From a virus, in the IMG/VR virus record IMGVR_UViG_3300032246_000731, positions 1-52,602 of that record: a DNA stretch of 52,602 nucleotides. The stretch is one strand, 5' to 3'. The notes below the pieces were generated by a model. That model was given only the letters and a program-made list of their open reading frames with translations, had not been told where the DNA came from and ran no database searches. Positions within the stretch are counted from its first letter, which is position 1. Each line of letters begins with the position of its first letter. Position numbers and translations under genes: made by a program. This document shows, in pieces, positions 1 through 52,602 of the stretch.

Positions 1-488
1 CTCATCAAGCTCTGTAGGTGATGTGTCCACACACCTGGATTTGTAGCACCCCAAGTTCGGTCATCCAGTTTAAGTGTGGCATTATAGTTGAGTTGATTAA
101 TGTAAGGTAGCTTGACACTAATCATGGGAACAAAGCGAGGATATTCGTTATAGGCAGATTCCAATACACCTTCGATGTGTTCAACACCAAAGTCTAACGA
201 AACCCAGTAGTTTGCTTTAAGGCAACCAATGATAACTTCATCCCACGCTTTATATTCTTCGTGGCTAATTGCTCGAGGATTAAAACTTTGACTAGTGCCA
301 AAGTAAATGTGTTTAATACGCTTAGACTCATCCAAGTATGCTTGGGTATCATCTGCTTTACGCAAAATTTCTTCAAGAGGTGGCGTGCCTACAACAAACA
401 ATGTAAACATACCATGACAAATAGTATGTTCGACTTCATAACCTGTAAAATAAACGACATCTTGTCGTTCTTCAGTGTTTAGTCCCAT
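1..488 (-). CDS. hypothetical protein, 3' end outside window
   Basis: An open frame starts with ATG at 488 and runs off the left edge, giving about 162 residues. I do not recognise the family. The visible part is a soluble mixed alpha/beta sequence beginning MGLNTEERQDVVYF, with no signal peptide, membrane segment or nucleotide-binding motif that I can see. The start overlaps the stop of the dehydrogenase gene upstream by 10 bases, so it is probably translated as the next member of the same leftward operon that carries two oxidoreductases and a DpdA-like protein. A role in the same pathway is only inferred from position. Confidence 0.7.
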   Translation of the reverse strand, partial: MGLNTEERQDVVYFTGYEVEHTICHGMFTLFVVGTPPLEEILRKADDTQAYLDESKRIKHIYFGTSQSFNPRAISHEEYKAWDEVIIGCLKANYWVSLDFGVEHIEGVLESAYNEYPRFVPMISVKLPYINQLNYNATLKLDDRTWGATNPGVWTHHLQSLM

Positions 489-1357
489 TTAATATAACCT
501 CTGCTGTAACCGTTTGGACGATCCTTACCATCCGCAAACGCTTGTTGCCATTCAGTAGTACGATTGTAACATCGAGTCCAAAAACTATCAACCTCGAGAT
601 AGCCGTTTTCAATCATCCAAACAGCGTCCTTCATACATTGATGAAAATTTTGATTCCTTGGGCTTGGTTTAATAGTAGTAACAGCTTTCCAAAGTTGTTG
701 CTGTGCTTCTTCTTTACTTACTGCTTTACCAACTGCATCGACAATCAGTGCGTTATTATTTAGGTTTATCTCTGTGCCTAGCTCATATTTTCCAGATAAG
801 TCGATAACTACATCATAACTTTCACCAGTAGCAATTAATAGCTTATCTCCCCAAAGATCAATATTGCTAGAACCTAATACATCAACGTTTTCACAATGTT
901 TGAATTTGGTTAATGTGTGATAAGCGACCCAGGCCAAAAATCCACTACCGATAATTAATATTTTGTCTTGTCTATCTACATCAGCAACATCTACAGTATT
1001 AATACCACATGCTACTGGTTCAATGATATAACGAGGATGAGCTTCCGGCACCCATACATATTCGTTTTCACGTACATTATAATAGTCTGCGTATGCTGGC
1101 TCGCCTCTGGTAGCAACATAATCGCCCTTGGCAATGCCTCTAACACTGAGGCCAATACGAGTTACTTGTCCAAGACCTTCGTGACCTTGCATGTGTAGTG
1201 GTAACGGACCAAAATCTCCATTCATCATGTCAATGTCACTACGACAAACACCTGTCATGATTGCTCGTACTTCGATTTCATCTGGACCAATCTCTGGTTT
1301 GTTGTACTCCACTTCTTCAAAGAAGCCTTGTCCTGTAGTTTGTAAACAGCGTGTCAT
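479..1357 (-). CDS. zinc-type MDR alcohol dehydrogenase-like oxidoreductase
   Basis: This 292-aa protein resembles the medium-chain dehydrogenase/reductase superfamily, NAD(P)-dependent enzymes that oxidise alcohols or polyols. Visible catalytic-zinc residues are Cys38 in GVCRSD, His59-Glu60 in GHEGLG and a Glu in EPVACG. A Rossmann loop follows (ILIIGSGFLAW). The four-cysteine structural zinc lobe of classical ADHs is missing and the protein is shorter than the usual 330-350 aa. I place the start at 1357 because that ATG overlaps the TGA of the upstream Gfo/Idh/MocA gene (ATGA); a longer start at 1384 would overlap by 31 bases. The substrate is unknown. Pairing with the next oxidoreductase suggests two sequential redox steps on one small molecule, which is inference. 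Confidence 0.8.
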   Translation of the reverse strand: MTRCLQTTGQGFFEEVEYNKPEIGPDEIEVRAIMTGVCRSDIDMMNGDFGPLPLHMQGHEGLGQVTRIGLSVRGIAKGDYVATRGEPAYADYYNVRENEYVWVPEAHPRYIIEPVACGINTVDVADVDRQDKILIIGSGFLAWVAYHTLTKFKHCENVDVLGSSNIDLWGDKLLIATGESYDVVIDLSGKYELGTEINLNNNALIVDAVGKAVSKEEAQQQLWKAVTTIKPSPRNQNFHQCMKDAVWMIENGYLEVDSFWTRCYNRTTEWQQAFADGKDRPNGYSRGYIKWD

Positions 1358-2235
1358 AGAGTTTCTATCCGTTCGTGTATCCAAACATCAATATCAAATT
1401 GCTTCAACCAAAATTCATAATTATCCATATTGGCAATAGCATCTTTTATCATAGCTTCGTATGCATCTTCCGGACACCATCCTAATTCAAATCGTTCTTT
1501 ACTATCATTCATGTTAAACTTGATAGAACTGTCGTCCTCATGCATATTGGCCCAATCTGCTAGTAAGGTCCATTTGTCACCAAAGATTAGATGGCAACGA
1601 TCATCTACGTCATATGTTCCGTTTGGATTTATTGTACCATACTCGGTACTTTTGATACTTTCTAGTGTATGCAATCGCAATGATTGCTTTCCAGTTACTT
1701 GTTCTTTGCGCCAGTCTGGATTCAAAGCAATATAAAGACTTAACAAGTGCGGCATTAAATCACGGCTTACTCCGCCAAACGACAATTTCTTAGTAGTAAA
1801 CCAACTGCCTGGATTAGGAATACAGTTTTTTCTACTCCAAAATATATCTACTGTATTGGATTTATTAGCTAATTCTTTTAGTTCATTGATATTACTGCGC
1901 CACATGTTATTTTTAACCATCATGAAACGTGTTTGTTTGAATTCAGATACTAGCTTAATCCATGTATCACTAGTAGCAACTCCAGGTTTCTCGATAAAGA
2001 CAATTTTAGTATAGGGCGCAACTTTAGCCGCAATTTCAAAATGTGTAAAATTAGGAGTACATATATGTACAGTATCAAATAGACCGTGTACTAATAACGC
2101 CGCATCGACACTAGGTAACATTGCACCTTTAGTAATGTCGTGATCTACAGTAACTACTTCATGCCCGAGTTTTTCCAGAACAGTTTTATACAACTGCCCA
2201 ATACCCATGCCTATTACAAGACTACGTTTGGTCAT
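1354..2235 (-). CDS. Gfo/Idh/MocA-family oxidoreductase
   Basis: The 293-aa product has the layout of the Gfo/Idh/MocA family, which uses NAD(P) to oxidise or reduce sugars, inositols and related rings. An N-terminal nucleotide fold (VIGMGIG) is followed by the family signature ICTPNFTH, then IEKP, which contains the conserved EKP motif near residue 100. The C-terminal domain carries GGVSRDLMPHLL, equivalent to the GGG-x-D-x-H substrate-site region. The stop overlaps the start of the MDR dehydrogenase (ATGA), and the start overlaps the small BPSL0761-like gene by 14 bases, so the three are translationally coupled. The substrate cannot be told. Capsule or LPS sugar remodelling, or precursor synthesis for a DNA modification, are both only possibilities. 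Confidence 0.82.
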   Translation of the reverse strand: MTKRSLVIGMGIGQLYKTVLEKLGHEVVTVDHDITKGAMLPSVDAALLVHGLFDTVHICTPNFTHFEIAAKVAPYTKIVFIEKPGVATSDTWIKLVSEFKQTRFMMVKNNMWRSNINELKELANKSNTVDIFWSRKNCIPNPGSWFTTKKLSFGGVSRDLMPHLLSLYIALNPDWRKEQVTGKQSLRLHTLESIKSTEYGTINPNGTYDVDDRCHLIFGDKWTLLADWANMHEDDSSIKFNMNDSKERFELGWCPEDAYEAMIKDAIANMDNYEFWLKQFDIDVWIHERIETL

Positions 2236-2473
2236 TTTCTTCCTTTGATTGTTCGTATCGTTTAAACATACGTGTTACATCTTCCATGCGTTCGGCAAAA
2301 ATATCAGCACTGGTCTGAGATACTTTTTTCATATCGTATTCGCTAGGATAATGACGCAAACATGCTCTTGCTTCATCTTTAACAGCTTTGGGAACTCGAG
2401 GAGTAGTTAAGATTCTTAGCAAAAATCTTTGAGTTTGTACTACTGCTCGATATCTTTCATCAGGTAATGTCAT
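2222..2473 (-). CDS. BPSL0761-like small protein
   Basis: This 83-aa protein begins MTLPDERYRAVVQTQRFLLR and continues with an RHYPS segment, a pattern I associate with the BPSL0761 family of small proteins in Burkholderia and other proteobacteria, whose function is not known. It is mostly helical and charged, with no signal or membrane segment. It overlaps the genes on both sides by 14 bases, within the DpdA-like/oxidoreductase operon. The resemblance to a betaproteobacterial family is a weak host clue. The family call is from memory of the motif, not a search. Confidence 0.65.
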   Translation of the reverse strand: MTLPDERYRAVVQTQRFLLRILTTPRVPKAVKDEARACLRHYPSEYDMKKVSQTSADIFAERMEDVTRMFKRYEQSKEENDQT

Positions 2474-4163
2474 GGACGCTGGCTTCCAAATCGTCTAGTT
2501 TATCAATTGCAGATTCGTCAAAATCTACTTCGTCATCTGATTGTACAGGATCTGCATCTACTTCGTCAAATAGGTTGGCAAACATAGTACTTGCATTTAC
2601 CGTTTTCTTACCAGTGGCGCCGCGTGTACCAGGAATAGCTTGCCAAAATTTATCAAATCCGTCGATGATCGCAATAGCAGTTGCACGATCTGGCGCACTA
2701 AAAATAGCATCTACAACATCTCTAAAATAAATTCGATTAAACTTTTCCTGTACTAGCATACTTGGACATAGTCCGGCATCATATTGGCGATTAGCTTCTT
2801 GTACGCTGTTCAAATGCAACCAAACATTATGGCCCATCATAATCGCGTAGGTAAAACTATCCCAACTGGTCTTACCAACCTTACCGATTTTGTTAACATC
2901 ATTTGGCCCATAGATACAAATGTCTTTGACTTCTACACCGTCCATTAGTGGGCTTGTTGTAAAACTAGTAAAGTGTTTATCTTGTACAACTACATCTTGG
3001 AAGAGTCTGGTATCTTGACTGTACTTTTTGTCATCGAGACTTGGCAACATGCGGTAGAGCCATTTTTCTCTGTCTTTAATTTCTGTCTGAACATAAATCT
3101 GTCCATTAGCAGTAGCAAGGAACGGACTAGCACAGTCAAAGCTGATTGTAAACTTAGGATTGTGGTATTTACGAACCGCACGTTGAATATCTGTAAGCAA
3201 TAATGCCCATTCTAATTTACTTGTACCTAGAAAGTGCATCCAGTCTTGATGGCCTTCTTCTAGTAAGCCGTCAAATTTTAATGCAACAAGTCTACGTAGA
3301 ACCAAATCCACATCACACATGTTCTGGCCGCCCATAGCCCAACCGTTAAATGGCTTTTCGTATTTTGTTGGATCGCAAAAATCTTTCATCTGCTGATACC
3401 AATCTTCTGCTTGTGCGTGATTCTCACCTTGCAGAACATTTAAAAACTTACAAGCACCTGTACGATGTTTAATAAAGTATTCGTTGTTGTATTTGGTAGC
3501 ACTAACAGCTTGATCGTAACTAGCAATACCGCTGTTCTTAGCACCCACCGGACTGCGCCCAACCCATGCTGGAATATCAAGTACCATGCCATAGTCCATT
3601 AGTGCATCCATCCAAGTTAATACTTGTTCACGCTTCTTTTGTGCCGCATCCAGTTTAGCTTGATAGACTTTTACATGATCAATTTTTGTATACTTAGGAT
3701 TGCCGTTTTTATCTGTTTTAGGATGCCCAGTTGGATGCACTTGTGGAACTAGTTCAACACCTTTGGCAACCGCTTCAGCCATACGCTGTGCTACTACTGG
3801 TCCGTTAGGATCATTCCATTCGCCTTCCCACACACCTTTACCAATTTGGAATCCACCCGAGTCACCTAATACCCAACTAGTACTACGGTCTCTATTACGA
3901 AACATGTCTTCACTTGGATCAGGTTTAGTCAAATCCAAGTTGGCATGGCCTGCCGAATACAAGCAATGGTCAAAGTAAAATGCCGCATTGGGATTTAAAT
4001 AGTTCATTGCTTCAACACCCATAGGACCAAAGCTAGCAGGAATACGTGCAGGATCCACATAATTGCTGTAGCGTTGTTTGCCTATGTATGTGCTGTAAAA
4101 TCCTGACGTTGCCGGCAGGAAATATGCATAGTCTTTTTGATGTGCTGTTAGATTTTTATTCAA
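2460..4163 (-). CDS. dpdA: tRNA-guanine-transglycosylase-fold protein, DpdA-like (7-deazaguanine in DNA)
   Basis: The 567-aa protein carries the landmarks of the TGT fold: DSGGFQ at 101-106 (substrate-binding Asp), LNVLQGE at 241-247 (as TGT IVQGG), GWAMGGQ at 274-280, MHFLGTS at 309-315, and SFDCASP at 341-347 with Asp343 in the place of the TGT nucleophile. Normal TGT exchanges guanine 34 of tRNA for preQ1; the phage and bacterial paralogue DpdA inserts preQ0-type bases into DNA and protects it from restriction. At 567 aa it is much longer than bacterial TGT (about 375 aa), and the CxCxxC zinc motif appears reduced to one cysteine in LCPSML. The start codon is TTG, eight bases inside the preceding gene; no better start lies upstream. 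No preQ0-synthesis gene is visible here, so host preQ0 would be needed. TGT fold: confident; DNA substrate: inferred. Confidence 0.78.
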   Translation of the reverse strand: MNKNLTAHQKDYAYFLPATSGFYSTYIGKQRYSNYVDPARIPASFGPMGVEAMNYLNPNAAFYFDHCLYSAGHANLDLTKPDPSEDMFRNRDRSTSWVLGDSGGFQIGKGVWEGEWNDPNGPVVAQRMAEAVAKGVELVPQVHPTGHPKTDKNGNPKYTKIDHVKVYQAKLDAAQKKREQVLTWMDALMDYGMVLDIPAWVGRSPVGAKNSGIASYDQAVSATKYNNEYFIKHRTGACKFLNVLQGENHAQAEDWYQQMKDFCDPTKYEKPFNGWAMGGQNMCDVDLVLRRLVALKFDGLLEEGHQDWMHFLGTSKLEWALLLTDIQRAVRKYHNPKFTISFDCASPFLATANGQIYVQTEIKDREKWLYRMLPSLDDKKYSQDTRLFQDVVVQDKHFTSFTTSPLMDGVEVKDICIYGPNDVNKIGKVGKTSWDSFTYAIMMGHNVWLHLNSVQEANRQYDAGLCPSMLVQEKFNRIYFRDVVDAIFSAPDRATAIAIIDGFDKFWQAIPGTRGATGKKTVNASTMFANLFDEVDADPVQSDDEVDFDESAIDKLDDLEASVHDIT

Positions 4164-4332
4164 TTCGACCCCACTTAATTTTTAACCATATTCTTTCCAT
4201 AACATAGTGTACGGCAGTTAAGATAACGTGTATAAGAACAGCATCACTTAGACCGGTCCATATCGCAGTTATTAACAATGCTACTATTCTATAGCTTAAT
4301 GCTCTTACTACTGTTCTTTTTTTAGTTTCCAT
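4156..4332 (-). CDS. DUF2061-like small membrane protein
   Basis: This 58-aa protein begins METKKRTVVRALSYRIVALL and ends in a basic VHYVMERIWLKIKWG stretch. That pattern fits DUF2061, small inner-membrane proteins of unknown role found in bacteria and phages. Two short hydrophobic segments can be seen, around residues 15-26 and 31-45. The ATG at 4332 overlaps the TAA of the upstream coiled-coil gene (TAATG) and has AGGAGA just upstream. Its 3' end overlaps the TTG start of the DpdA-like gene by 8 bases. Confidence 0.75.
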   Translation of the reverse strand: METKKRTVVRALSYRIVALLITAIWTGLSDAVLIHVILTAVHYVMERIWLKIKWGRIE

Positions 4333-4499
4333 TAACTTCTCCTAGTGCGAACTTCATTTGCCACTTGGCTAATTTCATTCTTACTTCTAATACGTTCGCG
4401 ATCTAGATAAGATAATTGCTGGGTTAGACGTTGCACTTGTTCCTGCAACTGTCTAACTTGTTGTTCTAAAGCAACTATTTTAGGATCTATTTGGTTCAT
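4332..4499 (-). CDS. small coiled-coil protein
   Basis: A 55-aa protein beginning MNQIDPKIVALEQQVRQL. It is almost entirely a heptad-like run rich in Gln, Leu, Glu and Arg, so a short coiled coil is likely. I do not recognise a family. Its ATG at 4499 overlaps the TGA of the sliding-clamp gene (ATGA), and its stop overlaps the DUF2061-like start, so it sits between two solid genes in one transcript. That position is the best evidence it is real. Confidence 0.65.
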   Translation of the reverse strand: MNQIDPKIVALEQQVRQLQEQVQRLTQQLSYLDRERIRSKNEISQVANEVRTRRS

Positions 4500-5227
4500 T
4501 TAGCTTGAGCTGGCAAAATATAATTGTATTCAGCAAGACCGCTGTTTACAGTAATTTGTAATGCGCCCGCATCACTAATACGCATAGTAACATCTCCGCT
4601 GAGACCTAAAATACTTTGTATTTGGCTAACTGGCCATGCCCATGACTGCTTTAGTTTACCAGTAATACCGCTGTGGAAAACAAACGAACCTGCGTGTGTG
4701 CTTGCATCACCAAAACTAAACACTAGATTATCATTGTCAGTTTTAACTTGGAAAGTTGTTTCTTCTGTATGTGCGGCCGCTTGATATTTCAAACGTTGTA
4801 TACTTGCCACTGCTGGCTCAAATTCGATATCCCACTTGGCGCCTTTGAACTTAACAGTTTTCATTTGTTCATTAATGATTTCTGCGTTCATAAAACGATA
4901 ATCATTTTTAAAATCTTTGACCGCATTTTCAAAATGCAAACCTGTTGGAATATCTTCGCCATTACGTTGTTGTGTAACAACATCGATACTTGCGCCTTCT
5001 TTATATTCCGGGCACTTTAAATGTAAATCTAATTTGTTTAGATTAGGCATACCAAACACACCTTCAAATTCTGAAATCGGCGCATTTGTTTTGGCTTGCA
5101 AAATAACGCTACGATCTTCAGCCATGGCTTCGATTGTAGTTTCGTTATTTGCGCTACTAATTTTTAATAGCGGTAAAAATCCCAGACTGTGTGTATGTGC
5201 TACTAAGTCTTGTAAAATATCTTTCAT
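4496..5227 (-). CDS. 45: sliding clamp (T4 gp45-like DNA polymerase processivity factor)
   Basis: The 243-aa product is close in length to T4 gp45 (228 aa), the trimeric ring that tethers the polymerase and also serves as the mobile activator of late transcription. I recognise it by the segment ISEFEGVFGMPNLNKL, which matches the gp45 region centred on IYDLNGFLG, by the two-domain beta-rich layout, and by the neighbouring gp43. Sequence identity to T4 is low, so the call leans on length and context. It is the first gene after a strong sigma70 promoter (5246-5274) with a ribosome site AAGGAG. The ATGA overlap at its end couples it to the small coiled-coil gene. The clamp loader gp44 is far away at 28-29 kb. 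Confidence 0.75.
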   Translation of the reverse strand: MKDILQDLVAHTHSLGFLPLLKISSANNETTIEAMAEDRSVILQAKTNAPISEFEGVFGMPNLNKLDLHLKCPEYKEGASIDVVTQQRNGEDIPTGLHFENAVKDFKNDYRFMNAEIINEQMKTVKFKGAKWDIEFEPAVASIQRLKYQAAAHTEETTFQVKTDNDNLVFSFGDASTHAGSFVFHSGITGKLKQSWAWPVSQIQSILGLSGDVTMRISDAGALQITVNSGLAEYNYILPAQAK

Positions 5228-5245
5228 ATGAATCTCCTTATGTGT

Positions 5246-5274
5246 ATTATATTTAGATTTTTGGTTAAAGTCAA
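5246..5274 (-). promoter_or_regulatory. sigma70-type early promoter for the clamp operon
   Basis: On the minus strand TTGACT (5274-5269) is followed after exactly 17 bases by a perfect TATAAT (5251-5246). The clamp ATG is at 5227, giving a leader of roughly 12-15 bases. The -35 box overlaps the last codons of the UGDH-like gene, so clamp transcription restarts even though the upstream gene reads into it. This points to host RNA polymerase and early expression. Confidence 0.8.
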
Positions 5275-6041
5275 GAGTTTTTTCTTACTTTATTATTATA
5301 ATTGATAGCGGATTCTACCAATGTAACTGGGGTATTAATGGTATTGGCCCATTGTACAAACGCCTGTGTATCTTTGGGGAAACAATGTCCTCCAAAACCA
5401 CGCTCACCATCGGGCCCGGGTACTAGTGTATGTCCTGCGCCAATGCGTGTATCTTGTGATACTATATGTCGAACAGTATCGAAGTCGACACCTGTCTTTT
5501 CACATATATCAAATATTTGATTAAAGAAACTAGTTTTTAATGCAAGGAACGAGTTAGTAGTATATTTGACTATACAAGTTTCTTTTTCACTGCATCTAAA
5601 AATTATTTTACAATTAGGTAATGATGTTTGAAATAGTTCTTGCCAGAACCCTTCGGGATCATCACCGCCGATTACCATATATCTTTGATTTAAAAAGTCA
5701 CTGTCGGCAGTGGCCGCACGTAGAAACTCCGGGCTGTAACAAATACTATGATCCGTATATATTTCTTTAAACGCTTCTACTACTGCTGGAGTAACTGTGC
5801 TTTTAACTAGTACTGGCATAAAAATCGGAACTTGATCCAATACGTTTGCTATATTCTCAGCGATAATACCATTTTCTCCAGTAGGCGTGTTTACACAAAT
5901 AATTAAACCATCTGCATCATGATGATATTGTATTTCATTAGTTGTATATTGTGGATCGATAATGACAACTTCGTGAGATGTTTTTAACGCATTATGTATG
6001 GCCTTACCGACGAATCCGTATCCTGCAATTATAATTTTCAT
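5271..6041 (-). CDS. shortened UDP-glucose/GDP-mannose dehydrogenase-like protein
   Basis: This 256-aa protein matches the NAD-binding and central domains of UDP-glucose 6-dehydrogenases, which oxidise nucleotide sugars to uronic acids for polysaccharides. The N-terminal Rossmann loop is IIAGYGFVG; then come VNTPTG, the STVTP segment, Lys169 in LALKTSFFN, and the catalytic Cys220 in GFGGHCFPKD. Full enzymes are about 390-440 aa; here the C-terminal nucleotide-sugar-binding domain is absent, as the frame stops 36 residues after the active-site cysteine. It may be a compact enzyme or may have a changed substrate. It lies one base after gp43 in the same leftward transcript. A role in modifying host surface sugars is inferred from the family. 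Confidence 0.85.
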   Translation of the reverse strand: MKIIIAGYGFVGKAIHNALKTSHEVVIIDPQYTTNEIQYHHDADGLIICVNTPTGENGIIAENIANVLDQVPIFMPVLVKSTVTPAVVEAFKEIYTDHSICYSPEFLRAATADSDFLNQRYMVIGGDDPEGFWQELFQTSLPNCKIIFRCSEKETCIVKYTTNSFLALKTSFFNQIFDICEKTGVDFDTVRHIVSQDTRIGAGHTLVPGPDGERGFGGHCFPKDTQAFVQWANTINTPVTLVESAINYNNKVRKNS

Positions 6042-6042
6042 A

Positions 6043-8712
6043 TTAAAACTCGAATAGTGAATTAAATGTGTTCTTTTCTTCAGTACTACGAACGTCCCAT
6101 TTCAATACACCAATTAGGTTATCTAATTTATTATCAATAATAGTCTGTTCCATTTCAGCATGATCGAATGGCATATCTTTAAACCATTGTGGCAAACGTA
6201 ATTCGTCAACTGGATATGCGACACTAGTAAAGCCCATTGGGTTTTGTTTTAGTTTACAAACAATAACCTTTTGACCGTCTGTAATGTTCATTGAATACTT
6301 GTCGCCAAACATACGTTTCAATGTATTCCAATTGATACTTGCACGTACATGCCCAGGCATATTAGCCTTGCCGGCCTTCTTTTCCTTTGCTTCGTACTCT
6401 GTAATATTGTTGGCACGTTTGGGACTACCTTTTTCCCAACCGGGTCTGCTCTTGAACTTTAATCTAAATTCACTAATATGTGCTAGCACATCATCTTCGG
6501 TGGTGCCCGTTAAAACCTTTTCAAGTACATCACTTAAAAAGTTCTGAATGAATTCCGGCGTATCACTACGCTTCAGATCAAGACCCATGGCCTTGATTTT
6601 ACCAGGTTTGCCATCTACGTCTGCACGTTTGCCTTCCTTGTCATAGTAAAGCACCGCATAACGCTTTTTAGTAATAAACAAACTCTTACTGCCAACAATT
6701 TCTCTACCGGCTTTAATAACTTCGCCGCGTGTCTTAGGTACATGGAATGTGTCCAACATAAACTGTGGAAATGTTGTATTGACTTCCTCGCCGATTTGAT
6801 CGTATAAGTTAATTACAGTTTCTTTAGTCCACGGAAGTTTACCAGATGTAATTTCTTTTTCAAGTGTTTTATAAGCTGAAAAATAACAACTGTCAGTATC
6901 TCCGTAGATAACAGCCTTACCTCTATAATCATATTCCCCGGCAATAATTTCATTGACTTTACTGGCCATGTGTTTAACAATTTGACGGCCGGTAAGTGTA
7001 GTCGATTGCCCAATACGCTTATCAAAGAACCGACATCCAGGATTAAGAATAGCACCATACAAACTGTTCAAGTTAATCTTTTTAACCAACTGTCGTTTGT
7101 CCCAGTATTCTTCTTCGATCTTATTGCCTGTCTTAATACATTCTTTAAGTTTTGCCTGCATTTCCTTACGTTCACTATACCAACGCTTTAGCAAGCCGGG
7201 AATGATTCCTTCTTTTTCGTAAGTAAAGATTGTGCCGTTAGCACTTAATACCCACGGTTGATGACTATCAAAAATTAACTTGTATACTTCAGCCGCACTA
7301 ATAACATCGCTTTCGCCGTTCTCCCAGTCGATAGTAATGTCTGTGCCGATCTCTTGATTCATTACCGCTTCATATTCTAAGCTACCAAATATACCTTCCC
7401 AGCTGGCCGCAAAGCTAGAACCTTTGGCCATTTTATTATCGAGATATTCTTGGGTCATTGTTTGACGCAACTGACCAATAATAGTTTCCGGGCCCATGTT
7501 AAGCGCACGAATAGCTGACGGATAAAGACTATTGATATCTAGTGATCCAACCCAGTCATGAACACCTTCCTTAGGATAAGCAACATACGCACCTGCCGCG
7601 GCCGTATTCTCCTCACGGTCGTTCATCTTAGTACGATTAGGAACTTGCATACCTCTGCGATGTGCTTCATTAATAATGGCCTGCTCGGTCACAGCCACAG
7701 CACCCATTGTTGTCTGTAACAATACTGTATTTTCATGCGCTAGTGTATTGGCAAGATCAAGGAATTTAAGTTTCTTGTCTAGACGATCAAGAAGCGCACA
7801 GTCTTGTCTGTTGTATTCGATGAACTTTTTAAAATCATGATTGTAAAGTTGATCTAATGTGCCTTCGTATTGTGTTTTACGTTCGCCTAGTTCATATTCA
7901 GCGATAGCATCTAGTCGATAGCTATGACGTTCTTCATATGTGTATTTGCGATACAATTCAAGACTGTCTAGGTGTACACGACCAATAAAGTCATAGGTAA
8001 CTGATTGGCGTCCGAACTTTTCATATTCTCTGCGTTTAGGAAACTGATCAAACAAACAAAAACGCCTAGTGTCATCTTTACTCAGTACCTTAGTAACACG
8101 ATTAACTGTATATGGAATATCGTAACCTTCGCTGTTCCAACCAGTCAGTATGTCTGCATCTTTAATTAGATCTAAAAATACGTCCAACATCTCGGCTTCG
8201 GTTTCGAACAACATAGTATTCGGAAACTCTTCGACCATTGTCTTGGCTTCGTCCATTGTTAATGTTTTTGGAGGAACTGCCAAACATACCATAGTTTCCA
8301 TCCATTGCAGGTGAACAGCGATAGCAGTAATTGGCATAAATGCATCATCTGGTGTGCTGTAGCCACGTTCTGGATCAAAGTCCACCTCGATGTCAAAGAA
8401 CGCTACGTTTAATTTTGGAGCGTCAGCATTAAGGTAATTTTCGCTTAAGGTTACAAAGATTGGATTGATATCACTTTCAAATAATTGCTTACTTGAATTG
8501 ATTGCTTGTTCTTTGCGTAATTCTTTTGTACTTTTAACTACTACTTTGCTGAGAGCGTCACCGTATATTGAAAGATATTTTCCACGGGCGTCTTTGTAAT
8601 AGAATGTGTGGCGTACAGGAATGTCTCTGAATTCCCTCTCGCCTTTTTTGTTGCGTTCGACTACTTTAATAACATCGTTATCACGGTCGAACCATGCGTC
8701 TACATAGCTCAT
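6043..8712 (-). CDS. 43: DNA polymerase, family B (T4 gp43-like)
   Basis: At 889 aa this is the replicative polymerase, close to T4 gp43 (898 aa). The proofreading exonuclease motifs are visible: AFFDIEVDF with Asp107 and Glu109, and GWNSEGYDIPY for Exo II. Polymerase motif A is SLDINSLYPSAIRALNM near residue 400, motif B includes KKINLNSLYGAILN, and motif C is YGDTDSCYF near residue 610, with both catalytic aspartates. No intein or split is present, unlike some marine T4-like relatives. A ribosome site (GGAG) precedes the ATG. Two small hairpins just upstream may be a translational operator, as gp43 of T4 represses its own mRNA. It is transcribed with dsbA. Confidence 0.97.
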   Translation of the reverse strand: MSYVDAWFDRDNDVIKVVERNKKGEREFRDIPVRHTFYYKDARGKYLSIYGDALSKVVVKSTKELRKEQAINSSKQLFESDINPIFVTLSENYLNADAPKLNVAFFDIEVDFDPERGYSTPDDAFMPITAIAVHLQWMETMVCLAVPPKTLTMDEAKTMVEEFPNTMLFETEAEMLDVFLDLIKDADILTGWNSEGYDIPYTVNRVTKVLSKDDTRRFCLFDQFPKRREYEKFGRQSVTYDFIGRVHLDSLELYRKYTYEERHSYRLDAIAEYELGERKTQYEGTLDQLYNHDFKKFIEYNRQDCALLDRLDKKLKFLDLANTLAHENTVLLQTTMGAVAVTEQAIINEAHRRGMQVPNRTKMNDREENTAAAGAYVAYPKEGVHDWVGSLDINSLYPSAIRALNMGPETIIGQLRQTMTQEYLDNKMAKGSSFAASWEGIFGSLEYEAVMNQEIGTDITIDWENGESDVISAAEVYKLIFDSHQPWVLSANGTIFTYEKEGIIPGLLKRWYSERKEMQAKLKECIKTGNKIEEEYWDKRQLVKKINLNSLYGAILNPGCRFFDKRIGQSTTLTGRQIVKHMASKVNEIIAGEYDYRGKAVIYGDTDSCYFSAYKTLEKEITSGKLPWTKETVINLYDQIGEEVNTTFPQFMLDTFHVPKTRGEVIKAGREIVGSKSLFITKKRYAVLYYDKEGKRADVDGKPGKIKAMGLDLKRSDTPEFIQNFLSDVLEKVLTGTTEDDVLAHISEFRLKFKSRPGWEKGSPKRANNITEYEAKEKKAGKANMPGHVRASINWNTLKRMFGDKYSMNITDGQKVIVCKLKQNPMGFTSVAYPVDELRLPQWFKDMPFDHAEMEQTIIDNKLDNLIGVLKWDVRSTEEKNTFNSLFEF

Positions 8713-8724
8713 TTATTCTCCATA

Positions 8725-8770
8725 TGCAATTTTAGGCTTGCAAATACCTACTGTGCGGTTTATGGCCCGC
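8725..8770 (-). promoter_or_regulatory. tandem hairpins in the gp43 leader, candidate translational operator
   Basis: On the minus strand the leader forms a hairpin GCGG/CCGC with the 8-nt loop GCCATAAA (8770-8755), then a second with the 5-bp stem TGCAA/TTGCA and the 8-nt loop GCCTAAAA (8742-8725). The second ends just before the gp43 ribosome site. T4 gp43 binds a hairpin of 5 bp with an 8-nt loop over its own ribosome site. The geometry matches, the loop sequence does not. Function is inferred. Confidence 0.45.
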
Positions 8771-8792
8771 TGACCTTTCTTTGTACTACTTA

Positions 8793-9050
8793 TTAAATCT
8801 TTTTAGTAATATCTAAAATAGCTTCAATCTCTGCCCAATCTTCATTGTGAGCAGTCCAATCGCCTTTGTGTGCAATTTTAATTGCACGATTAATAACACT
8901 GGGTTTTACATTGAGTTCTTCTGCTACTGCCTTGACTGTATCTTTTAAGCCTTCTGATAAATCTTCAATTTCACGAAGAACAGTAGAGCCTTCGTTAATC
9001 AATCTTTCGAGTTTTGCCTTTTCTTCTGCACCGTATGAACGTCCTGACAT
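8793..9050 (-). CDS. dsbA: DsbA-like dsDNA-binding late-transcription protein
   Basis: The 85-aa protein resembles the DsbA family of T4-like phages (T4 DsbA is 89 aa), a small helical double-stranded-DNA-binding protein that helps late-promoter transcription. The central segment GLKDTVKAVAEELNVKPSVI and the following AIKIAHKGD helix fit the family. It is the first gene after a sigma70 promoter at 9071-9099 with the ribosome site AAGGAG. gp43 follows after an 80-base leader. Its presence agrees with the GATAAATA late promoters elsewhere in the window. Confidence 0.8.
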   Translation of the reverse strand: MSGRSYGAEEKAKLERLINEGSTVLREIEDLSEGLKDTVKAVAEELNVKPSVINRAIKIAHKGDWTAHNEDWAEIEAILDITKKI

Positions 9051-9070
9051 TAGTATCTCCTTAATAACTT

Positions 9071-9099
9071 ATTGTATACTAGTTATCTCGATAGATCAA
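9071..9099 (-). promoter_or_regulatory. sigma70-type early promoter for dsbA and gp43
   Basis: Minus strand: TTGATC (9099-9094), a 17-base spacer, then TACAAT (9076-9071). The dsbA ATG is at 9050. Each box differs from consensus by one or two bases, so it is weaker than the other early promoters in the window but has the same spacing. It probably drives dsbA, gp43 and the UGDH-like gene. Confidence 0.65.
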
Positions 9100-9112
9100 G
9101 TGTTTCGGTAAA

Positions 9113-11959
9113 TTATTGTAAATCGCCGGTGTAACCAGGATTAGCGTTGCTAAATTTCTCACGACCAGTCAAACTACTGCCGTTGTCGCGAGGCCCAGTT
9201 TTATCAACTTTTTGAGCACTGTCGCCGCCGACCGTAGCGGAGCCGATTAATTCTCTTACCTCATCTTCAAGTTGACGAGTTTCGAGATCATCCGGATACA
9301 TGGCCACAAGTTGTTTGAGTAATGCATCCAATACCGATCTTATCTGTGCTTCTGCACGTTTGCGTTCTTTTTCTTTTGGATCAACTTCTATTTTTTGGTC
9401 ACCGCCTCCACCGCCACCGCCGCCTTTCTTTGAAGGATCAGTAGTTGACCCATCATCGTCGGTAGTATTACCCAAATACCCCCAAGCGGCTAGTGCGGCT
9501 AATCCGCCCCACCATAAAGCACTCTTGCCATATTTGGTTAGCAGTCCACCTGCTTTGCCTAATGCGGCAGAAAGCTTTGGAAAACTTGTGGCTAATTTTT
9601 CTTTAATGCCTGTGACATACTTAGGATCATTTGCGGCACCTCCATGCGCATCGGCCTTTGGCGATGGTGCTGGTTCCACCTTTGCCGCTGGCTTTGGGGG
9701 TAAAGCTGATTGTGGTGCAGGCTTCCATCCAGTAGCTAAATCTTTTTGAACTTCTCGTTCCAGCGATTCAACATCTATTTTTGCATTTTTATTTTGCATT
9801 AAAGAGTTTAGCTTGCCAACTTCTTCGGGGCTTGCTTTGGTCACTACACTGTTAGGACCTTGATAGTACCACTCGCCATTTACGTGAGTAAATTGTTTGC
9901 CACCCATTTCCGCAGTATTTCCGTTAGCTACTCTAATCCATAGTTTACCGTCAGATCCAGTTGCGGGTATCCAACGTTCTCCGCTTTTAAGAACAATTTC
10001 AGTAGCGTCTTTACCAAATGTTTTTTCTAAAGCCAGTAGTGCAGTACGTTCTGCACTACGTATACCAAGTTTTTCTAACCCCATAGCTAAAAATTCTAGT
10101 GTTGCATTACCTTTACCTTCGTCTAAACTTAACATACGATTACGCAAATAAGTCATGCGTTCAACGTCAGTCATGCTACTATATAAAATGGATTCTGATA
10201 CAGCCGCCGGAGTAACACCTAATAGATTCGCTATTAGATCCCCTACTTTGTTAATATCATTACCTGTTTGTGCTTTAATTTTAGCTAGTGCTTCTTGAGG
10301 AGTCTTTGCGCCTAGCTTTTGCATCAATATATTACCAGTATCATCCCCAGCTGATGTTGCTACTGCCGGTGTTGCGGCTTTAACAGGTTGTGCCGCCAAC
10401 GCCGCCGCCGCTGGCGAGTTGGGCGCGGCTACTGCTACTGCTGATGGAGCAGACGCAATCGCGGCTGATTTCGCTATCGAAGGAGCAACTGCACTTGCAT
10501 CACTTGTAGCACTTGCGGCAACTGGAGTACTAGATACTTTAGCTGGTGTTGGTTTGATACCTGCAGGCAATGCGACACCGTGTTTCTTAGCTAGGTTAAC
10601 TAGTTCAGGAGTTAATTCTCCGTCTGCACCTACATTGGCCTTAGGATCTTTTAGTTTGATTGCATCTTGTACTGTTCTAATAGCTTTTTGCTTTCTTTGA
10701 ATTTCTTTAGCTTCAACATCGGCATTGTGCGGAGTTCTGTGATATTTGTCAAGGCCCATCTCTGCACCGGTAACAATCGCACCTTTAACAAGTTGTGCCG
10801 CTACTCCGCCAGGTCCTAATGGAATAGCCACTGCACCTGCAAGTTGTCCAATAGTGTATAATACTGGACTGTTTTTCTTAGCGGCTTCAGTTTTCTTTAG
10901 TTGTCTAACTAGTTCTTCACCGTAAGTAGTACCTTTATACTTTGATAACATATAGGCCACAGCATTATCTGCGTAACCAAGTGTAAATCCAGCCGCAAAT
11001 CCGCGACCTACATCGCTAAGATCCTGGCCAATGTCTTCGTTAATGCTATATTGTACTAGATTGTCATTGGAATCATAATATAAGAATATACCAGCAGTCT
11101 TATTTGTCTGACTGTTACTGATAATATAAATTTCTTCTCTTAACTGTTCACGACCTTCAGTCATGGTCTGTGCTCGTATGCCTTTAAGTTTACCAATAGC
11201 ATCACGAATTTGACTTATTAAAACATCGCGATATTTTCTATATTCTTCATACTTGTCGATCAATGCATGGACATCCTTTTCAACATCTGGATCACCTTTG
11301 AACGATTTTAATTTTTCAATATAAACTTTTAATTTTTTATGTTCGTCTCTTGAGATAGCTTCGGCTATCTTTTGGAATTCATATCCAAATGATTCTACAA
11401 GAGATTGTGCAAGGGTACCGCGTAGATTATTTTCTTGAATTGGGGTAGCATCTGCTTGCGTAACTGCTCGCTTACTTACTAATGCTTTATCGATAATTTC
11501 CATGGACTGGTCGATCATATCGTCAGTGTTAGAAACATAACCGCTAGCTGTCTTGGCACTAACTTCATCTTTGCCCATAAACCCTAATAATGCACTAGTT
11601 CTAGCGGCCGGCGGAATTAATCCGTGAGTTTCCATGCGCTCTACTTCTCGTTGATATGCGCCGAACCATGCCCACTGCCCGTTGTTATCTACCCATTTAC
11701 CGGTAACAGGATCAAACAATCCTGGATAATCGTTTTGTCTAGCCAAATTAGCCAGTGCTTGTTTACGTTCTTCAGTATCTTTAATAGAACGGGTTGCCAT
11801 GATTTCTTTATAATGCAAACGTTCCATTAGCTCAACATACGCTTCTTTTAAAAGTTGTAGTTCTTCTGTTAAAATCTTATCAACCGCAGATGTGCTTTCT
11901 AACAATACTTGCTTGTTATCGATAGTATCTAATTTTGTAAGTAATGCTTTTAAGTCCAT
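9113..11959 (-). CDS. large virion protein, probable ejected internal protein
   Basis: A 948-aa multi-part protein. The N-terminus (MDLKALLTKLDTIDNKQVLL) is followed by LES and LTEE sites that fit a prohead-protease pattern. Residues of roughly 315-400 hold GRGFAAGFTLGYADNAVAYM and a glycine-rich stretch GQLAGAVAIPLGPGGVAA, a pattern I associate with phage internal/ejection virion proteins. Next is an Ala/Pro-rich linker (about residues 470-540), a helical middle, a predicted membrane-like segment WWGGLAALAAWGYLG, a run of eight glycines, and a charged helical tail. No enzyme motif is seen. It is the last gene of the head-cargo run that starts near 18.7 kb. Ejection and membrane insertion are inferences from composition and context. 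Confidence 0.7.
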   Translation of the reverse strand: MDLKALLTKLDTIDNKQVLLESTSAVDKILTEELQLLKEAYVELMERLHYKEIMATRSIKDTEERKQALANLARQNDYPGLFDPVTGKWVDNNGQWAWFGAYQREVERMETHGLIPPAARTSALLGFMGKDEVSAKTASGYVSNTDDMIDQSMEIIDKALVSKRAVTQADATPIQENNLRGTLAQSLVESFGYEFQKIAEAISRDEHKKLKVYIEKLKSFKGDPDVEKDVHALIDKYEEYRKYRDVLISQIRDAIGKLKGIRAQTMTEGREQLREEIYIISNSQTNKTAGIFLYYDSNDNLVQYSINEDIGQDLSDVGRGFAAGFTLGYADNAVAYMLSKYKGTTYGEELVRQLKKTEAAKKNSPVLYTIGQLAGAVAIPLGPGGVAAQLVKGAIVTGAEMGLDKYHRTPHNADVEAKEIQRKQKAIRTVQDAIKLKDPKANVGADGELTPELVNLAKKHGVALPAGIKPTPAKVSSTPVAASATSDASAVAPSIAKSAAIASAPSAVAVAAPNSPAAAALAAQPVKAATPAVATSAGDDTGNILMQKLGAKTPQEALAKIKAQTGNDINKVGDLIANLLGVTPAAVSESILYSSMTDVERMTYLRNRMLSLDEGKGNATLEFLAMGLEKLGIRSAERTALLALEKTFGKDATEIVLKSGERWIPATGSDGKLWIRVANGNTAEMGGKQFTHVNGEWYYQGPNSVVTKASPEEVGKLNSLMQNKNAKIDVESLEREVQKDLATGWKPAPQSALPPKPAAKVEPAPSPKADAHGGAANDPKYVTGIKEKLATSFPKLSAALGKAGGLLTKYGKSALWWGGLAALAAWGYLGNTTDDDGSTTDPSKKGGGGGGGGDQKIEVDPKEKERKRAEAQIRSVLDALLKQLVAMYPDDLETRQLEDEVRELIGSATVGGDSAQKVDKTGPRDNGSSLTGREKFSNANPGYTGDLQ

Positions 11960-11960
11960 T

Positions 11961-12407
11961 TTACATTCCTGCCGATTTTAATGTACTGCGTAAGAACCAT
12001 GCGTGTTTGCGATGGGCATCTTGTCTATCAGCTATGAAGTTACTTAGCCCGTGTTCGCCAGCGGCTTCTGCTAAATCGAAAACAACTTTTAAAAACTTAG
12101 CAATTTTTTCACTGTCTGCTAACAGTTCAGCGAGCATTGCCTCTGGTGCTGGAACTTCATTACTTTCTTGGATCGCACTGTATTTTAAATATGAGCTGTT
12201 ACTTCCAAGTGCATATGAACCTAACTTACGAATATTTTCTGCAAATGCATCTCGGGCATTGTATACTTCTGTATAGATAGTATTTAATAATTCATGATAC
12301 TGTGGAAAGTTTGAACCTTCTATATTCCAATGAAATGATGATGCCTTAACATAGTAGATGTTTTCACTAGCAAAGGCTATCTTCATTGCTTTAATTAATT
12401 CTTCCAT
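11961..12407 (-). CDS. dps: Dps-family ferritin-like protein
   Basis: The 148-aa protein has the four-helix Dps/mini-ferritin pattern; Dps oxidises iron with peroxide, stores it in a 12-mer shell and shields DNA. The ferroxidase ligands are all present: His26 in FHWNIEG, His38 in YHELL, and Asp53 and Glu57 in RDAFAENIR. Their spacing (12, 15 and 4) is the same as H31, H43, D58 and E62 of Listeria Dps. The C-terminal helix HRKHAWFLRSTL also fits. The ATG overlaps the stop of the preceding virion-type gene (TAATG), so it is co-expressed with head/cargo genes. Packaging in the virion is possible but unproven. Alternative: a host-protective enzyme that acts late in infection. Confidence 0.88.
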   Translation of the reverse strand: MEELIKAMKIAFASENIYYVKASSFHWNIEGSNFPQYHELLNTIYTEVYNARDAFAENIRKLGSYALGSNSSYLKYSAIQESNEVPAPEAMLAELLADSEKIAKFLKVVFDLAEAAGEHGLSNFIADRQDAHRKHAWFLRSTLKSAGM

Positions 12408-13393
12408 TATTCTACTACCTTTACATCAGCGTAGCCTTGTTTGCGATACATATTTAATGCCATGTTAACTGCGTGTCCATAACCGTGAACTGTATTAATA
12501 GTGGCCATTCTATGACGAGGTTGACCAGATTCTAAATCAGTCATTGTGCATTTAATTTTAAACTGCTCTGGATCTGGACCATTATGATATTCGTCATCTT
12601 CTCTTGGAGGACGACCAAATCCTGTGCGACTTGAATCATAATCGCGTTGATAAGCATCGCGATGTCCGTAACGACTTTCTTGCATACCTTGCTCACTTTG
12701 CAAATAATCCCAAACTGTTACCAGATAATCTTCGGCAAGACTTATTTTTTCTTCACACCATTCTGGAAGATTATCATTATCGCCTAGCATATTACCTAAG
12801 CCTTTTACAGCTCGTAGAGTAGTAAGTAAACTATTTTTGACTGATCGACCTTCTTGATCGTACTCTGCTGGGTCTTGCGATTCTTTGGCCGCAATCTTTT
12901 TCTTCGCTGTTTCAATTCCTGCCTCGCGGCGCTTAATAGCGTTCTTTGCTAGGTCTTTGTATTCGCCTTTCTTAGCGTGTGGTTCGAGATCTTTAACTTG
13001 TGCTTCTGCTTTACCTTGATATGACTGTAGTGTTTCTTTACTTAATTCGTCAACACGGTTTTCTTTGGCAAGTACACGGTCTGCAATAATTCGAGCCTGT
13101 TCGCTGATAACTTCTTTCTTTTGGCTAGCTGTTTCAGCCATTTGTTTTTCTGCTTGACCATAATATTGATAAAGCATACTGGACATTGCGGCCTTTTTAA
13201 CTTCTTTAATTGGTTTTGGTTGTGCAACTACAGGCTCTGCATAATGTTGCATGGCCATTTGAACTGGCAATGCGACCTTATGTGGATTAGAACCTTCCGT
13301 TACAACTGACAAAAATTTCTTTATGTCGTTAGAACCTTCTACAGGCTTTGTAGAAGCCGTGTCCAATGCCTGTAGAATTTTCTTCATGTCCAT
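12407..13393 (-). CDS. virion-type helical protein with W-KI-A-YL domain
   Basis: A 328-aa charged, helical protein with no known enzymatic motif. The N-terminus MDMKKILQALDTAS resembles that of the 948-aa gene two genes downstream, and a VVTE-G site near residue 32 could be a protease site. A segment near residues 210-237 (LPEWCEEKISLAEDYLVTV) is clearly related to EGWVADKISKAAEDISTV in the neighbouring 407-aa protein, showing a shared small domain. The C-terminus has a CTMTDLESG/HRMATINTV region of unknown role. It is coupled to dps by TAATG. I infer an internal head or scaffold-type protein. Confidence 0.65.
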   Translation of the reverse strand: MDMKKILQALDTASTKPVEGSNDIKKFLSVVTEGSNPHKVALPVQMAMQHYAEPVVAQPKPIKEVKKAAMSSMLYQYYGQAEKQMAETASQKKEVISEQARIIADRVLAKENRVDELSKETLQSYQGKAEAQVKDLEPHAKKGEYKDLAKNAIKRREAGIETAKKKIAAKESQDPAEYDQEGRSVKNSLLTTLRAVKGLGNMLGDNDNLPEWCEEKISLAEDYLVTVWDYLQSEQGMQESRYGHRDAYQRDYDSSRTGFGRPPREDDEYHNGPDPEQFKIKCTMTDLESGQPRHRMATINTVHGYGHAVNMALNMYRKQGYADVKVVE

Positions 13394-13397
13394 TGGA

Positions 13398-14621
13398 TTA
13401 CCCCAATAGATGTCTAGTCAATTGCTTTATACGATCAAAGTCTGTAGATTCTTTAACAATGCCTACTTTCTTTTCTTCAGCTTTGCTAACTTTTTTACCT
13501 TCTTTCTCTTCAGCTTTAACTTCTGCTTTTTCTAACCAGGCTGGTTTCTTTCCTTTGCCTTTGCCTTCTAACATCTCTTGTGCGCGAGCGATTGCCGCAC
13601 GGATTTTTTTCTTGTCGCCGTATTGTAGTTGGTCAGCTGATTCTTCTAACTTACCAGCTTTAGCCATTTTAGCCTTAACAGCACCTGCTACACGTTCACC
13701 AGCCGCCTTACTTCCATATTCTTTAGCGGCCTTTTTAGCGACTGCTTTGAATCCTGTAGTCTTGCCGTTGTTGTGTTTACCTTCGTCAGCTTCTTTAACT
13801 TCTTTCTTGGCTGGAACTTTTTTGCTTTTTCCACATGCACATGGATCTTTCTTGCAAATTGGGCACTTCTTGCCTTCTGCCATGGCCTTACCTAAGTAAG
13901 TGCCTTCGGCTGTTTTCTTTTTAGCCATTGATTTTTTAATAGCAGTGTCTTTGTTTTGTTTATATTCTTCGTCATCCGGCTCATCGATGCCATCGTGGTC
14001 CATATCGCCTTTATCTTTAGCTTCGGCAACTTTATCACGGTTATCGAATTTTTCGTTGTCTTTCATGCCCCAAGTCTTGGCACTCTTTGGTGACATTTTT
14101 TGCGCTGGAGCTTTTTCTTTCTTCTCAGCGGCTGATTGTGCTTTGGCATGGCTCTTGATACCTTTACCTGATTTTTCGTCAGCATCGCCATCATCATGGT
14201 AGCTAGTATTCTTATGAACTACACCTGTACTAGTCTTAGTTAACTCGCCAGTACGTGTTTTCTTTGTATCGCCAACTTTCATTTCACCTTTTTCTTTAGT
14301 GTCGAAAGCGTTCTCGTCCATCTTTTCAGACTTGTCTTTGGCCGCCTTTTTCTTAAGTTCTTTAACTTTTTCTTTAGCTTCTGCAAGTTTGCTAGTTAGT
14401 ATAGCACGTTTGCCTTCGCTTAGGTTAGTACTTTCAGCAATCATTTGGCTGTAATCTTTGAACTGTTTTTCATAGTTCAAATACTGATATACCGTAGAAA
14501 TATCTTCTGCGGCTTTGCTAATCTTATCAGCAACCCAACCTTCTAGTTTTTGGTTTTCGTTGATTAATTTGAATAGTTTTGCACTTTGTTGTGCTGTTTT
14601 ATAAAGATCTTGTTTGGCCAT
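13398..14621 (-). CDS. lysine/glutamate-rich virion-type protein with zinc knuckle
   Basis: The 407-aa product is extremely rich in Lys, Glu and Ala and mostly helical or disordered, as are phage core and internal head proteins. The N-terminal region (LFKLINENQKLEGWVADKI) shares a domain with the next gene. Several (I/L)xE or similar sites recur (IAES, LSEG, LEES), which would suit prohead-protease processing. A CPICKKDPCACGK segment looks like a four-cysteine zinc knuckle. The C-terminus DFDRIKQLTRHLLG is conserved-looking. I choose ATG 14621 (MAKQDLYK) because it has GGAG and a GATAAATA late promoter directly upstream; the ATG at 14675 lies before that promoter. No function is known; scaffold or cargo is inferred. 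Confidence 0.7.
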   Translation of the reverse strand: MAKQDLYKTAQQSAKLFKLINENQKLEGWVADKISKAAEDISTVYQYLNYEKQFKDYSQMIAESTNLSEGKRAILTSKLAEAKEKVKELKKKAAKDKSEKMDENAFDTKEKGEMKVGDTKKTRTGELTKTSTGVVHKNTSYHDDGDADEKSGKGIKSHAKAQSAAEKKEKAPAQKMSPKSAKTWGMKDNEKFDNRDKVAEAKDKGDMDHDGIDEPDDEEYKQNKDTAIKKSMAKKKTAEGTYLGKAMAEGKKCPICKKDPCACGKSKKVPAKKEVKEADEGKHNNGKTTGFKAVAKKAAKEYGSKAAGERVAGAVKAKMAKAGKLEESADQLQYGDKKKIRAAIARAQEMLEGKGKGKKPAWLEKAEVKAEEKEGKKVSKAEEKKVGIVKESTDFDRIKQLTRHLLG

Positions 14622-14643
14622 GTGGGACTCCGTTAACTTGTAA

Positions 14644-14651
14644 TATTTATC
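14644..14651 (-). promoter_or_regulatory. late promoter, GATAAATA
   Basis: GATAAATA on the minus strand lies 23 bases before the chosen ATG at 14621. T4 late promoters are TATAAATA. It overlaps the last codons of the small gene that ends at 14647, so late transcription can start inside the run. Confidence 0.6.
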
Positions 14652-14907
14652 TTTTGATGGCTGAGCCGCCACCAAAGATATTGCCCTTCATATCGAGGGC
14701 ATTTTTAGCTGTACCGTTTTTATTCTTTTTCTGGACTATTTTAGGAGGTTTAGGAGCCTTTGTACCAGATTTTCCTGGACTTCCTGTATAACTTTTTTTA
14801 CCGCGTTTTTTACCGATAGCAAGGTGCGGACTTACAACCGTGCCTATATTAGCCGCACTAGTAGCGCCTGCTGTAGCAGTTTCCGATATGATTTCACGTA
14901 ATCTCAT
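14647..14907 (-). CDS. small basic protein with capsid-targeting-like N-terminus
   Basis: An 86-aa protein that starts MRLREIISETATAGATSAAN and continues as a Gly/Lys/Pro-rich basic tail. The first ten residues resemble T4 internal-protein targeting peptides, with a predicted cut after IISE. The mature part would be about 77 residues, unstructured and positively charged, suited to binding DNA inside a head. The ATG overlaps the stop of the upstream gene by 4 bases. I do not know a family name. The targeting reading is inference. Confidence 0.65.
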   Translation of the reverse strand: MRLREIISETATAGATSAANIGTVVSPHLAIGKKRGKKSYTGSPGKSGTKAPKPPKIVQKKNKNGTAKNALDMKGNIFGGGSAIKR

Positions 14908-15257
14908 ACTCCGTACTTGTTCCTTTTAATTTTTGCAACTGGGCTAGTAACATCTGTATCAGCATATTCTTCGCTTGGTCCTTTTGGAACAACTACTGTT
15001 CCTTTAATACCAAGTGCAGATTCGGCATCTTTAATCTGTTGTTCTTCGACCGAATTTCCAATCCAAACAGTTGGATTATCACGTGCAGGCCCTTCAGCAG
15101 GAGTGTGTTTACCACCTGCAATCGCAATGCCTAGACGATACATATCGTAATAAGTACCTATCTGGTCATATCTTTTAGCAAAAGGCCCTGATAGTTGAAT
15201 ACCTTTACGTAAAGGTTTATCAGCGTTTGCTTCGTTTAAAAATTCTTTTGCTCTCAT
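14904..15257 (-). CDS. capsid-targeting-like peptide plus YR-GIA domain
   Basis: This 117-aa protein opens with MRAKEFLNEA, nearly the same pattern as the T4 IPI targeting peptide MKTYQEFIAEA, with a likely prohead-protease cut after LNE. The rest is one small domain containing YRLGIAIAG and ending SPVAKIKRNKYGV. The same domain and end (YRFGIALAP, SPVAGVKRNKYGI) form the C-terminus of the adenylyltransferase-like gene upstream, so the two share a module. Function is unknown. The arrangement suggests the module is a head-cargo domain. It overlaps the next gene by 4 bases. Confidence 0.7.
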   Translation of the reverse strand: MRAKEFLNEANADKPLRKGIQLSGPFAKRYDQIGTYYDMYRLGIAIAGGKHTPAEGPARDNPTVWIGNSVEEQQIKDAESALGIKGTVVVPKGPSEEYADTDVTSPVAKIKRNKYGV

Positions 15258-15258
15258 T

Positions 15259-15552
15259 TTATTTTCCTACTGGTTTTTCACCAGTCATGTAAGGCAAACT
15301 AAACCATAATTTAAACCACTCTGGAGTTCCTGGTTTAATATTATTTTGTTTCATTAATTCGCCTTTATTGCTACCAGTTACACTAATGTTGCTACCTTGA
15401 TTAGCACGATATTCGTGCAGTCTTGCTTGTCCGCCTAATCCGCCCATACCTGATAGTATTTTTAACTCTTGGACAGGATCGTCAGGTGCAAGGTAGCAGT
15501 CTTCCGGACTATCTTGATTTAAATCTTGGCTAGTAATTCTATATTGTTTCAT
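15259..15552 (-). CDS. conserved phage hypothetical protein
   Basis: A 97-aa soluble protein beginning MKQYRITSQDLNQDSPEDCY and ending PEWFKLWFSLPYMTGEKPVG. The aromatic C-terminal segment is reminiscent of small proteins I have seen next to virion genes in marine T4-like phages, but I cannot name a function. It overlaps the adenylyltransferase-like gene by 4 bases and has no targeting-like N-terminus, unlike its neighbours. It may be a structural or assembly factor for the cargo set; that is position only. Confidence 0.6.
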   Translation of the reverse strand: MKQYRITSQDLNQDSPEDCYLAPDDPVQELKILSGMGGLGGQARLHEYRANQGSNISVTGSNKGELMKQNNIKPGTPEWFKLWFSLPYMTGEKPVGK

Positions 15553-17096
15553 ATACCGTATTTATTACGTTTTACGCCAGCTACTGGACTAACTTTATTT
15601 GTACTAGGTAACTCTTTTGATTTAGCCGATGTACTAGAACTTGATCGAACACCCATTGATTTTTCTGCACCTTTTCTAATATCCGCATCCGCATCTGTAT
15701 AATCAATCATGGCGAACGAATTTGCCAACGCACTTTTCTTAGCCATATCAGTGAAATCTGGACTTGGCGCAAGGGCAATGCCAAATCGATAAGCAGTATA
15801 TGAATCGCTATTATTTAAACTATCATAAACAGTCATACCAGGAATCGCATCTTTCTCAAACTGCTTTAATGATTCTCTAGCTTTAGCTTCGTACAGTTCT
15901 TCTAATGCTTCGCTAACTCTCTTGTGCTTCATTGCGTTGCTTAATTGTTTAGTACCTTTGTCAGCTTGATTAAATTCTTTAGCAACTGATTGTTTAATTC
16001 CTAACTTCTTTGCAAATTTAGGATCATGTGCGGCCGCGGCCATAGTACGTGCTTGTTTTTCAGTTGTACTTCTTTCGTTAATTGATTCGTTTGGTACACA
16101 GTTGTTTACACGGATGCCGCCTTTAACTTTAGTACCTTCTTTGTGTTTGCCCTTCCAGCATTTAGGATCTAGTCTTTGTTTTATTTCTGATAAAGTTTGA
16201 TCGTCTTTTTTAGGTTCTTCTTTAGGCTTCATACGATCGGCGATGCCTTGTAATTCACGACGCATGTGTTCACGTTCATTACTTGCACTAGATTTAGCAC
16301 GTTCACGATCCCATGCACGTTGTAGTTTAACTGCCGCACTCATACGTTTTGTTTCAGCTAACTCTTGTGCTGGCCCTTTTGTTTTAGTTTGTTTCATAGC
16401 AATCTTCTCAGCTTTTTGTTTTTCTTTCTCAGCTCGCTGTTGTTCTTTTTCAGCTTTAGCCGCATCCTTAGCGGCCTGAGCTTCACGATGCGGTATTAAA
16501 TAATGTGCCACTAGATCAAAGAACTTGTGGCCAGCAACCAATGTATCAGCTGATACTCCAGCCGCTTGCGCAAAACCATGCCTGTCCCCGGCCGCAACAG
16601 CATTGCGTAATGCTGTAGCACTACTAATACGTAAATGCTTTTTAGCTACATCAATACTATCAAACGGAAGTTTAATATCTTGAAAAGAATATTCACCGTG
16701 ATTTGATACTTGTCCATTAGACTTTAATAGTCCAGGAACAACATATGGCTCGTCCGTGATAACAAGTAATGTGATTGGTAATGTACGTCCAGGTACGCCG
16801 CCGTATTTTTTAAATACATAGGTAGCAAGTGTCCACCAGCTTTGTTCGGCTACAAGGTGATCTTCTACTTCAGGCATGATTGCCTTCATTGCTTCAATTT
16901 TAACTTCAAACGGTAACGGATCTTCTGGACCAACTGTACTTTTGTTAGTACCCACATACCATTGGTCTGCTACCTGTGAAGCAGTTTCCCATGCATGTTT
17001 ATGACCTTTGTGCGGAGGATTAAACCGCCCGAAGATAATTGCTACGGTTTGCGGCATTGCAGATTCTGTTAAATGATATGCTTTCAATTTTTCCAC
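15549..17096 (-). CDS. NMN-adenylyltransferase-like cytidylyltransferase-fold protein with long tail
   Basis: The 515-aa protein has a nucleotidyltransferase domain in residues about 13-205: GRFNPPHKGH is the phosphate-binding GxFxPxHxGH motif and RISSATALR the ISSTxxR motif, as in NMN adenylyltransferases (NAD synthesis) and relatives. A Lys/Glu/Gln coiled coil (about 205-250) follows, then segments including KGGIRVNNCVPNES and QARTMAAAAHDPKFAKK, and finally the YRFGIALAP module ending SPVAGVKRNKYGI. The start is GTG at 17096, or TTG three codons later, which has better spacing from AGGGTGG. Either keeps the LTE-S site before the enzyme domain. The stop of the upstream gene overlaps. Enzyme fold: confident; packaging into the head: inferred. 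Confidence 0.75.
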   Translation of the reverse strand: MEKLKAYHLTESAMPQTVAIIFGRFNPPHKGHKHAWETASQVADQWYVGTNKSTVGPEDPLPFEVKIEAMKAIMPEVEDHLVAEQSWWTLATYVFKKYGGVPGRTLPITLLVITDEPYVVPGLLKSNGQVSNHGEYSFQDIKLPFDSIDVAKKHLRISSATALRNAVAAGDRHGFAQAAGVSADTLVAGHKFFDLVAHYLIPHREAQAAKDAAKAEKEQQRAEKEKQKAEKIAMKQTKTKGPAQELAETKRMSAAVKLQRAWDRERAKSSASNEREHMRRELQGIADRMKPKEEPKKDDQTLSEIKQRLDPKCWKGKHKEGTKVKGGIRVNNCVPNESINERSTTEKQARTMAAAAHDPKFAKKLGIKQSVAKEFNQADKGTKQLSNAMKHKRVSEALEELYEAKARESLKQFEKDAIPGMTVYDSLNNSDSYTAYRFGIALAPSPDFTDMAKKSALANSFAMIDYTDADADIRKGAEKSMGVRSSSSTSAKSKELPSTNKVSPVAGVKRNKYGI

Positions 17097-18298
17097 CCTG
17101 GTGCAACAATTTTCATATTGCCGTGTTTATGATGAGGTTGTGCGTAGCGAACATAACCTTCGCTGTTAGTTGCCCATACATCTGCATCATGTGTATCGTT
17201 AGTTATTTTGTATATGTCGTGTTTAATATCTCTAATAACTTTCATAGCATGAAATAATTCATTCAAAGCGCCGCCTGTCTGTGCATCTAATTGTTCGATC
17301 GCCTGACGTTTAGGCAATGAAACTCTTTCTTTACCATTTGCCAATGGCTCTTTCATCCAATCAAAGAATACTCGCGCATTGATCTGTTCAAACGTACCAC
17401 CTGCATTTTTTTGATTTAAAAATGGATAAAAGATTCCATTCTTATCTGTATGTGAAACACTGCTGACAAACTGATCAATTTTTTGACCATGTTGCTCTAG
17501 CCATGTTTGTTTTGTTTTTACATCTTTTTTAGCAGTAAGCTCTTCGCCGCTTTTTGCTTGAGCAGGTGCCTGACTGTTATAAATTGGATCTAACACAATT
17601 AATCCAGGAGTTCCATTAAATTCGCTAAAGTCGTCTTTAGGTTGTTGTGCAGAGTCAGGAGCACCAAAGGTATCAAATGTACCGTGTGCGGCTATCATAA
17701 GTTTTGCACCGGCAATTCTTTTACCTAAATCACTGGATTGACTAACATGGTATTCTGTAGCACTATGTGGATTAGGATGCATATTGTATGTACCGCTAGA
17801 ATCCATTTTAGGCTTAGTAGCTGGCATAAAAATTGCATCAGCATACACGAACCCAACAAAATCTTTTGGAGTGGCCGCGTCGAATACCGGATATAAACTA
17901 CTAAACTCGCTAGCAAAGCGTTGACGCTCTGGAGTTATCTCTTGTCCTTTAGCACCTTCACCGCTTTTGTTTAAGATAAAGTTTTTTACAGCTTCTGGAC
18001 TGGTAAAGTCGTCCATCGTTGTGCCAGTGTTGCGGCCACCTTTACCCCAACCGTTATGTCCTGCTAGTATTAACGGACCTCCTGCAACTTCTCTACCCCA
18101 ATAAATTTGAGGATTACCGTCCCATTTAAAACGTAGTTGTTTAGGTTCGGCTTTAATCTCGTCAAAGTGTTGTAGTGCTTCGAGTATTCCGCTTACACCA
18201 TGAAAGATTACAAAATGTTCTGGATGGTTGAAAGCTCTGCCTAGTTGTGGCGCTTTTGCTTGGGCAACTTCTCGAATAAACAGCTCTCTTAGTAACAC
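17084..18298 (-). CDS. DUF6267-like protein with ligase/capping-type KxDG motif
   Basis: The 404-aa product starts MLLRELFIREV (GTG start directly after the upstream TAA), which resembles the N-terminus of the T4 packaged ADP-ribosyltransferase Alt, MELITELFDE. Around residues 56-66 it has RFKWDGNPQIYWGRE. KWDG matches motif I (KxDG) of covalent nucleotidyltransferases such as DNA/RNA ligases, where the Lys is adenylated. Later segments VGFVYADAIF and GLIVLDPIYN could be the beta-strands of that fold. I associate this type with DUF6267 of T4-like phages. A true ligase or a degenerate nucleotide-binding protein are both possible. It is followed by the adenylyltransferase-like gene. Confidence 0.65.
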   Translation of the reverse strand: MLLRELFIREVAQAKAPQLGRAFNHPEHFVIFHGVSGILEALQHFDEIKAEPKQLRFKWDGNPQIYWGREVAGGPLILAGHNGWGKGGRNTGTTMDDFTSPEAVKNFILNKSGEGAKGQEITPERQRFASEFSSLYPVFDAATPKDFVGFVYADAIFMPATKPKMDSSGTYNMHPNPHSATEYHVSQSSDLGKRIAGAKLMIAAHGTFDTFGAPDSAQQPKDDFSEFNGTPGLIVLDPIYNSQAPAQAKSGEELTAKKDVKTKQTWLEQHGQKIDQFVSSVSHTDKNGIFYPFLNQKNAGGTFEQINARVFFDWMKEPLANGKERVSLPKRQAIEQLDAQTGGALNELFHAMKVIRDIKHDIYKITNDTHDADVWATNSEGYVRYAQPHHKHGNMKIVAPGWKN

Positions 18299-18673
18299 TT
18301 AGTTTGCCTCGTAATGTCCGTCTTGGATTTTTCTAATTTCGTCATCTAACAAGTGCTTGGATACTTCGTCTAATAATTTTTTATCCGGTTCCGGCGGCAG
18401 TTGTTTGATATTAAATTTGTCAATATATTGATTATAACATTCTTTGACTGCTTTGTCAAAAAGCGCAACATCAACATCTTTACCAGAATCTAGTTGATCT
18501 TTGCATGACATAATTGCTGGGAATGTATGTCTACGATATGCATTATCGTCGTGATGCATAAAAAACATCAAATCATCTTTTAGATCAAATCCTAACCCGT
18601 GGGGATCGTTAGGATCCTTATCTGGTTTGCTTGGATTAAAATCTAGGCTTTCACAAAGTTCATTTATACGCAT
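18299..18673 (-). CDS. small protein with capsid-targeting-like N-terminus
   Basis: A 124-aa protein beginning MRINELCESLDF, again short, basic-hydrophobic and ending in an LxE-S site. The remainder is acidic and helical (for example DLKDDLMFFMHHDDNAYRR) with no motif I recognise. It is the first gene of the cargo run after a terminator and a GATAAATA late promoter at 18721-18728. Its stop abuts the GTG start of the next gene with no gap. Function is unknown. Confidence 0.65.
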   Translation of the reverse strand: MRINELCESLDFNPSKPDKDPNDPHGLGFDLKDDLMFFMHHDDNAYRRHTFPAIMSCKDQLDSGKDVDVALFDKAVKECYNQYIDKFNIKQLPPEPDKKLLDEVSKHLLDDEIRKIQDGHYEAN

Positions 18674-18690
18674 GTTTAGTCCGTTATTTC

Positions 18691-18723
18691 AAAAAAATAC
18701 CCTAACTGAGGCAGTTAGAGTAT
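18691..18723 (-). terminator. intrinsic terminator after the clpA operon
   Basis: Minus strand: a 12-bp stem ATACTCTAACTG/CAGTTAGGGTAT with one G-T wobble and a 3-nt loop, followed by seven T. It lies 24 bases after the stop of the gene at 18747 and ends the dnaJ-def-clpA transcript. Confidence 0.9.
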
Positions 18724-18728
18724 TTATC
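18721..18728 (-). promoter_or_regulatory. late promoter GATAAATA overlapping a terminator
   Basis: GATAAATA (18728-18721) abuts and overlaps the upstream arm of the terminator hairpin. Transcription would start inside the stem, so late RNA would lack the full hairpin and avoid termination before the gene starting at 18673. Confidence 0.5.
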
Positions 18729-18746
18729 GTAACACGTAGATAGCAA

Positions 18747-19382
18747 TTAGTCTTTCAATTGCTTGATAATGCGTTCGACCTTGCTTAGAGTGCTTCCTAA
18801 GTGCATTTTTACCATGAGTAAATTGTTTTCTCCGGTAACATAGAAGTGTGTGCCTCCCCAACTGCGTGACCTAGCTAAATCTCGCTTGCAACTCTTGGTT
18901 AGCTTGATCTTAGCATTTGTCTCTGCCCAGTCGATAAATGTGCTATATTCCTGCTTAGTTGCGCCCATCGTAACCCTAAACTCGTAATCCATCTTAGTCA
19001 TTACCACAGTATCTCTGGTTAAGACATTTCCATCAGCAGGTTTACTAATATATTTGATGTTATCTCCATATTTTTTAGTTAGTAAATTAACATCTTTTAA
19101 GTTGTTTGTATAGATGTTAACAGCTGGGTTTTCAATACGTAGATCAAAATTCTGTAATTTTTTTAAGTCTGTGCATAATGCTTTGGAGTATTCTAAATCT
19201 TCCGCAGTTTTGATTCTATTAGCCCAATGACTATGATGTTTAGGAAAATGATCAAGTTTATCTAGCTCTTTTAACGCATTATCAAAATCACCGCCTCGAA
19301 ACAATGTTGCACCTGGACATATCAATACAACTTTGTACTGGTATGTTCCTAAGAATAGACTACGTGTTTCTTTATACTTCAT
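18747..19382 (-). CDS. conserved hypothetical protein
   Basis: A 211-aa soluble protein starting MKYKETRSLFLGTYQYKVVL. It has a CPGATLFRGG segment and a basic C-terminal third (KLTKSCKRDLARSRSWGGTH). I do not recognise a domain. It overlaps the end of clpA by 11 bases and is the last gene before a strong terminator, so it is expressed early with DnaJ, deformylase and ClpA. An adaptor for ClpA would be an attractive idea, but nothing in the sequence shows it. Confidence 0.7.
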   Translation of the reverse strand: MKYKETRSLFLGTYQYKVVLICPGATLFRGGDFDNALKELDKLDHFPKHHSHWANRIKTAEDLEYSKALCTDLKKLQNFDLRIENPAVNIYTNNLKDVNLLTKKYGDNIKYISKPADGNVLTRDTVVMTKMDYEFRVTMGATKQEYSTFIDWAETNAKIKLTKSCKRDLARSRSWGGTHFYVTGENNLLMVKMHLGSTLSKVERIIKQLKD

Positions 19383-21657
19383 CTTGCGTTATAGTAACTG
19401 TTTCAGCTTCAGTTACGACTAATGGTAGTTTAGGTGTTTTAACTTTTGCTGTTAAGAGAATCTTATTCTCTTCAATGCTAATTGTACACCATCCACCGTT
19501 CTTCAATTCGCCAAACAGCATCATCTTAGCAAGGTCACGTTTAATTTCCTTGTCAATGGTACGTTGCAACGGACGAGCACCCATCTTAGCATCAAAGCCT
19601 TTTTCAATTAACCAATCAATTGCTTCATTAGTAACTTTAATACGGATACCTTTTTCTTTAACTTGTTCACGCATCTCATCGATAAACTTGTTAACGATCT
19701 TAACCATAACTGGCTTGCCAAGTTTCTTAAACGTAACAATACCGTCTAAACGATTACGAAACTCGGGTGTTAAGAATTTCTTCAAGTCTGCATCGCTGTA
19801 GTCTTTTTCTTGTGCGCCAAAGCCAATAGCATTCTTTTCAGCAGATTGTGCGCCGGCATTGGTAGTAAGAATAAGAATAAGTTGACGACAATCAGCTTGT
19901 TTACCATTTGAGCCGGTAATAAAACCATTATCCATCATCTGTAACAATACTGTGCTAACGTCTGGATGGCTCTTTTCAACTTCGTCAAACAACAATACTG
20001 CATTTGGGTTTTCTTGAATCTGTGTAATTAACAAGCCGGCATTCTCTTCGAAGCCAACATAACCCGGCGGGCTACCGATTAGTTTACTAATACTGTGCTT
20101 TTCCTGATACTCTGACATGTCAAAGCGCAATAGTTTAGTGCCAAGATGTTTAGCAAGTGCTTTAGCTGTTTCAGTTTTACCAGTACCAGTTGGACCCATG
20201 AATACAAAACTACCAATTGGTTTGTTTTCTGATTTAAGACCAGCTTGTGCTACAATAATCTTATCTACAACTTCTTGTAATGCGGTGTCTTGTCCATATA
20301 CTTCTTTTTCAAGATGTCCCTGCAAATTAACAAGTCCTTCGCTTTCTTGTTCAGCAACAACTTCTTCTGGAATCTTAACCATCTTAGCAAGTTCAAATCG
20401 GATTGCTTCGGCATTAACGATACGCTCACTATCAGGCATTTTTAAATTAAAACGTGAACAAGCAACATCGATTAAGTCAATTGCTTTATCAGGCAATTTT
20501 TTATCTGCTTGATATTTTACACTTAATTTAATAGACTCTTGTAGAGCATCGTCTTTAATTTTAACTTTATGATGTTCTTCGTAGTATTTCTTAATACCTT
20601 TGAGAATCTGCATAGTAACTTCTTGAGTAGGCTCGTCAACAGTAATGCGTTGGAAACGACGCATAAGCGCACGATCTTTTTCAAAGTGCTTGCGATATTC
20701 TTCCCATGTAGTGCTAGCCACAACTTTGATAGTACCTTTGCTCAACGCTGGCTTCATCATATTCGATAAGTCGTTGGCACTATTGCTTGCCGAACCCGCT
20801 CCACTAATCATGTGTGCTTCGTCGATAAACAAAATAGTTTTACCTTTCTTGGCTAGTCCTTTGAGTACTAGTTTAAAACGTTCTTCAAAATCTCCGCGAT
20901 ACTTACTGCCAGCTAACATTGCACTAATATCTAGATTATAAACACTATACTCTTTAAGGAACTCTGGAACTGCACCTTTAACAATGTTGTAAGCTAGTCC
21001 TTCTGCTATCGCAGTCTTACCTACACCGGGATCGCCTACAAGGATTACGTTGTTTTTACTTCTACGTCCCATAGCAAGCGCAACGTTTTCTAGTTCTTCC
21101 ACACGGCCAATTACAGGGTCGATTTTATTTTTCTTAACTTGTTCGTTCAAGTTAGTTGTAAAGGCTTTAAGTGCCTTATTGCCTTGAACATCGCTAACTT
21201 CCATCTCTTCTTCTTCGCCGCCTTCTAAGTTATTATTAATATAGTCAGCAAATTTTTCTTTTTCAATTTCTGCTTGTTGAATGTAAAAGTGTGCCCACGA
21301 GCGTTTTTCGCTCATCATGGCAAGAAATACATCTGTACTTTCAATACGTTGACGTCCATTAAACAAGACTTGTGTAAATGCCTTGTTAAGAACACGTTCG
21401 ACTACTTGTGTTTTCTTTGGCTTGGCTACAGGGACAGCCGCAGTAATTTCTTCACATTTATTTTTTAGATAATGCTCGAGATTCTTTTTGATATATTCTG
21501 GATCACTGCCGTAGCCTTGGATAGCATTTGCAAAAGATTCTTCGCAAAGCATGGCAAACAAAAGATGTTCTATTGTTAGATATTCGTGATTAAGATTTTT
21601 AGCAGTTTCGATTGCTTTTTCAAATACTGCTTGTAAATTGTCGCTTGGTTCAACCAT
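19372..21657 (-). CDS. clpA: ClpA-type AAA+ unfoldase
   Basis: The 761-aa protein matches ClpA (E. coli 758 aa), the hexameric unfoldase that feeds proteins to ClpP. An N-terminal Clp-N helical domain (about 1-145) is followed by two AAA+ modules: Walker A GDPGVGKT at 208-215 with FIDEAH, and GPTGTGKT near residue 490 with LLFDEVEKSH. LTPEFRNRLD supplies the second-module arginine finger. The loop NAIGFGAQ carries an IGF tripeptide of the type that docks on ClpP, so it could use host ClpP; no clpP is seen here. It overlaps def by 8 bases and the next gene by 11. It probably redirects host proteolysis early in infection. Confidence 0.95.
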   Translation of the reverse strand: MVEPSDNLQAVFEKAIETAKNLNHEYLTIEHLLFAMLCEESFANAIQGYGSDPEYIKKNLEHYLKNKCEEITAAVPVAKPKKTQVVERVLNKAFTQVLFNGRQRIESTDVFLAMMSEKRSWAHFYIQQAEIEKEKFADYINNNLEGGEEEEMEVSDVQGNKALKAFTTNLNEQVKKNKIDPVIGRVEELENVALAMGRRSKNNVILVGDPGVGKTAIAEGLAYNIVKGAVPEFLKEYSVYNLDISAMLAGSKYRGDFEERFKLVLKGLAKKGKTILFIDEAHMISGAGSASNSANDLSNMMKPALSKGTIKVVASTTWEEYRKHFEKDRALMRRFQRITVDEPTQEVTMQILKGIKKYYEEHHKVKIKDDALQESIKLSVKYQADKKLPDKAIDLIDVACSRFNLKMPDSERIVNAEAIRFELAKMVKIPEEVVAEQESEGLVNLQGHLEKEVYGQDTALQEVVDKIIVAQAGLKSENKPIGSFVFMGPTGTGKTETAKALAKHLGTKLLRFDMSEYQEKHSISKLIGSPPGYVGFEENAGLLITQIQENPNAVLLFDEVEKSHPDVSTVLLQMMDNGFITGSNGKQADCRQLILILTTNAGAQSAEKNAIGFGAQEKDYSDADLKKFLTPEFRNRLDGIVTFKKLGKPVMVKIVNKFIDEMREQVKEKGIRIKVTNEAIDWLIEKGFDAKMGARPLQRTIDKEIKRDLAKMMLFGELKNGGWCTISIEENKILLTAKVKTPKLPLVVTEAETVTITQDEV

Positions 21658-22138
21658 TTAATTTCCTTTGTTTTTTCCGTGCCATTTTTAATTTTAAATC
21701 ACTCACATATTCTGTAAATGTAATACCGTCTAAATGATCCAGTTCATGTTGAAAACATCTAGCATCAAGGCCTTCAAGTTCTATTATACATTGTTTGCCT
21801 GCGTTGTCAAGATAAGCGGCAGTAATTTTATTATCTCGTTTAACTTTGAGCCACAAGTTTGGAAAACTTAAACAACCTTCTTCGCCTTCTATCTTATCGT
21901 TATCGCCAAACATAATCCACGGATTAAAGCAACCTAGTTCGCGACCGTCTGTTAGTTTCATAACAAACACTCTACGTAACAATCCAACTTGATTACCGGC
22001 CAAGCCAATAGCATTGCTAGCTTGCATTAGTTCTAACATTTCTCTTTCTATAACAGCCGCATTAACATGGTTTTTAAAGTCCCAGTTTTCTGCTGGTTGC
22101 TTTAAGATTGGATCATCCTCTTTGTGCAATTTCAACAT
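21650..22138 (-). CDS. def: peptide deformylase
   Basis: The 162-aa protein is a full-length deformylase, which removes the formyl group from new N-terminal methionines. All three motifs are present: GLAGNQVG (45-52), EGCLSFP with metal ligand Cys89, and QHELDHLDG with His131, Glu132 and His135. Motif 1 has a Gly where most enzymes have Ala. Phage deformylases are common in marine T4-like phages. It overlaps dnaJ by 26 bases and clpA by 8, forming a protein-maturation and turnover operon. Confidence 0.95.
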   Translation of the reverse strand: MLKLHKEDDPILKQPAENWDFKNHVNAAVIEREMLELMQASNAIGLAGNQVGLLRRVFVMKLTDGRELGCFNPWIMFGDNDKIEGEEGCLSFPNLWLKVKRDNKITAAYLDNAGKQCIIELEGLDARCFQHELDHLDGITFTEYVSDLKLKMARKKQRKLNG

Positions 22139-22982
22139 CTAGTTGCCTTAATTTTTCTACTAACATAGGATCTGTAATTGATTTAGATTTAATTTTAACT
22201 ACAGTAACAAATCTTCCTCTGTTTCTGGTATTAACATTTAAAAATCCTTGACCACCGCTAGCAAATTCTGTGCCAGTTTCGACCCCTGGCCTAATTTCCA
22301 AATCTAGTCGACTACCATTAATTTTGGTAATTGTTTTTCTGCATCCAATCATAGACTCAATTGGGCTTATTTCTACATTAGTATACAAATCATCGCCCCT
22401 GCGTTCAAAATTTGGATCGCCTAATACTATAACAGTTACATTGAGATCTCCGCGTTGAACTCCTGGAACGCTATCATCGCCTAGCCCTTGATAACGTATA
22501 GTTTCTCCGTGCCCAATACCTGCTGGTATATTAATAACTACTGTTTGCATTTTACCACTTGGTATTTGATACTGTGCTTCTAACTGTTTGCCTTGGTAGC
22601 TGTCTAACAATGTAATTTGACATTGAATGTTTAAATCTCTGTTACGGCGTTGTTGCGGATGCATACGTCCAAATATGTCGCCGAATGGATGACCTGGCCC
22701 AAAATTAAAATGTCCGTGTTGTTGTCCGAATACATCTCCAAAGTCAAAACCGCCGGTAGTAAATCTTACTTGCGGCCCGCCGCCGTATCTTCGTTGATTG
22801 TCGTATTCGGCACGTTTTTGCGGATCGCTTAGTATATCGTTAGCAACACTAATATCTTTAAACATGGCTTGATCACCGCCTTTATCTGGGTGGTGTTTAT
22901 TAGCCAAAGATCGATATGCTTTCTTTATTTCGTCCGGGCTGGCATTTTCGTTAACGCCCAGGGTTTGGTAATAATCAGTCAT
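22113..22982 (-). CDS. DnaJ/CbpA-type co-chaperone
   Basis: A 289-aa J-protein. The J domain (1-68) holds the HPD tripeptide at 31-33 (NKHHPDKGGD), which stimulates DnaK ATPase. A Gly/Phe/His-rich linker (GGFDFGDVFGQQHGHFNFG) follows, then two DnaJ C-terminal beta domains. The cysteine zinc finger of DnaJ is absent, so the architecture is that of CbpA. It is the first gene after a consensus sigma70 promoter and is coupled to def. It presumably works with host DnaK to fold phage proteins or release host replication and transcription factors. Confidence 0.93.
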   Translation of the reverse strand: MTDYYQTLGVNENASPDEIKKAYRSLANKHHPDKGGDQAMFKDISVANDILSDPQKRAEYDNQRRYGGGPQVRFTTGGFDFGDVFGQQHGHFNFGPGHPFGDIFGRMHPQQRRNRDLNIQCQITLLDSYQGKQLEAQYQIPSGKMQTVVINIPAGIGHGETIRYQGLGDDSVPGVQRGDLNVTVIVLGDPNFERRGDDLYTNVEISPIESMIGCRKTITKINGSRLDLEIRPGVETGTEFASGGQGFLNVNTRNRGRFVTVVKIKSKSITDPMLVEKLRQLDVEIAQRG

Positions 22983-22988
22983 AGTCGT

Positions 22989-23034
22989 AAAAAAGCTCCA
23001 GTTATAGTATTAATTATACTATTTTAACTGGAGC
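22989..23034 (-). terminator. intrinsic terminator after the lysis genes
   Basis: Minus strand: outer stem GCTCCAGTT/AACTGGAGC, an inner AT-rich stem ATAGTAT/ATACTAT, then six T. It follows the stop at 23050 by 16 bases and separates late lysis genes from the dnaJ operon. Confidence 0.85.
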
Positions 23035-23041
23035 CTGTCAA
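23013..23041 (-). promoter_or_regulatory. perfect-consensus sigma70 promoter for dnaJ-def-clpA
   Basis: Minus strand: TTGACA (23041-23036), 17 bases, TATAAT (23018-23013), an exact consensus in both boxes. The spacer and -10 box lie inside the terminator hairpin, so the two signals share the same DNA. The dnaJ ATG is at 22982. Confidence 0.9.
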
Positions 23042-23049
23042 GTTTTTGA

Positions 23050-23244
23050 TTACTTTTTCTTACCGTCCGGTACTTTGTCGCCTTCTACTTTCTTGTGAAC
23101 TTTGATAGTTTTGCAAACTTGTTTTTCTTTGCCTGTCTTTTTATCTTTTTGAGTTTCGCAAACTTCTTTCTTTTCACCGCCTGCAAATGCTGGTGAAGTA
23201 CCGACTAATGCTAAACTGGCTACTAATGCTAATAATAATTTCAT
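23050..23244 (-). CDS. small exported lysine-rich protein
   Basis: A 64-aa protein with a clear signal peptide (MKLLLALVASLALVG, likely cut after AFA at residue 21). The 43-residue mature part is basic, with two cysteines in VCETQKDKKTGKEKQVC that could form a disulfide in the periplasm. Ribosome site AAGGAAA precedes the ATG. It is the last gene of the lysis group before the terminator. Its role is unknown; periplasmic action at lysis is inferred from location. Confidence 0.75.
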   Translation of the reverse strand: MKLLLALVASLALVGTSPAFAGGEKKEVCETQKDKKTGKEKQVCKTIKVHKKVEGDKVPDGKKK

Positions 23245-23256
23245 AATATTTTTCCT

Positions 23257-23790
23257 TTAAATTGCTGGCTGATCATCTTGCGGGACAATCTTTTTGCCGC
23301 TAGCTGTTGTTGCTATTGGGGTTGATCCCCAACTTGCTGGTGGTGTAAAACTTGTACTTGGCGCTGGCGCTGTAGGTGTGCTTCCAAACCCGCCTCCGCC
23401 AAAGCTACTTGTTGGTGCTGGTGCTGGAGAACTGAAGCCCCCTGTCGGTGCACCAAATCCTGTCGCAGGTGCGCTAGGTGCTGTAAACCCGCTTGATGGT
23501 AATTGTGCTCCGCCATTGTTTGCTCCATTTAGTTTTTCTTGTGTACGACCAAATGCCGCAATACCAAGAACTGCACCCATAGCAATGTGGAATAATCCAG
23601 CACCTTGTAGGGTCAATGGATTCCACTGTGTTATTTGGGTATGGGTAAATGTCTGTAATAGACTCCATAAGATCGGAAATACAACCATGTCCATCATACA
23701 GACTAACATGTACATCCAACCCATCATTGGACGCCATTTGCTGTTCATCCAATCTTCTTTCTTTTGTTCGCTCGTTACTTCATTTGCCAT
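23257..23790 (-). CDS. 3TM holin-like protein with Gly/Pro/Ala-rich tail
   Basis: The 177-aa protein begins with a soluble helix, then SKWRPMMGWMYMLVC, a pattern of the GTA/3TM holin family, and hydrophobic segments around residues 22-45 and 62-80, ending in FGRTQEK. Holins make the hole that lets endolysin out. The last ninety residues are a low-complexity tail rich in Gly, Ala, Pro and Ser, which is unusual for a holin and may be a cytoplasmic regulator of timing. It has ribosome site AAGGAG and its own late promoter (AATAAATA). Membrane topology is predicted by eye only. Confidence 0.75.
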   Translation of the reverse strand: MANEVTSEQKKEDWMNSKWRPMMGWMYMLVCMMDMVVFPILWSLLQTFTHTQITQWNPLTLQGAGLFHIAMGAVLGIAAFGRTQEKLNGANNGGAQLPSSGFTAPSAPATGFGAPTGGFSSPAPAPTSSFGGGGFGSTPTAPAPSTSFTPPASWGSTPIATTASGKKIVPQDDQPAI

Positions 23791-23815
23791 GGTTCGCTCC
23801 TTGGGCTAATACTAC

Positions 23816-23823
23816 TATTTATT
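23816..23823 (-). promoter_or_regulatory. late promoter, AATAAATA
   Basis: Minus-strand AATAAATA lies 26 bases before the holin ATG (23790) and overlaps the stop of the preceding gene. It would allow holin to be made independently of the rest of the lysis operon. Confidence 0.5.
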
Positions 23824-24070
23824 ACACGTTGCTTGCTATTGTTACCAGAGCATTCATAGCAGTATTAATTGCTTCTTTTATCTCTAGATTATGTGCTTCT
23901 GTTCTAACATTAACTTCATGTGAAAAATCTTCAAACATTTCATTGAATTCACTCTGGCTAATATCACCATTGGTCAATGCAGTTTTTAAAGAGTTCGCTC
24001 GTACAGCTATGTCTTTTAAAGTCGGATCGCCTGTATTAAACAAGGCTTCTAGTTGTTGTTCGATTGTCAT
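23822..24070 (-). CDS. small helical hypothetical protein
   Basis: An 82-aa acidic, helical protein beginning MTIEQQLEALFNTGDPTLKD. No signal peptide or membrane segment is present, and I recognise no family. Its ATG overlaps the TGA of the lipoprotein gene by 4 bases and it sits inside the lysis cassette. An antiholin or other timing factor would fit the location, but there is no sequence evidence for that. Confidence 0.6.
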   Translation of the reverse strand: MTIEQQLEALFNTGDPTLKDIAVRANSLKTALTNGDISQSEFNEMFEDFSHEVNVRTEAHNLEIKEAINTAMNALVTIASNV

Positions 24071-24468
24071 CTTGGTTTCTTTCCTATAACGTTTTGTATG
24101 GTAACAGCATTGCGCTCAATACTGCTAAATTTGGTAGTGCAATACATCATGCTGACTGGCTCAGTTCCATGATATCTATCACTTAACCCTTTGATTATTT
24201 CTGCTAACTCACTACCCATTTTAGTTGCTTCTTCATTATGTGGAATACTTTGGGTATAGTTTCTAAACTCAACAGCAGTACGCCATATGCTGTCTACTTC
24301 TGCAATCACTTCTGGTTTACCACATTTTGCCGCGCCTAAGTTTGCCTCTGTGCGAATACGATTAATTAATGCGTATTCGTTATTATCAAATCGTGCCATG
24401 AAATATGCATCATATAATGCACAACCAGAAAGGCTCCATACTGCTAAAATTACTAATAATTTTTTCAT
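24067..24468 (-). CDS. outer-membrane-type lipoprotein in the lysis cassette
   Basis: A 133-aa protein with a lipoprotein signal (MKKLLVILAVWSLSGCALYD; lipobox LSGC, lipidated Cys16). The mature part is helical and has two more cysteines. It follows the o-spanin-like gene with a 4-base overlap. It could be a second spanin component or a periplasmic accessory. Its length (about 118 mature residues) is greater than a usual Rz1-type o-spanin, so I leave the function open. Confidence 0.7.
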   Translation of the reverse strand: MKKLLVILAVWSLSGCALYDAYFMARFDNNEYALINRIRTEANLGAAKCGKPEVIAEVDSIWRTAVEFRNYTQSIPHNEEATKMGSELAEIIKGLSDRYHGTEPVSMMYCTTKFSSIERNAVTIQNVIGKKPR

Positions 24469-24731
24469 TTGATGCCCTCAAATATTTTCTTTTGACTGTT
24501 ATACCATTGTGTCCACGCATCTATCTTAATTTTACATTCTTGATATTGACCATAGTTTTCACTAACGCTACTGACAACTTCGCTTAGTTTAGTAGTGCCT
24601 TCGGGAATAGTTTTTAAATCAGGACAGGCTGTTTTTAATTCTTCAGGAACTTGTGGAAAACTCATAGTAACTGGAACAGTACTAGCACAGCCGGTTAAAC
24701 ACAACATTAGTGCAATAATAATATATTTCAT
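24465..24731 (-). CDS. o-spanin-like lipoprotein (Rz1 type)
   Basis: The 88-aa protein has a lipoprotein signal with lipobox LTGC (Cys15) and a proline-containing segment FPQVPEELKTACPDLKTIPE, as in Rz1-like outer spanins, then a helical C-terminus with KLSEVVSSVSENYGQYQECK. Spanins fuse the inner and outer membranes in the last lysis step. It directly follows, with a 4-base overlap, a two-membrane-segment coiled-coil protein that fits the inner partner. A separate rather than nested gene pair is the arrangement here. Confidence 0.78.
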   Translation of the reverse strand: MKYIIIALMLCLTGCASTVPVTMSFPQVPEELKTACPDLKTIPEGTTKLSEVVSSVSENYGQYQECKIKIDAWTQWYNSQKKIFEGIK

Positions 24732-25180
24732 TTCTTACCTCCTGCGGCTTGATTTAAAATACTAATAGCTTCTGCATCAACTTTACACTCTGCGTCCATT
24801 TTAGCGGCTTCTTTAACAATACGTTCTTGCACAACTACTTGTACTTCTTTGACAGTTTTTACTTTGTCTCTATATTCCGTTTGTATAACCGTATTAGTTT
24901 CTTTAGATTTAGTCTCAGCGGCCGCAACTTTTGCTTCGGCCTCGGCAACTTTTGCCCGCCATGCTAGTTCAGTATCATATCCGCCTCGCAACCATACACC
25001 TAATACAAGTAGCACAATACCAATGGGCTTTAAGTATTCAACATATCTTCCGTACACAGGTATAAACTTGCCAAACCATCCAGCAAAAACGCCAGTAAGA
25101 CCTACTGCTATAATGCCCCAGTATACCCAGTTCAATATTGCATCAGGAATAATGCTAAACATCCAAGTAAATTGCCCCAT
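24728..25180 (-). CDS. i-spanin-like membrane coiled-coil protein (Rz type)
   Basis: The 150-aa protein has N-terminal hydrophobic segments (around 17-36 and 50-64), then a long periplasmic-type coiled coil rich in Ala, Lys and Glu, and ends DAECKVDAEAISILNQAAGG. The C-terminal Cys-Lys-Val plus ILNQA ending is one I associate with Rz-like inner spanins. A classical Rz has one membrane segment; two here is a little unusual. It lies between the endolysin and the o-spanin gene, which supports the role. Confidence 0.75.
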   Translation of the reverse strand: MGQFTWMFSIIPDAILNWVYWGIIAVGLTGVFAGWFGKFIPVYGRYVEYLKPIGIVLLVLGVWLRGGYDTELAWRAKVAEAEAKVAAAETKSKETNTVIQTEYRDKVKTVKEVQVVVQERIVKEAAKMDAECKVDAEAISILNQAAGGKK

Positions 25181-25183
25181 GGC

Positions 25184-25813
25184 TTATCCTTGCAGTACGT
25201 GTATTGCGTGTGCGTAATGCTTTTGACGATCTTCCAAACCCAATGTTCCGCCGTTAATACGTTTGGTCATTGTTAAGATGTCACCTGAATCTGCATATTG
25301 ATTCAAATTATTTGCTTCCCAGAACCAAGCCGCACTTTGTACACAACCTTCGAAAGTTGTTAAGTGTTCGCTTGCTTCGTCTAGTGTCTGCTCCGTACTA
25401 GCCGCATAACGACTGTAATTGTCCTTGCCAGTTAACTGGATAAGTCCTCTTCCACAAAACTTCCAACCATCGCCTGACTCTTCTGGGCCATTACCCATAC
25501 GGTTAGCGTAAGCTCTGTTGGCAATTTTTTCTGGTTGTTGAGCATACTGACGAGCTACGTCAATGCTAGGAAAGTAACGTGGCCAAACTTTACAAAGACT
25601 TTCTGCTTTGTAGTTTAAGTTTTCTTTAATAGCACGGAAACCGCCACTTTCGTGTGCGCATTGTGCTAGAAATGCAGATACCCGTTGTACTGTATTAATA
25701 TCATAGTCTGGAAGAATTTCACAAAGTGATTCGTACCAATGATCCAAGTTAGGATTTCCTGGAATGATTTGTGCTAATTTTTCCTTAGTAAAGTTAAATT
25801 CAAAATCCGCCAT
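25184..25813 (-). CDS. GH19 endolysin (chitinase-like peptidoglycan hydrolase)
   Basis: The 209-aa protein is a compact glycoside hydrolase family 19 domain, which in phages cleaves peptidoglycan. Catalytic Glu55 sits in CAHESGGF and the second Glu64 in IKENLNYKAE. The lysozyme-like RYFPS, KFCGRGLIQLTGKDNY and TKRINGGTLGLEDR motifs follow. No signal peptide is present, so it needs the holin for release. It overlaps the upstream gene by 14 bases and starts the lysis cassette. Confidence 0.93.
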   Translation of the reverse strand: MADFEFNFTKEKLAQIIPGNPNLDHWYESLCEILPDYDINTVQRVSAFLAQCAHESGGFRAIKENLNYKAESLCKVWPRYFPSIDVARQYAQQPEKIANRAYANRMGNGPEESGDGWKFCGRGLIQLTGKDNYSRYAASTEQTLDEASEHLTTFEGCVQSAAWFWEANNLNQYADSGDILTMTKRINGGTLGLEDRQKHYAHAIHVLQG

Positions 25814-26543
25814 GCGCTTTCTCCAATATTAAAGCATAATTTTCTTTTTCTAATATAAACTTAGAACCTATTTTGTTTATATTATAGTTGCCAATGTATT
25901 TTGTTAGATAGATAGTTTCAGCCATGCCGTTACCTTCTAACATAATAGGGCCTTTGGTCTGTGTATGCATATCGTGTTTAGATCCAAAATCTACAATTTT
26001 AAATGCGATAGGATCTTTATGTATACGTTTAAATTGCAACGTTTCGCCTAGTAACTTGATATCGTCTACAAAACTATTGCTAAAAAATTCGCTGAAATTA
26101 TCAAGCCCTTGACTTTCAATTTTTAATTTGTATGAATCTGGATCCTGGGGAACTTTAGCTTCTAAGTTTTCCTTAGTAGCCGCCAAGCTCTTAAATTCTT
26201 TATGCCATCTGAATCTAAATTTATCGATACCGGTTAGCTTAGTTAACCCGTCTAACATTTCGATTATCTGATCTGTTATATGTTTGTTACGTTCTATTTC
26301 AACAAATACACGATATTTTCCATCGTCTAACTCACCGGTTGTAGTTTCAGCGTCCATAATAAATTCGTAACCCATCTCTAAGAAATTTTCTAAATCTTCT
26401 GCAGGGTCTTTCGAATCCACAACAAATGTTAAAACAACAATGTCTTGATCATTGCCAATTTTACTTTTATAGTTGTCAATCTCAAAAACATTTTTAACTA
26501 AGTTTCTGAGATCTTTTTCTCTAAGTGCTTCGTTTATATTCAT
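25800..26543 (-). CDS. conserved T4-like phage protein of unknown function
   Basis: A 247-aa protein starting MNINEALREKDLRNLVKNVF. It is acidic, alpha/beta, with no signal or membrane part and no enzymatic motif I can see. The N-terminal pattern is one I remember from proteins of marine T4-like phages but without an assigned function. It sits between an unknown gene (2-base gap) and the endolysin (14-base overlap), so it is late and may belong to virion assembly. Confidence 0.7.
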   Translation of the reverse strand: MNINEALREKDLRNLVKNVFEIDNYKSKIGNDQDIVVLTFVVDSKDPAEDLENFLEMGYEFIMDAETTTGELDDGKYRVFVEIERNKHITDQIIEMLDGLTKLTGIDKFRFRWHKEFKSLAATKENLEAKVPQDPDSYKLKIESQGLDNFSEFFSNSFVDDIKLLGETLQFKRIHKDPIAFKIVDFGSKHDMHTQTKGPIMLEGNGMAETIYLTKYIGNYNINKIGSKFILEKENYALILEKAHGGF

Positions 26544-26545
26544 GA

Positions 26546-27157
26546 TTATGCTGGTGCGCTTAATGGTGATGGTGAGCCCATTCCGCCGGGTGCAGGTGCT
26601 CCTGGTGCTCCTGGTGTAGCTTGTGCGCCAGGAATTGGAGGAGGAGCACTCATAGGATTCAATTGTGCGGCCGCATTAGTATCCAACGGTGTAGGCGGTT
26701 GGCTCTTGACACCGTCATCGCCCAATTCTTCACGCATCTTGTTCATGTAACCTTTATAGATATCAAATACTAATTTTTTAGGCATCGTGACTTCTACCAC
26801 CCAGATTGGCTTGCGATCCATTTTTCCTTTCTTTGTGCCGGGACGAATGTCGTCAGGCTTGCGTATTTGTCTTGCTTCCATCAAGTGTGTTTTTTGATAG
26901 CTGATCTTGCAACCAATTTCTGTTAATCTTTTGGCCGCCATTGGATCCGGCATCTTATCACGAGGCCACATAAACCCAGCTGTAATCCAGTGACGCTCTA
27001 CTTTAGGACCATAGGCTAATTCACCGTCGATCCAGTTTTTATATACGTACATATCCATTTCGTCAAACACACGTTCTACGTCTTTTAACGCGGCTAGACT
27101 GCTGTTATTTTCGTATAAAGTTTGAATGTTTTGAATAACATCTATAATATCGTGCAT
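26546..27157 (-). CDS. conserved hypothetical protein with Pro/Ala/Gly-rich tail
   Basis: A 203-aa protein with a folded N-terminal part (about 1-145, including ELAYGPKVERHWITAGFMWP) and a tail rich in Pro, Ala and Gly. No family is recognised. It is the first gene of a leftward late operon, 27 bases after a CTAAATA box, and is divergent from phoH. The lysis genes and another conserved unknown lie downstream. A structural role is plausible from position alone. Confidence 0.68.
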   Translation of the reverse strand: MHDIIDVIQNIQTLYENNSSLAALKDVERVFDEMDMYVYKNWIDGELAYGPKVERHWITAGFMWPRDKMPDPMAAKRLTEIGCKISYQKTHLMEARQIRKPDDIRPGTKKGKMDRKPIWVVEVTMPKKLVFDIYKGYMNKMREELGDDGVKSQPPTPLDTNAAAQLNPMSAPPPIPGAQATPGAPGAPAPGGMGSPSPLSAPA

Positions 27158-27183
27158 ATCTGTTCCCTAGAAGCTTCTATACT

Positions 27184-27190
27184 TATTTAG
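27184..27190 (-). promoter_or_regulatory. late-like promoter CTAAATA
   Basis: Minus-strand CTAAATA lies 27 bases before the ATG at 27157. It is one or two bases off the GATAAATA boxes but at the same distance. No good sigma70 boxes were seen here. Confidence 0.4.
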
Positions 27191-27245
27191 CTGGTTCGAA
27201 ATCATAACGTATCACTTTATTATTCTGTGTATTCGTTAAATAAAA

Positions 27246-27292
27246 TGTAGGACGAACGGTAGTTATCGGGCGGTCACTACAGTCGTTCTACA
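27246..27292 (+). promoter_or_regulatory. long hairpin in the phoH leader
   Basis: An outer 10-bp stem TGTAGGACGA/TCGTTCTACA (one G-T wobble) encloses an inner 5-bp stem GTAGT/ACTAC with the loop TATCGGGCGGTC. It ends 25 bases before the phoH ATG and just before the AGGAG ribosome site. There is no T-run, so it is not a terminator. It may be a cis-regulatory RNA or stability element. The 160-base gap 27158-27317 holds this and the CTAAATA box; a clear phoH promoter was not found. Confidence 0.55.
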
Positions 27293-27317
27293 TCCCCAAT
27301 GTAGGAGACATTAAACA

Positions 27318-28034
27318 ATGAGTAAGCATAGAGTGAAAAAACGTTTTACGTCAGAAGTTAACGTGTTAGATTTTCAACCATATCTTCCGCAGAAGAAACA
27401 GCGAGTAAGCCTTCATGCACGAAGCGCCAATCAAAAGCAATACCTGGAAATGTTACAAGACGAAGCCATAAGCATCGTCTTAGCAATCGGCCCTGCCGGT
27501 ACGGGTAAAACCATGTTGGCTGTGCAGAACGGTATAAAGCTGTATCAGGAAGGTCTCGTTGATAAAATCATTGTTACAAGACCCGCCGTCAGTGTGGACG
27601 AGGATCTAGGATTTTTACCAGGTACGCTGAATGAAAAGATGGCGCCTTGGACAAGACCTATTTTCGATGTGTTAGGAGAATATTATCAAACTAAAGACAT
27701 TGCCAAGATGTTAGAAGAAGGAGTGATAGAAATAAGTCCACTAGCTTATATGCGTGGGCGCACATTTAAGAACGCATACATTATTGCGGACGAATGCCAG
27801 AATACTACAGTCAACCAGATGAAGATGCTACTGACTAGACTTGGGGAGGGGTCTAAGATGGTGGTTACCGGTGACCTGGCGCAAGCGGACCGTATGAATG
27901 ATAATGGATTAGTTGATTTTTGTAATTTGCTAACAAACAAATCACTTAAACACATTGACATTATCGAATTTGATCACAAAGATATTGAACGTCACAATGC
28001 AGTTAAGGAGGTGTTATCGCTGTACGGTGATTAA
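27318..28034 (+). CDS. phoH: PhoH-like ATPase
   Basis: The 238-aa protein is a PhoH-family P-loop ATPase, common in marine phages and in bacteria under phosphate or other stress; its biochemical role is still unclear. Walker A is GPAGTGKT at 58-65, Walker B is YIIADECQN near 155, and VVTGDLAQADR is the sensor region. The start ATG has AGGAG about 11 bases upstream. It is one of only three plus-strand genes in the window, isolated between its own leader and a terminator, so it forms its own transcription unit. Confidence 0.95.
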   Translation: MSKHRVKKRFTSEVNVLDFQPYLPQKKQRVSLHARSANQKQYLEMLQDEAISIVLAIGPAGTGKTMLAVQNGIKLYQEGLVDKIIVTRPAVSVDEDLGFLPGTLNEKMAPWTRPIFDVLGEYYQTKDIAKMLEEGVIEISPLAYMRGRTFKNAYIIADECQNTTVNQMKMLLTRLGEGSKMVVTGDLAQADRMNDNGLVDFCNLLTNKSLKHIDIIEFDHKDIERHNAVKEVLSLYGD

Positions 28035-28048
28035 ACCAACGTCAAAAG

Positions 28049-28075
28049 AATAGGGGCGTTGTTGCCCCTATTTTT
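28049..28075 (+). terminator. intrinsic terminator of phoH
   Basis: Stem AATAGGGGC/GCCCCTATT (9 bp) with the loop GTTGTT, then TTT. It begins 15 bases after the phoH stop. The AT-rich opposite side (AAAAA on the plus-strand left arm is weak) may also slow leftward reading from the clamp loader. Confidence 0.88.
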
Positions 28076-28120
28076 ATAAGCGTTCAGCAACATCCATGTA
28101 AGCACTTATGAATTTGTCTT

Positions 28121-29038
28121 TCACAGCATAGACAATCTAATTAGGGTAGCTGACAAATTGATTTCCTGATCAATGATCATAGTATTGTCAACTAATCCTT
28201 GTTTAATTACAAGGATAGCCTTATTCTGTTTTTGCTCATCGGCACCAAATACTTCAATGTTATCATACATCCATCGATATATTTCTGGCATCTCTTCGGG
28301 TCTGACCTTTGAACATAGCAATTTTCTAGCCTCGAGTATTTTACCAGCTTTAAATAGTTCGACCATTTCAAATTTATAATCCAAACTTCCTGCATCTTCT
28401 TTATTAGGACTATGCAACTGATTTGCGTTTGTATTTTGTTGTAGCAAATTAATACACTTACGCAAATCTGGGTATGATGTACTAACATACAAGTCTAATG
28501 TTTCTAAATCAAATTCGATATCTTCTTCTACAAGAATCGTAGCACACCGAGCAGTAAATTCTGTCTGATCCAGTTTGGTAAAGTGAAACTGTTGGCAACG
28601 ACTATGCAGTGCCGGAACAACCATATTTGGATTATTACAGGTTAAAATGAACCTAGCATAAGAGCTGTACTCTTCGATAATACCTTTTAAACTATCCTGC
28701 GCTTGCGGACTAAGTCGATCTGCTTCGTCTAGTAACACAACCTTAAACGGTCCCCATGCGATGCTTTGAATAAATGGAACAATCTTGTTACGAATAAAGT
28801 CAATACCAGTTTCTCGACTTGCATTAACCTCAAGCAAATCTGCATCTTCGATACCAATTTCGTTAACTAGCATCTTAGCCATCGTGGTTTTTCCGATGCC
28901 CGGAGTACCACTAAGCAGTAAATGTGGAATTGATTTTTCTTTGATCCAGCTTTCCACTTGACGTTTCTGCGCATTATCACGCCATACGTATCCTTCTAGT
29001 TTGCTAGGACGATATTTTTCTACCCATAATTCAATCAT
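28121..29038 (-). CDS. 44: clamp loader large subunit (T4 gp44-like)
   Basis: The 305-aa AAA+ ATPase matches gp44 (T4 319 aa), which opens and loads the gp45 ring on DNA. Walker A GTPGIGKT is at 44-51, Walker B VVLLDEADRL near 100-109, the sensor is TCNNPN and the SRC motif is HSRCQQF. It starts with WVEKYRP, typical of RFC/gp44 subunits. Its small partner gp62 is usually next door but is not found in the 86 bases downstream, so it must be elsewhere or replaced. It follows two small genes and is probably driven by the sigma70 promoter at 29654-29682. Confidence 0.95.
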   Translation of the reverse strand: MIELWVEKYRPSKLEGYVWRDNAQKRQVESWIKEKSIPHLLLSGTPGIGKTTMAKMLVNEIGIEDADLLEVNASRETGIDFIRNKIVPFIQSIAWGPFKVVLLDEADRLSPQAQDSLKGIIEEYSSYARFILTCNNPNMVVPALHSRCQQFHFTKLDQTEFTARCATILVEEDIEFDLETLDLYVSTSYPDLRKCINLLQQNTNANQLHSPNKEDAGSLDYKFEMVELFKAGKILEARKLLCSKVRPEEMPEIYRWMYDNIEVFGADEQKQNKAILVIKQGLVDNTMIIDQEINLSATLIRLSML

Positions 29039-29256
29039 TGTATTACCGATCTTTCAAATGTTTTTACTTTATCTCTGCTAGATGAAATATTATCGACTAT
29101 TTGATTATATTCATCTTCACTAAGAGCACTTTTATAAATGGTTAATGCTTGTGCCATCATAATGCCAGCTACTGCCATAGGGCTGTTTTCTGCACACATA
29201 TGATCTGCAAATTCTAAGAATGTGCCGTAGAGTCTTTGTAGCTTGTCATCGTTCAT
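29035..29256 (-). CDS. small conserved phage protein
   Basis: A 73-aa helical protein starting MNDDKLQRLYGTFLEFADHM with MAVAGIMMAQALTIYKSALS in the middle. The hydrophobic centre may be a buried helix rather than a membrane segment. I recall similar small proteins in marine T4-like phages, with no function assigned. It overlaps gp44 and its upstream neighbour by 4 bases each, so it is made with the clamp loader. Confidence 0.65.
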   Translation of the reverse strand: MNDDKLQRLYGTFLEFADHMCAENSPMAVAGIMMAQALTIYKSALSEDEYNQIVDNISSSRDKVKTFERSVIQ

Positions 29257-29483
29257 ACTAGTTCCTCGGCAACACCTAGGAATTCTGCTAGTAAAAATAG
29301 TACTGCGGCTGTTTGAATTTCATAGTATGCTAAAAATCCGCAAGCAATAATCCTCAATCCGCTTTTTACTAAACTTACATTTTTATGTGTGAAGAATTTT
29401 TTATTAGATTGAATAATATTACTGCTATCTAAAACATTCTTTGCTTTTTTAATATCTTCTAGTGCTTCGCCATGTGTACTCAT
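29253..29483 (-). CDS. small membrane-associated hypothetical protein
   Basis: A 76-aa protein with a charged N-terminal half and a hydrophobic C-terminal segment (GLRIIACGFLAYYEIQTAAV), suggesting one or two membrane helices. No family is recognised. It belongs to the early clamp-loader transcript, 9 bases after a 46-aa membrane protein gene and overlapping the next gene by 4. Confidence 0.6.
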   Translation of the reverse strand: MSTHGEALEDIKKAKNVLDSSNIIQSNKKFFTHKNVSLVKSGLRIIACGFLAYYEIQTAAVLFLLAEFLGVAEELV

Positions 29484-29492
29484 AATTTTTCC

Positions 29493-29633
29493 TTATAGTG
29501 TTGATAATAACGAGTGGATATCCCAACCTAACAACAATGACCAAAGCATAGCCCAGCCAATTCGTCCGTTTTCATATTCTTGTTTGGCAAAATATATTGC
29601 CATCAATGTTAATACTACATTCATAAAAAACAT
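29493..29633 (-). CDS. 46-aa small membrane protein
   Basis: The frame starts MFFMNVVLTLMAIYFAKQEY and ends with WSLLLGWDIHSLLSTL. It has two short hydrophobic stretches separated by a charged KQEYENGR loop, so a hairpin in the membrane is likely. The ribosome site AGGAGA sits five bases before the ATG, and the sigma70 promoter lies 21 bases farther up. It would be the first gene of the clamp-loader operon. I have no family name. The well-placed signals make it more than a chance frame. Confidence 0.65.
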   Translation of the reverse strand: MFFMNVVLTLMAIYFAKQEYENGRIGWAMLWSLLLGWDIHSLLSTL

Positions 29634-29653
29634 GAGATTCTCCTATATAACCT

Positions 29654-29682
29654 AGTATACAGGTGAAAACAGGGCTAGTCAA
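29654..29682 (-). promoter_or_regulatory. sigma70-type early promoter for the clamp-loader operon
   Basis: Minus strand: TTGACT (29682-29677), 17 bases, TATACT (29659-29654). The -35 box lies in the loop and stem of the terminator at 29666-29691. The 46-aa gene starts at 29633. Confidence 0.78.
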
Positions 29683-29691
29683 TAGCCCTGT
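29666..29691 (-). terminator. intrinsic terminator after the co-chaperonin gene
   Basis: Minus strand: perfect 9-bp stem ACAGGGCTA/TAGCCCTGT, loop TTGAC, then TTTT. It lies 18 bases after the stop at 29709. Confidence 0.85.
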
Positions 29692-29708
29692 CACTCAAAC
29701 ACTCTAGT

Positions 29709-30137
29709 TTATTGTTCGAAACTTGGACGAGAAAACGTGCTAGGATCAAATGTAGCATGTGATACTTGACTATGTGCGCCGAATGTATCTTCAGTAGGAG
29801 GTTCTTCACTAACTACTAAAATAGCTTTGATGTCTGCTCGACGTACAGTAATTTCTGTACCATCTTCTTCCTCGACGATAACACCACGGGTCCACCGACC
29901 ATGTTCAAGCAAAATCCAATCGCCAACTTTTACATCGTGTTGTTGTGGTCCAATAGCCCAAACTCTTCCCCAACGATGCCTGACACCTTCGCTTTTGCCA
30001 TCATCACTAGGCAACACAATGCCTCCCTTTGATACACGAGCATCAAAGTTCATATCTGTAATTAATACATTATCACGTATTGGAACAAGTTTGCCTTTTA
30101 TCTTGCTGGTTAAACCGGAGCTAAGTGATAAATTCAT
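29709..30137 (-). CDS. co-chaperonin (GroES / T4 gp31-like)
   Basis: The 142-aa protein has a GroES-like core: LVPIRDNVLITDM at the start, SKGGIVLPSD (the region of the mobile loop), GRVWAIGP and VKVGDWILLEHG. T4 gp31 replaces host GroES to fold the major capsid protein with GroEL. The last thirty residues (TEDTFGAHSQVSHATFDP) are an extra tail. It overlaps the next gene upstream by 4 bases and ends at a terminator. With DnaJ and ClpA elsewhere it forms part of an unusually full chaperone set. Confidence 0.88.
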   Translation of the reverse strand: MNLSLSSGLTSKIKGKLVPIRDNVLITDMNFDARVSKGGIVLPSDDGKSEGVRHRWGRVWAIGPQQHDVKVGDWILLEHGRWTRGVIVEEEDGTEITVRRADIKAILVVSEEPPTEDTFGAHSQVSHATFDPSTFSRPSFEQ

Positions 30138-30355
30138 ACACCACCTGTTGGGTCGTTAGCATTTTGACGTTCTGCTAATAATTCTTCACGTGTTTTAACA
30201 ATCGTGCCACCTGGCCCTAATTTGTCGCCACGTGCATTGACACGCATATTACCAACAGCAATAGTCATCTCGTTTTGATTAACTAATTTGCCCATATCAA
30301 TTTCTTTACCCTGCATTGTACGATAAATGTGTTTTGGTTGTTCTTTCATTCCCAT
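30134..30355 (-). CDS. small conserved phage protein
   Basis: A 73-aa soluble protein with YRTMQGKEIDMGKLVNQNEM and MRVNARGDKLGPGG segments. I remember this pattern from small proteins in T4-like marine phages, always unnamed. The ribosome site GGAG is well spaced. It overlaps the co-chaperonin gene by 4 bases. A GATAAGTA sequence at 30379-30386, 24 bases before the ATG, may be a weak late promoter. Confidence 0.65.
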   Translation of the reverse strand: MGMKEQPKHIYRTMQGKEIDMGKLVNQNEMTIAVGNMRVNARGDKLGPGGTIVKTREELLAERQNANDPTGGV

Positions 30356-30381
30356 ATTAATCTCCTGGATTATAATACTAC

Positions 30382-30894
30382 TTATCTGAGGAATTCCTGC
30401 CAGTCTAAATTATATTTTATACTGTCAATTTTGTGTACACCAATCAAGTACAGTATATAACTGGCAACACTGGATCCCCGGCCCACACCCCAGACTATGC
30501 TATTAGCTCTACAAGTATCTACAAAGTATTTTAACCAACGCAACAAGTCTATCATATTACGTTCTTTAAAGGCCGCAAGTTCTTCTGCGACTCTAGTATG
30601 TTGTGGATCCCACGGCGGAGTTTGCTCCCATATCCATTCTTCAATATCTAGCTGTTTATATTCATCAGGCATGTTCCAATTACTTTGGCAAGCTGAATCG
30701 TAATCGGATATTTCAAAGTGAGTTTCGTAGGGTTCTAAAAATTTAAAACCTAGTTGGGCTTCGAGTTGATTTATAGTATCTGTCCTCGAATCGACCAATA
30801 GCGTATCGGAGGCCGAAAACTTATGACCTTTATACAAAGCTTCGAACAAGTCTTGTTCGTTGAAAATTGGATTACTATATTTGTCTAGATGCAT
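30382..30894 (-). CDS. stand-alone fragment resembling bacterial Pol III alpha (DnaE)
   Basis: In this 170-aa protein residues about 101-170 align by eye with the DnaE region that binds the incoming nucleotide: VWGVGRGSSVASYILYLIG (135-153) corresponds to VGPGRGSAAGSLVAY, then KIDSIKYNLDWQEFLR to IDPLRYGLLFERFL. DnaE continues directly into PD-D catalytic aspartates, but here the protein stops, so no polymerase activity is expected. The N-terminal hundred residues (MHLDKYSNPIFNEQDLFEAL) are less clear. It may act as a decoy, inhibitor or interaction module against host replication, or be a conserved remnant. The gene is intact, with normal spacing in an operon. Confidence 0.75.
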   Translation of the reverse strand: MHLDKYSNPIFNEQDLFEALYKGHKFSASDTLLVDSRTDTINQLEAQLGFKFLEPYETHFEISDYDSACQSNWNMPDEYKQLDIEEWIWEQTPPWDPQHTRVAEELAAFKERNMIDLLRWLKYFVDTCRANSIVWGVGRGSSVASYILYLIGVHKIDSIKYNLDWQEFLR

Positions 30895-30903
30895 TCAGCT
30901 ATA

Positions 30904-31128
30904 TTAGCTGACTTTAATCAAGTTGTCAAGACTTTTATCTTTCATTTGCTCTTCCCACAGACGGCGATTGCGCTCGGAAAGTTCATATCTCAAAGTGTCC
31001 AGGATTTGAGCAATTTGTCTCTGTACATCTGGATTCTGACTCAGGAAATACTTTTTAGTTAAATCGTTAATCTTACTATGTATTTCCTGTTCCTTCAATT
31101 CGGCCAAATCAGGAAGTAGTGGATGCAT
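30904..31128 (-). CDS. small conserved helical protein
   Basis: A 74-aa helical, charged protein beginning MHPLLPDLAELKEQEIHSKI. I choose the ATG at 31128, two bases after the stop of the upstream fibre-type gene, rather than the in-frame ATG at 31188 inside that gene. I believe similar proteins occur beside structural genes of marine T4-like phages; no function is known to me. Its stop is nine bases before the DnaE-like gene. Confidence 0.65.
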   Translation of the reverse strand: MHPLLPDLAELKEQEIHSKINDLTKKYFLSQNPDVQRQIAQILDTLRYELSERNRRLWEEQMKDKSLDNLIKVS

Positions 31129-31130
31129 TT

Positions 31131-32480
31131 TTAGTTGTATTCGCCAATGTAACGCATATAAACGTTTGAACCGCCATCGCGAGTCCATGCTTCGATTACT
31201 TTTGGATTATCACCAGTCAATGCTGTAATTGTAGTAGCTACTGTAAATGTTCCGCTACCACCACCGCCCGAAAATCCAACTGTTGGATTGCTAGTGTATC
31301 CATCACCATAGCTGGTAATGTTAATGCCACCGATTGTAAATTGCATTACAACACGAGCGCCGGTTCCTTGTGTAGTACCTGTTCCGCTGAGTGAGCTAGT
31401 AGAGTATGAACCGTTGCCTAATGGAAGTGGTAAAGTTCCACCGCTTACAACTTGTAAATTGCCGATTGGCCCAGTACTGTCCGCAGTTACATAAGTTATA
31501 GTTACACCGGTAGCGCCAGCTTGAGCGGATTGACTCATTTTAATAGAATTAGCTGGCATCGAAGCTGTACCAGCGACACCGGTAGCTGTTACCCCAGTTG
31601 GGTTATAATCGCTAACCGTAGTACCAACTTGCAGACCTGCACCGCTGATAGCGACTCCTACAGCAATATTTCTAAAATCACTAACAGCAGTTATGTTTAC
31701 TTGGCTATTTGTTGTTGTAGCAGTAAATGTTTGATTCAACGAAGTAACTTGTAAAATAATACCAGGGAAGGCATTAACAACCATCTGATCGTTTAATTTA
31801 TATCCGTTACCTGAATAGCCTCCAGAAACAGTAGCCGATAAACAAGAATACGTAGCAGTGCCAGTAGCGTGTGTACCACCTGATTGTAATCCGCCACCAC
31901 TGAATTGAATAGTAGTTGCACCAGTAAATCCTGATCCACCTTGACTAACAGTTACAGTAGCTAAACTTTCTCCACCTACTGTAATACCTTTATTGATTGT
32001 ACCTGGCAATGTTGGAAAAGCAGTATCGTAACGTAAAACACCTGCGTTCTCTGTTGAAAAACTTGGAATCTGCACAGCAGTTTGATTACTATAAATCATT
32101 AAACGTACAGCCGCATATTTGCCACTAGTTGGCCAATTCTTAAATGTTAGAGTAGCATTAGTAGTAAGTGTTACACTTTGTAATGGCCCATCTGTAACAC
32201 TAATATCTGTGTTAGTTGAAATAGTTCCTTTATCTAGTGCAACACCGTAAAATGTTTTAACTACAGCATTTGACAGCACGTTTTGTCCAAAGTCATTTGC
32301 GGAATTTTTAAATGCCGAATTGTTTTGAAGGGCTGTAATTTCAGTACTAGCTTGTCCTAGTCCTGTTTTAATTACACCAAAGTTATCTCTAAAACCTTGG
32401 CTATTATTATCTTGCCCAGCAACTGGGTATGTGGCATCTACTGAGCCAAAGTTGATTAAACTTGCGGTTGGGTTTGGCAT
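31131..32480 (-). CDS. tail-fibre-type structural protein
   Basis: The 449-aa product is rich in Gly, Thr, Ser and Val with beta repeats, typical of tail fibres. The N-terminus has NNSQGFRDNFGVIKTGL, a divergent form of the anchor domain shared by the three fibre genes farther upstream. Repeats of GSGF(T/Y)xxxTxxFSGGG (for example SQGGSGFTGATTIQFSGGG and YTSNPTVGFSGGGGSG) appear twice, and an AVGVAISGAGLQVGTTVSDY unit matches a repeat type of the giant protein. Ribosome site AGGATG; CTAAATA box upstream. It is probably part of the tail adhesion apparatus; the receptor is unknown. Confidence 0.8.
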   Translation of the reverse strand: MPNPTASLINFGSVDATYPVAGQDNNSQGFRDNFGVIKTGLGQASTEITALQNNSAFKNSANDFGQNVLSNAVVKTFYGVALDKGTISTNTDISVTDGPLQSVTLTTNATLTFKNWPTSGKYAAVRLMIYSNQTAVQIPSFSTENAGVLRYDTAFPTLPGTINKGITVGGESLATVTVSQGGSGFTGATTIQFSGGGLQSGGTHATGTATYSCLSATVSGGYSGNGYKLNDQMVVNAFPGIILQVTSLNQTFTATTTNSQVNITAVSDFRNIAVGVAISGAGLQVGTTVSDYNPTGVTATGVAGTASMPANSIKMSQSAQAGATGVTITYVTADSTGPIGNLQVVSGGTLPLPLGNGSYSTSSLSGTGTTQGTGARVVMQFTIGGINITSYGDGYTSNPTVGFSGGGGSGTFTVATTITALTGDNPKVIEAWTRDGGSNVYMRYIGEYN

Positions 32481-32506
32481 ACTATCATCCTATTTGTGAT
32501 TTCTAT

Positions 32507-32513
32507 ATATTTA
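32507..32513 (-). promoter_or_regulatory. late-like promoter CTAAATA
   Basis: Minus-strand CTAAATA followed by TATAG lies 27 bases before the ATG at 32480, between the peroxidase and fibre genes. Spacing equals that of the box before 27157. Confidence 0.4.
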
Positions 32514-32520
32514 GTGTTTT

Positions 32521-35500
32521 TCATACCGTTGTAGCATGATTATTAAATACTAGGTATTTATCGCTAGATTGACCTGTTACAGAATCTATTATATAACGAT
32601 CTGCGGTATAATCTAGGGTTTTAAAGTCAAAACCACTATACTTAATATTTAAAATGATATCATCCGCAGTTCCGGGCAAACAATAACAAAGTGGAACTGC
32701 TAGTTTGTATCCTAACTCCAATTTCTGTCCTGGTTGTATACTGCGCATCCAAAGCGGCAGATAATTGCGTTCAGATTCGCCAACAGTAGCAATACTCTTT
32801 CTCCAGTTAGAAACACTGCTAATGTAATGTTTGTTAGGTGAATTGTCAGATATATTGTATGCTGTGCTATCAATTGTAACATTTGATATCGGGCGATCTA
32901 GCCAACTTTCTGCTAAATTTAAACTAGCAGTATCGGTTGGATTTGCCCATATTGCGTTGCTGATATCACTGGTTAATTTTAACTGATCGCGAACATTATT
33001 AACAACGAATTCGCTAGGTGCTTGTGCGTTAGGTTCAAGCGGATCGATTATTTGCAAATAAACCACTTCGTAAATGATATTTTTATTTTTAATTGCGGCC
33101 GCTTTAGTAATGCCGCCTACATGGAATCTCTTTCGCTTATGGTTTAAACCCATAGCACCTAAATACTTGGCCGCGTTTGAAGTTTCAATGCCTGCATAAA
33201 TTAACATGGCTAAATCTTTTCTAACTCCAAAGTTTGGATCGCCCGGACGGAAAACGCTTGAAGTTGTAAAAATATCTGTATCTGAAATAAATTTTCTAAA
33301 GTTTGTTCGCTGAGCTACATTTAGCAATGGTTGAACTTTGAGATTGCTGTATAATTTTTGGTTAGGTGTGCTGACAGTTAATACAAAATCTTTAACGCTG
33401 TCAGATAATCCGTACTGATCTTTAACATATACTGTAAATTTATAAATTCTGTCAAATGTAGTTACACCACCGTCGATACTAAAACTAGGATTAGCAGAAT
33501 CAAATAAAATTAAACCTCGTGTGCCAAGTATATCATATTGATGATTGGCATCGATTGTGGTAAATTTTGCATCTAATTTAAGAGCACTATCGTCGATGGT
33601 AGTAAATCTTGCAACATTCGGAGTACCATATTGATTTACTTTGCCAACTAGTTCTCCATAAGTTGTTAATTCTATACCGGGAGGTAATGTACCAGACGTG
33701 ATTGTATAAATTAAATTACTATTAAGCACTGTTGATGCTGATATTTGTAAATCAGATACAAAGTTTGCAGGGATAGTTCCAAGATTAGAATCAGTAATCC
33801 ATTTTATAGTATTATCAATGTCGCCGATTATTCTTAAATTAAATGTTCGTCGGGCAAGTATAGGCTGAGTATCGCCGCCTGATCTTGTAGCTATAACTGA
33901 AAAAGAATAATTTTTAGCAACGGCAGGTTGGAACGGAATTCTTCCAGCAATAAAAACTTTATTATCGACAGGATTAAATGTGAGCCCTGGAGGCAATTCT
34001 GCTAGCCTCCAGTATAAAGTAGCACCGTTATTGGCAATAAATGTAATACCTGATTTATGTGCAGTTGTACAAATATATGTTCGAGTATTATAAGTAACTG
34101 CATCGTCAACTCTGTATAGGGCGTTGGTTTTCCAAGCATCGGTCGCACCCAGCGTAAAAATAACAGGATATGAATCTACTATTTCTAAAACTTCTAACTG
34201 GTATGTAACATAATTGTCGGCTCTAGCAACCCCTAAATTTCCACCAGTGAGCCATATAGGTTCTTGTAAGAATGTAATATCCGCAGTAAACAGATCGCTG
34301 TCGTTCGTTAATTGAGTGTAGTCTGCATAGAAACTGTCGTCCCCAATTACAAAAATTGAAAACTTTCTTTTTACAACAACATCGCCTGTTGATACACTGA
34401 TTAAAAATTCGTAAGTCTGATTGAGTGCTCTTGGAGCCTTTGTGGGTGTACTGTAGTCAAAATCTACAGTATCAAAGATATAACTATCGTAACCGTTAGA
34501 ACTTCTAATACCAAAGTCAAAGTACGTTGTATCATAAAATACATCATCATACGTGCCATTACCGCTGGTCTGTAGTGCAATCGCTTGAACTGGTTCGACG
34601 ATACCTGATAAGATGCCGCCAGAAGATAAAGTTAACCCGGGAGGCAAACTGCCATCGCCGGCCGCTATGAAATATGTTAACGCCTCACCGTCTGGATCAA
34701 ATGCTTCTAGTTTATAATTAATTACTGATTTACCTAATGCAAATTTTTGTCCATGTCGGCCAACTGCTAACAATCCAGGCGGAGTAACTATAACTGGCAA
34801 TTGTCCGCCGTTAACAACTATGTTAAACGTTCTATCAGAAATTTCAGTACCTAATTGAGCACGTATGCAGAATGTAAAAGTTGTAGATCTCACAACACCA
34901 TACGGAACACCAACAATATAATGTCCTTCTATTCGCAATCCTGGAGGCAAACTTCCTGATATTACTTTAAATGTAGGAAGTGTTGGATTTGTTATAGTAG
35001 TTGGAAATGATCTTGCAGTAGCTAAATCAAATGTTGGATTAAATAAATCCGCACGTTCTACTGCTACAAACGCATCTTTTTGTAGTTTAATAGTATCGGT
35101 ATTACGTAGAATTATATCAGATAAAGATGTGCCAGCAACCCAGTTATATTCCTCAGTAGGCCATTTTTGATTTTCCCAATACAAATTATCACCGTCTCTT
35201 ATTTTAACAAACTGATCGGATATAATTTTATGGAATGTTTGACCTACCATTGCACCGGGATAACGATTTTCTGCTAGTCCGCCTACCCACAGTTCGACTT
35301 TATCAATGTCAATATATGTATTTTTTAATGCTGTTGCTACCGTAACATCACCGGTAATGTCTGAAAAATTCTTATATGCAGGTAAACCTAACAAGGTACG
35401 CATCTGATTTAATAATGGTAATCCTAAATCTCGGCCACGTTGAATATTTGTTGCGGCTAAATCTAGTGCGGCAGGAGGAGCGTCTAACAAATTACGCAAA

Positions 35501-36750
35501 TCTTCAATAATATGTACGTCTAATTTATTTGTAATGTCCGCGGCCAGTTTACGCAAGAATCCGTCTGCACCGCCATTACGTTCGTAGTTAGGCCCTTGAA
35601 TGCCAAACGCTTCAGCTAATGACAGCGCCTCTGTAATATTACCTTGTTCGTCTATTCTATCTTGCGCACCTGACACAATGCTATGCCCAAACCGCATAGC
35701 GGCCGCTGAAAATTCTATAGGTATACTAGCATCAATACTTTGTTTAAATCCTGTGTATGCAGGTACAGTGCCTATAACTTTTGGCAACCATTCGTTGTAT
35801 GTTATCTTCTGAAATTCAGCAATAACAATAGCACGGGCACGTTGGTATAATCTTTCTCCGTCCCATGTAGGATGTAACGCTTTTAGATAATCTACGATCT
35901 TATTATGTTCTCTCAGCCATAGAGTTTGCATACTTAATAAATCTGGATTTTCATTGCCTCGAGGATCGCCTAGTATATAATTTCCATTTCCGTCAACTGG
36001 AGGGTACATACCATTTTGAGAAGTTCGCAATTTACCAGTTGTTGCTACACTTCCGCCTTCGCGTAAAATAACAGGATTGTTAAATGGTGTTGGTCCCTGA
36101 GCTACACCTGGAGGGTATGCTACACCGTAAACGACACTAAGATCAATCCAGCCTGTAACATCATTTATTGTACGTCCTACAACTTTATTAATGCCGGTCC
36201 CTGGTGCTAGTTGATTACGTGTAACAGGAATAAAACTTCCCGGTGTTAATTTAGTATCGCCAGCAGGAATAATTACAGGTATGAATGTATGACCTTCACG
36301 TGCAAATTCTAAATCGTGTGTTAAGAATTGACCAAACGCATACATGAATCCGCTGTATCTAGTTGGGTCAAATTCTTCGCCTTCGTTTACACGGTCCCAT
36401 ACTACATTATTACTAATAGTTCTAGGGTTAGGCAAATCGGTACGCATAGCATATATGCCGTCTGCATAACTGTTTATTTCAGCACGGGCAAATATTGAAC
36501 CTGCTGAATTACGTAATGGTGCTGTTGGATGATGTCCAGTTCCATCATAAGGTGGAGGTGTTGGAGTACCAAATTGCGGAAGTATTGGTAATGGAATATT
36601 TACAATTACACGCTCTTGAAAAGTTCCCTTATCGAAACTTGTTGTTCTAGAATCGAATGTAGTTCTTGCCTTATCTAGTGTAAGGTCCCCTGTTATTCCT
36701 GAAATACCAGGCAACGTGTATCCGGAAGGTTGTGTCCAAATATTAAGCAT
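32521..36750 (-). CDS. animal-type haem peroxidase with putative Ig-like repeats (virion-associated)
   Basis: Residues about 70-560 of this 1409-aa protein form an animal-haem-peroxidase domain (peroxidase-cyclooxygenase superfamily, as in myeloperoxidase). Distal His145 and calcium ligand Asp146 lie in GQFLTHDLEF; TGWIDLSVVYG is the calcium loop. Arg264 and Glu267 are in LGDPRGNENPD, the proximal His356 in MRFGHSIV, and Asn435 in NIQRGRD. The Asp that forms one haem ester bond in MPO is Thr144 here. The C-terminal 800 residues have at least four LPPG(L/I) motifs (for example LPPGLTLSSGGILSGI), typical of He_PIG Ig-like domains, plus other beta regions. The gene lies inside the fibre cluster, so the product is probably on the virion. 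No signal peptide. The enzyme may modify surface polymers or produce oxidants, or only bind. Confidence 0.93.
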   Translation of the reverse strand: MLNIWTQPSGYTLPGISGITGDLTLDKARTTFDSRTTSFDKGTFQERVIVNIPLPILPQFGTPTPPPYDGTGHHPTAPLRNSAGSIFARAEINSYADGIYAMRTDLPNPRTISNNVVWDRVNEGEEFDPTRYSGFMYAFGQFLTHDLEFAREGHTFIPVIIPAGDTKLTPGSFIPVTRNQLAPGTGINKVVGRTINDVTGWIDLSVVYGVAYPPGVAQGPTPFNNPVILREGGSVATTGKLRTSQNGMYPPVDGNGNYILGDPRGNENPDLLSMQTLWLREHNKIVDYLKALHPTWDGERLYQRARAIVIAEFQKITYNEWLPKVIGTVPAYTGFKQSIDASIPIEFSAAAMRFGHSIVSGAQDRIDEQGNITEALSLAEAFGIQGPNYERNGGADGFLRKLAADITNKLDVHIIEDLRNLLDAPPAALDLAATNIQRGRDLGLPLLNQMRTLLGLPAYKNFSDITGDVTVATALKNTYIDIDKVELWVGGLAENRYPGAMVGQTFHKIISDQFVKIRDGDNLYWENQKWPTEEYNWVAGTSLSDIILRNTDTIKLQKDAFVAVERADLFNPTFDLATARSFPTTITNPTLPTFKVISGSLPPGLRIEGHYIVGVPYGVVRSTTFTFCIRAQLGTEISDRTFNIVVNGGQLPVIVTPPGLLAVGRHGQKFALGKSVINYKLEAFDPDGEALTYFIAAGDGSLPPGLTLSSGGILSGIVEPVQAIALQTSGNGTYDDVFYDTTYFDFGIRSSNGYDSYIFDTVDFDYSTPTKAPRALNQTYEFLISVSTGDVVVKRKFSIFVIGDDSFYADYTQLTNDSDLFTADITFLQEPIWLTGGNLGVARADNYVTYQLEVLEIVDSYPVIFTLGATDAWKTNALYRVDDAVTYNTRTYICTTAHKSGITFIANNGATLYWRLAELPPGLTFNPVDNKVFIAGRIPFQPAVAKNYSFSVIATRSGGDTQPILARRTFNLRIIGDIDNTIKWITDSNLGTIPANFVSDLQISASTVLNSNLIYTITSGTLPPGIELTTYGELVGKVNQYGTPNVARFTTIDDSALKLDAKFTTIDANHQYDILGTRGLILFDSANPSFSIDGGVTTFDRIYKFTVYVKDQYGLSDSVKDFVLTVSTPNQKLYSNLKVQPLLNVAQRTNFRKFISDTDIFTTSSVFRPGDPNFGVRKDLAMLIYAGIETSNAAKYLGAMGLNHKRKRFHVGGITKAAAIKNKNIIYEVVYLQIIDPLEPNAQAPSEFVVNNVRDQLKLTSDISNAIWANPTDTASLNLAESWLDRPISNVTIDSTAYNISDNSPNKHYISSVSNWRKSIATVGESERNYLPLWMRSIQPGQKLELGYKLAVPLCYCLPGTADDIILNIKYSGFDFKTLDYTADRYIIDSVTGQSSDKYLVFNNHATTV

Positions 36751-36775
36751 CTTTTATTTCCGGCTAGTAAGCCAA

Positions 36776-37567
36776 TTAAGCGATTCGGCCAAAGTCTAAA
36801 TCATTGTTTATTAACGGTCCCATACCAGCTGATATAAATCCCATGTCTATATCAATAGTATTGTAGTTTGCAATAAAAATACCCATGTCCATATTAAATG
36901 CTTGTGTCTGTAACATCATGCCAAACATGGCATTTAGAACACCTACATTAATGCCATATACGTTTGTTTCGATATTTCCAGTACCTACTGTATCGATAAC
37001 TCTACGTCCGTTGATGTTAAGGTTTCCGCCCAATACTGGAGCAGTGTCATTTTGTACACCTGCACCACTACGCAAGTCAATGATGTTTGCGCCGGCAACA
37101 ATGTTAATGCTGTTATCACTGCTGGTTAAACTTTTAAATTCAGCAGTAGTGTCATTTTTATCTTTAAAAATTCCAATGGTAGAACTAATGGTTGTACCGT
37201 CAGCAGTTCCATAAACGCCGGGATCGGTTGGATAGCTTAGTGTTATACTAGTAAGTGTACTATCAGTACATAACCAATGACCGTTATACAGAGGATTTGT
37301 ATTGCCGTTCAAATAATAATATTGGCTAGTAGCAGGAATAACACTTTGCTGACTAATGACTAGTGTTACTGAAAATGGGCCAGTGCCTGCTTTGTTAAGG
37401 AACCTACTAACTACAATGGAATTTACACCCAGATTTGTACCTTCGGCAATCGGAACGTCAGTTCCTAATAAACTAAAGTTTTCGTTTACTTTTCTAAATG
37501 CTGTACGCAAGTCGTCGCCTGACCCGTCGTTTGCATAGCTTCCTAAATTAATTGTTTGAATTGCCAT
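36776..37567 (-). CDS. fibre-type protein with shared anchor domain
   Basis: The 263-aa protein opens with INLGSYANDGSGDDLRTAF and KVNENF, the anchor domain shared with two other genes here. Residues about 50-130 are one copy of the beta module also repeated in the giant protein (KAGTGPFSVTLVISQQSV, then YPTDPGVYG). The C-terminus is odd: Met- and Asp-rich repeats NMDMGIF, IDIDMGF, SAGMGP. It may be a small fibre or adaptor on the same tail site as the giant fibre. It is preceded by GGTAAATA. Confidence 0.75.
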   Translation of the reverse strand: MAIQTINLGSYANDGSGDDLRTAFRKVNENFSLLGTDVPIAEGTNLGVNSIVVSRFLNKAGTGPFSVTLVISQQSVIPATSQYYYLNGNTNPLYNGHWLCTDSTLTSITLSYPTDPGVYGTADGTTISSTIGIFKDKNDTTAEFKSLTSSDNSINIVAGANIIDLRSGAGVQNDTAPVLGGNLNINGRRVIDTVGTGNIETNVYGINVGVLNAMFGMMLQTQAFNMDMGIFIANYNTIDIDMGFISAGMGPLINNDLDFGRIA

Positions 37568-37585
37568 ATGTACGCTCTCTTTTAG

Positions 37586-37593
37586 TATTTACC
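37586..37593 (-). promoter_or_regulatory. late promoter-like GGTAAATA
   Basis: Minus-strand GGTAAATA lies 19 bases before the ATG at 37567, in the 31-base gap after the 177-aa fibre gene. It matches the GATAAATA boxes except for one base. Confidence 0.4.
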
Positions 37594-37598
37594 GTATT

Positions 37599-38132
37599 TT
37601 AATAAGTGCCGCCCAAGGCCACACGACGCCATGTGTTTGTCGATATACAAATATACATATAGGTAGAATCGTAGCTGATTTGCCCAACTGTACCGGTAGC
37701 ATTTGATGCTTTGGTACCAGTTGGAATAACGAGCCCGTTTGGTACAGTAACAACACCAGCGCCATTTATAGTCAAACTGCCAGCATATCCGGGCACGTTG
37801 AAACTCATAGTGCTGGCTGTTGCGTTGTAAGGAACATAGCCACTTGTATTGTAATTTAATGAATCATTAGCAATACCAAATGCTTCATTACCTGTACCTA
37901 TACCAAATACAGCACCAGTAGTACCATTTGCAATCTTTAGTGTATAATTTGCTCCACCGGTAGTATCTGTAATGGTTTGACCTGTTGTAGACAGTGCGAC
38001 ATAATTATCTACATCGAATCCCGTAGAATATAACTCAGTAAAGTTGGCATTAATTTTGTTAAATGCCGTGCGCAACGGATCACCGTTTTTACTGTTGGCC
38101 GCTGTGCCTATGTTGATAGTTTGTTTAGCCAT
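37599..38132 (-). CDS. fibre-type protein with shared anchor domain
   Basis: A 177-aa protein starting with INIGTAANSKNGDPLRTAF and KINANFTELY, the anchor domain of the other fibre genes, followed by a Gly/Thr/Asn-rich beta region. The C-terminus (GTVGQISYDSTYMYICISTN) is a short beta knob that resembles ends of small phage fibres. The ATG shares one base with the stop of the giant protein gene (TAATG). It is likely a short tail-fibre component. Confidence 0.75.
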   Translation of the reverse strand: MAKQTINIGTAANSKNGDPLRTAFNKINANFTELYSTGFDVDNYVALSTTGQTITDTTGGANYTLKIANGTTGAVFGIGTGNEAFGIANDSLNYNTSGYVPYNATASTMSFNVPGYAGSLTINGAGVVTVPNGLVIPTGTKASNATGTVGQISYDSTYMYICISTNTWRRVALGGTY

Positions 38133-41100
38133 TACATTCTCCCTACAGCAACTTGGATGACTCCAGCTTCGCCGTTGTCTTTATTTTCTAATGCCTTACC
38201 AATAATGCTACCTAGTTTTGGATCAGTAGCTTTAACAGCATAACCAGGAGTACTACTTGTTGTTAGCAAATCACCTTTACGTACACGACCCACTACCTTG
38301 ACTGGCACACGACCTTGTAGAGCAATCAAGTTCTTAAGTCCCGGACATGCCGCATACATTGAGTACGCCGCATTGTCTGAAACAACACCTGCTACTCTTG
38401 TATCGTTCATTTCGCCGGTAACTGTTACTTCTTTTTCACCGCCAAACACTAGAACAGTACCAACTTCATACTCTTCGTCGCCTTCATAATATTCTGCCAA
38501 GTCACCTGCATAGGTAGCTTGTAGTTTACTTGCACCGACTAGTGTATACACACCAGTCATTGGACAGTCTAAATCTTCGCGGCCTGTTGTAATACTGCGT
38601 GTAGTAAATGTACCAACACTGCAATTTAATGAACTACCGCTTGCTAACGACCATCTACCAGTTAACGTACCGTCTGTAGTGTTGCCACCGCTAGTCAACG
38701 ATGTTACAGTAATACTAGCACCTGTTTGACTAAAATCATGCGAGCCATAGTGTGTAGTAGTCGCTGTTGAACTACCGAGACTCTGCATAAACTTAACGTT
38801 ACCAGGTGTGTAAAATTCTAAAGTTGTGCTGTTTATTTGTAAAATGTTTCCACTTGACGGCAAGCCAGCAATCTTAATACCTTTAACATCAATCAATCCA
38901 GCACCGGTTGTTTTAACTATACTATCGTTACCACCGCTAGTGCTAATTGGTATACAATCGTATGCTTTAACTCCAGTTCTTATTACAGCACCTGTTGAAC
39001 TAGTTGATGTTGGTATATCTCCATTACGGATACCGTCACCGTTATTAACCATTGCTGTTGTTGTAGTCACGCTTACTGCCGCATTGCTTCCACTAATGTT
39101 AGCTAACACACTATTTGGTGCTATCCAAGACATCTTAGCAACTGCGATACCGTCACTTGTCGATGTAGCAGTTTTCAATGATACCCAACCGTCAGTAACA
39201 GTAAGTATATTATTGTCAAAACTTGCAAGGCCACTGGCCGCTTGTTTTTGTTTTGCTGTACCTGTTGGAGCTGACGCACGGGAAGTAGCTATAGTCAACA
39301 GTAATTTGCTTTGTTGTATATCAGCAGTTGAACTTACTTTGCCATCATTGATTGAACCATCTCTAGTAAATGTCATTGTGCCGCTTGGTGATGTACCAAC
39401 AGCACTGATATTAACAATAACAGTATTGACAATTCCAGTGACAACTTGGCCACTACTGAATCCAGTACCGCTAAGTACCATACCTCTAACAATACCAGTT
39501 GTGCTGGCTAATGTTAATGGAATAGTTGAACCGCCGGTAACTGTAGTTCCGCTTGCTTGGAAATTATTAATAACATACGTTCCTGCTACACCAATACCTG
39601 TCTTGTAATCAACAATAACTGTATTTGCCGCAACAGTTCCGCCTGTTAATATCATACCTGGAACAATAGTAATTGTCGGAGCACCTGTAACAGTTAATAC
39701 ATTACCATCAATAGTTCCAGTCAACGAACCAGCAATAACACTTGTACCGCCCGATGTATATGCGGTAGTAACTACAGCACCTTGTATAGTACTGAGCAAG
39801 GTGGAACCGTCCCAACTAATGTTTACGTCACTAGTTGTATCAAATGAAGCATTGGTCCATGCACCAGTTCCAAGTGCATTATTTGTATTTGATGTACCGT
39901 AAACTAATATTTGTCCGTTAATAACACTTGAACCCATGCGTTTAGCAGAGTCTTTAACTTTATAGATACTATCAGTATCATTAACAGTTGTGTCAACATA
40001 AAACTTGTTAGTTGCATCATTTTGTAATAGCGGTGTACCTAAACTACCGATATTAAATCCGCCCATTGACATGTTGCCCTTCATTGGCAACTGTCCACTT
40101 AAAGCCATAAATCCCGGGCCAATCAATGCTGTAGCAGGGGTACTTGCTCCAGAATGTTGTAGTCCTAGACGATTATCAATATAACCACGTGTGGCACTTT
40201 GTGTTGGTACTGTATCAGACGCATCGTTGGTCATTGAACTATCAGTTGAGAATTCACTAACTGTAACACCGCGCTTAAATCCTAAACCGTCCAAGTTACT
40301 CAACGCAATTGATGCTGAGAATGTAACAGTACCAGTACCTTGGTCAACTGTGAAGAAGCGACCCACACGGAAGATACCGTTTTGGTCAGTGGTCACATAG
40401 AACACACGACCCACTGTTTCTTCCAATACTTCTTTTGTCTGGTCTGCTTTTTGGTATGGATTACCGTAAATCTGATATGGATAGTTAGTAGTGTTGTAAC
40501 CGCCTGTACCGATATCCAACAAGTCATGAGCTGAACAACGACAAGTGCTGATGCGTGTAGTAATCTGCGCGGCCGCACCTGCTTGATAACCTGCACGTAA
40601 TGGTGTAGTAACTGTACTACTCATTGGACGACTGATACCAGTAGTTGATGGTGTAATGGTAGTTGCACCAGTTCCATATTGAGTGAAGAATGTTATGTTA
40701 CCAGTAGGAGTACTGCTTGGAGCACTACTTAATGTTAGTGTCACTCCATCAATGTCAACCGCAGTAACTTTTTGATCTGCAATAAATCCAGGACCGCGTA
40801 CTAACATGCCTACACTAATGCCAGTAGTACCGCTTACTTTTAATGTAACGCCAGTTGATCCGCTTGGATTATAAGTCGCAACTATTGCACTTTCTGGATC
40901 TATGGTATAGGCAAGAGTTATACTTGTAGTAGAACTAGCAACCACTTGTACATATTTGTTGTAGAGAGTAGTTGAGTTGCCAGCCATTAGATAATAAGTA
41001 TCAACTACAGGCGCAGTTGATTGTGTTGGTATTTCAAATGTTGTATACCAAGGGCCACTAACGCTACTGTATGTCCAAAAACCTAAAACTCCAAATGGTG

Positions 41101-44100
41101 TACTACTCGGAACTGCACTCAATACAACAGTTGTGTATGGCTCGCCTGTAGCACTTGGAGTAGCACTGATAACATATTGTCCATTAGAAAAACCGTTACC
41201 AACCACAGTTGCGCCAGCTGTAATATATTGTGTTCTATCGCTAGTGTAAACTTTAATGCTGGTAGATAAGTTGTTATAAGATAAACTCTGTGTAGTAGCA
41301 CTACCTGTAGCGGCCGCGCCTAGCACAATAGTGTTGCTTGTAATAGTTATAGTAGCACCCGTGTTATTGCCGTTACCGAGCGCTGTTACAGTAATAGTGC
41401 TGGTTGACTGAACACCTGTGTTATTAAAGCTAGTGACTGTAGCACCAGCACCAACACCGCTACCTGACAGTTGTGCTCCAACTACCAGGGTATTAAATGC
41501 TGTTAGTTGTACGTTTGTAATAACGTTACTACCGGTGGTAGTATTACCAGTAAATGTAGCAGTTGAACTAGTACTTTGGATAATGTTATCAGTTCTACCA
41601 GTTATACTACCAGTGCCAGTTGTAATGTTTGCAAGGGCTGAACCACCATATGTTTTACTAATAGTAATTGCATTGGTAGCTTTACTAATAACATAAAAAG
41701 TATTTTGTCCTACTTCCGTGGCAATCGTAAATGTTAAATCATTTACACCGTCTGTACCACCCAAGTTACCACCTGACAATGTAACGGTCTGGCCAACAGT
41801 GTAGTTTTGACCAGGAGTGGTCATAGTAATACTAGTCACACCAGTCCATGTAGTGCCGGAACCTGTTTTAGTAACAGAGAAGATTGCGCCACTGCCACTG
41901 CCATTGCCAATCTTAGCTTTGACACCAGTATAAGTGCTGGCTGATACAGTACTTGTTCCTGTAATACTTGTATATGTTGTACTAGTAGTCAATGCTCCTG
42001 GTTGCGGAATATTACCAAAAGTTGTGCCGCTACTTGTAAATGTAATGGCATTACCAACAGCTACCCCGCTTGCATCAGCTAATGTGATTGTGCTTGGACT
42101 TGTAGTGCTTGTTGCAGTTACAACAATGTTTCCAGGAATATTTGTACCACTAATATTTGTACCAGCAATAATATTAGTCAAACTACTTACACCCAATATA
42201 CTTGTGCTACCACTTGTAATATTACCAGTTATGGTTCCAGTGGGAACAAAAGTGGCCGCTACCTGTCCTCGGCTAGTCCATCGACTAATCGTAATAGGTG
42301 ATGAACTTGTACTTGTGATACTGTATTGGTTAGCGCCTAATGTGATATATGGAACAGTTGCTTTGGTAAATGTCAATGTCCCTGATGGAACACTGCTTGG
42401 CCCAGCGTTTAATACAATAGTATTGCTTACCAGTGCATATATTAAACCAGTAGGAGTTCCTGCGGTACTTGTAATAAATGTCGGGCTTGTTGCAATAGCA
42501 TTGGCATAGCTTGAACAAATTTGGATGCTTGTAACGCTGTTAACTTTACCAACATAGAAATTAACACCAGCAGTCATATTTGATGTGCCCGCCGCGCTGT
42601 ATGTTGTTCCTCCAACAATCAATGATCCAGTGCCGCCAAATGTGCCACTGATATTAATCGCCTGGCCGATCACATAAGTTCCAGATGTAACTGTTATTGT
42701 TCCAACTGTGTCTGCAATTACAAAAGATGCGATTGAACTAGGAGTGATACTGCTGATAGTTTGAGCACTGGCAAATCCAACGCCCTTAATGGTCATGCCA
42801 ACTGTTAAACCAGCAGTGCTTCCGTACATAAATGTAACGCCACTGCCTGTGGCTGTTGCGGCTGAACTGATACCTAAAGATGATGCTCCATTATTAGTAC
42901 TGATAACAGTTGTTCCTGCAGGAATTCCCTTGCCGAGAATGATTTCACCAACAACGATTCCAGTAAAACTACTTACGTTGGTAATGGTTGCTGAGCCAGA
43001 TGTAATGGTACCAGTAAAGTTTCCGCCTACTACAACAGTAGTTCCGCTTGATCCAGTTGGATTATAACCTGTAAAAACGGTAGTTGTTACCGGAGGGGTA
43101 TAACTGGCAATTGAATGAACTTTGCCACCAAATGCAAAAGCGTATGTGCCTTTGTTAACTTGGTCGATATTTGCCTGCGGTCCAAACACGTTAACAGCAA
43201 TACGTGTATCCCCAGGTGTTGAACCCATGGTCTTACTGCTATCTATCGGGTCAGTCTTGGTAACGTTTGCAGTATCTGCTTGGAACAAGTAGTACTGGAA
43301 TGATTGGTCTGTGCTCAATACCGCTTGATAGGCAGGTAGTACTTCGTTGGTAGCTTCTGTTAAGTTGTATGTTAAAACACGATAGATACTACCCAAGTTG
43401 TCTGCAAACTGAACCGCAGTACTTGGTCGTGTCGGATTAACGTTGTCAATTTCGTAGAACTTAAAGTTTTGTAATACACGAAGCTGTACTAGCTGACCAT
43501 CATATAACGGAGCGGCCAAGCCAGTACTTGATGTTCCACCAGTTCCGCTGGTACTCAATGTGCATAGTAAAACATTTTGTCCACCAATAGTAGCACTGGT
43601 GTATGCACTGGTCGACTGTATTGAAGTAACAGTGCCCGCAGTTGGAGTTGTACCTCCAATCACTTTGTAAGTGATACTTGTGCCTGAAACAATACTTGTT
43701 ATATAGACTGTAGTTGGTGTGCCACCAAAAAGTGTACCAGTGCCAGCAGTAGCAGATAATGTTGTACCAACTGCCAAACCAGTAGTTGAAGTCATTCCTG
43801 TAATGGTCGCGGTCCATGGGCCACTACCACTAATTGATCCAACAGTTCCACTACCAAATGAAGTAGTGGCAGTTATGTTAAATGTGGCATATACACCTAT
43901 ACCTGAACTTGATGTGGCATAGGTATTAGAGTACACCCCGCTACCACCCGCTGTTGGAACACCTGTATAGGTAAATGTTGATAATCCAGTATTAGTTACA
44001 CCAGTCACATACGCCACTAGGTCGCTACCAGCGTTTGAACTAAATGTCGAACCTGCCGCGGTTGCTGTGGCAGTTGTACTTAGAATAACTGTATTACCAC

Positions 44101-47100
44101 CTGTAGTGGCCAATGCTGTTGTGTTAAACGGAATGTTCGGGCCAGTAATCACTGAACCGTTGAAATTATAAGTTGTTGCACTTCCGCCACTAGCACCAGG
44201 ATCACTAGTATAACGTAGTGTTAAACTGGTCAATGTACTGGCAGTACATACAAATGTTCCATTATAACTTGCAGTAGTATTGCCAGCGATGGTATATAAT
44301 CCACCAACTAACGGTGCAGTGGCGACTGCACTGATAATATAGGTAACATAAATGTTGGGAGCACTGCCAACTTTTGTATCAAATGTCGCGGCAGTAGCTG
44401 ACGGGAACATGATCGTAGTATAGTTTGTACTACTGTAGACACCCGGATCGCTTGGGTAACTAATTGTAATACTTGTATACGTACCCGTAGTAGCACTAAA
44501 TGTACCATTGTAATTACTATTGCTGTTACCAGCAACAACATATCCAGTGGTTGCACTTGGCGCAACTGATTGTGTTGGAATTTGGAAAGTTACTAGATAA
44601 GGACCTGTTCCAGTTTTGCTTATATATCCTTGAACTAATACTGCTGGACTCGTACGAACAGCGACCAATGTACCCGCACTGGCAATAAAGTTTTGACCAG
44701 TTGTTGTATTACCAGTAAACTTACTTGATACACCGCCTAAATTCCCACCGCTAACTGTAACAGTGTCACCGATAGTCAGTGCCTGACCGTTAGTCGGAGT
44801 GCTATCGGGTGCTCCGTTTAAAGTTAATGTGATACCGTCTAGGCTTACCGCGGTAACTTGCTGTCCTCGAGTAAATCCTACCCCAGTAACAGTCATTCCA
44901 ATTACTACTCCAGCGGTGCTGGCAACAACTAGTGTTGTACCAGATGATCCGGCCGCGGTATATGTTGTGCTGACATATTTGTAATTTGTTCCCACACTTC
45001 CTGTCGGAACATACACAGTTGTATGACTAATACTGTTAATTTGATAACGCACAAGTCCTTTACCGGCCAACGTGTGATCAATTTCCAATTCACTAATTTG
45101 TGTTGGGAAATAATCATAGCCGTAGATATAAACACTAATAGCACCAGTGTTCATGTTACCATAGAATTGGTTGTTAGTTGAACTTTGTGGTAAACTTGTT
45201 GGATTAAAGATACGTGCTACTTGCGCCAGGTTTTGTGCAAGTGAAACACTATCTGGTTTCTCAGTTACATCATAGCCGCTGGCACGCAAAGCGTAGGTAC
45301 CGTGTGCTGATGATGAACCAATAGAACGAATCTGACCACCATTTAACGCCCAGAAGCTAGTCCAGCAATAGTAGGTAAATGTTGAAACTTGTTCTGTGAG
45401 TCCGCCGTTGGCCGCCAGGATAGCATAACCTAAGTCGTTAATCATTGCAAAGTCGTTGGCCAACATACTCTTATTACCAGCCATTTCAATATTGATAGCT
45501 TGGCCAGTTCCTTGTAACCACGGAGTTTGTGCTCCGAGATTTAATTGAACACTACCACCAATGACATTGCCGTTAACATCGAATGTCTGTGTGTAGTTGC
45601 TGACAGTATTAATTTGATAACGACCGCCTTTAACAAAGAAAGCAGTTGGTGTTTGTGGAGCACGAACATCAAGCCCGCTGTTGACGCCACCGGTCACAAT
45701 TAGTGTAAAACCATCTGCACTTGCGTATGTAATTGTTCCAAGTAAACGTCCTGTGAATCCGTCAACAAACTGACCGCCAGCAAACACCTGTTTATTTTGG
45801 CTACGGCTAAAACTTGTAGCAACTTGTCCGTATGGTGATTTAGATTTAATTTGTCCTTCTGGATCGAGTACCATGGCAAATCCACCATGCCCTTCCATAG
45901 TTAAATTGTTAACGCGAACTGCATTACCGCATAAAAACAAGTCAATGTCTCGGTTGTTTAATGGTGTACTATTAATATCTAATGGGTCAGTCAAATAATG
46001 ACGTCCATAATTGCTTGTTGTGTATAGATGCCAAGTTGTCGGTGCTAGTACACCAAATTGAATCGCTGATACACTAGCAGTAGCACCGCTTGTGCTACCT
46101 GTAATAGCACCGCTTAATGTGCTCATTACACCTGATGTAACTTTATAAGTTATGCTATTTGAACTTACAGACAATATTTGTCCAGTAGCCGACGAAGTGG
46201 TACCAGTTTGTGTAACTGTTTCACCAACTTGGAAAGTATATCCATTGGTATAGTTGATTGTCATTGTACCAGTTTGGCTAAATGGGTACATGACTGTACA
46301 ATTCATAAAGTTACCAGAAACACTGTCAACAACTGCTAGTCCTGGTTTACCGTTTGAATCTAACACATCTGATTGGAAAACATATCCTAACCACTGTACA
46401 CTGGCCTGCATATTGCTACTTAAAGTAATAATAATTTTGCCAATAGTTCCGCTGATTGTAGCACTGACTAATGGGCCAATCGTGGTGATTGAATTAGTGT
46501 TGAATGTACCAGGATCACTTAGGTAACGCAATGTAATTGAACTCGATGTACTGGTGGTACATGCAAATGTTCCGTTATATGATAAGTTAGTATTACCTGC
46601 AATGGTATATGTTAGTGTCGTACTAGGCACGTATGTTTGGGTAGGAATATTGAACAACACATCATATGTTGTTCCACTTACTAATGTCTTACTAACAAAG
46701 CTAGTAATATTTGTAGTAGGAACATAATCGGCGGTGGCGTCAATCGGTCCAATTTGCATACCATCGATTACTGAGTCGCGATAGAAAAATAATTTTCTCC
46801 ATGGACTTTGACTGATACGATCCAATGGTCGTATAATTGTTCGACGGAATTCGTCACCTTTGATTGAAACGTTGCTGGTCATTCGAATTGGATAATCTTC
46901 GTAGTACACTCCTGCTTCAACAAAAATAACAATTTGTAATGCGCCAACACTTTCAGCAAATTCTAATTCTTCATTCGCTACAAAGAAACCAGGTTGCAAT
47001 AGCTGACATGTAATTGTATCAGCATTACTGCTAACACCGGGACTGTAACTTAAAATATTAGCAGTGGCATTTGACCCAACACCACGTAAAATTTTGCCTG

Positions 47101-50100
47101 GTAAAATGTTGTAGTCGCCTGGAGGACATTGATCAACATAACCGTTGCCGCCGTTACTAAATGTAACAGTATAGATACCAGAACCGAAAGATGGTGTCGG
47201 TGCTACACCAATACCATTTTGTACAATGTTTAACATTACTGCATAATTGCTAGTAAATGTGGTGATAGCAGTTAGAATAAATGTTAATGTACCACTTGGG
47301 GTTCCGGCCGGAGCTGAACTTATTGTAATTGTTGTTCCGTCAACGGCAGTAACAGTTCTTCCGCCTAAGAATCCAGCACCGGTTAATGTCATTCCTGGTA
47401 ATATTGTACCAGATATTCCGCTGACAACTATCTGAGTACCTGTTCCGCTTGAGTATGTTGCTGTGGCACTATACCCGCTGTTAGCATTTTTAGTCCCGTC
47501 GATAGTTTGACTTACCAACGTCTGATATCTCGAAGCACTTGTTTGATTTAAAACTTGTAGTCCAAGTGTTCGTGCATATTGAATGCCGTCAACAGTTTCG
47601 GTATTTTGTGTGCCAATAGCGATTGATTTAGCTGACGAATTTTTATAATAGCTCTTACCAGCATTGATACTTTGATATGTTCCGCCAGTCAACAAGTCAA
47701 TGCTCATAGCATCGACAATATAGCCAATATCTCTACGGCAAGTAGCTTCGTTATAGTTAAATCCACCTTTATATTTTATATTCAAATACGCTGTAGTTGC
47801 TTGAGCAACAGCATACGAGTTAACAACCATAGTTGTTCGAACGCCTACAAAACCTGAAAGAGCGTAAGGACTGATAGATAAATCGGGTTTAGTGACTACT
47901 AAACTAGGAGGATTTAGATCGATGACATTAATGATTCTATCCCATTTGTCATTTACTGTAGTCGATGCACTACTACCACCAGGATAGTTAGTATCGATAG
48001 TTTGCACAACGGTATATGTAGTAGCGGTTGTAATACTCCATGTTCCTGGATTGCTTGGGTAAGATACAACCATAGTAGTATCTGTACAAGAAACAACACT
48101 AACAGTAGTATTAAATCCCACAGTTGTATTGCCAGAAATTGCAACACTAGTTCCAGGATCCATTGGAATAATTGTTTTAGGAATATTTAAAGTTACCAAG
48201 TATGGGCCAGTGCCAGACTTACTAACATACGTTACTGTTTTTGGTAGATATTGTTGATATAAAGATGCTGGAGTATTATTTCCTGCAACTGCGGCCGATA
48301 ATTGTTGTGCATATCCTAGCGCGGCTATTTTTGTAGATTTTTCACTAGCATCAATGGTACTTGTATAAGTGGTCACACCATTTACGACTGCACTTGTCCA
48401 GAATAAATTAGCGGCGGTTGTTGATCCGCTAGTACTTCCGTAAGTTACATCATATGCAACAGCTTCGACTAATGAGCGTATATCTCTGATCCATTGATCT
48501 TTCCCATCACTATCAACGTATGCGAAAGAAGGATAGTTTTGTTTCAACCAACCCGCTACTTCTTGACTAATAAATGCAGTATTTTTAACCAACATGATTG
48601 CGGCATTTTTAGGACTTGCCGCCAACGTTGATGGTGCGTTAAGTGATAACAAAGATCGGTATGTCAGACTCTTTGTTAGTGTATCAATAATCACTTGGAA
48701 TAAGCTAGTAATTCCTGTAATTGCACTTGAATTATTAATATACGGATAACTGTTGTTAACGAACAATACTATTGAGTTAATAGTTGTTGATTTGTTTGTA
48801 TTAATATTTCCATAGATTGTTACAAGTGTTGCGGCACCTAATGCATAATTTGGGTAAGTAATGGCCGGCGCAATATTGGCTGATAATAATCCGGCATAAG
48901 TTGCGCTAACATTCATAGTAGCTGATGTTAACGAAACCGACACACCGTTTAATTGAGTGCTTATTTTAAAATGTGTAGTGTCGGTGATTTCAATTATGTA
49001 ATAAGTATTTCCAGCAGTAATGCCACCTAAGTAAGGAGTTAAAATTGTAGTTCCAGTACCATATATTCCAGGATCAGATGGATAACTTAATACAATAGAA
49101 GTTGCTGTTCTTGAACTAACTGTGAACGTACCGTTGTATGATGTATTACTATTTCCGCTAACTGTAAAGCTAGAGCCAACTACCGGCAATACTGTTTGAG
49201 TTGGCACTACTACTGAAACCAAATATGGACCTGTTCCAGTTTTGCTTTGAAAACCTGTCACTGTAATAGTCGATGTTAAATCAAATGTGATAGGCATACC
49301 AACAGTCATGTTAACCGTTGATGTAGTTGTTAACGCACTACCAGTAGCATTAGTAGCTAACACGCTAAATGAAGTGCCTGATATTAGCGATATAAGATTT
49401 GAAACTCTGGAACTTTGAGCAGAGCCGCCGCTATAGGTTTGATTCTGATATTGACTAACACTATTTTGATAAACTTGCGCAGGGCTGGTATTAGAAATAA
49501 TTGCTTGTGCTAGCGTGTTTATATAAGCAATGGCACCCTTGGTCGCATTAAGTTCGCTCGATGCTATTTGCCTAGCATAGTTAGCCCAGTATCGTTGTCC
49601 TGCATAAATTGTTTTGCTGTTGCCGCCATACTGTTGATCATAGGCGATAGCTTCTACGATATACTTTACATCTCGTTTACAAGTTGATTGACTGTAGGCA
49701 AGTTTAGGATAGTTAGCACCTAACCATGCAACAATTTCTGCTTGTATAAATGATATGTTGCTTATCAATAATGTTCTTGCCGATACTTGACTTGTTGTTG
49801 TAGAAACTAACGGAGTCATTGATAATGCAGGCTCAATTCCTCCTTGAATTACAACTATCATAGTACTAATGTTATTTGTAAATGAATTTACTGCCGCATC
49901 TACTGGATTACCTAGCAGTGATGAACCGTTAATCAATGCGATTTGTAATTGCTGTAATGCTCCAATAATTTCAGTAACTGACAATCCAGTATTAGCATAT
50001 GAGAAATATCGAGCCATCAATATACTTTGATAGTTAGAATTAAACACCATATCGATATTAAGTGCATCGATTACTAGATTCAAATAAGTGTTAAGTGCTG

Positions 50101-51433
50101 TACCGTCATACGAGAATGCCAATACTTGATCGCGAGCATACCCTACTGCATCAATAAGTTGAATAAGTTGGCTACTAATAATAGTTGAATTTCGGCTAAG
50201 GAAATAAGAAGTAGCATATTGTAAACTATTATAATTAGATCCAATAACTAAGTCAGTGCCAACCGCATCTAAAATAGCTACTATATCTGTTTGATATCTT
50301 TGTTGGTCGTAAGTAAATGAATTTACATATTTGCTGTTAATATAAGCAATAGTTTCAGCTTGGATGAATAGTTTATTAGAAGTTAACAATGCGGCCGCAT
50401 CAACGTATCCCTGAGTTGAGCTGTTACCGCCGCTTAGTGTAATACTTTGTATTGTTGAATTAAATTGGTTAGGGCTGATTGTATAGCTGATTTTCTGACG
50501 ATATGGGCCTGGCTCTAAACTTGCTAAACTTTGTAATGTCTCTGCTTGTAATGCGGCCGCACCGACTGTCTTGTAAGCATGTGCCCAGTTGCGACCTTCC
50601 CGCCCTGCTGGAGTTTTTAATTGTGTATCATCGCCGTCTGTACGAACATATAAGTTTACACTACTAACAAAAACTTCGTTGTCAACATAAAATTTAGTAG
50701 CGGCTTGTTTGTCATCCGCACTATTTGGAGTTCCGAAACCAGCTACCGGGCTTGGATGATCGCTAAGTGTAAGTTTACCAAGCATAGTATCGCCACCGCG
50801 GTATACTGTATTTTTACGAGGTAATACTTCATTACTTAGATAGTTACTTGTTAATGTTGGATCGTATGTTGAATCAGTAAGATCTGCAACAAGTGGTTCA
50901 TCTCGAACACGTAATGCTCCGGCCACTATGTTACCTGTTCCTTTGCTAACATAGTGGGAATCGGCATAACCCTTGCTAATTGCAAGTTTATCAATAGTTG
51001 TGCTAATTCCTAAACTAGAAAAAGTTGCATTGAACGCTGACACAAGTGCCGGACTTGGGTCTGGAATATTACCAATAGCCAAATTATTAGCGTTGAACGG
51101 GCCGCCTAATCGTGGAGCACCATCAGCGTACAAATTACTTTGCGTTCCAACTAATCGTAGTTCGCCCGCACGGCTGTTATCAATACTAACGCCACCAGTA
51201 GCAGTTAGTGTTTTGGCAAGTATTGCTGTACCTGCATCATTAGTAATGAATATTTGGTTATTAGTATACGAACTAGGAGCGTCCCCTAGAGCTGTAAACT
51301 TAATAGTTCCACCTGCTCCAAAAATAGCATATATTTCGTTAAAGTTTTCATTTACTTTACGGAACGAGTCGCGAATACTATCGCCTGTGCCATCATTACC
51401 TTGTATACCAATGTCTATTTCTTGACGTGCCAT
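38132..51433 (-). CDS. giant 4433-aa tail-fibre/adhesin protein
   Basis: One uninterrupted 13.3-kb frame. The N-terminus has the anchor domain (NDGTGDSIRDSFRKVNENFN). Next is a region YVRTDGDDTQ, then several alpha-helical repeats of about 130 residues built on FIQAE-AWL and CKRDVKYIVEAIAYD (about residues 330-1300). A beta-helix-like segment has VEAGVYYEDYPIRMTSNVSI and GDEFRRTIIRP (about 1500). The rest alternates two beta modules: a GTGPYLV...YNGTF...YPSDPG module (six copies) and an SSGTTLVV...GMTVTGVGF module (about five). The C-terminal 130 residues (AGDLAEYYEGDEEYEVGTVL, GRVRKGDLLTTS, GSIIGKALENK) resemble fibre-tip/chaperone domains of other phages. It is Ser/Thr/Gly-rich with almost no Cys. 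Probably the host-adhesion fibre. It is an exceptionally long phage protein. Confidence 0.9.
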   Translation of the reverse strand: MARQEIDIGIQGNDGTGDSIRDSFRKVNENFNEIYAIFGAGGTIKFTALGDAPSSYTNNQIFITNDAGTAILAKTLTATGGVSIDNSRAGELRLVGTQSNLYADGAPRLGGPFNANNLAIGNIPDPSPALVSAFNATFSSLGISTTIDKLAISKGYADSHYVSKGTGNIVAGALRVRDEPLVADLTDSTYDPTLTSNYLSNEVLPRKNTVYRGGDTMLGKLTLSDHPSPVAGFGTPNSADDKQAATKFYVDNEVFVSSVNLYVRTDGDDTQLKTPAGREGRNWAHAYKTVGAAALQAETLQSLASLEPGPYRQKISYTISPNQFNSTIQSITLSGGNSSTQGYVDAAALLTSNKLFIQAETIAYINSKYVNSFTYDQQRYQTDIVAILDAVGTDLVIGSNYNSLQYATSYFLSRNSTIISSQLIQLIDAVGYARDQVLAFSYDGTALNTYLNLVIDALNIDMVFNSNYQSILMARYFSYANTGLSVTEIIGALQQLQIALINGSSLLGNPVDAAVNSFTNNISTMIVVIQGGIEPALSMTPLVSTTTSQVSARTLLISNISFIQAEIVAWLGANYPKLAYSQSTCKRDVKYIVEAIAYDQQYGGNSKTIYAGQRYWANYARQIASSELNATKGAIAYINTLAQAIISNTSPAQVYQNSVSQYQNQTYSGGSAQSSRVSNLISLISGTSFSVLATNATGSALTTTSTVNMTVGMPITFDLTSTITVTGFQSKTGTGPYLVSVVVPTQTVLPVVGSSFTVSGNSNTSYNGTFTVSSRTATSIVLSYPSDPGIYGTGTTILTPYLGGITAGNTYYIIEITDTTHFKISTQLNGVSVSLTSATMNVSATYAGLLSANIAPAITYPNYALGAATLVTIYGNINTNKSTTINSIVLFVNNSYPYINNSSAITGITSLFQVIIDTLTKSLTYRSLLSLNAPSTLAASPKNAAIMLVKNTAFISQEVAGWLKQNYPSFAYVDSDGKDQWIRDIRSLVEAVAYDVTYGSTSGSTTAANLFWTSAVVNGVTTYTSTIDASEKSTKIAALGYAQQLSAAVAGNNTPASLYQQYLPKTVTYVSKSGTGPYLVTLNIPKTIIPMDPGTSVAISGNTTVGFNTTVSVVSCTDTTMVVSYPSNPGTWSITTATTYTVVQTIDTNYPGGSSASTTVNDKWDRIINVIDLNPPSLVVTKPDLSISPYALSGFVGVRTTMVVNSYAVAQATTAYLNIKYKGGFNYNEATCRRDIGYIVDAMSIDLLTGGTYQSINAGKSYYKNSSAKSIAIGTQNTETVDGIQYARTLGLQVLNQTSASRYQTLVSQTIDGTKNANSGYSATATYSSGTGTQIVVSGISGTILPGMTLTGAGFLGGRTVTAVDGTTITISSAPAGTPSGTLTFILTAITTFTSNYAVMLNIVQNGIGVAPTPSFGSGIYTVTFSNGGNGYVDQCPPGDYNILPGKILRGVGSNATANILSYSPGVSSNADTITCQLLQPGFFVANEELEFAESVGALQIVIFVEAGVYYEDYPIRMTSNVSIKGDEFRRTIIRPLDRISQSPWRKLFFYRDSVIDGMQIGPIDATADYVPTTNITSFVSKTLVSGTTYDVLFNIPTQTYVPSTTLTYTIAGNTNLSYNGTFACTTSTSSSITLRYLSDPGTFNTNSITTIGPLVSATISGTIGKIIITLSSNMQASVQWLGYVFQSDVLDSNGKPGLAVVDSVSGNFMNCTVMYPFSQTGTMTINYTNGYTFQVGETVTQTGTTSSATGQILSVSSNSITYKVTSGVMSTLSGAITGSTSGATASVSAIQFGVLAPTTWHLYTTSNYGRHYLTDPLDINSTPLNNRDIDLFLCGNAVRVNNLTMEGHGGFAMVLDPEGQIKSKSPYGQVATSFSRSQNKQVFAGGQFVDGFTGRLLGTITYASADGFTLIVTGGVNSGLDVRAPQTPTAFFVKGGRYQINTVSNYTQTFDVNGNVIGGSVQLNLGAQTPWLQGTGQAINIEMAGNKSMLANDFAMINDLGYAILAANGGLTEQVSTFTYYCWTSFWALNGGQIRSIGSSSAHGTYALRASGYDVTEKPDSVSLAQNLAQVARIFNPTSLPQSSTNNQFYGNMNTGAISVYIYGYDYFPTQISELEIDHTLAGKGLVRYQINSISHTTVYVPTGSVGTNYKYVSTTYTAAGSSGTTLVVASTAGVVIGMTVTGVGFTRGQQVTAVSLDGITLTLNGAPDSTPTNGQALTIGDTVTVSGGNLGGVSSKFTGNTTTGQNFIASAGTLVAVRTSPAVLVQGYISKTGTGPYLVTFQIPTQSVAPSATTGYVVAGNSNSNYNGTFSATTGTYTSITISYPSDPGVYSSTNYTTIMFPSATAATFDTKVGSAPNIYVTYIISAVATAPLVGGLYTIAGNTTASYNGTFVCTASTLTSLTLRYTSDPGASGGSATTYNFNGSVITGPNIPFNTTALATTGGNTVILSTTATATAAGSTFSSNAGSDLVAYVTGVTNTGLSTFTYTGVPTAGGSGVYSNTYATSSSGIGVYATFNITATTSFGSGTVGSISGSGPWTATITGMTSTTGLAVGTTLSATAGTGTLFGGTPTTVYITSIVSGTSITYKVIGGTTPTAGTVTSIQSTSAYTSATIGGQNVLLCTLSTSGTGGTSSTGLAAPLYDGQLVQLRVLQNFKFYEIDNVNPTRPSTAVQFADNLGSIYRVLTYNLTEATNEVLPAYQAVLSTDQSFQYYLFQADTANVTKTDPIDSSKTMGSTPGDTRIAVNVFGPQANIDQVNKGTYAFAFGGKVHSIASYTPPVTTTVFTGYNPTGSSGTTVVVGGNFTGTITSGSATITNVSSFTGIVVGEIILGKGIPAGTTVISTNNGASSLGISSAATATGSGVTFMYGSTAGLTVGMTIKGVGFASAQTISSITPSSIASFVIADTVGTITVTSGTYVIGQAINISGTFGGTGSLIVGGTTYSAAGTSNMTAGVNFYVGKVNSVTSIQICSSYANAIATSPTFITSTAGTPTGLIYALVSNTIVLNAGPSSVPSGTLTFTKATVPYITLGANQYSITSTSSSPITISRWTSRGQVAATFVPTGTITGNITSGSTSILGVSSLTNIIAGTNISGTNIPGNIVVTATSTTSPSTITLADASGVAVGNAITFTSSGTTFGNIPQPGALTTSTTYTSITGTSTVSASTYTGVKAKIGNGSGSGAIFSVTKTGSGTTWTGVTSITMTTPGQNYTVGQTVTLSGGNLGGTDGVNDLTFTIATEVGQNTFYVISKATNAITISKTYGGSALANITTGTGSITGRTDNIIQSTSSTATFTGNTTTGSNVITNVQLTAFNTLVVGAQLSGSGVGAGATVTSFNNTGVQSTSTITVTALGNGNNTGATITITSNTIVLGAAATGSATTQSLSYNNLSTSIKVYTSDRTQYITAGATVVGNGFSNGQYVISATPSATGEPYTTVVLSAVPSSTPFGVLGFWTYSSVSGPWYTTFEIPTQSTAPVVDTYYLMAGNSTTLYNKYVQVVASSTTSITLAYTIDPESAIVATYNPSGSTGVTLKVSGTTGISVGMLVRGPGFIADQKVTAVDIDGVTLTLSSAPSSTPTGNITFFTQYGTGATTITPSTTGISRPMSSTVTTPLRAGYQAGAAAQITTRISTCRCSAHDLLDIGTGGYNTTNYPYQIYGNPYQKADQTKEVLEETVGRVFYVTTDQNGIFRVGRFFTVDQGTGTVTFSASIALSNLDGLGFKRGVTVSEFSTDSSMTNDASDTVPTQSATRGYIDNRLGLQHSGASTPATALIGPGFMALSGQLPMKGNMSMGGFNIGSLGTPLLQNDATNKFYVDTTVNDTDSIYKVKDSAKRMGSSVINGQILVYGTSNTNNALGTGAWTNASFDTTSDVNISWDGSTLLSTIQGAVVTTAYTSGGTSVIAGSLTGTIDGNVLTVTGAPTITIVPGMILTGGTVAANTVIVDYKTGIGVAGTYVINNFQASGTTVTGGSTIPLTLASTTGIVRGMVLSGTGFSSGQVVTGIVNTVIVNISAVGTSPSGTMTFTRDGSINDGKVSSTADIQQSKLLLTIATSRASAPTGTAKQKQAASGLASFDNNILTVTDGWVSLKTATSTSDGIAVAKMSWIAPNSVLANISGSNAAVSVTTTTAMVNNGDGIRNGDIPTSTSSTGAVIRTGVKAYDCIPISTSGGNDSIVKTTGAGLIDVKGIKIAGLPSSGNILQINSTTLEFYTPGNVKFMQSLGSSTATTTHYGSHDFSQTGASITVTSLTSGGNTTDGTLTGRWSLASGSSLNCSVGTFTTRSITTGREDLDCPMTGVYTLVGASKLQATYAGDLAEYYEGDEEYEVGTVLVFGGEKEVTVTGEMNDTRVAGVVSDNAAYSMYAACPGLKNLIALQGRVPVKVVGRVRKGDLLTTSSTPGYAVKATDPKLGSIIGKALENKDNGEAGVIQVAVGRM
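40880..49265 (-). repeat. six copies of a fibre beta module in the giant protein
   Basis: Copies lie at about 40880-41075, 44165-44400, 44405-44630, 46470-46700, 48000-48240 and 49036-49265. Each encodes roughly 75 residues with GTGPYLV near the start, AGN(S/T)xxxYNGTF in the middle and YPSDPG at the end. A seventh copy is in the neighbouring gene at about 37190-37420. Two copies (44165-44630) are adjacent; the others are scattered among other modules. The copies differ at many codons, so they are old duplications, not recent ones. Confidence 0.8.
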
Positions 51434-51437
51434 GTTT

Positions 51438-51761
51438 TTAAACTCCGAAGCTAGAACCGCAACCGCACGTTGTTTGTGCGTTAGGGTTTTTAATTGTAAA
51501 AGAACTGCCCATTAGCTCTTCTTTATAGTCTATTTCTGCACCTGTTAGATATTGCATACTCATTGCATCTACAAGTACTTTAAATTCATCTAGAGGAATT
51601 TCAAAATCGTCCTCGTTTGCTACTTCATCGAACGTAAATCCATAGCTAAATCCGCTACAGCCACCGCCTTGTACAAATGTACGTAATGATAAATTTGGGT
51701 TACCTTCTTCGTAAAGAAGATCTTTGATTTTTGTTTTTGCTGATGCAGAGATTGTGATCAC
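51438..51761 (-). CDS. A-type iron-sulfur carrier (IscA/ErpA family)
   Basis: A 107-aa protein with the A-type carrier pattern, which delivers Fe-S clusters to target proteins. The three cluster-binding cysteines are Cys35 in [10 protein letters not shown] and Cys99 and Cys101 in TTCGCGSSF, at the positions of E. coli Isc[18 protein letters not shown] is also typical. The start is GTG at 51761 with GAGGG upstream and a GATAAATA late promoter. It lies four bases before the giant fibre gene, an odd place. Phage A-type carriers are known in some marine phages; here late expression suggests a use in virion-related or late host metabolism. Confidence 0.95.
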
Positions 51762-51779
51762 ATTGTGCCCTCGATATGA

Positions 51780-51787
51780 TATTTATC
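51780..51787 (-). promoter_or_regulatory. late promoter, GATAAATA
   Basis: Minus-strand GATAAATA lies 19 bases before the GTG at 51761. It would drive the Fe-S carrier, the giant fibre gene and, at least partly, the small fibre genes behind it. Confidence 0.6.
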
Positions 51788-51820
51788 AAAGCAATTTTAT
51801 AACCTTAATGTAAATAGTGT

Positions 51821-52108
51821 ATGTTCATACGCACTGAATTCAGGGAATCACACCATGTACGCACTAGCAATAGGGGCATTACACACACCTATAGACGTAA
51901 AAAAACTGTAGTAGTTTTACAATGCGATGCTTGTAGTGAAATCATATATCGTGATAAAGGGTCAATGGATCCTAAACGATTAACCAATAACTTTTATCAT
52001 GTATGTGCTGATTGCGATCCTAAAAAATTCGCACAAAGCAAAGGTGTGGAGTCCCGTAAGATTTGGGATATACCTGCTAGTAGCTTAAAAACTATAAGTC
52101 AATTATAA
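51821..52108 (+). CDS. small zinc-ribbon protein
   Basis: A 95-aa protein with two CxxC pairs: QCDACSE near residue 35 and VCADCDP near residue 62, which would bind one zinc ion. The region between contains MDPKRLTNNFYH, and the C-terminus is VESRKIWDIPAS. A DNA- or protein-binding role is likely from the ribbon; I recall similar unnamed proteins in T4-like phages. Start at ATG 51821 is the first in frame and has only a weak ribosome site, so a later start is possible. It is on the plus strand, divergent from the Fe-S carrier. Confidence 0.68.
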   Translation: MFIRTEFRESHHVRTSNRGITHTYRRKKTVVVLQCDACSEIIYRDKGSMDPKRLTNNFYHVCADCDPKKFAQSKGVESRKIWDIPASSLKTISQL

Positions 52109-52139
52109 CTGTATAAATAGAAAACAGGAGATTAACATT

Positions 52140-52373
52140 ATGTTAAATGCACTTAAGAAATTGTTTGGAATGAAAAAAGCTGAAACACCAGCGGCTGAAG
52201 TTCCATATAAAGTAGAAACGCCAGTAGCAGAACCAACATCAGTTGCTGTTCAAGCTAGTGAAGCTATGGTTACATCGGTGGCGCCAGCAGTTGAAGCCAA
52301 GCCAGCCAAAAAGCCAGCGGCTAAAAAAGCGGCGAAACCAAAAGCACCACGTAAGCCTAAAGCGGCAAAATAA
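52140..52373 (+). CDS. Lys/Ala/Pro-rich histone-H1-like small protein
   Basis: A 77-aa protein with an amphipathic start (MLNALKKLFGMKKAETPAAE), an acidic-neutral middle, and a C-terminal third made of KPAAKKAAKPKAPRKPK repeats like histone H1 tails or bacterial AlgP-like tails. It may bind nucleic acid, or be a virion or membrane peptide. The ribosome site AGGAG is clear and the gene ends in two TAA codons and a TAG followed by a terminator. It follows the zinc-ribbon gene in the same direction. Function is not known. Confidence 0.65.
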   Translation: MLNALKKLFGMKKAETPAAEVPYKVETPVAEPTSVAVQASEAMVTSVAPAVEAKPAKKPAAKKAAKPKAPRKPKAAK

Positions 52374-52398
52374 TAATAGGGCCTTGCGCCCTATTATT
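52372..52398. terminator. bidirectional terminator between convergent genes
   Basis: A perfect 11-bp stem AATAATAGGGC/GCCCTATTATT with the loop CTTGC. It begins within the stop of the plus-strand Lys/Ala/Pro gene and ends at the stop of the minus-strand gene, so it serves both. Confidence 0.85.
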
Positions 52399-52602
52399 AA
52401 AATTTGGCTAATTGCTGAGAGTAATTAGCCATATCCCCTTGTATCTGAACTCTTCGTTGTTCGCTGATACCGGGGTTTTCTTCTAGCTCTTCTCTAAGAG
52501 TTTCCAACCTAAATATCAGTTGTTCTCGAGATAGCTTTTGGCTTGATTGTACAGTTCCAGGCTGGCGAGGTTTTTGCCCTTGCTTTCGCACATTATGTCG
52601 AA
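52397..52602 (-). CDS. small helical protein, 5' end may lie outside window
   Basis: The frame reads RKQGQKPRQPGTVQSS, then a helical stretch with SREQLIFRLETLREELEEN, ending in MANYSQQLAKF. It looks like a short coiled-coil protein. The only start inside the window is GTG at 52591; the frame stays open to the right edge, so the true start may be beyond it. No family is recognised. It is convergent with the Lys/Ala/Pro gene across a shared terminator. Confidence 0.5.
   Translation of the reverse strand, partial: RHNVRKQGQKPRQPGTVQSSQKLSREQLIFRLETLREELEENPGISEQRRVQIQGDMANYSQQLAKF

Follow-up and report, generated by a model that had tools for sequence, protein, structure and literature searches.

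Candidate internal head proteins with T4-like targeting tags, two of them enzyme-like, in one operon of an uncultured jumbo phage

Adjacent genes in a linear, 52.6-kb IMG/VR virus record (the window, meaning the whole stretch analysed) begin with short peptides that end in (L/I)xE, and the question they raise is whether such peptides could direct the proteins behind them into the phage head and, with the DNA, into the host cell. The source is a T4-related jumbo phage known solely through environmental DNA: its DNA polymerase is up to 95% identical to those of uncultured contigs, the closest cultured phages by this protein are Sinorhizobium phage Phosso (49% identity) and Agrobacterium phage Atu_ph07 (45%), and a nucleotide search against cultured phages gave no match to the window. 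The genes in question lie beside the replication genes, at 9113-18673. All ten are on the minus strand with intergenic gaps of just -4 to 25 nt, and they thus form one operon, here called the cassette:

18299..18673, minus: 124-aa acidic protein, pI 4.9, tag MRINELCE-S
17084..18298, minus: 404-aa DUF6267 protein, ligase-like, GTG start, tag MLLRELFIRE-V
15549..17096, minus: NMNAT-like (HIGH superfamily) protein, 512/515 aa, tag (M or MEKL)KAYHLTE-S
15259..15552, minus: 97-aa conserved protein (MKQYRITSQDLNQDS), untagged
14904..15257, minus: 117-aa protein, tag MRAKEFLNE-A
14647..14907, minus: 86-aa very basic protein, pI 11.0, tag MRLREIISE-T, then an apparent copy of the capsid N-arm
13398..14621, minus: 407-aa basic protein, from an ATG start without N-terminal tag
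12407..13393, minus: 328-aa protein, longer pro-segment, predicted cut VVTE33-G34
11961..12407, minus: Dps-like ferritin, 148 aa, Pfam Ferritin 1.3e-20, untagged
9113..11959, minus: 948-aa protein, pro-segment MDLKALLTKLDTIDNKQVLLE21-S

The N-termini quoted in an earlier, sequence-only reading are all present in the cassette. Five cassette genes start with a peptide of 8-10 residues ending in (L/I)xE (up to 12 with a GTG start), and the two further genes said to carry sites within about 40 residues are those for the 948-aa and 328-aa proteins, with candidate sites at residues 21 and 33; the latter has V at P3, and relatives show IVTE, IINE or IIQE at this place. The NMNAT-like gene may start with GTG at 17096 or TTG at 17087, both reading into KAYHLTE-S, and a 425-aa open reading frame is probably the 407-aa untagged protein from the ATG at 14621. 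In relatives, the tag of the 124-aa protein reads MRI[NKQR][ED]L[CLF]E, and E9 of the 117-aa protein is invariant in 24 sequences. The small proteins had been described as basic, which is right for the 86-aa protein and wrong for the acidic 124-aa one. Dps had been placed among the genes of the delivered set, but as cargo of the tag route it was rejected: it is untagged, as are all N-termini of its relatives among the matches listed (43 distinct found).

In the 223-kb relative G019 and in cyanophage S-SCSM1, some 9% of genes match a motif this loose, which favors the view that the peptides are chance matches or ordinary parts of each fold. Within the window, the bare motif M.{3,9}[LI]xE was found in 5/10 cassette genes versus 1/38 elsewhere (Fisher p=0.0008), and shuffled cassettes yielded a mean of 1.0 such genes (P=0.001). 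G019 as a whole had 17 matches versus 10.9+-3 in shuffles, and with a similar motif 8/46 virion genes of S-SCSM1 matched versus 22/252 other genes (p=0.10); the bare motif was rejected as a genome-wide predictor, having no discrimination in G019 or against the virion proteins of S-SCSM1 detected by mass spectrometry. The motif is thus common by chance, yet its clustering in the cassette is not, and position makes the difference.

A stricter tag pattern, picked after inspecting the tags, matched 87/165 cassette genes and 6/350 others across 79 related loci (p=3e-44, a value that overstates independence because the 165 genes include orthologues), with a mean of 1.1 and a maximum of 5 matches on shuffled sequences; most of the six non-cassette matches look like further tagged genes. 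The capsid-targeting sequence of T4 is N-terminal, 10-19 residues long and removed by the protease gp21 after (L/I)xE (PMC9026906, PMC12373910). Among the 128 distinct tags with a two-residue gap, for which the pattern left P3 free, P3 was I, L or V in 121, and P1' was A, N, S, T or G in 89; these preferences fit those expected of T4 gp21.

The peptides also behave as portable T4-like capsid-targeting tags of a kind that a protease would cut. They sit directly before the fold of the enzyme, and they are exchanged among homologues: the NMNAT-like family wears the unrelated tags MKTYHLTE-S, MKLRQLFE-A, MKLRELFE-S and MNLRELFE-A, and those of DUF6267 vary among MLLRELFxxE, MRAFEFLxE-A and MRLRELFE-A. 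At three loci the NMNAT-like protein is untagged, with a TTG start followed by (M)SQVAIIFGRFNPPH or (M)NQVAIIFGRFNPPH, and begins a few residues ahead of the first strand. In the AlphaFold model of DUF6267 (pLDDT 87), residues 1-13 are mostly of low confidence and the ordered domain starts at about 21, which, together with the swapping of tags, answers the concern raised at the outset that the peptide might be an ordinary part of the folded domain. The model of the 117-aa protein is poor (pLDDT 63). The same type of tag is common to non-homologous mature proteins, both in the cassette and in relatives, where tags are seen on SOD, GNAT, amidoligase and dCMP deaminase, on sigma-70 region 4 and on lytic domains; in some of the lytic cases the protein may belong to the tail or to lysis and the tag be a coincidence. 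With this portability, the clustering, the P3 and P1' preferences, the low-confidence segment ahead of the fold and a cut site shared with the capsid protein, an origin by chance or as part of the fold is barely credible.

The prohead protease presupposed by the sequence-only reading is absent from the 52.6-kb window, as are the capsid and other head genes, but a Peptidase S77 gene is present in the relatives G019, G020, G022 and G023. In G019, G022 and G023, whose DNA polymerases are 85-87% identical to that of the window, the S77 gene adjoins those for the scaffold and major capsid proteins. The capsid protein of relatives (KYLAE-SATAGATSAGNVATL) and the 86-aa protein of the window (ISE-TATAGATSAANIGTV) have the same site and following sequence; the longer stretches are ENTRKYLAE-SATAGATSAGNVATLNRVILP for the G019 capsid protein and ISE-TATAGATSAANIGTVV for the 86-aa protein. 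A pattern search of the fetched loci for this segment gave 20 distinct contexts, 20/20 with the E of the signature E-x-A-[ST]-x-G-[AS]-T-S. They are confined to capsid proteins (after E41) and to proteins that are tagged or of cassette type; small basic proteins have the segment immediately behind the tag, longer cassette-type ones internally. The capsid protein and the tags thus share a predicted cut site, cleavage of the capsid protein being itself a prediction.

The 86-aa protein appears to mimic the capsid N-arm of its lineage beyond the cut site. Compared with the arm of the G019 capsid protein, it scores highest in the window (58, versus 43 for the best shuffle and 37 for the next protein), and in G019 the best match is again a cassette protein, barely over the shuffles (57 versus 53). 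The capsid arm of S-SCSM1 is different (GPTAGFDPVL), and there the small protein ORF97, marked as a virion protein, matches best (83 versus 51). Matches within both the window lineage and S-SCSM1 suggest that the small protein copies the arm of whichever capsid protein its lineage has, which might serve, for example, in docking on the shell; in the parts of the related literature consulted we found no description of such copying by a small head protein.

The ligase-like and NMN-adenylyltransferase-like assignments made from the letters hold at the level of motifs. DUF6267 (Pfam match 2.9e-14) has the motifs K58xDG61, E380-G381-x-V383 and K396, invariant in 30 sequences, which correspond to motif I (KxDG), motif IV (EG) and motif V (K) of the covalent nucleotidyltransferase (ligase/capping) superfamily. 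Nearly all of its top 20 Foldseek matches in the PDB were DNA or RNA ligases or complexes, none of the single matches to solved ligases being significant (best E 0.09, TM about 0.2), so that the ligase-like call is motif-based, with weak structural support. Distant relatives have DUF6267 in a fusion, preceded by an additional domain that shows a GS...SGDLD pattern and in one of them matched NTP_transf_2 weakly and under the cut-off (E=0.009); this fusion is reminiscent of the RNA-ligase-associated Pol-beta enzymes known in jumbo phages (PMC7824862). The DNA ligases annotated beside the polymerase in Phosso were considered as DUF6267 candidates and rejected, as they do not resemble it; the larger of them is, by eye, NAD-dependent-ligase-like. 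Searches by tblastn with DUF6267 and the 948-aa protein found no match in cultured phages; for the latter, back-translated peptides found none in IMG/VR, and relatives were seen through gene calls in neighboring loci.

The NMNAT-like protein (Pfam CTP_transf_like 3.8e-6) has, after its tag, GRFNPPHKGH and ISSATALR, corresponding to GRFxPxHxGH and ISSxxxxR, as well as a CW..NCVP module and a C-terminal SPVAGVKRNKYGI tail; a C-terminal SPVAKIKRNKYGV is common to this protein and the 117-aa one. The best PDB match of the family profile was the archaeal NMNAT MJ0541 (1f9a, E=4e-4), with NadR and 2qjt weaker. The DUF6267 and NMNAT-like genes are close neighbors from these jumbo phages to cyanophages, where the DUF6267 relatives (GC71) are untagged. 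Fusions of the two are only suggested, by viral Foldseek matches named cytidyltransferase-like; a pattern search of the fetched loci found none.

Homologues of the NMNAT-like protein have been detected repeatedly in cyanophage virions. A cytidylyltransferase, T4-GC190, was reported from S-SM1 virions by Sullivan et al. in 2010 (PMC3037559), and the sequence of S-SM1 gp190 starts with MKKFSAFLNE-A. The 2022 paper on S-SCSM1 reported the NMNAT ORF91 in virions, leaving contamination open, and marked the neighboring ORF89, 90, 92 and 93 as virion proteins as well (PMC9602691); ORF91 starts with MKSFLQFLKE-A. The virions of S-CREM2 include a cytidylyltransferase, ORF154 (PMC10665884). In the portions consulted, these three papers report the presence of proteins rather than new N-termini, those on S-SM1 and S-SCSM1 do not mention a tag on the NMNAT-like protein and that on S-CREM2 does not mention capsid targeting; a literature search found no paper joining capsid-targeting tags with NMNAT-like virion enzymes. 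The cyanophage proteins belong to the homologous enzyme family, the two examined have tags, their genes adjoin replication genes, and the proteins were seen in virions by mass spectrometry, whereas that of S-SM1 is only about 21% identical to the window domain. Portability, position outside the fold, the capsid cut site, the S77 protease in the lineage and the homologues in virions together uphold the original proposal of T4-like targeting tags.

A real tag might nevertheless mark enzymes that work mainly in the cytoplasm late in infection, only some of the protein entering heads. Short, stand-alone, untagged NMNAT-like homologues occur in GAP32, Paride, Hallingskeid and Sf-CH11, and their place of action is presumably the infected cell, as this account would have it; tagged forms are also found in P-SSM7, S-WAM1, ME01 and Melnitz. 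Most members of the lineage, however, retain the tag even as the sequence of the tag changes, and with the repeated detection of cyanophage members in virions we regard a mainly late, cytoplasmic role as improbable.

The tagged proteins could also be packaged and cut as parts of the assembly core, like gp67, gp68 and IPIII of T4, acting in head building or DNA packing rather than as delivered effectors. The 407-aa protein, in which a helical-looking segment (EGWVADKISKAAEDISTVYQYL) is conserved, and the 328-aa protein gave no enzyme domain in domain searches, the 86-aa protein appears to copy the capsid arm, the nearby Dps could condense DNA, and T4 IPIII itself influences head assembly (PMC9026906). 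However, the catalytic residues of the DUF6267 and NMNAT-like proteins are conserved, many kinds of enzymes are tagged in relatives, and the tagged proteins of T4 enter the cell (PMC12373910). A purely structural role is therefore conceivable but, in our judgment, rather unlikely.

The reading that we prefer is that the operon very probably encodes internal head proteins that are tagged, cut by an S77 protease, packaged and ejected with the DNA, two of them being candidate enzymes for repair or NAD+ supply. An N-terminal peptide of 8-10 residues would dock each of at least five proteins on the prohead core, the S77 prohead protease would remove it after (L/I)xE, and the mature protein would stay in the filled head and leave with the DNA at infection. 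The evidence suggests that the tagged enzymes accompany the DNA into the bacterium, so that the intact-looking DUF6267 and NMNAT-like enzymes would be delivered before phage gene expression, most likely for nucleic acid repair or for keeping up NAD+ as infection begins. For the window phage we infer cleavage, packaging, ejection and the roles of the enzymes from gene sequences and relatives.

Inner-body proteins of phiKZ-type phages are cut at SxE. They resemble the cassette proteins in belonging to the heads of jumbo phages, in being cut by a prohead protease and in being ejected, the last two of which are predictions for the window phage, and a further likeness is a short KQAR..MAA segment shared with phiKZ-like proteins. 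A search with a KQAR..MAA pattern, probably too strict, gave no match. The predominance of I, L or V at P3 and the T4-like head genes of relatives set the cassette apart from them. Polyvalent proteins (PMC5512222) are likewise predicted to be packaged and injected, but what defines them is a single polypeptide with many domains and not a removable N-terminal tag. The likeness to Ip1, Ip2, Ip3 and Alt of T4 is one of form: a short tag, an (L/I)xE cut, a small residue after it, unrelated bodies, clustered genes and an S77 protease in the lineage (here in relatives). The differences are that the window tags are short by T4 standards and that the cargo combines ligase-like and NMNAT-like enzymes and a capsid-arm mimic in one operon, whereas the Ip proteins are small anti-restriction inhibitors and Alt is an ADP-ribosyltransferase, a domain for which the cassette gave no Pfam or PHROG match.

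The cassette had been called an undescribed effector system, which overstates the case: T4 is the classical example of a phage with tagged internal proteins, and an NMNAT-like virion enzyme of T4-like cyanophages has been in print since 2010. The mechanism, that of the T4 capsid-targeting sequence, is already known and has been proposed in a review as a way in which T4-like phages could load diverse proteins (PMC9026906), so the novelty lies in a variant and not in the mechanism. What is new is the link between tag and enzyme, cyanophages included, the size and portability of the repertoire, the enzyme-bearing tagged operon and the capsid-arm mimic. More tentatively, the peptide may be a freely exchanged label on dozens of unrelated proteins, among them ligase-like, NMNAT, superoxide dismutase, acetyltransferase and amidoligase ones, together making up a preloaded repair and counter-defense kit, with the arm-copying protein lining the shell.

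If the preferred reading is right, a short sequence rule, applied together with gene clustering, would make it possible to predict the proteins that T4-related phages bring into their hosts, a matter now settled phage by phage with mass spectrometry, and it would explain the recurring NMNAT-like enzymes of cyanophage virions, for which contamination had stayed possible. A 2026 review of jumbo phages names Tad1 as the only anti-defense protein described in them (PMC13282480), so that it would help to have a readable list of candidates for delivery. Such a kit, if real, would already be at work when phage transcription starts, and it would be found across a large group of T4-related jumbo phages that are uncultured.

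The two cassette proteins encoded at 14904-15257 (117 aa, tagged) and 15549-17096 (NMNAT-like) end in a common C-terminal tail, SPVA(K/G)(I/V)KRNKYG(V/I), and endings of this type were found in 52 non-redundant proteins of the fetched related loci, 36 of which begin with the tag, a short predicted capsid-targeting peptide of T4-like type ending in (L/I)xE. The NMNAT-like protein also contains, at residues about 302-341, a short module in repeated use, DPKCWKGKHKEGTKVKGGIRVNNCVPNE; the window copy had no match in Pfam. An IMG/VR search returned 403 related stretches, and the module is borne by many phage proteins that are otherwise unlike, about half of the fetched ones tagged; a similar module occurs in Melnitz gp18. 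The 328-aa (12407-13393) and 407-aa (13398-14621) cassette proteins, both without the short N-terminal tag, have a segment in common (LPEWCEEKISLAEDYLVTVWDYL / EGWVADKISKAAEDISTVYQYL), possibly a core-binding helix.

In three related loci, a second nucleotidyltransferase-like domain (GS...SGDLD) precedes DUF6267, the ligase-like family of the cassette, and two of these three fusions combine an MLLRELF start with an INE-G site near residue 18 (hyphens mark the predicted prohead protease cut):
L218:760-2619, DUF6267 fusion
L219:766-2622, DUF6267 fusion
L220:697-2649, DUF6267 fusion

Outside the cassette, the window holds a single loose tag match:
25800-26543, protein starting MNINEALRE-K, distant kin of RaK2-type virion structural proteins (phrog_13138)

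Elsewhere in the window, the product of 2460-4163 has a DSGGFQ motif, which by eye points to modification of bases in DNA or tRNA by an enzyme of the tRNA-guanine transglycosylase or DpdA-like kind. Within the tail-gene region, a single 4433-aa ORF (38132-51433) takes up a quarter of the fragment, and a GTG-started protein at 51438-51761 resembles, by eye, an A-type iron-sulfur carrier.

Tag-like N-termini were also found on iron/manganese superoxide dismutases of two phages, the uncultured relative G019 and that of locus L071:
G019:C1:213498-214058 (= L245:13498-14058), iron/manganese superoxide dismutase, MYNFIKHITLNE-G
L071:10690-11223, iron/manganese superoxide dismutase, MRARDFLTE-S

From these N-termini, both enzymes are candidates for packaging.

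Follow-up and report, generated by a model that had tools for sequence, protein, structure and literature searches.

A 52,602-base viral contig from IMG/VR (hereafter the window, meaning the whole stretch analysed) encodes, within a cluster of tail and fibre genes, a 1409-residue protein in which an animal-type haem peroxidase is embedded as a cassette in an Ig-repeat scaffold. Judging from comparison with related viral contigs, the peroxidase is a mobile, optional in-frame cassette of a widespread phage scaffold, not a fixed feature of it. According to the reading that we favour, to which we assign a probability of roughly 55%, the protein would be a tail-tethered, active peroxidase which acts at the host surface and is exchanged as an optional cassette.

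Architecture and active site of the peroxidase

T4 core genes identify the window as part of the genome of a T4-superfamily phage: it encodes a T4-type DNA polymerase and clamp loader, together with a ClpA/B-type ATPase and PhoH, and the gp23 capsid protein is encoded on a 223-kb peroxidase-bearing contig. DnaJ- and GroES-like genes were also recognized in the window by eye. The features of the scaffold locus are the following:

31131..32480, minus strand: downstream fibre-like gene with a YPVAGQDNNSQGFRDNF connector
32521..36750, minus strand: scaffold protein with peroxidase cassette, 1409 aa, tail cluster; open reading frame from ATG to stop, with PF03098 and He_PIG matches, member of an orthologous scaffold family
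32524..33303, minus strand: conserved scaffold C-terminal domain, approximately aa 1150-1409, shared with the subtilase proteins of phages Phosso and Atu_ph07
34051..34137, minus strand: weak CBM_5_12-like module, aa 872-900 (E 2e-5, slightly under the gathering score)
34591..34722, minus strand: He_PIG Ig-like domain, aa 677-720 (E 9e-12)
34978..36582, minus strand: peroxidase cassette, aa 57-591, delimited by blastn break points and by sharp identity steps at its edges
35068..36549, minus strand: animal haem peroxidase domain PF03098, aa 68-561, from Pfam and solved-structure matches
35446..35448, minus strand: Asn435, partner of the proximal His, equivalent to CyanoPOX Asn376 and invariant in phages
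35683..35685, minus strand: proximal haem ligand His356, equivalent to CyanoPOX His294 and invariant
35950..35961, minus strand: catalytic Arg264 and Glu267, invariant in the phage set
36136..36156, minus strand: calcium loop TGWIDLS with Thr199, Trp201, Asp203 and Ser205, from residue mapping and alignment
36313..36333, minus strand: distal haem motif GQFLTHD with Gln141, Thr144 (Asp in bacteria), His145 and the calcium ligand Asp146, from residue mapping and alignment
36583..36750, minus strand: scaffold N-terminal flank, aa 1-56, present in empty alleles
36776..37567, minus strand: upstream tail-fibre connector protein (phrog_677, baseplate wedge tail fiber connector, E 2.6e-7)
37599..38132, minus strand: second upstream connector or fibre protein (phrog_677, E 4e-9; phrog_6942, tail fiber; weak PF07880)

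The Pfam profile search matched PF03098 over positions 4-530 of 530 (E 1.6e-117 to 1.6e-114), which places the domain in the peroxidase-cyclooxygenase superfamily; given this E-value and the presence of the domain in 27 further viral contigs, a chance origin of the match is excluded. Among solved structures, the top match is 8s6c_A (E 9e-75, ~510 residues), CyanoPOX, the bacterial lactoperoxidase of Cyanobacterium sp. TDX16 (PMC11776367), which by sequence belongs to the same fold family; peroxinectin A (6erc) and then myeloperoxidase follow. In the alignment to 8s6c, the haem-site residues Gln141, His145, Arg264, Glu267, Arg353, His356, Asn435 and Arg438 correspond to positions 77, 81, 199, 202, 291, 294, 376 and 379, and the calcium ligands Asp146, Thr199, Trp201, Asp203 and Ser205 to positions 82, 140, 142, 144 and 146. 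These counterparts are the haem and calcium sites listed for CyanoPOX, and the phage pocket matches that of the cellular enzyme (PMC11776367). Residue 77 of CyanoPOX is given as Asn in PMC11776367 and as Gln in the PDB sequence.

The sole change among the named haem and calcium residues is Thr144, which occupies the position of the ester-forming Asp80 of CyanoPOX. This position holds Thr in all 19 phage copies and Asp in 67 of 67 bacterial relatives; in the sequences compared, the replacement is thus diagnostic of the phage clade. Otherwise the site is strongly conserved: 11 of the 12 pocket positions are invariant in the phage set (n=19), versus 207 of 509 positions overall (P 3e-4). The distal His and Arg and the proximal His with its Asn partner (His145, Arg264, His356 and Asn435), which define the superfamily, are all present, as is the calcium site, in which Asp146 is replaced by Glu in 7 and Ser205 by Thr in 4 of the 19 copies. 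The pair of haem-ester residues of myeloperoxidase and lactoperoxidase is incomplete in every phage copy, so that, with Glu267 retained, at most one of the two esters of the mammalian enzymes could form. The exchange of Asp for Thr takes away one haem ester bond and may lower the oxidising power. However, in CyanoPOX crystals haem b is unlinked and the enzyme is active, with iodide as its best substrate (PMC11776367); hence, ester loss alone is no argument against peroxidase activity of the phage protein. All copies contain 0 or 1 cysteine in the peroxidase domain. AlphaFold models built without a deep alignment (mean pLDDT 33 for the peroxidase and 40 for the scaffold) were too poor to yield a three-dimensional pocket, and cadherin matches of the scaffold model in Foldseek (TM ~0.1) were given no weight.

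An earlier note, made from the window alone, had described an intact animal-type haem peroxidase in a tail-fibre cluster, with His145, Arg264, Glu267, His356, Asn435 and the calcium loop kept, the ester-forming Asp replaced by Thr144, and Ig-like repeats following. All of this holds: the PF03098 match is near full length, the residues are retained, the Thr is universal among the phage copies, the He_PIG domain lies behind the peroxidase, and genes on both sides of the open reading frame carry connector or fibre-connector motifs of the T4 gp9/gp10 type.

Presence, absence and exchange of the cassette

The boundaries of the cassette are defined most directly by L020, a 9.2-kb contig with 81-92% DNA identity to the window, which encodes the same protein minus the peroxidase. 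There, aa 1-65 (88% identity) run straight on into aa 592-1409 (93%), with 24 nt in place of ~1.6 kb; the blastn break points lie at 2638/2663 in L020 and at 16019/17625 in the reverse complement of the window. Six more pairs without and with the peroxidase were found (L097/L009, L040/L002, L064/L012, L068/L008, L200/L199 and L239/L242), among which L097 and L009 are 98% identical at the nucleotide level over 9.8 kb downstream. The scaffold was matched in 282 viral contigs with one alignment and in at least 551 with another, two sets that may overlap. Among the distinct rows of the first set, 59 lack and 19 carry the peroxidase, and in the second set it is missing from 77 of 80; since the scaffold mostly occurs without it, the domain is not essential. 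No other large enzyme insert was seen in the two scaffold sets kept, as read from ORF length and N-terminal sequence.

The peroxidase is found at two different points of the scaffold, site 1 and site 2. Site 2, seen in a second branch of the scaffold family (L199, L242 and L248, where L199 and L120 are the same contig), lies in a linker ahead of the C-terminal domain, and near-identical empty partners exist for this site as well (L200/L201 and L239). On the scaffold tree, a quick tree on which counts of changes merge gains and losses, presence of the peroxidase changes at least 12 times (12-13). We rejected an assembly chimaera as the source of the fusion, because the domain occurs in 27 further contigs, is in frame in every complete gene and has two insertion points; identical scaffold-plus-peroxidase genes from different metagenomes (L003/L004 and L005/L019) also count against it.

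Synonymous divergence inside and outside the peroxidase differs sharply between related loci. For the window and L002, dS amounts to 0.106 in the peroxidase versus 2.03 in the scaffold, and nucleotide identity falls from ~0.98 to 0.72 at the cassette edge. Similar contrasts were obtained for L005 and L006 (0.127 in the peroxidase, saturated in the scaffold) and for L009 and L010 (0.18 versus 2.5), whereas for L007 and L008 the relation is reversed (0.87 in the peroxidase, 0.12 in the scaffold). Thus, the cassette recombines independently of its scaffold. Within the cassette, dN/dS is 0.06-0.16, indicating purifying selection by which the peroxidase is kept functional. Such a history of gain, loss and swapping is typical of a trait involved in host interaction.

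Origin of the enzyme and its place in the particle

The phage peroxidases form one clade (support 100/100), within which two site-2 copies make up a separate branch (100/100); monophyly of the site-1 copies received moderate support (86/57). The nearest bacterial sequences, at most 49% identical, belong to aquatic Mycobacteriaceae, Synechococcus/Cyanobium and Alphaproteobacteria, in many cases with genomes from lakes. They share the catalytic set of the phage copies, but they are cellular proteins, some with RTX repeats, and keep the Asp. RTX repeats are typical of type I secretion, and the RTX calcium-repeat model was matched weakly by 2 of the 4 bacterial proteins scanned, so that the homologues look secreted, in line with the earlier note, in which bacterial members were described as secreted or adhesin enzymes. 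These relatives are probably the bacterial peroxicins of PMC4420034. No recent bacterial donor above 49% identity is visible in a genome scan restricted to sequences matching two peptide patterns, a restriction under which a nearer donor may exist. PF03098 was detected in 0 of 50,697 phage genome records at an E-value of 0.01 or better, and PF16075 had no match in the large contigs. The peroxidase is carried by certain large T4-like viruses that infect aquatic bacteria, and a lactoperoxidase-like peroxidase of bacterial origin was apparently captured by T4-superfamily phages once.

The location of the scaffold protein in the particle is suggested by its neighbours. Upstream genes bear the gp9/gp10-type connector motif in 13 of 14 peroxidase loci; at site-1 loci the downstream gene bears the fibre-like motif, which also lies downstream of most site-1 scaffolds whether or not they carry the peroxidase; and the neighbours of most empty scaffolds match those of the peroxidase-bearing ones. 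The enzyme is therefore part of a structural-type protein encoded within tail and fibre genes, as is characteristic of virion-associated enzymes. A contractile tail sheath (PF04984) was not matched in six partial records, where divergent sheaths may escape the model.

The scaffold C-terminal domain recurs, at 22-25% identity, in subtilase proteins of two jumbo phages, Phosso of Sinorhizobium and Atu_ph07 of Agrobacterium. As in the window, these proteins combine the C-terminal domain with He_PIG repeats, an N-terminal enzyme and adjoining fibre genes, but the enzyme is a subtilase instead of a peroxidase, and the likeness is at the level of domains; the insertion point may differ. The gene that follows the Phosso scaffold starts like the downstream fibre-like gene of the window. 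Counted from the anchors gp288, gp292, gp293 and gp327, the Atu_ph07 subtilase gene is gp329, the last member of CDS 284-329, which PMC6102473 describes as a cluster rich in proteins detected in virions by ESI-MS/MS. The order polymerase, Clp, DnaJ, PhoH, clamp loader, fibres and scaffold is common to the window and Atu_ph07. By gene context and by analogy with gp329, the peroxidase scaffold protein is most probably a virion component, which lends strong support to the earlier proposal of a virion peroxidase.

Possible roles and significance

Tentatively, a tail-displayed haem peroxidase, swapped as a host-range or biofilm-penetration cassette, might make oxidants at the surface of the host as the phage adsorbs. 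The cassette sits at linkers of the Ig-repeat scaffold protein in the tail and fibre region; haem would be loaded in the host cytoplasm, the protein assembled into the tail and the particle freed at lysis, a route for which no secretion signal is needed. The virion exterior would then bear a peroxidase loaded with haem and calcium and capable of catalysis. At adsorption, hydrogen peroxide could perhaps be drawn from the host or the water, and small molecules, for example iodide or phenolics, or else surface polymers, might be oxidised near the cell. The earlier note had likewise put forward that surface polymers could be oxidised or hypohalous acids formed there. No dedicated peroxide source was found. 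A cassette that helps with certain hosts but is unnecessary with others would explain its rapid gain, loss and exchange.

The conserved active site would also suit a virion peroxidase that removes hydrogen peroxide and so shields the particle or the newly infected cell, without attacking the host surface. Genes for superoxide dismutase, present in 6 of 10 records with the peroxidase, indicate that these phages handle reactive oxygen; however, such genes are as common in records without the peroxidase (7 of 14), for which reason superoxide dismutase was also rejected as a partner gene. Animal-type peroxidases are poor catalases and require a reductant, and the tail location and patchy exchange resemble a host-specific trait, all of which makes peroxide removal unlikely. 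An adhesive or cross-linking domain of the peroxinectin type, fixing the particle to a matrix by oxidative coupling or protein binding, would fit peroxinectin A as the second-best solved relative and the Ig-like repeats and weak carbohydrate-binding modules of the same protein, but the nearest sequence relatives are lactoperoxidase-type bacterial enzymes, and we consider this role quite unlikely.

It is distinctly improbable that the domain serves as haem bait, recognised by host haem or iron uptake receptors, with catalysis incidental. Retention of the haem site and the Trojan-horse idea for iron in phage tail fibres (PMC11705849) speak for such a role, but haem is buried in the peroxidase fold, and the distal catalytic residues Gln141, His145 and Arg264, dispensable for mere haem display, are invariant, which argues against it. 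We regard as very improbable that the protein is produced but remains absent from mature particles and instead acts on competitors or debris in the lysate, since at nearly all loci tail connector and fibre genes flank the scaffold and the related Atu_ph07 protein ends a virion cluster defined by mass spectrometry.

The favoured tail-tethered peroxidase would differ from known systems in its setting and its chemistry. CyanoPOX is a stand-alone cellular enzyme with no virion part, whereas the phage copy is a cassette of a scaffold. Tailspike depolymerases and tail lysins are likewise enzymes on tail-region proteins that vary by domain exchange, but they hydrolyse or lyse polymers, and the phage peroxidase would be a haem redox enzyme. 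To our knowledge, known virion enzymes all cut polymers. Both the peroxidase superfamily and the concept of virion enzymes are already known; what appears to be new is the use of a haem redox enzyme as a module that phage tail-region scaffolds exchange, of which we found no description, nor anything else relevant on phage haem peroxidases, among open-licence papers. If the favoured reading is true, redox chemistry joins the tools of adsorption, and the haem content of particles and ambient peroxide would matter for infection. Near-identical phages with and without the cassette constitute a natural experiment, and one family of tail scaffolds varies by whole enzymes, peroxidase or subtilase.

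Genes of the window around the connector genes and beyond

Directly upstream of the two phrog_677-type connector genes lies a reading frame of 4433 aa, for which the Pfam search returned no match and in which the match to phrog_22593 was confined to the C-terminus. It and further genes of the window are as follows:

479-6041 (-), cluster of oxidoreductase-like genes (ADH_N, GFO_IDH_MocA and UDP-glucose dehydrogenase)
2460-4163 (-), protein of 567 aa
38132-51433 (-), 4433-aa ORF
51438-51761 (-), IscA-like iron-sulphur assembly protein (PF01521, E 3e-19)

By its LGDSGGFQIGKG motif, the 567-aa protein, which had no match in Pfam or PHROG, is reminiscent of tRNA-guanine transglycosylase-like enzymes (DpdA).

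Superoxide dismutases and bacterial peroxidases

Genes for Fe/Mn superoxide dismutase are widespread in this phage group (loci L283-L288), being found in 13 of 24 partial records, and they occur in phages both with and without the peroxidase. On the peroxidase tree, the bacterial loci L128-L145, from freshwater Mycobacteriaceae, picocyanobacteria and Alphaproteobacteria, were intermingled, a pattern that suggests transfer between phyla, or else mis-binned genomes.

Cargo of the tail scaffold

In other phages, the scaffold ORF (L066, L070, L087 and L092) contains further small modules, inserted near the same N-terminal region as the peroxidase; these include a GTTDFRKIGAPYNTVGTIF type and a CBM_5_12-like one. 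A subtilase domain is borne by this type of tail scaffold in two jumbo phages of rhizobia:

L196:7106-10861, subtilase-bearing scaffold protein of Agrobacterium phage Atu_ph07 (AUZ95088)
L021:7355-11218, subtilase-bearing scaffold protein of Sinorhizobium phage Phosso (XYS97278)

Subtilase is a second enzyme cargo of this scaffold type, besides the animal haem peroxidase.
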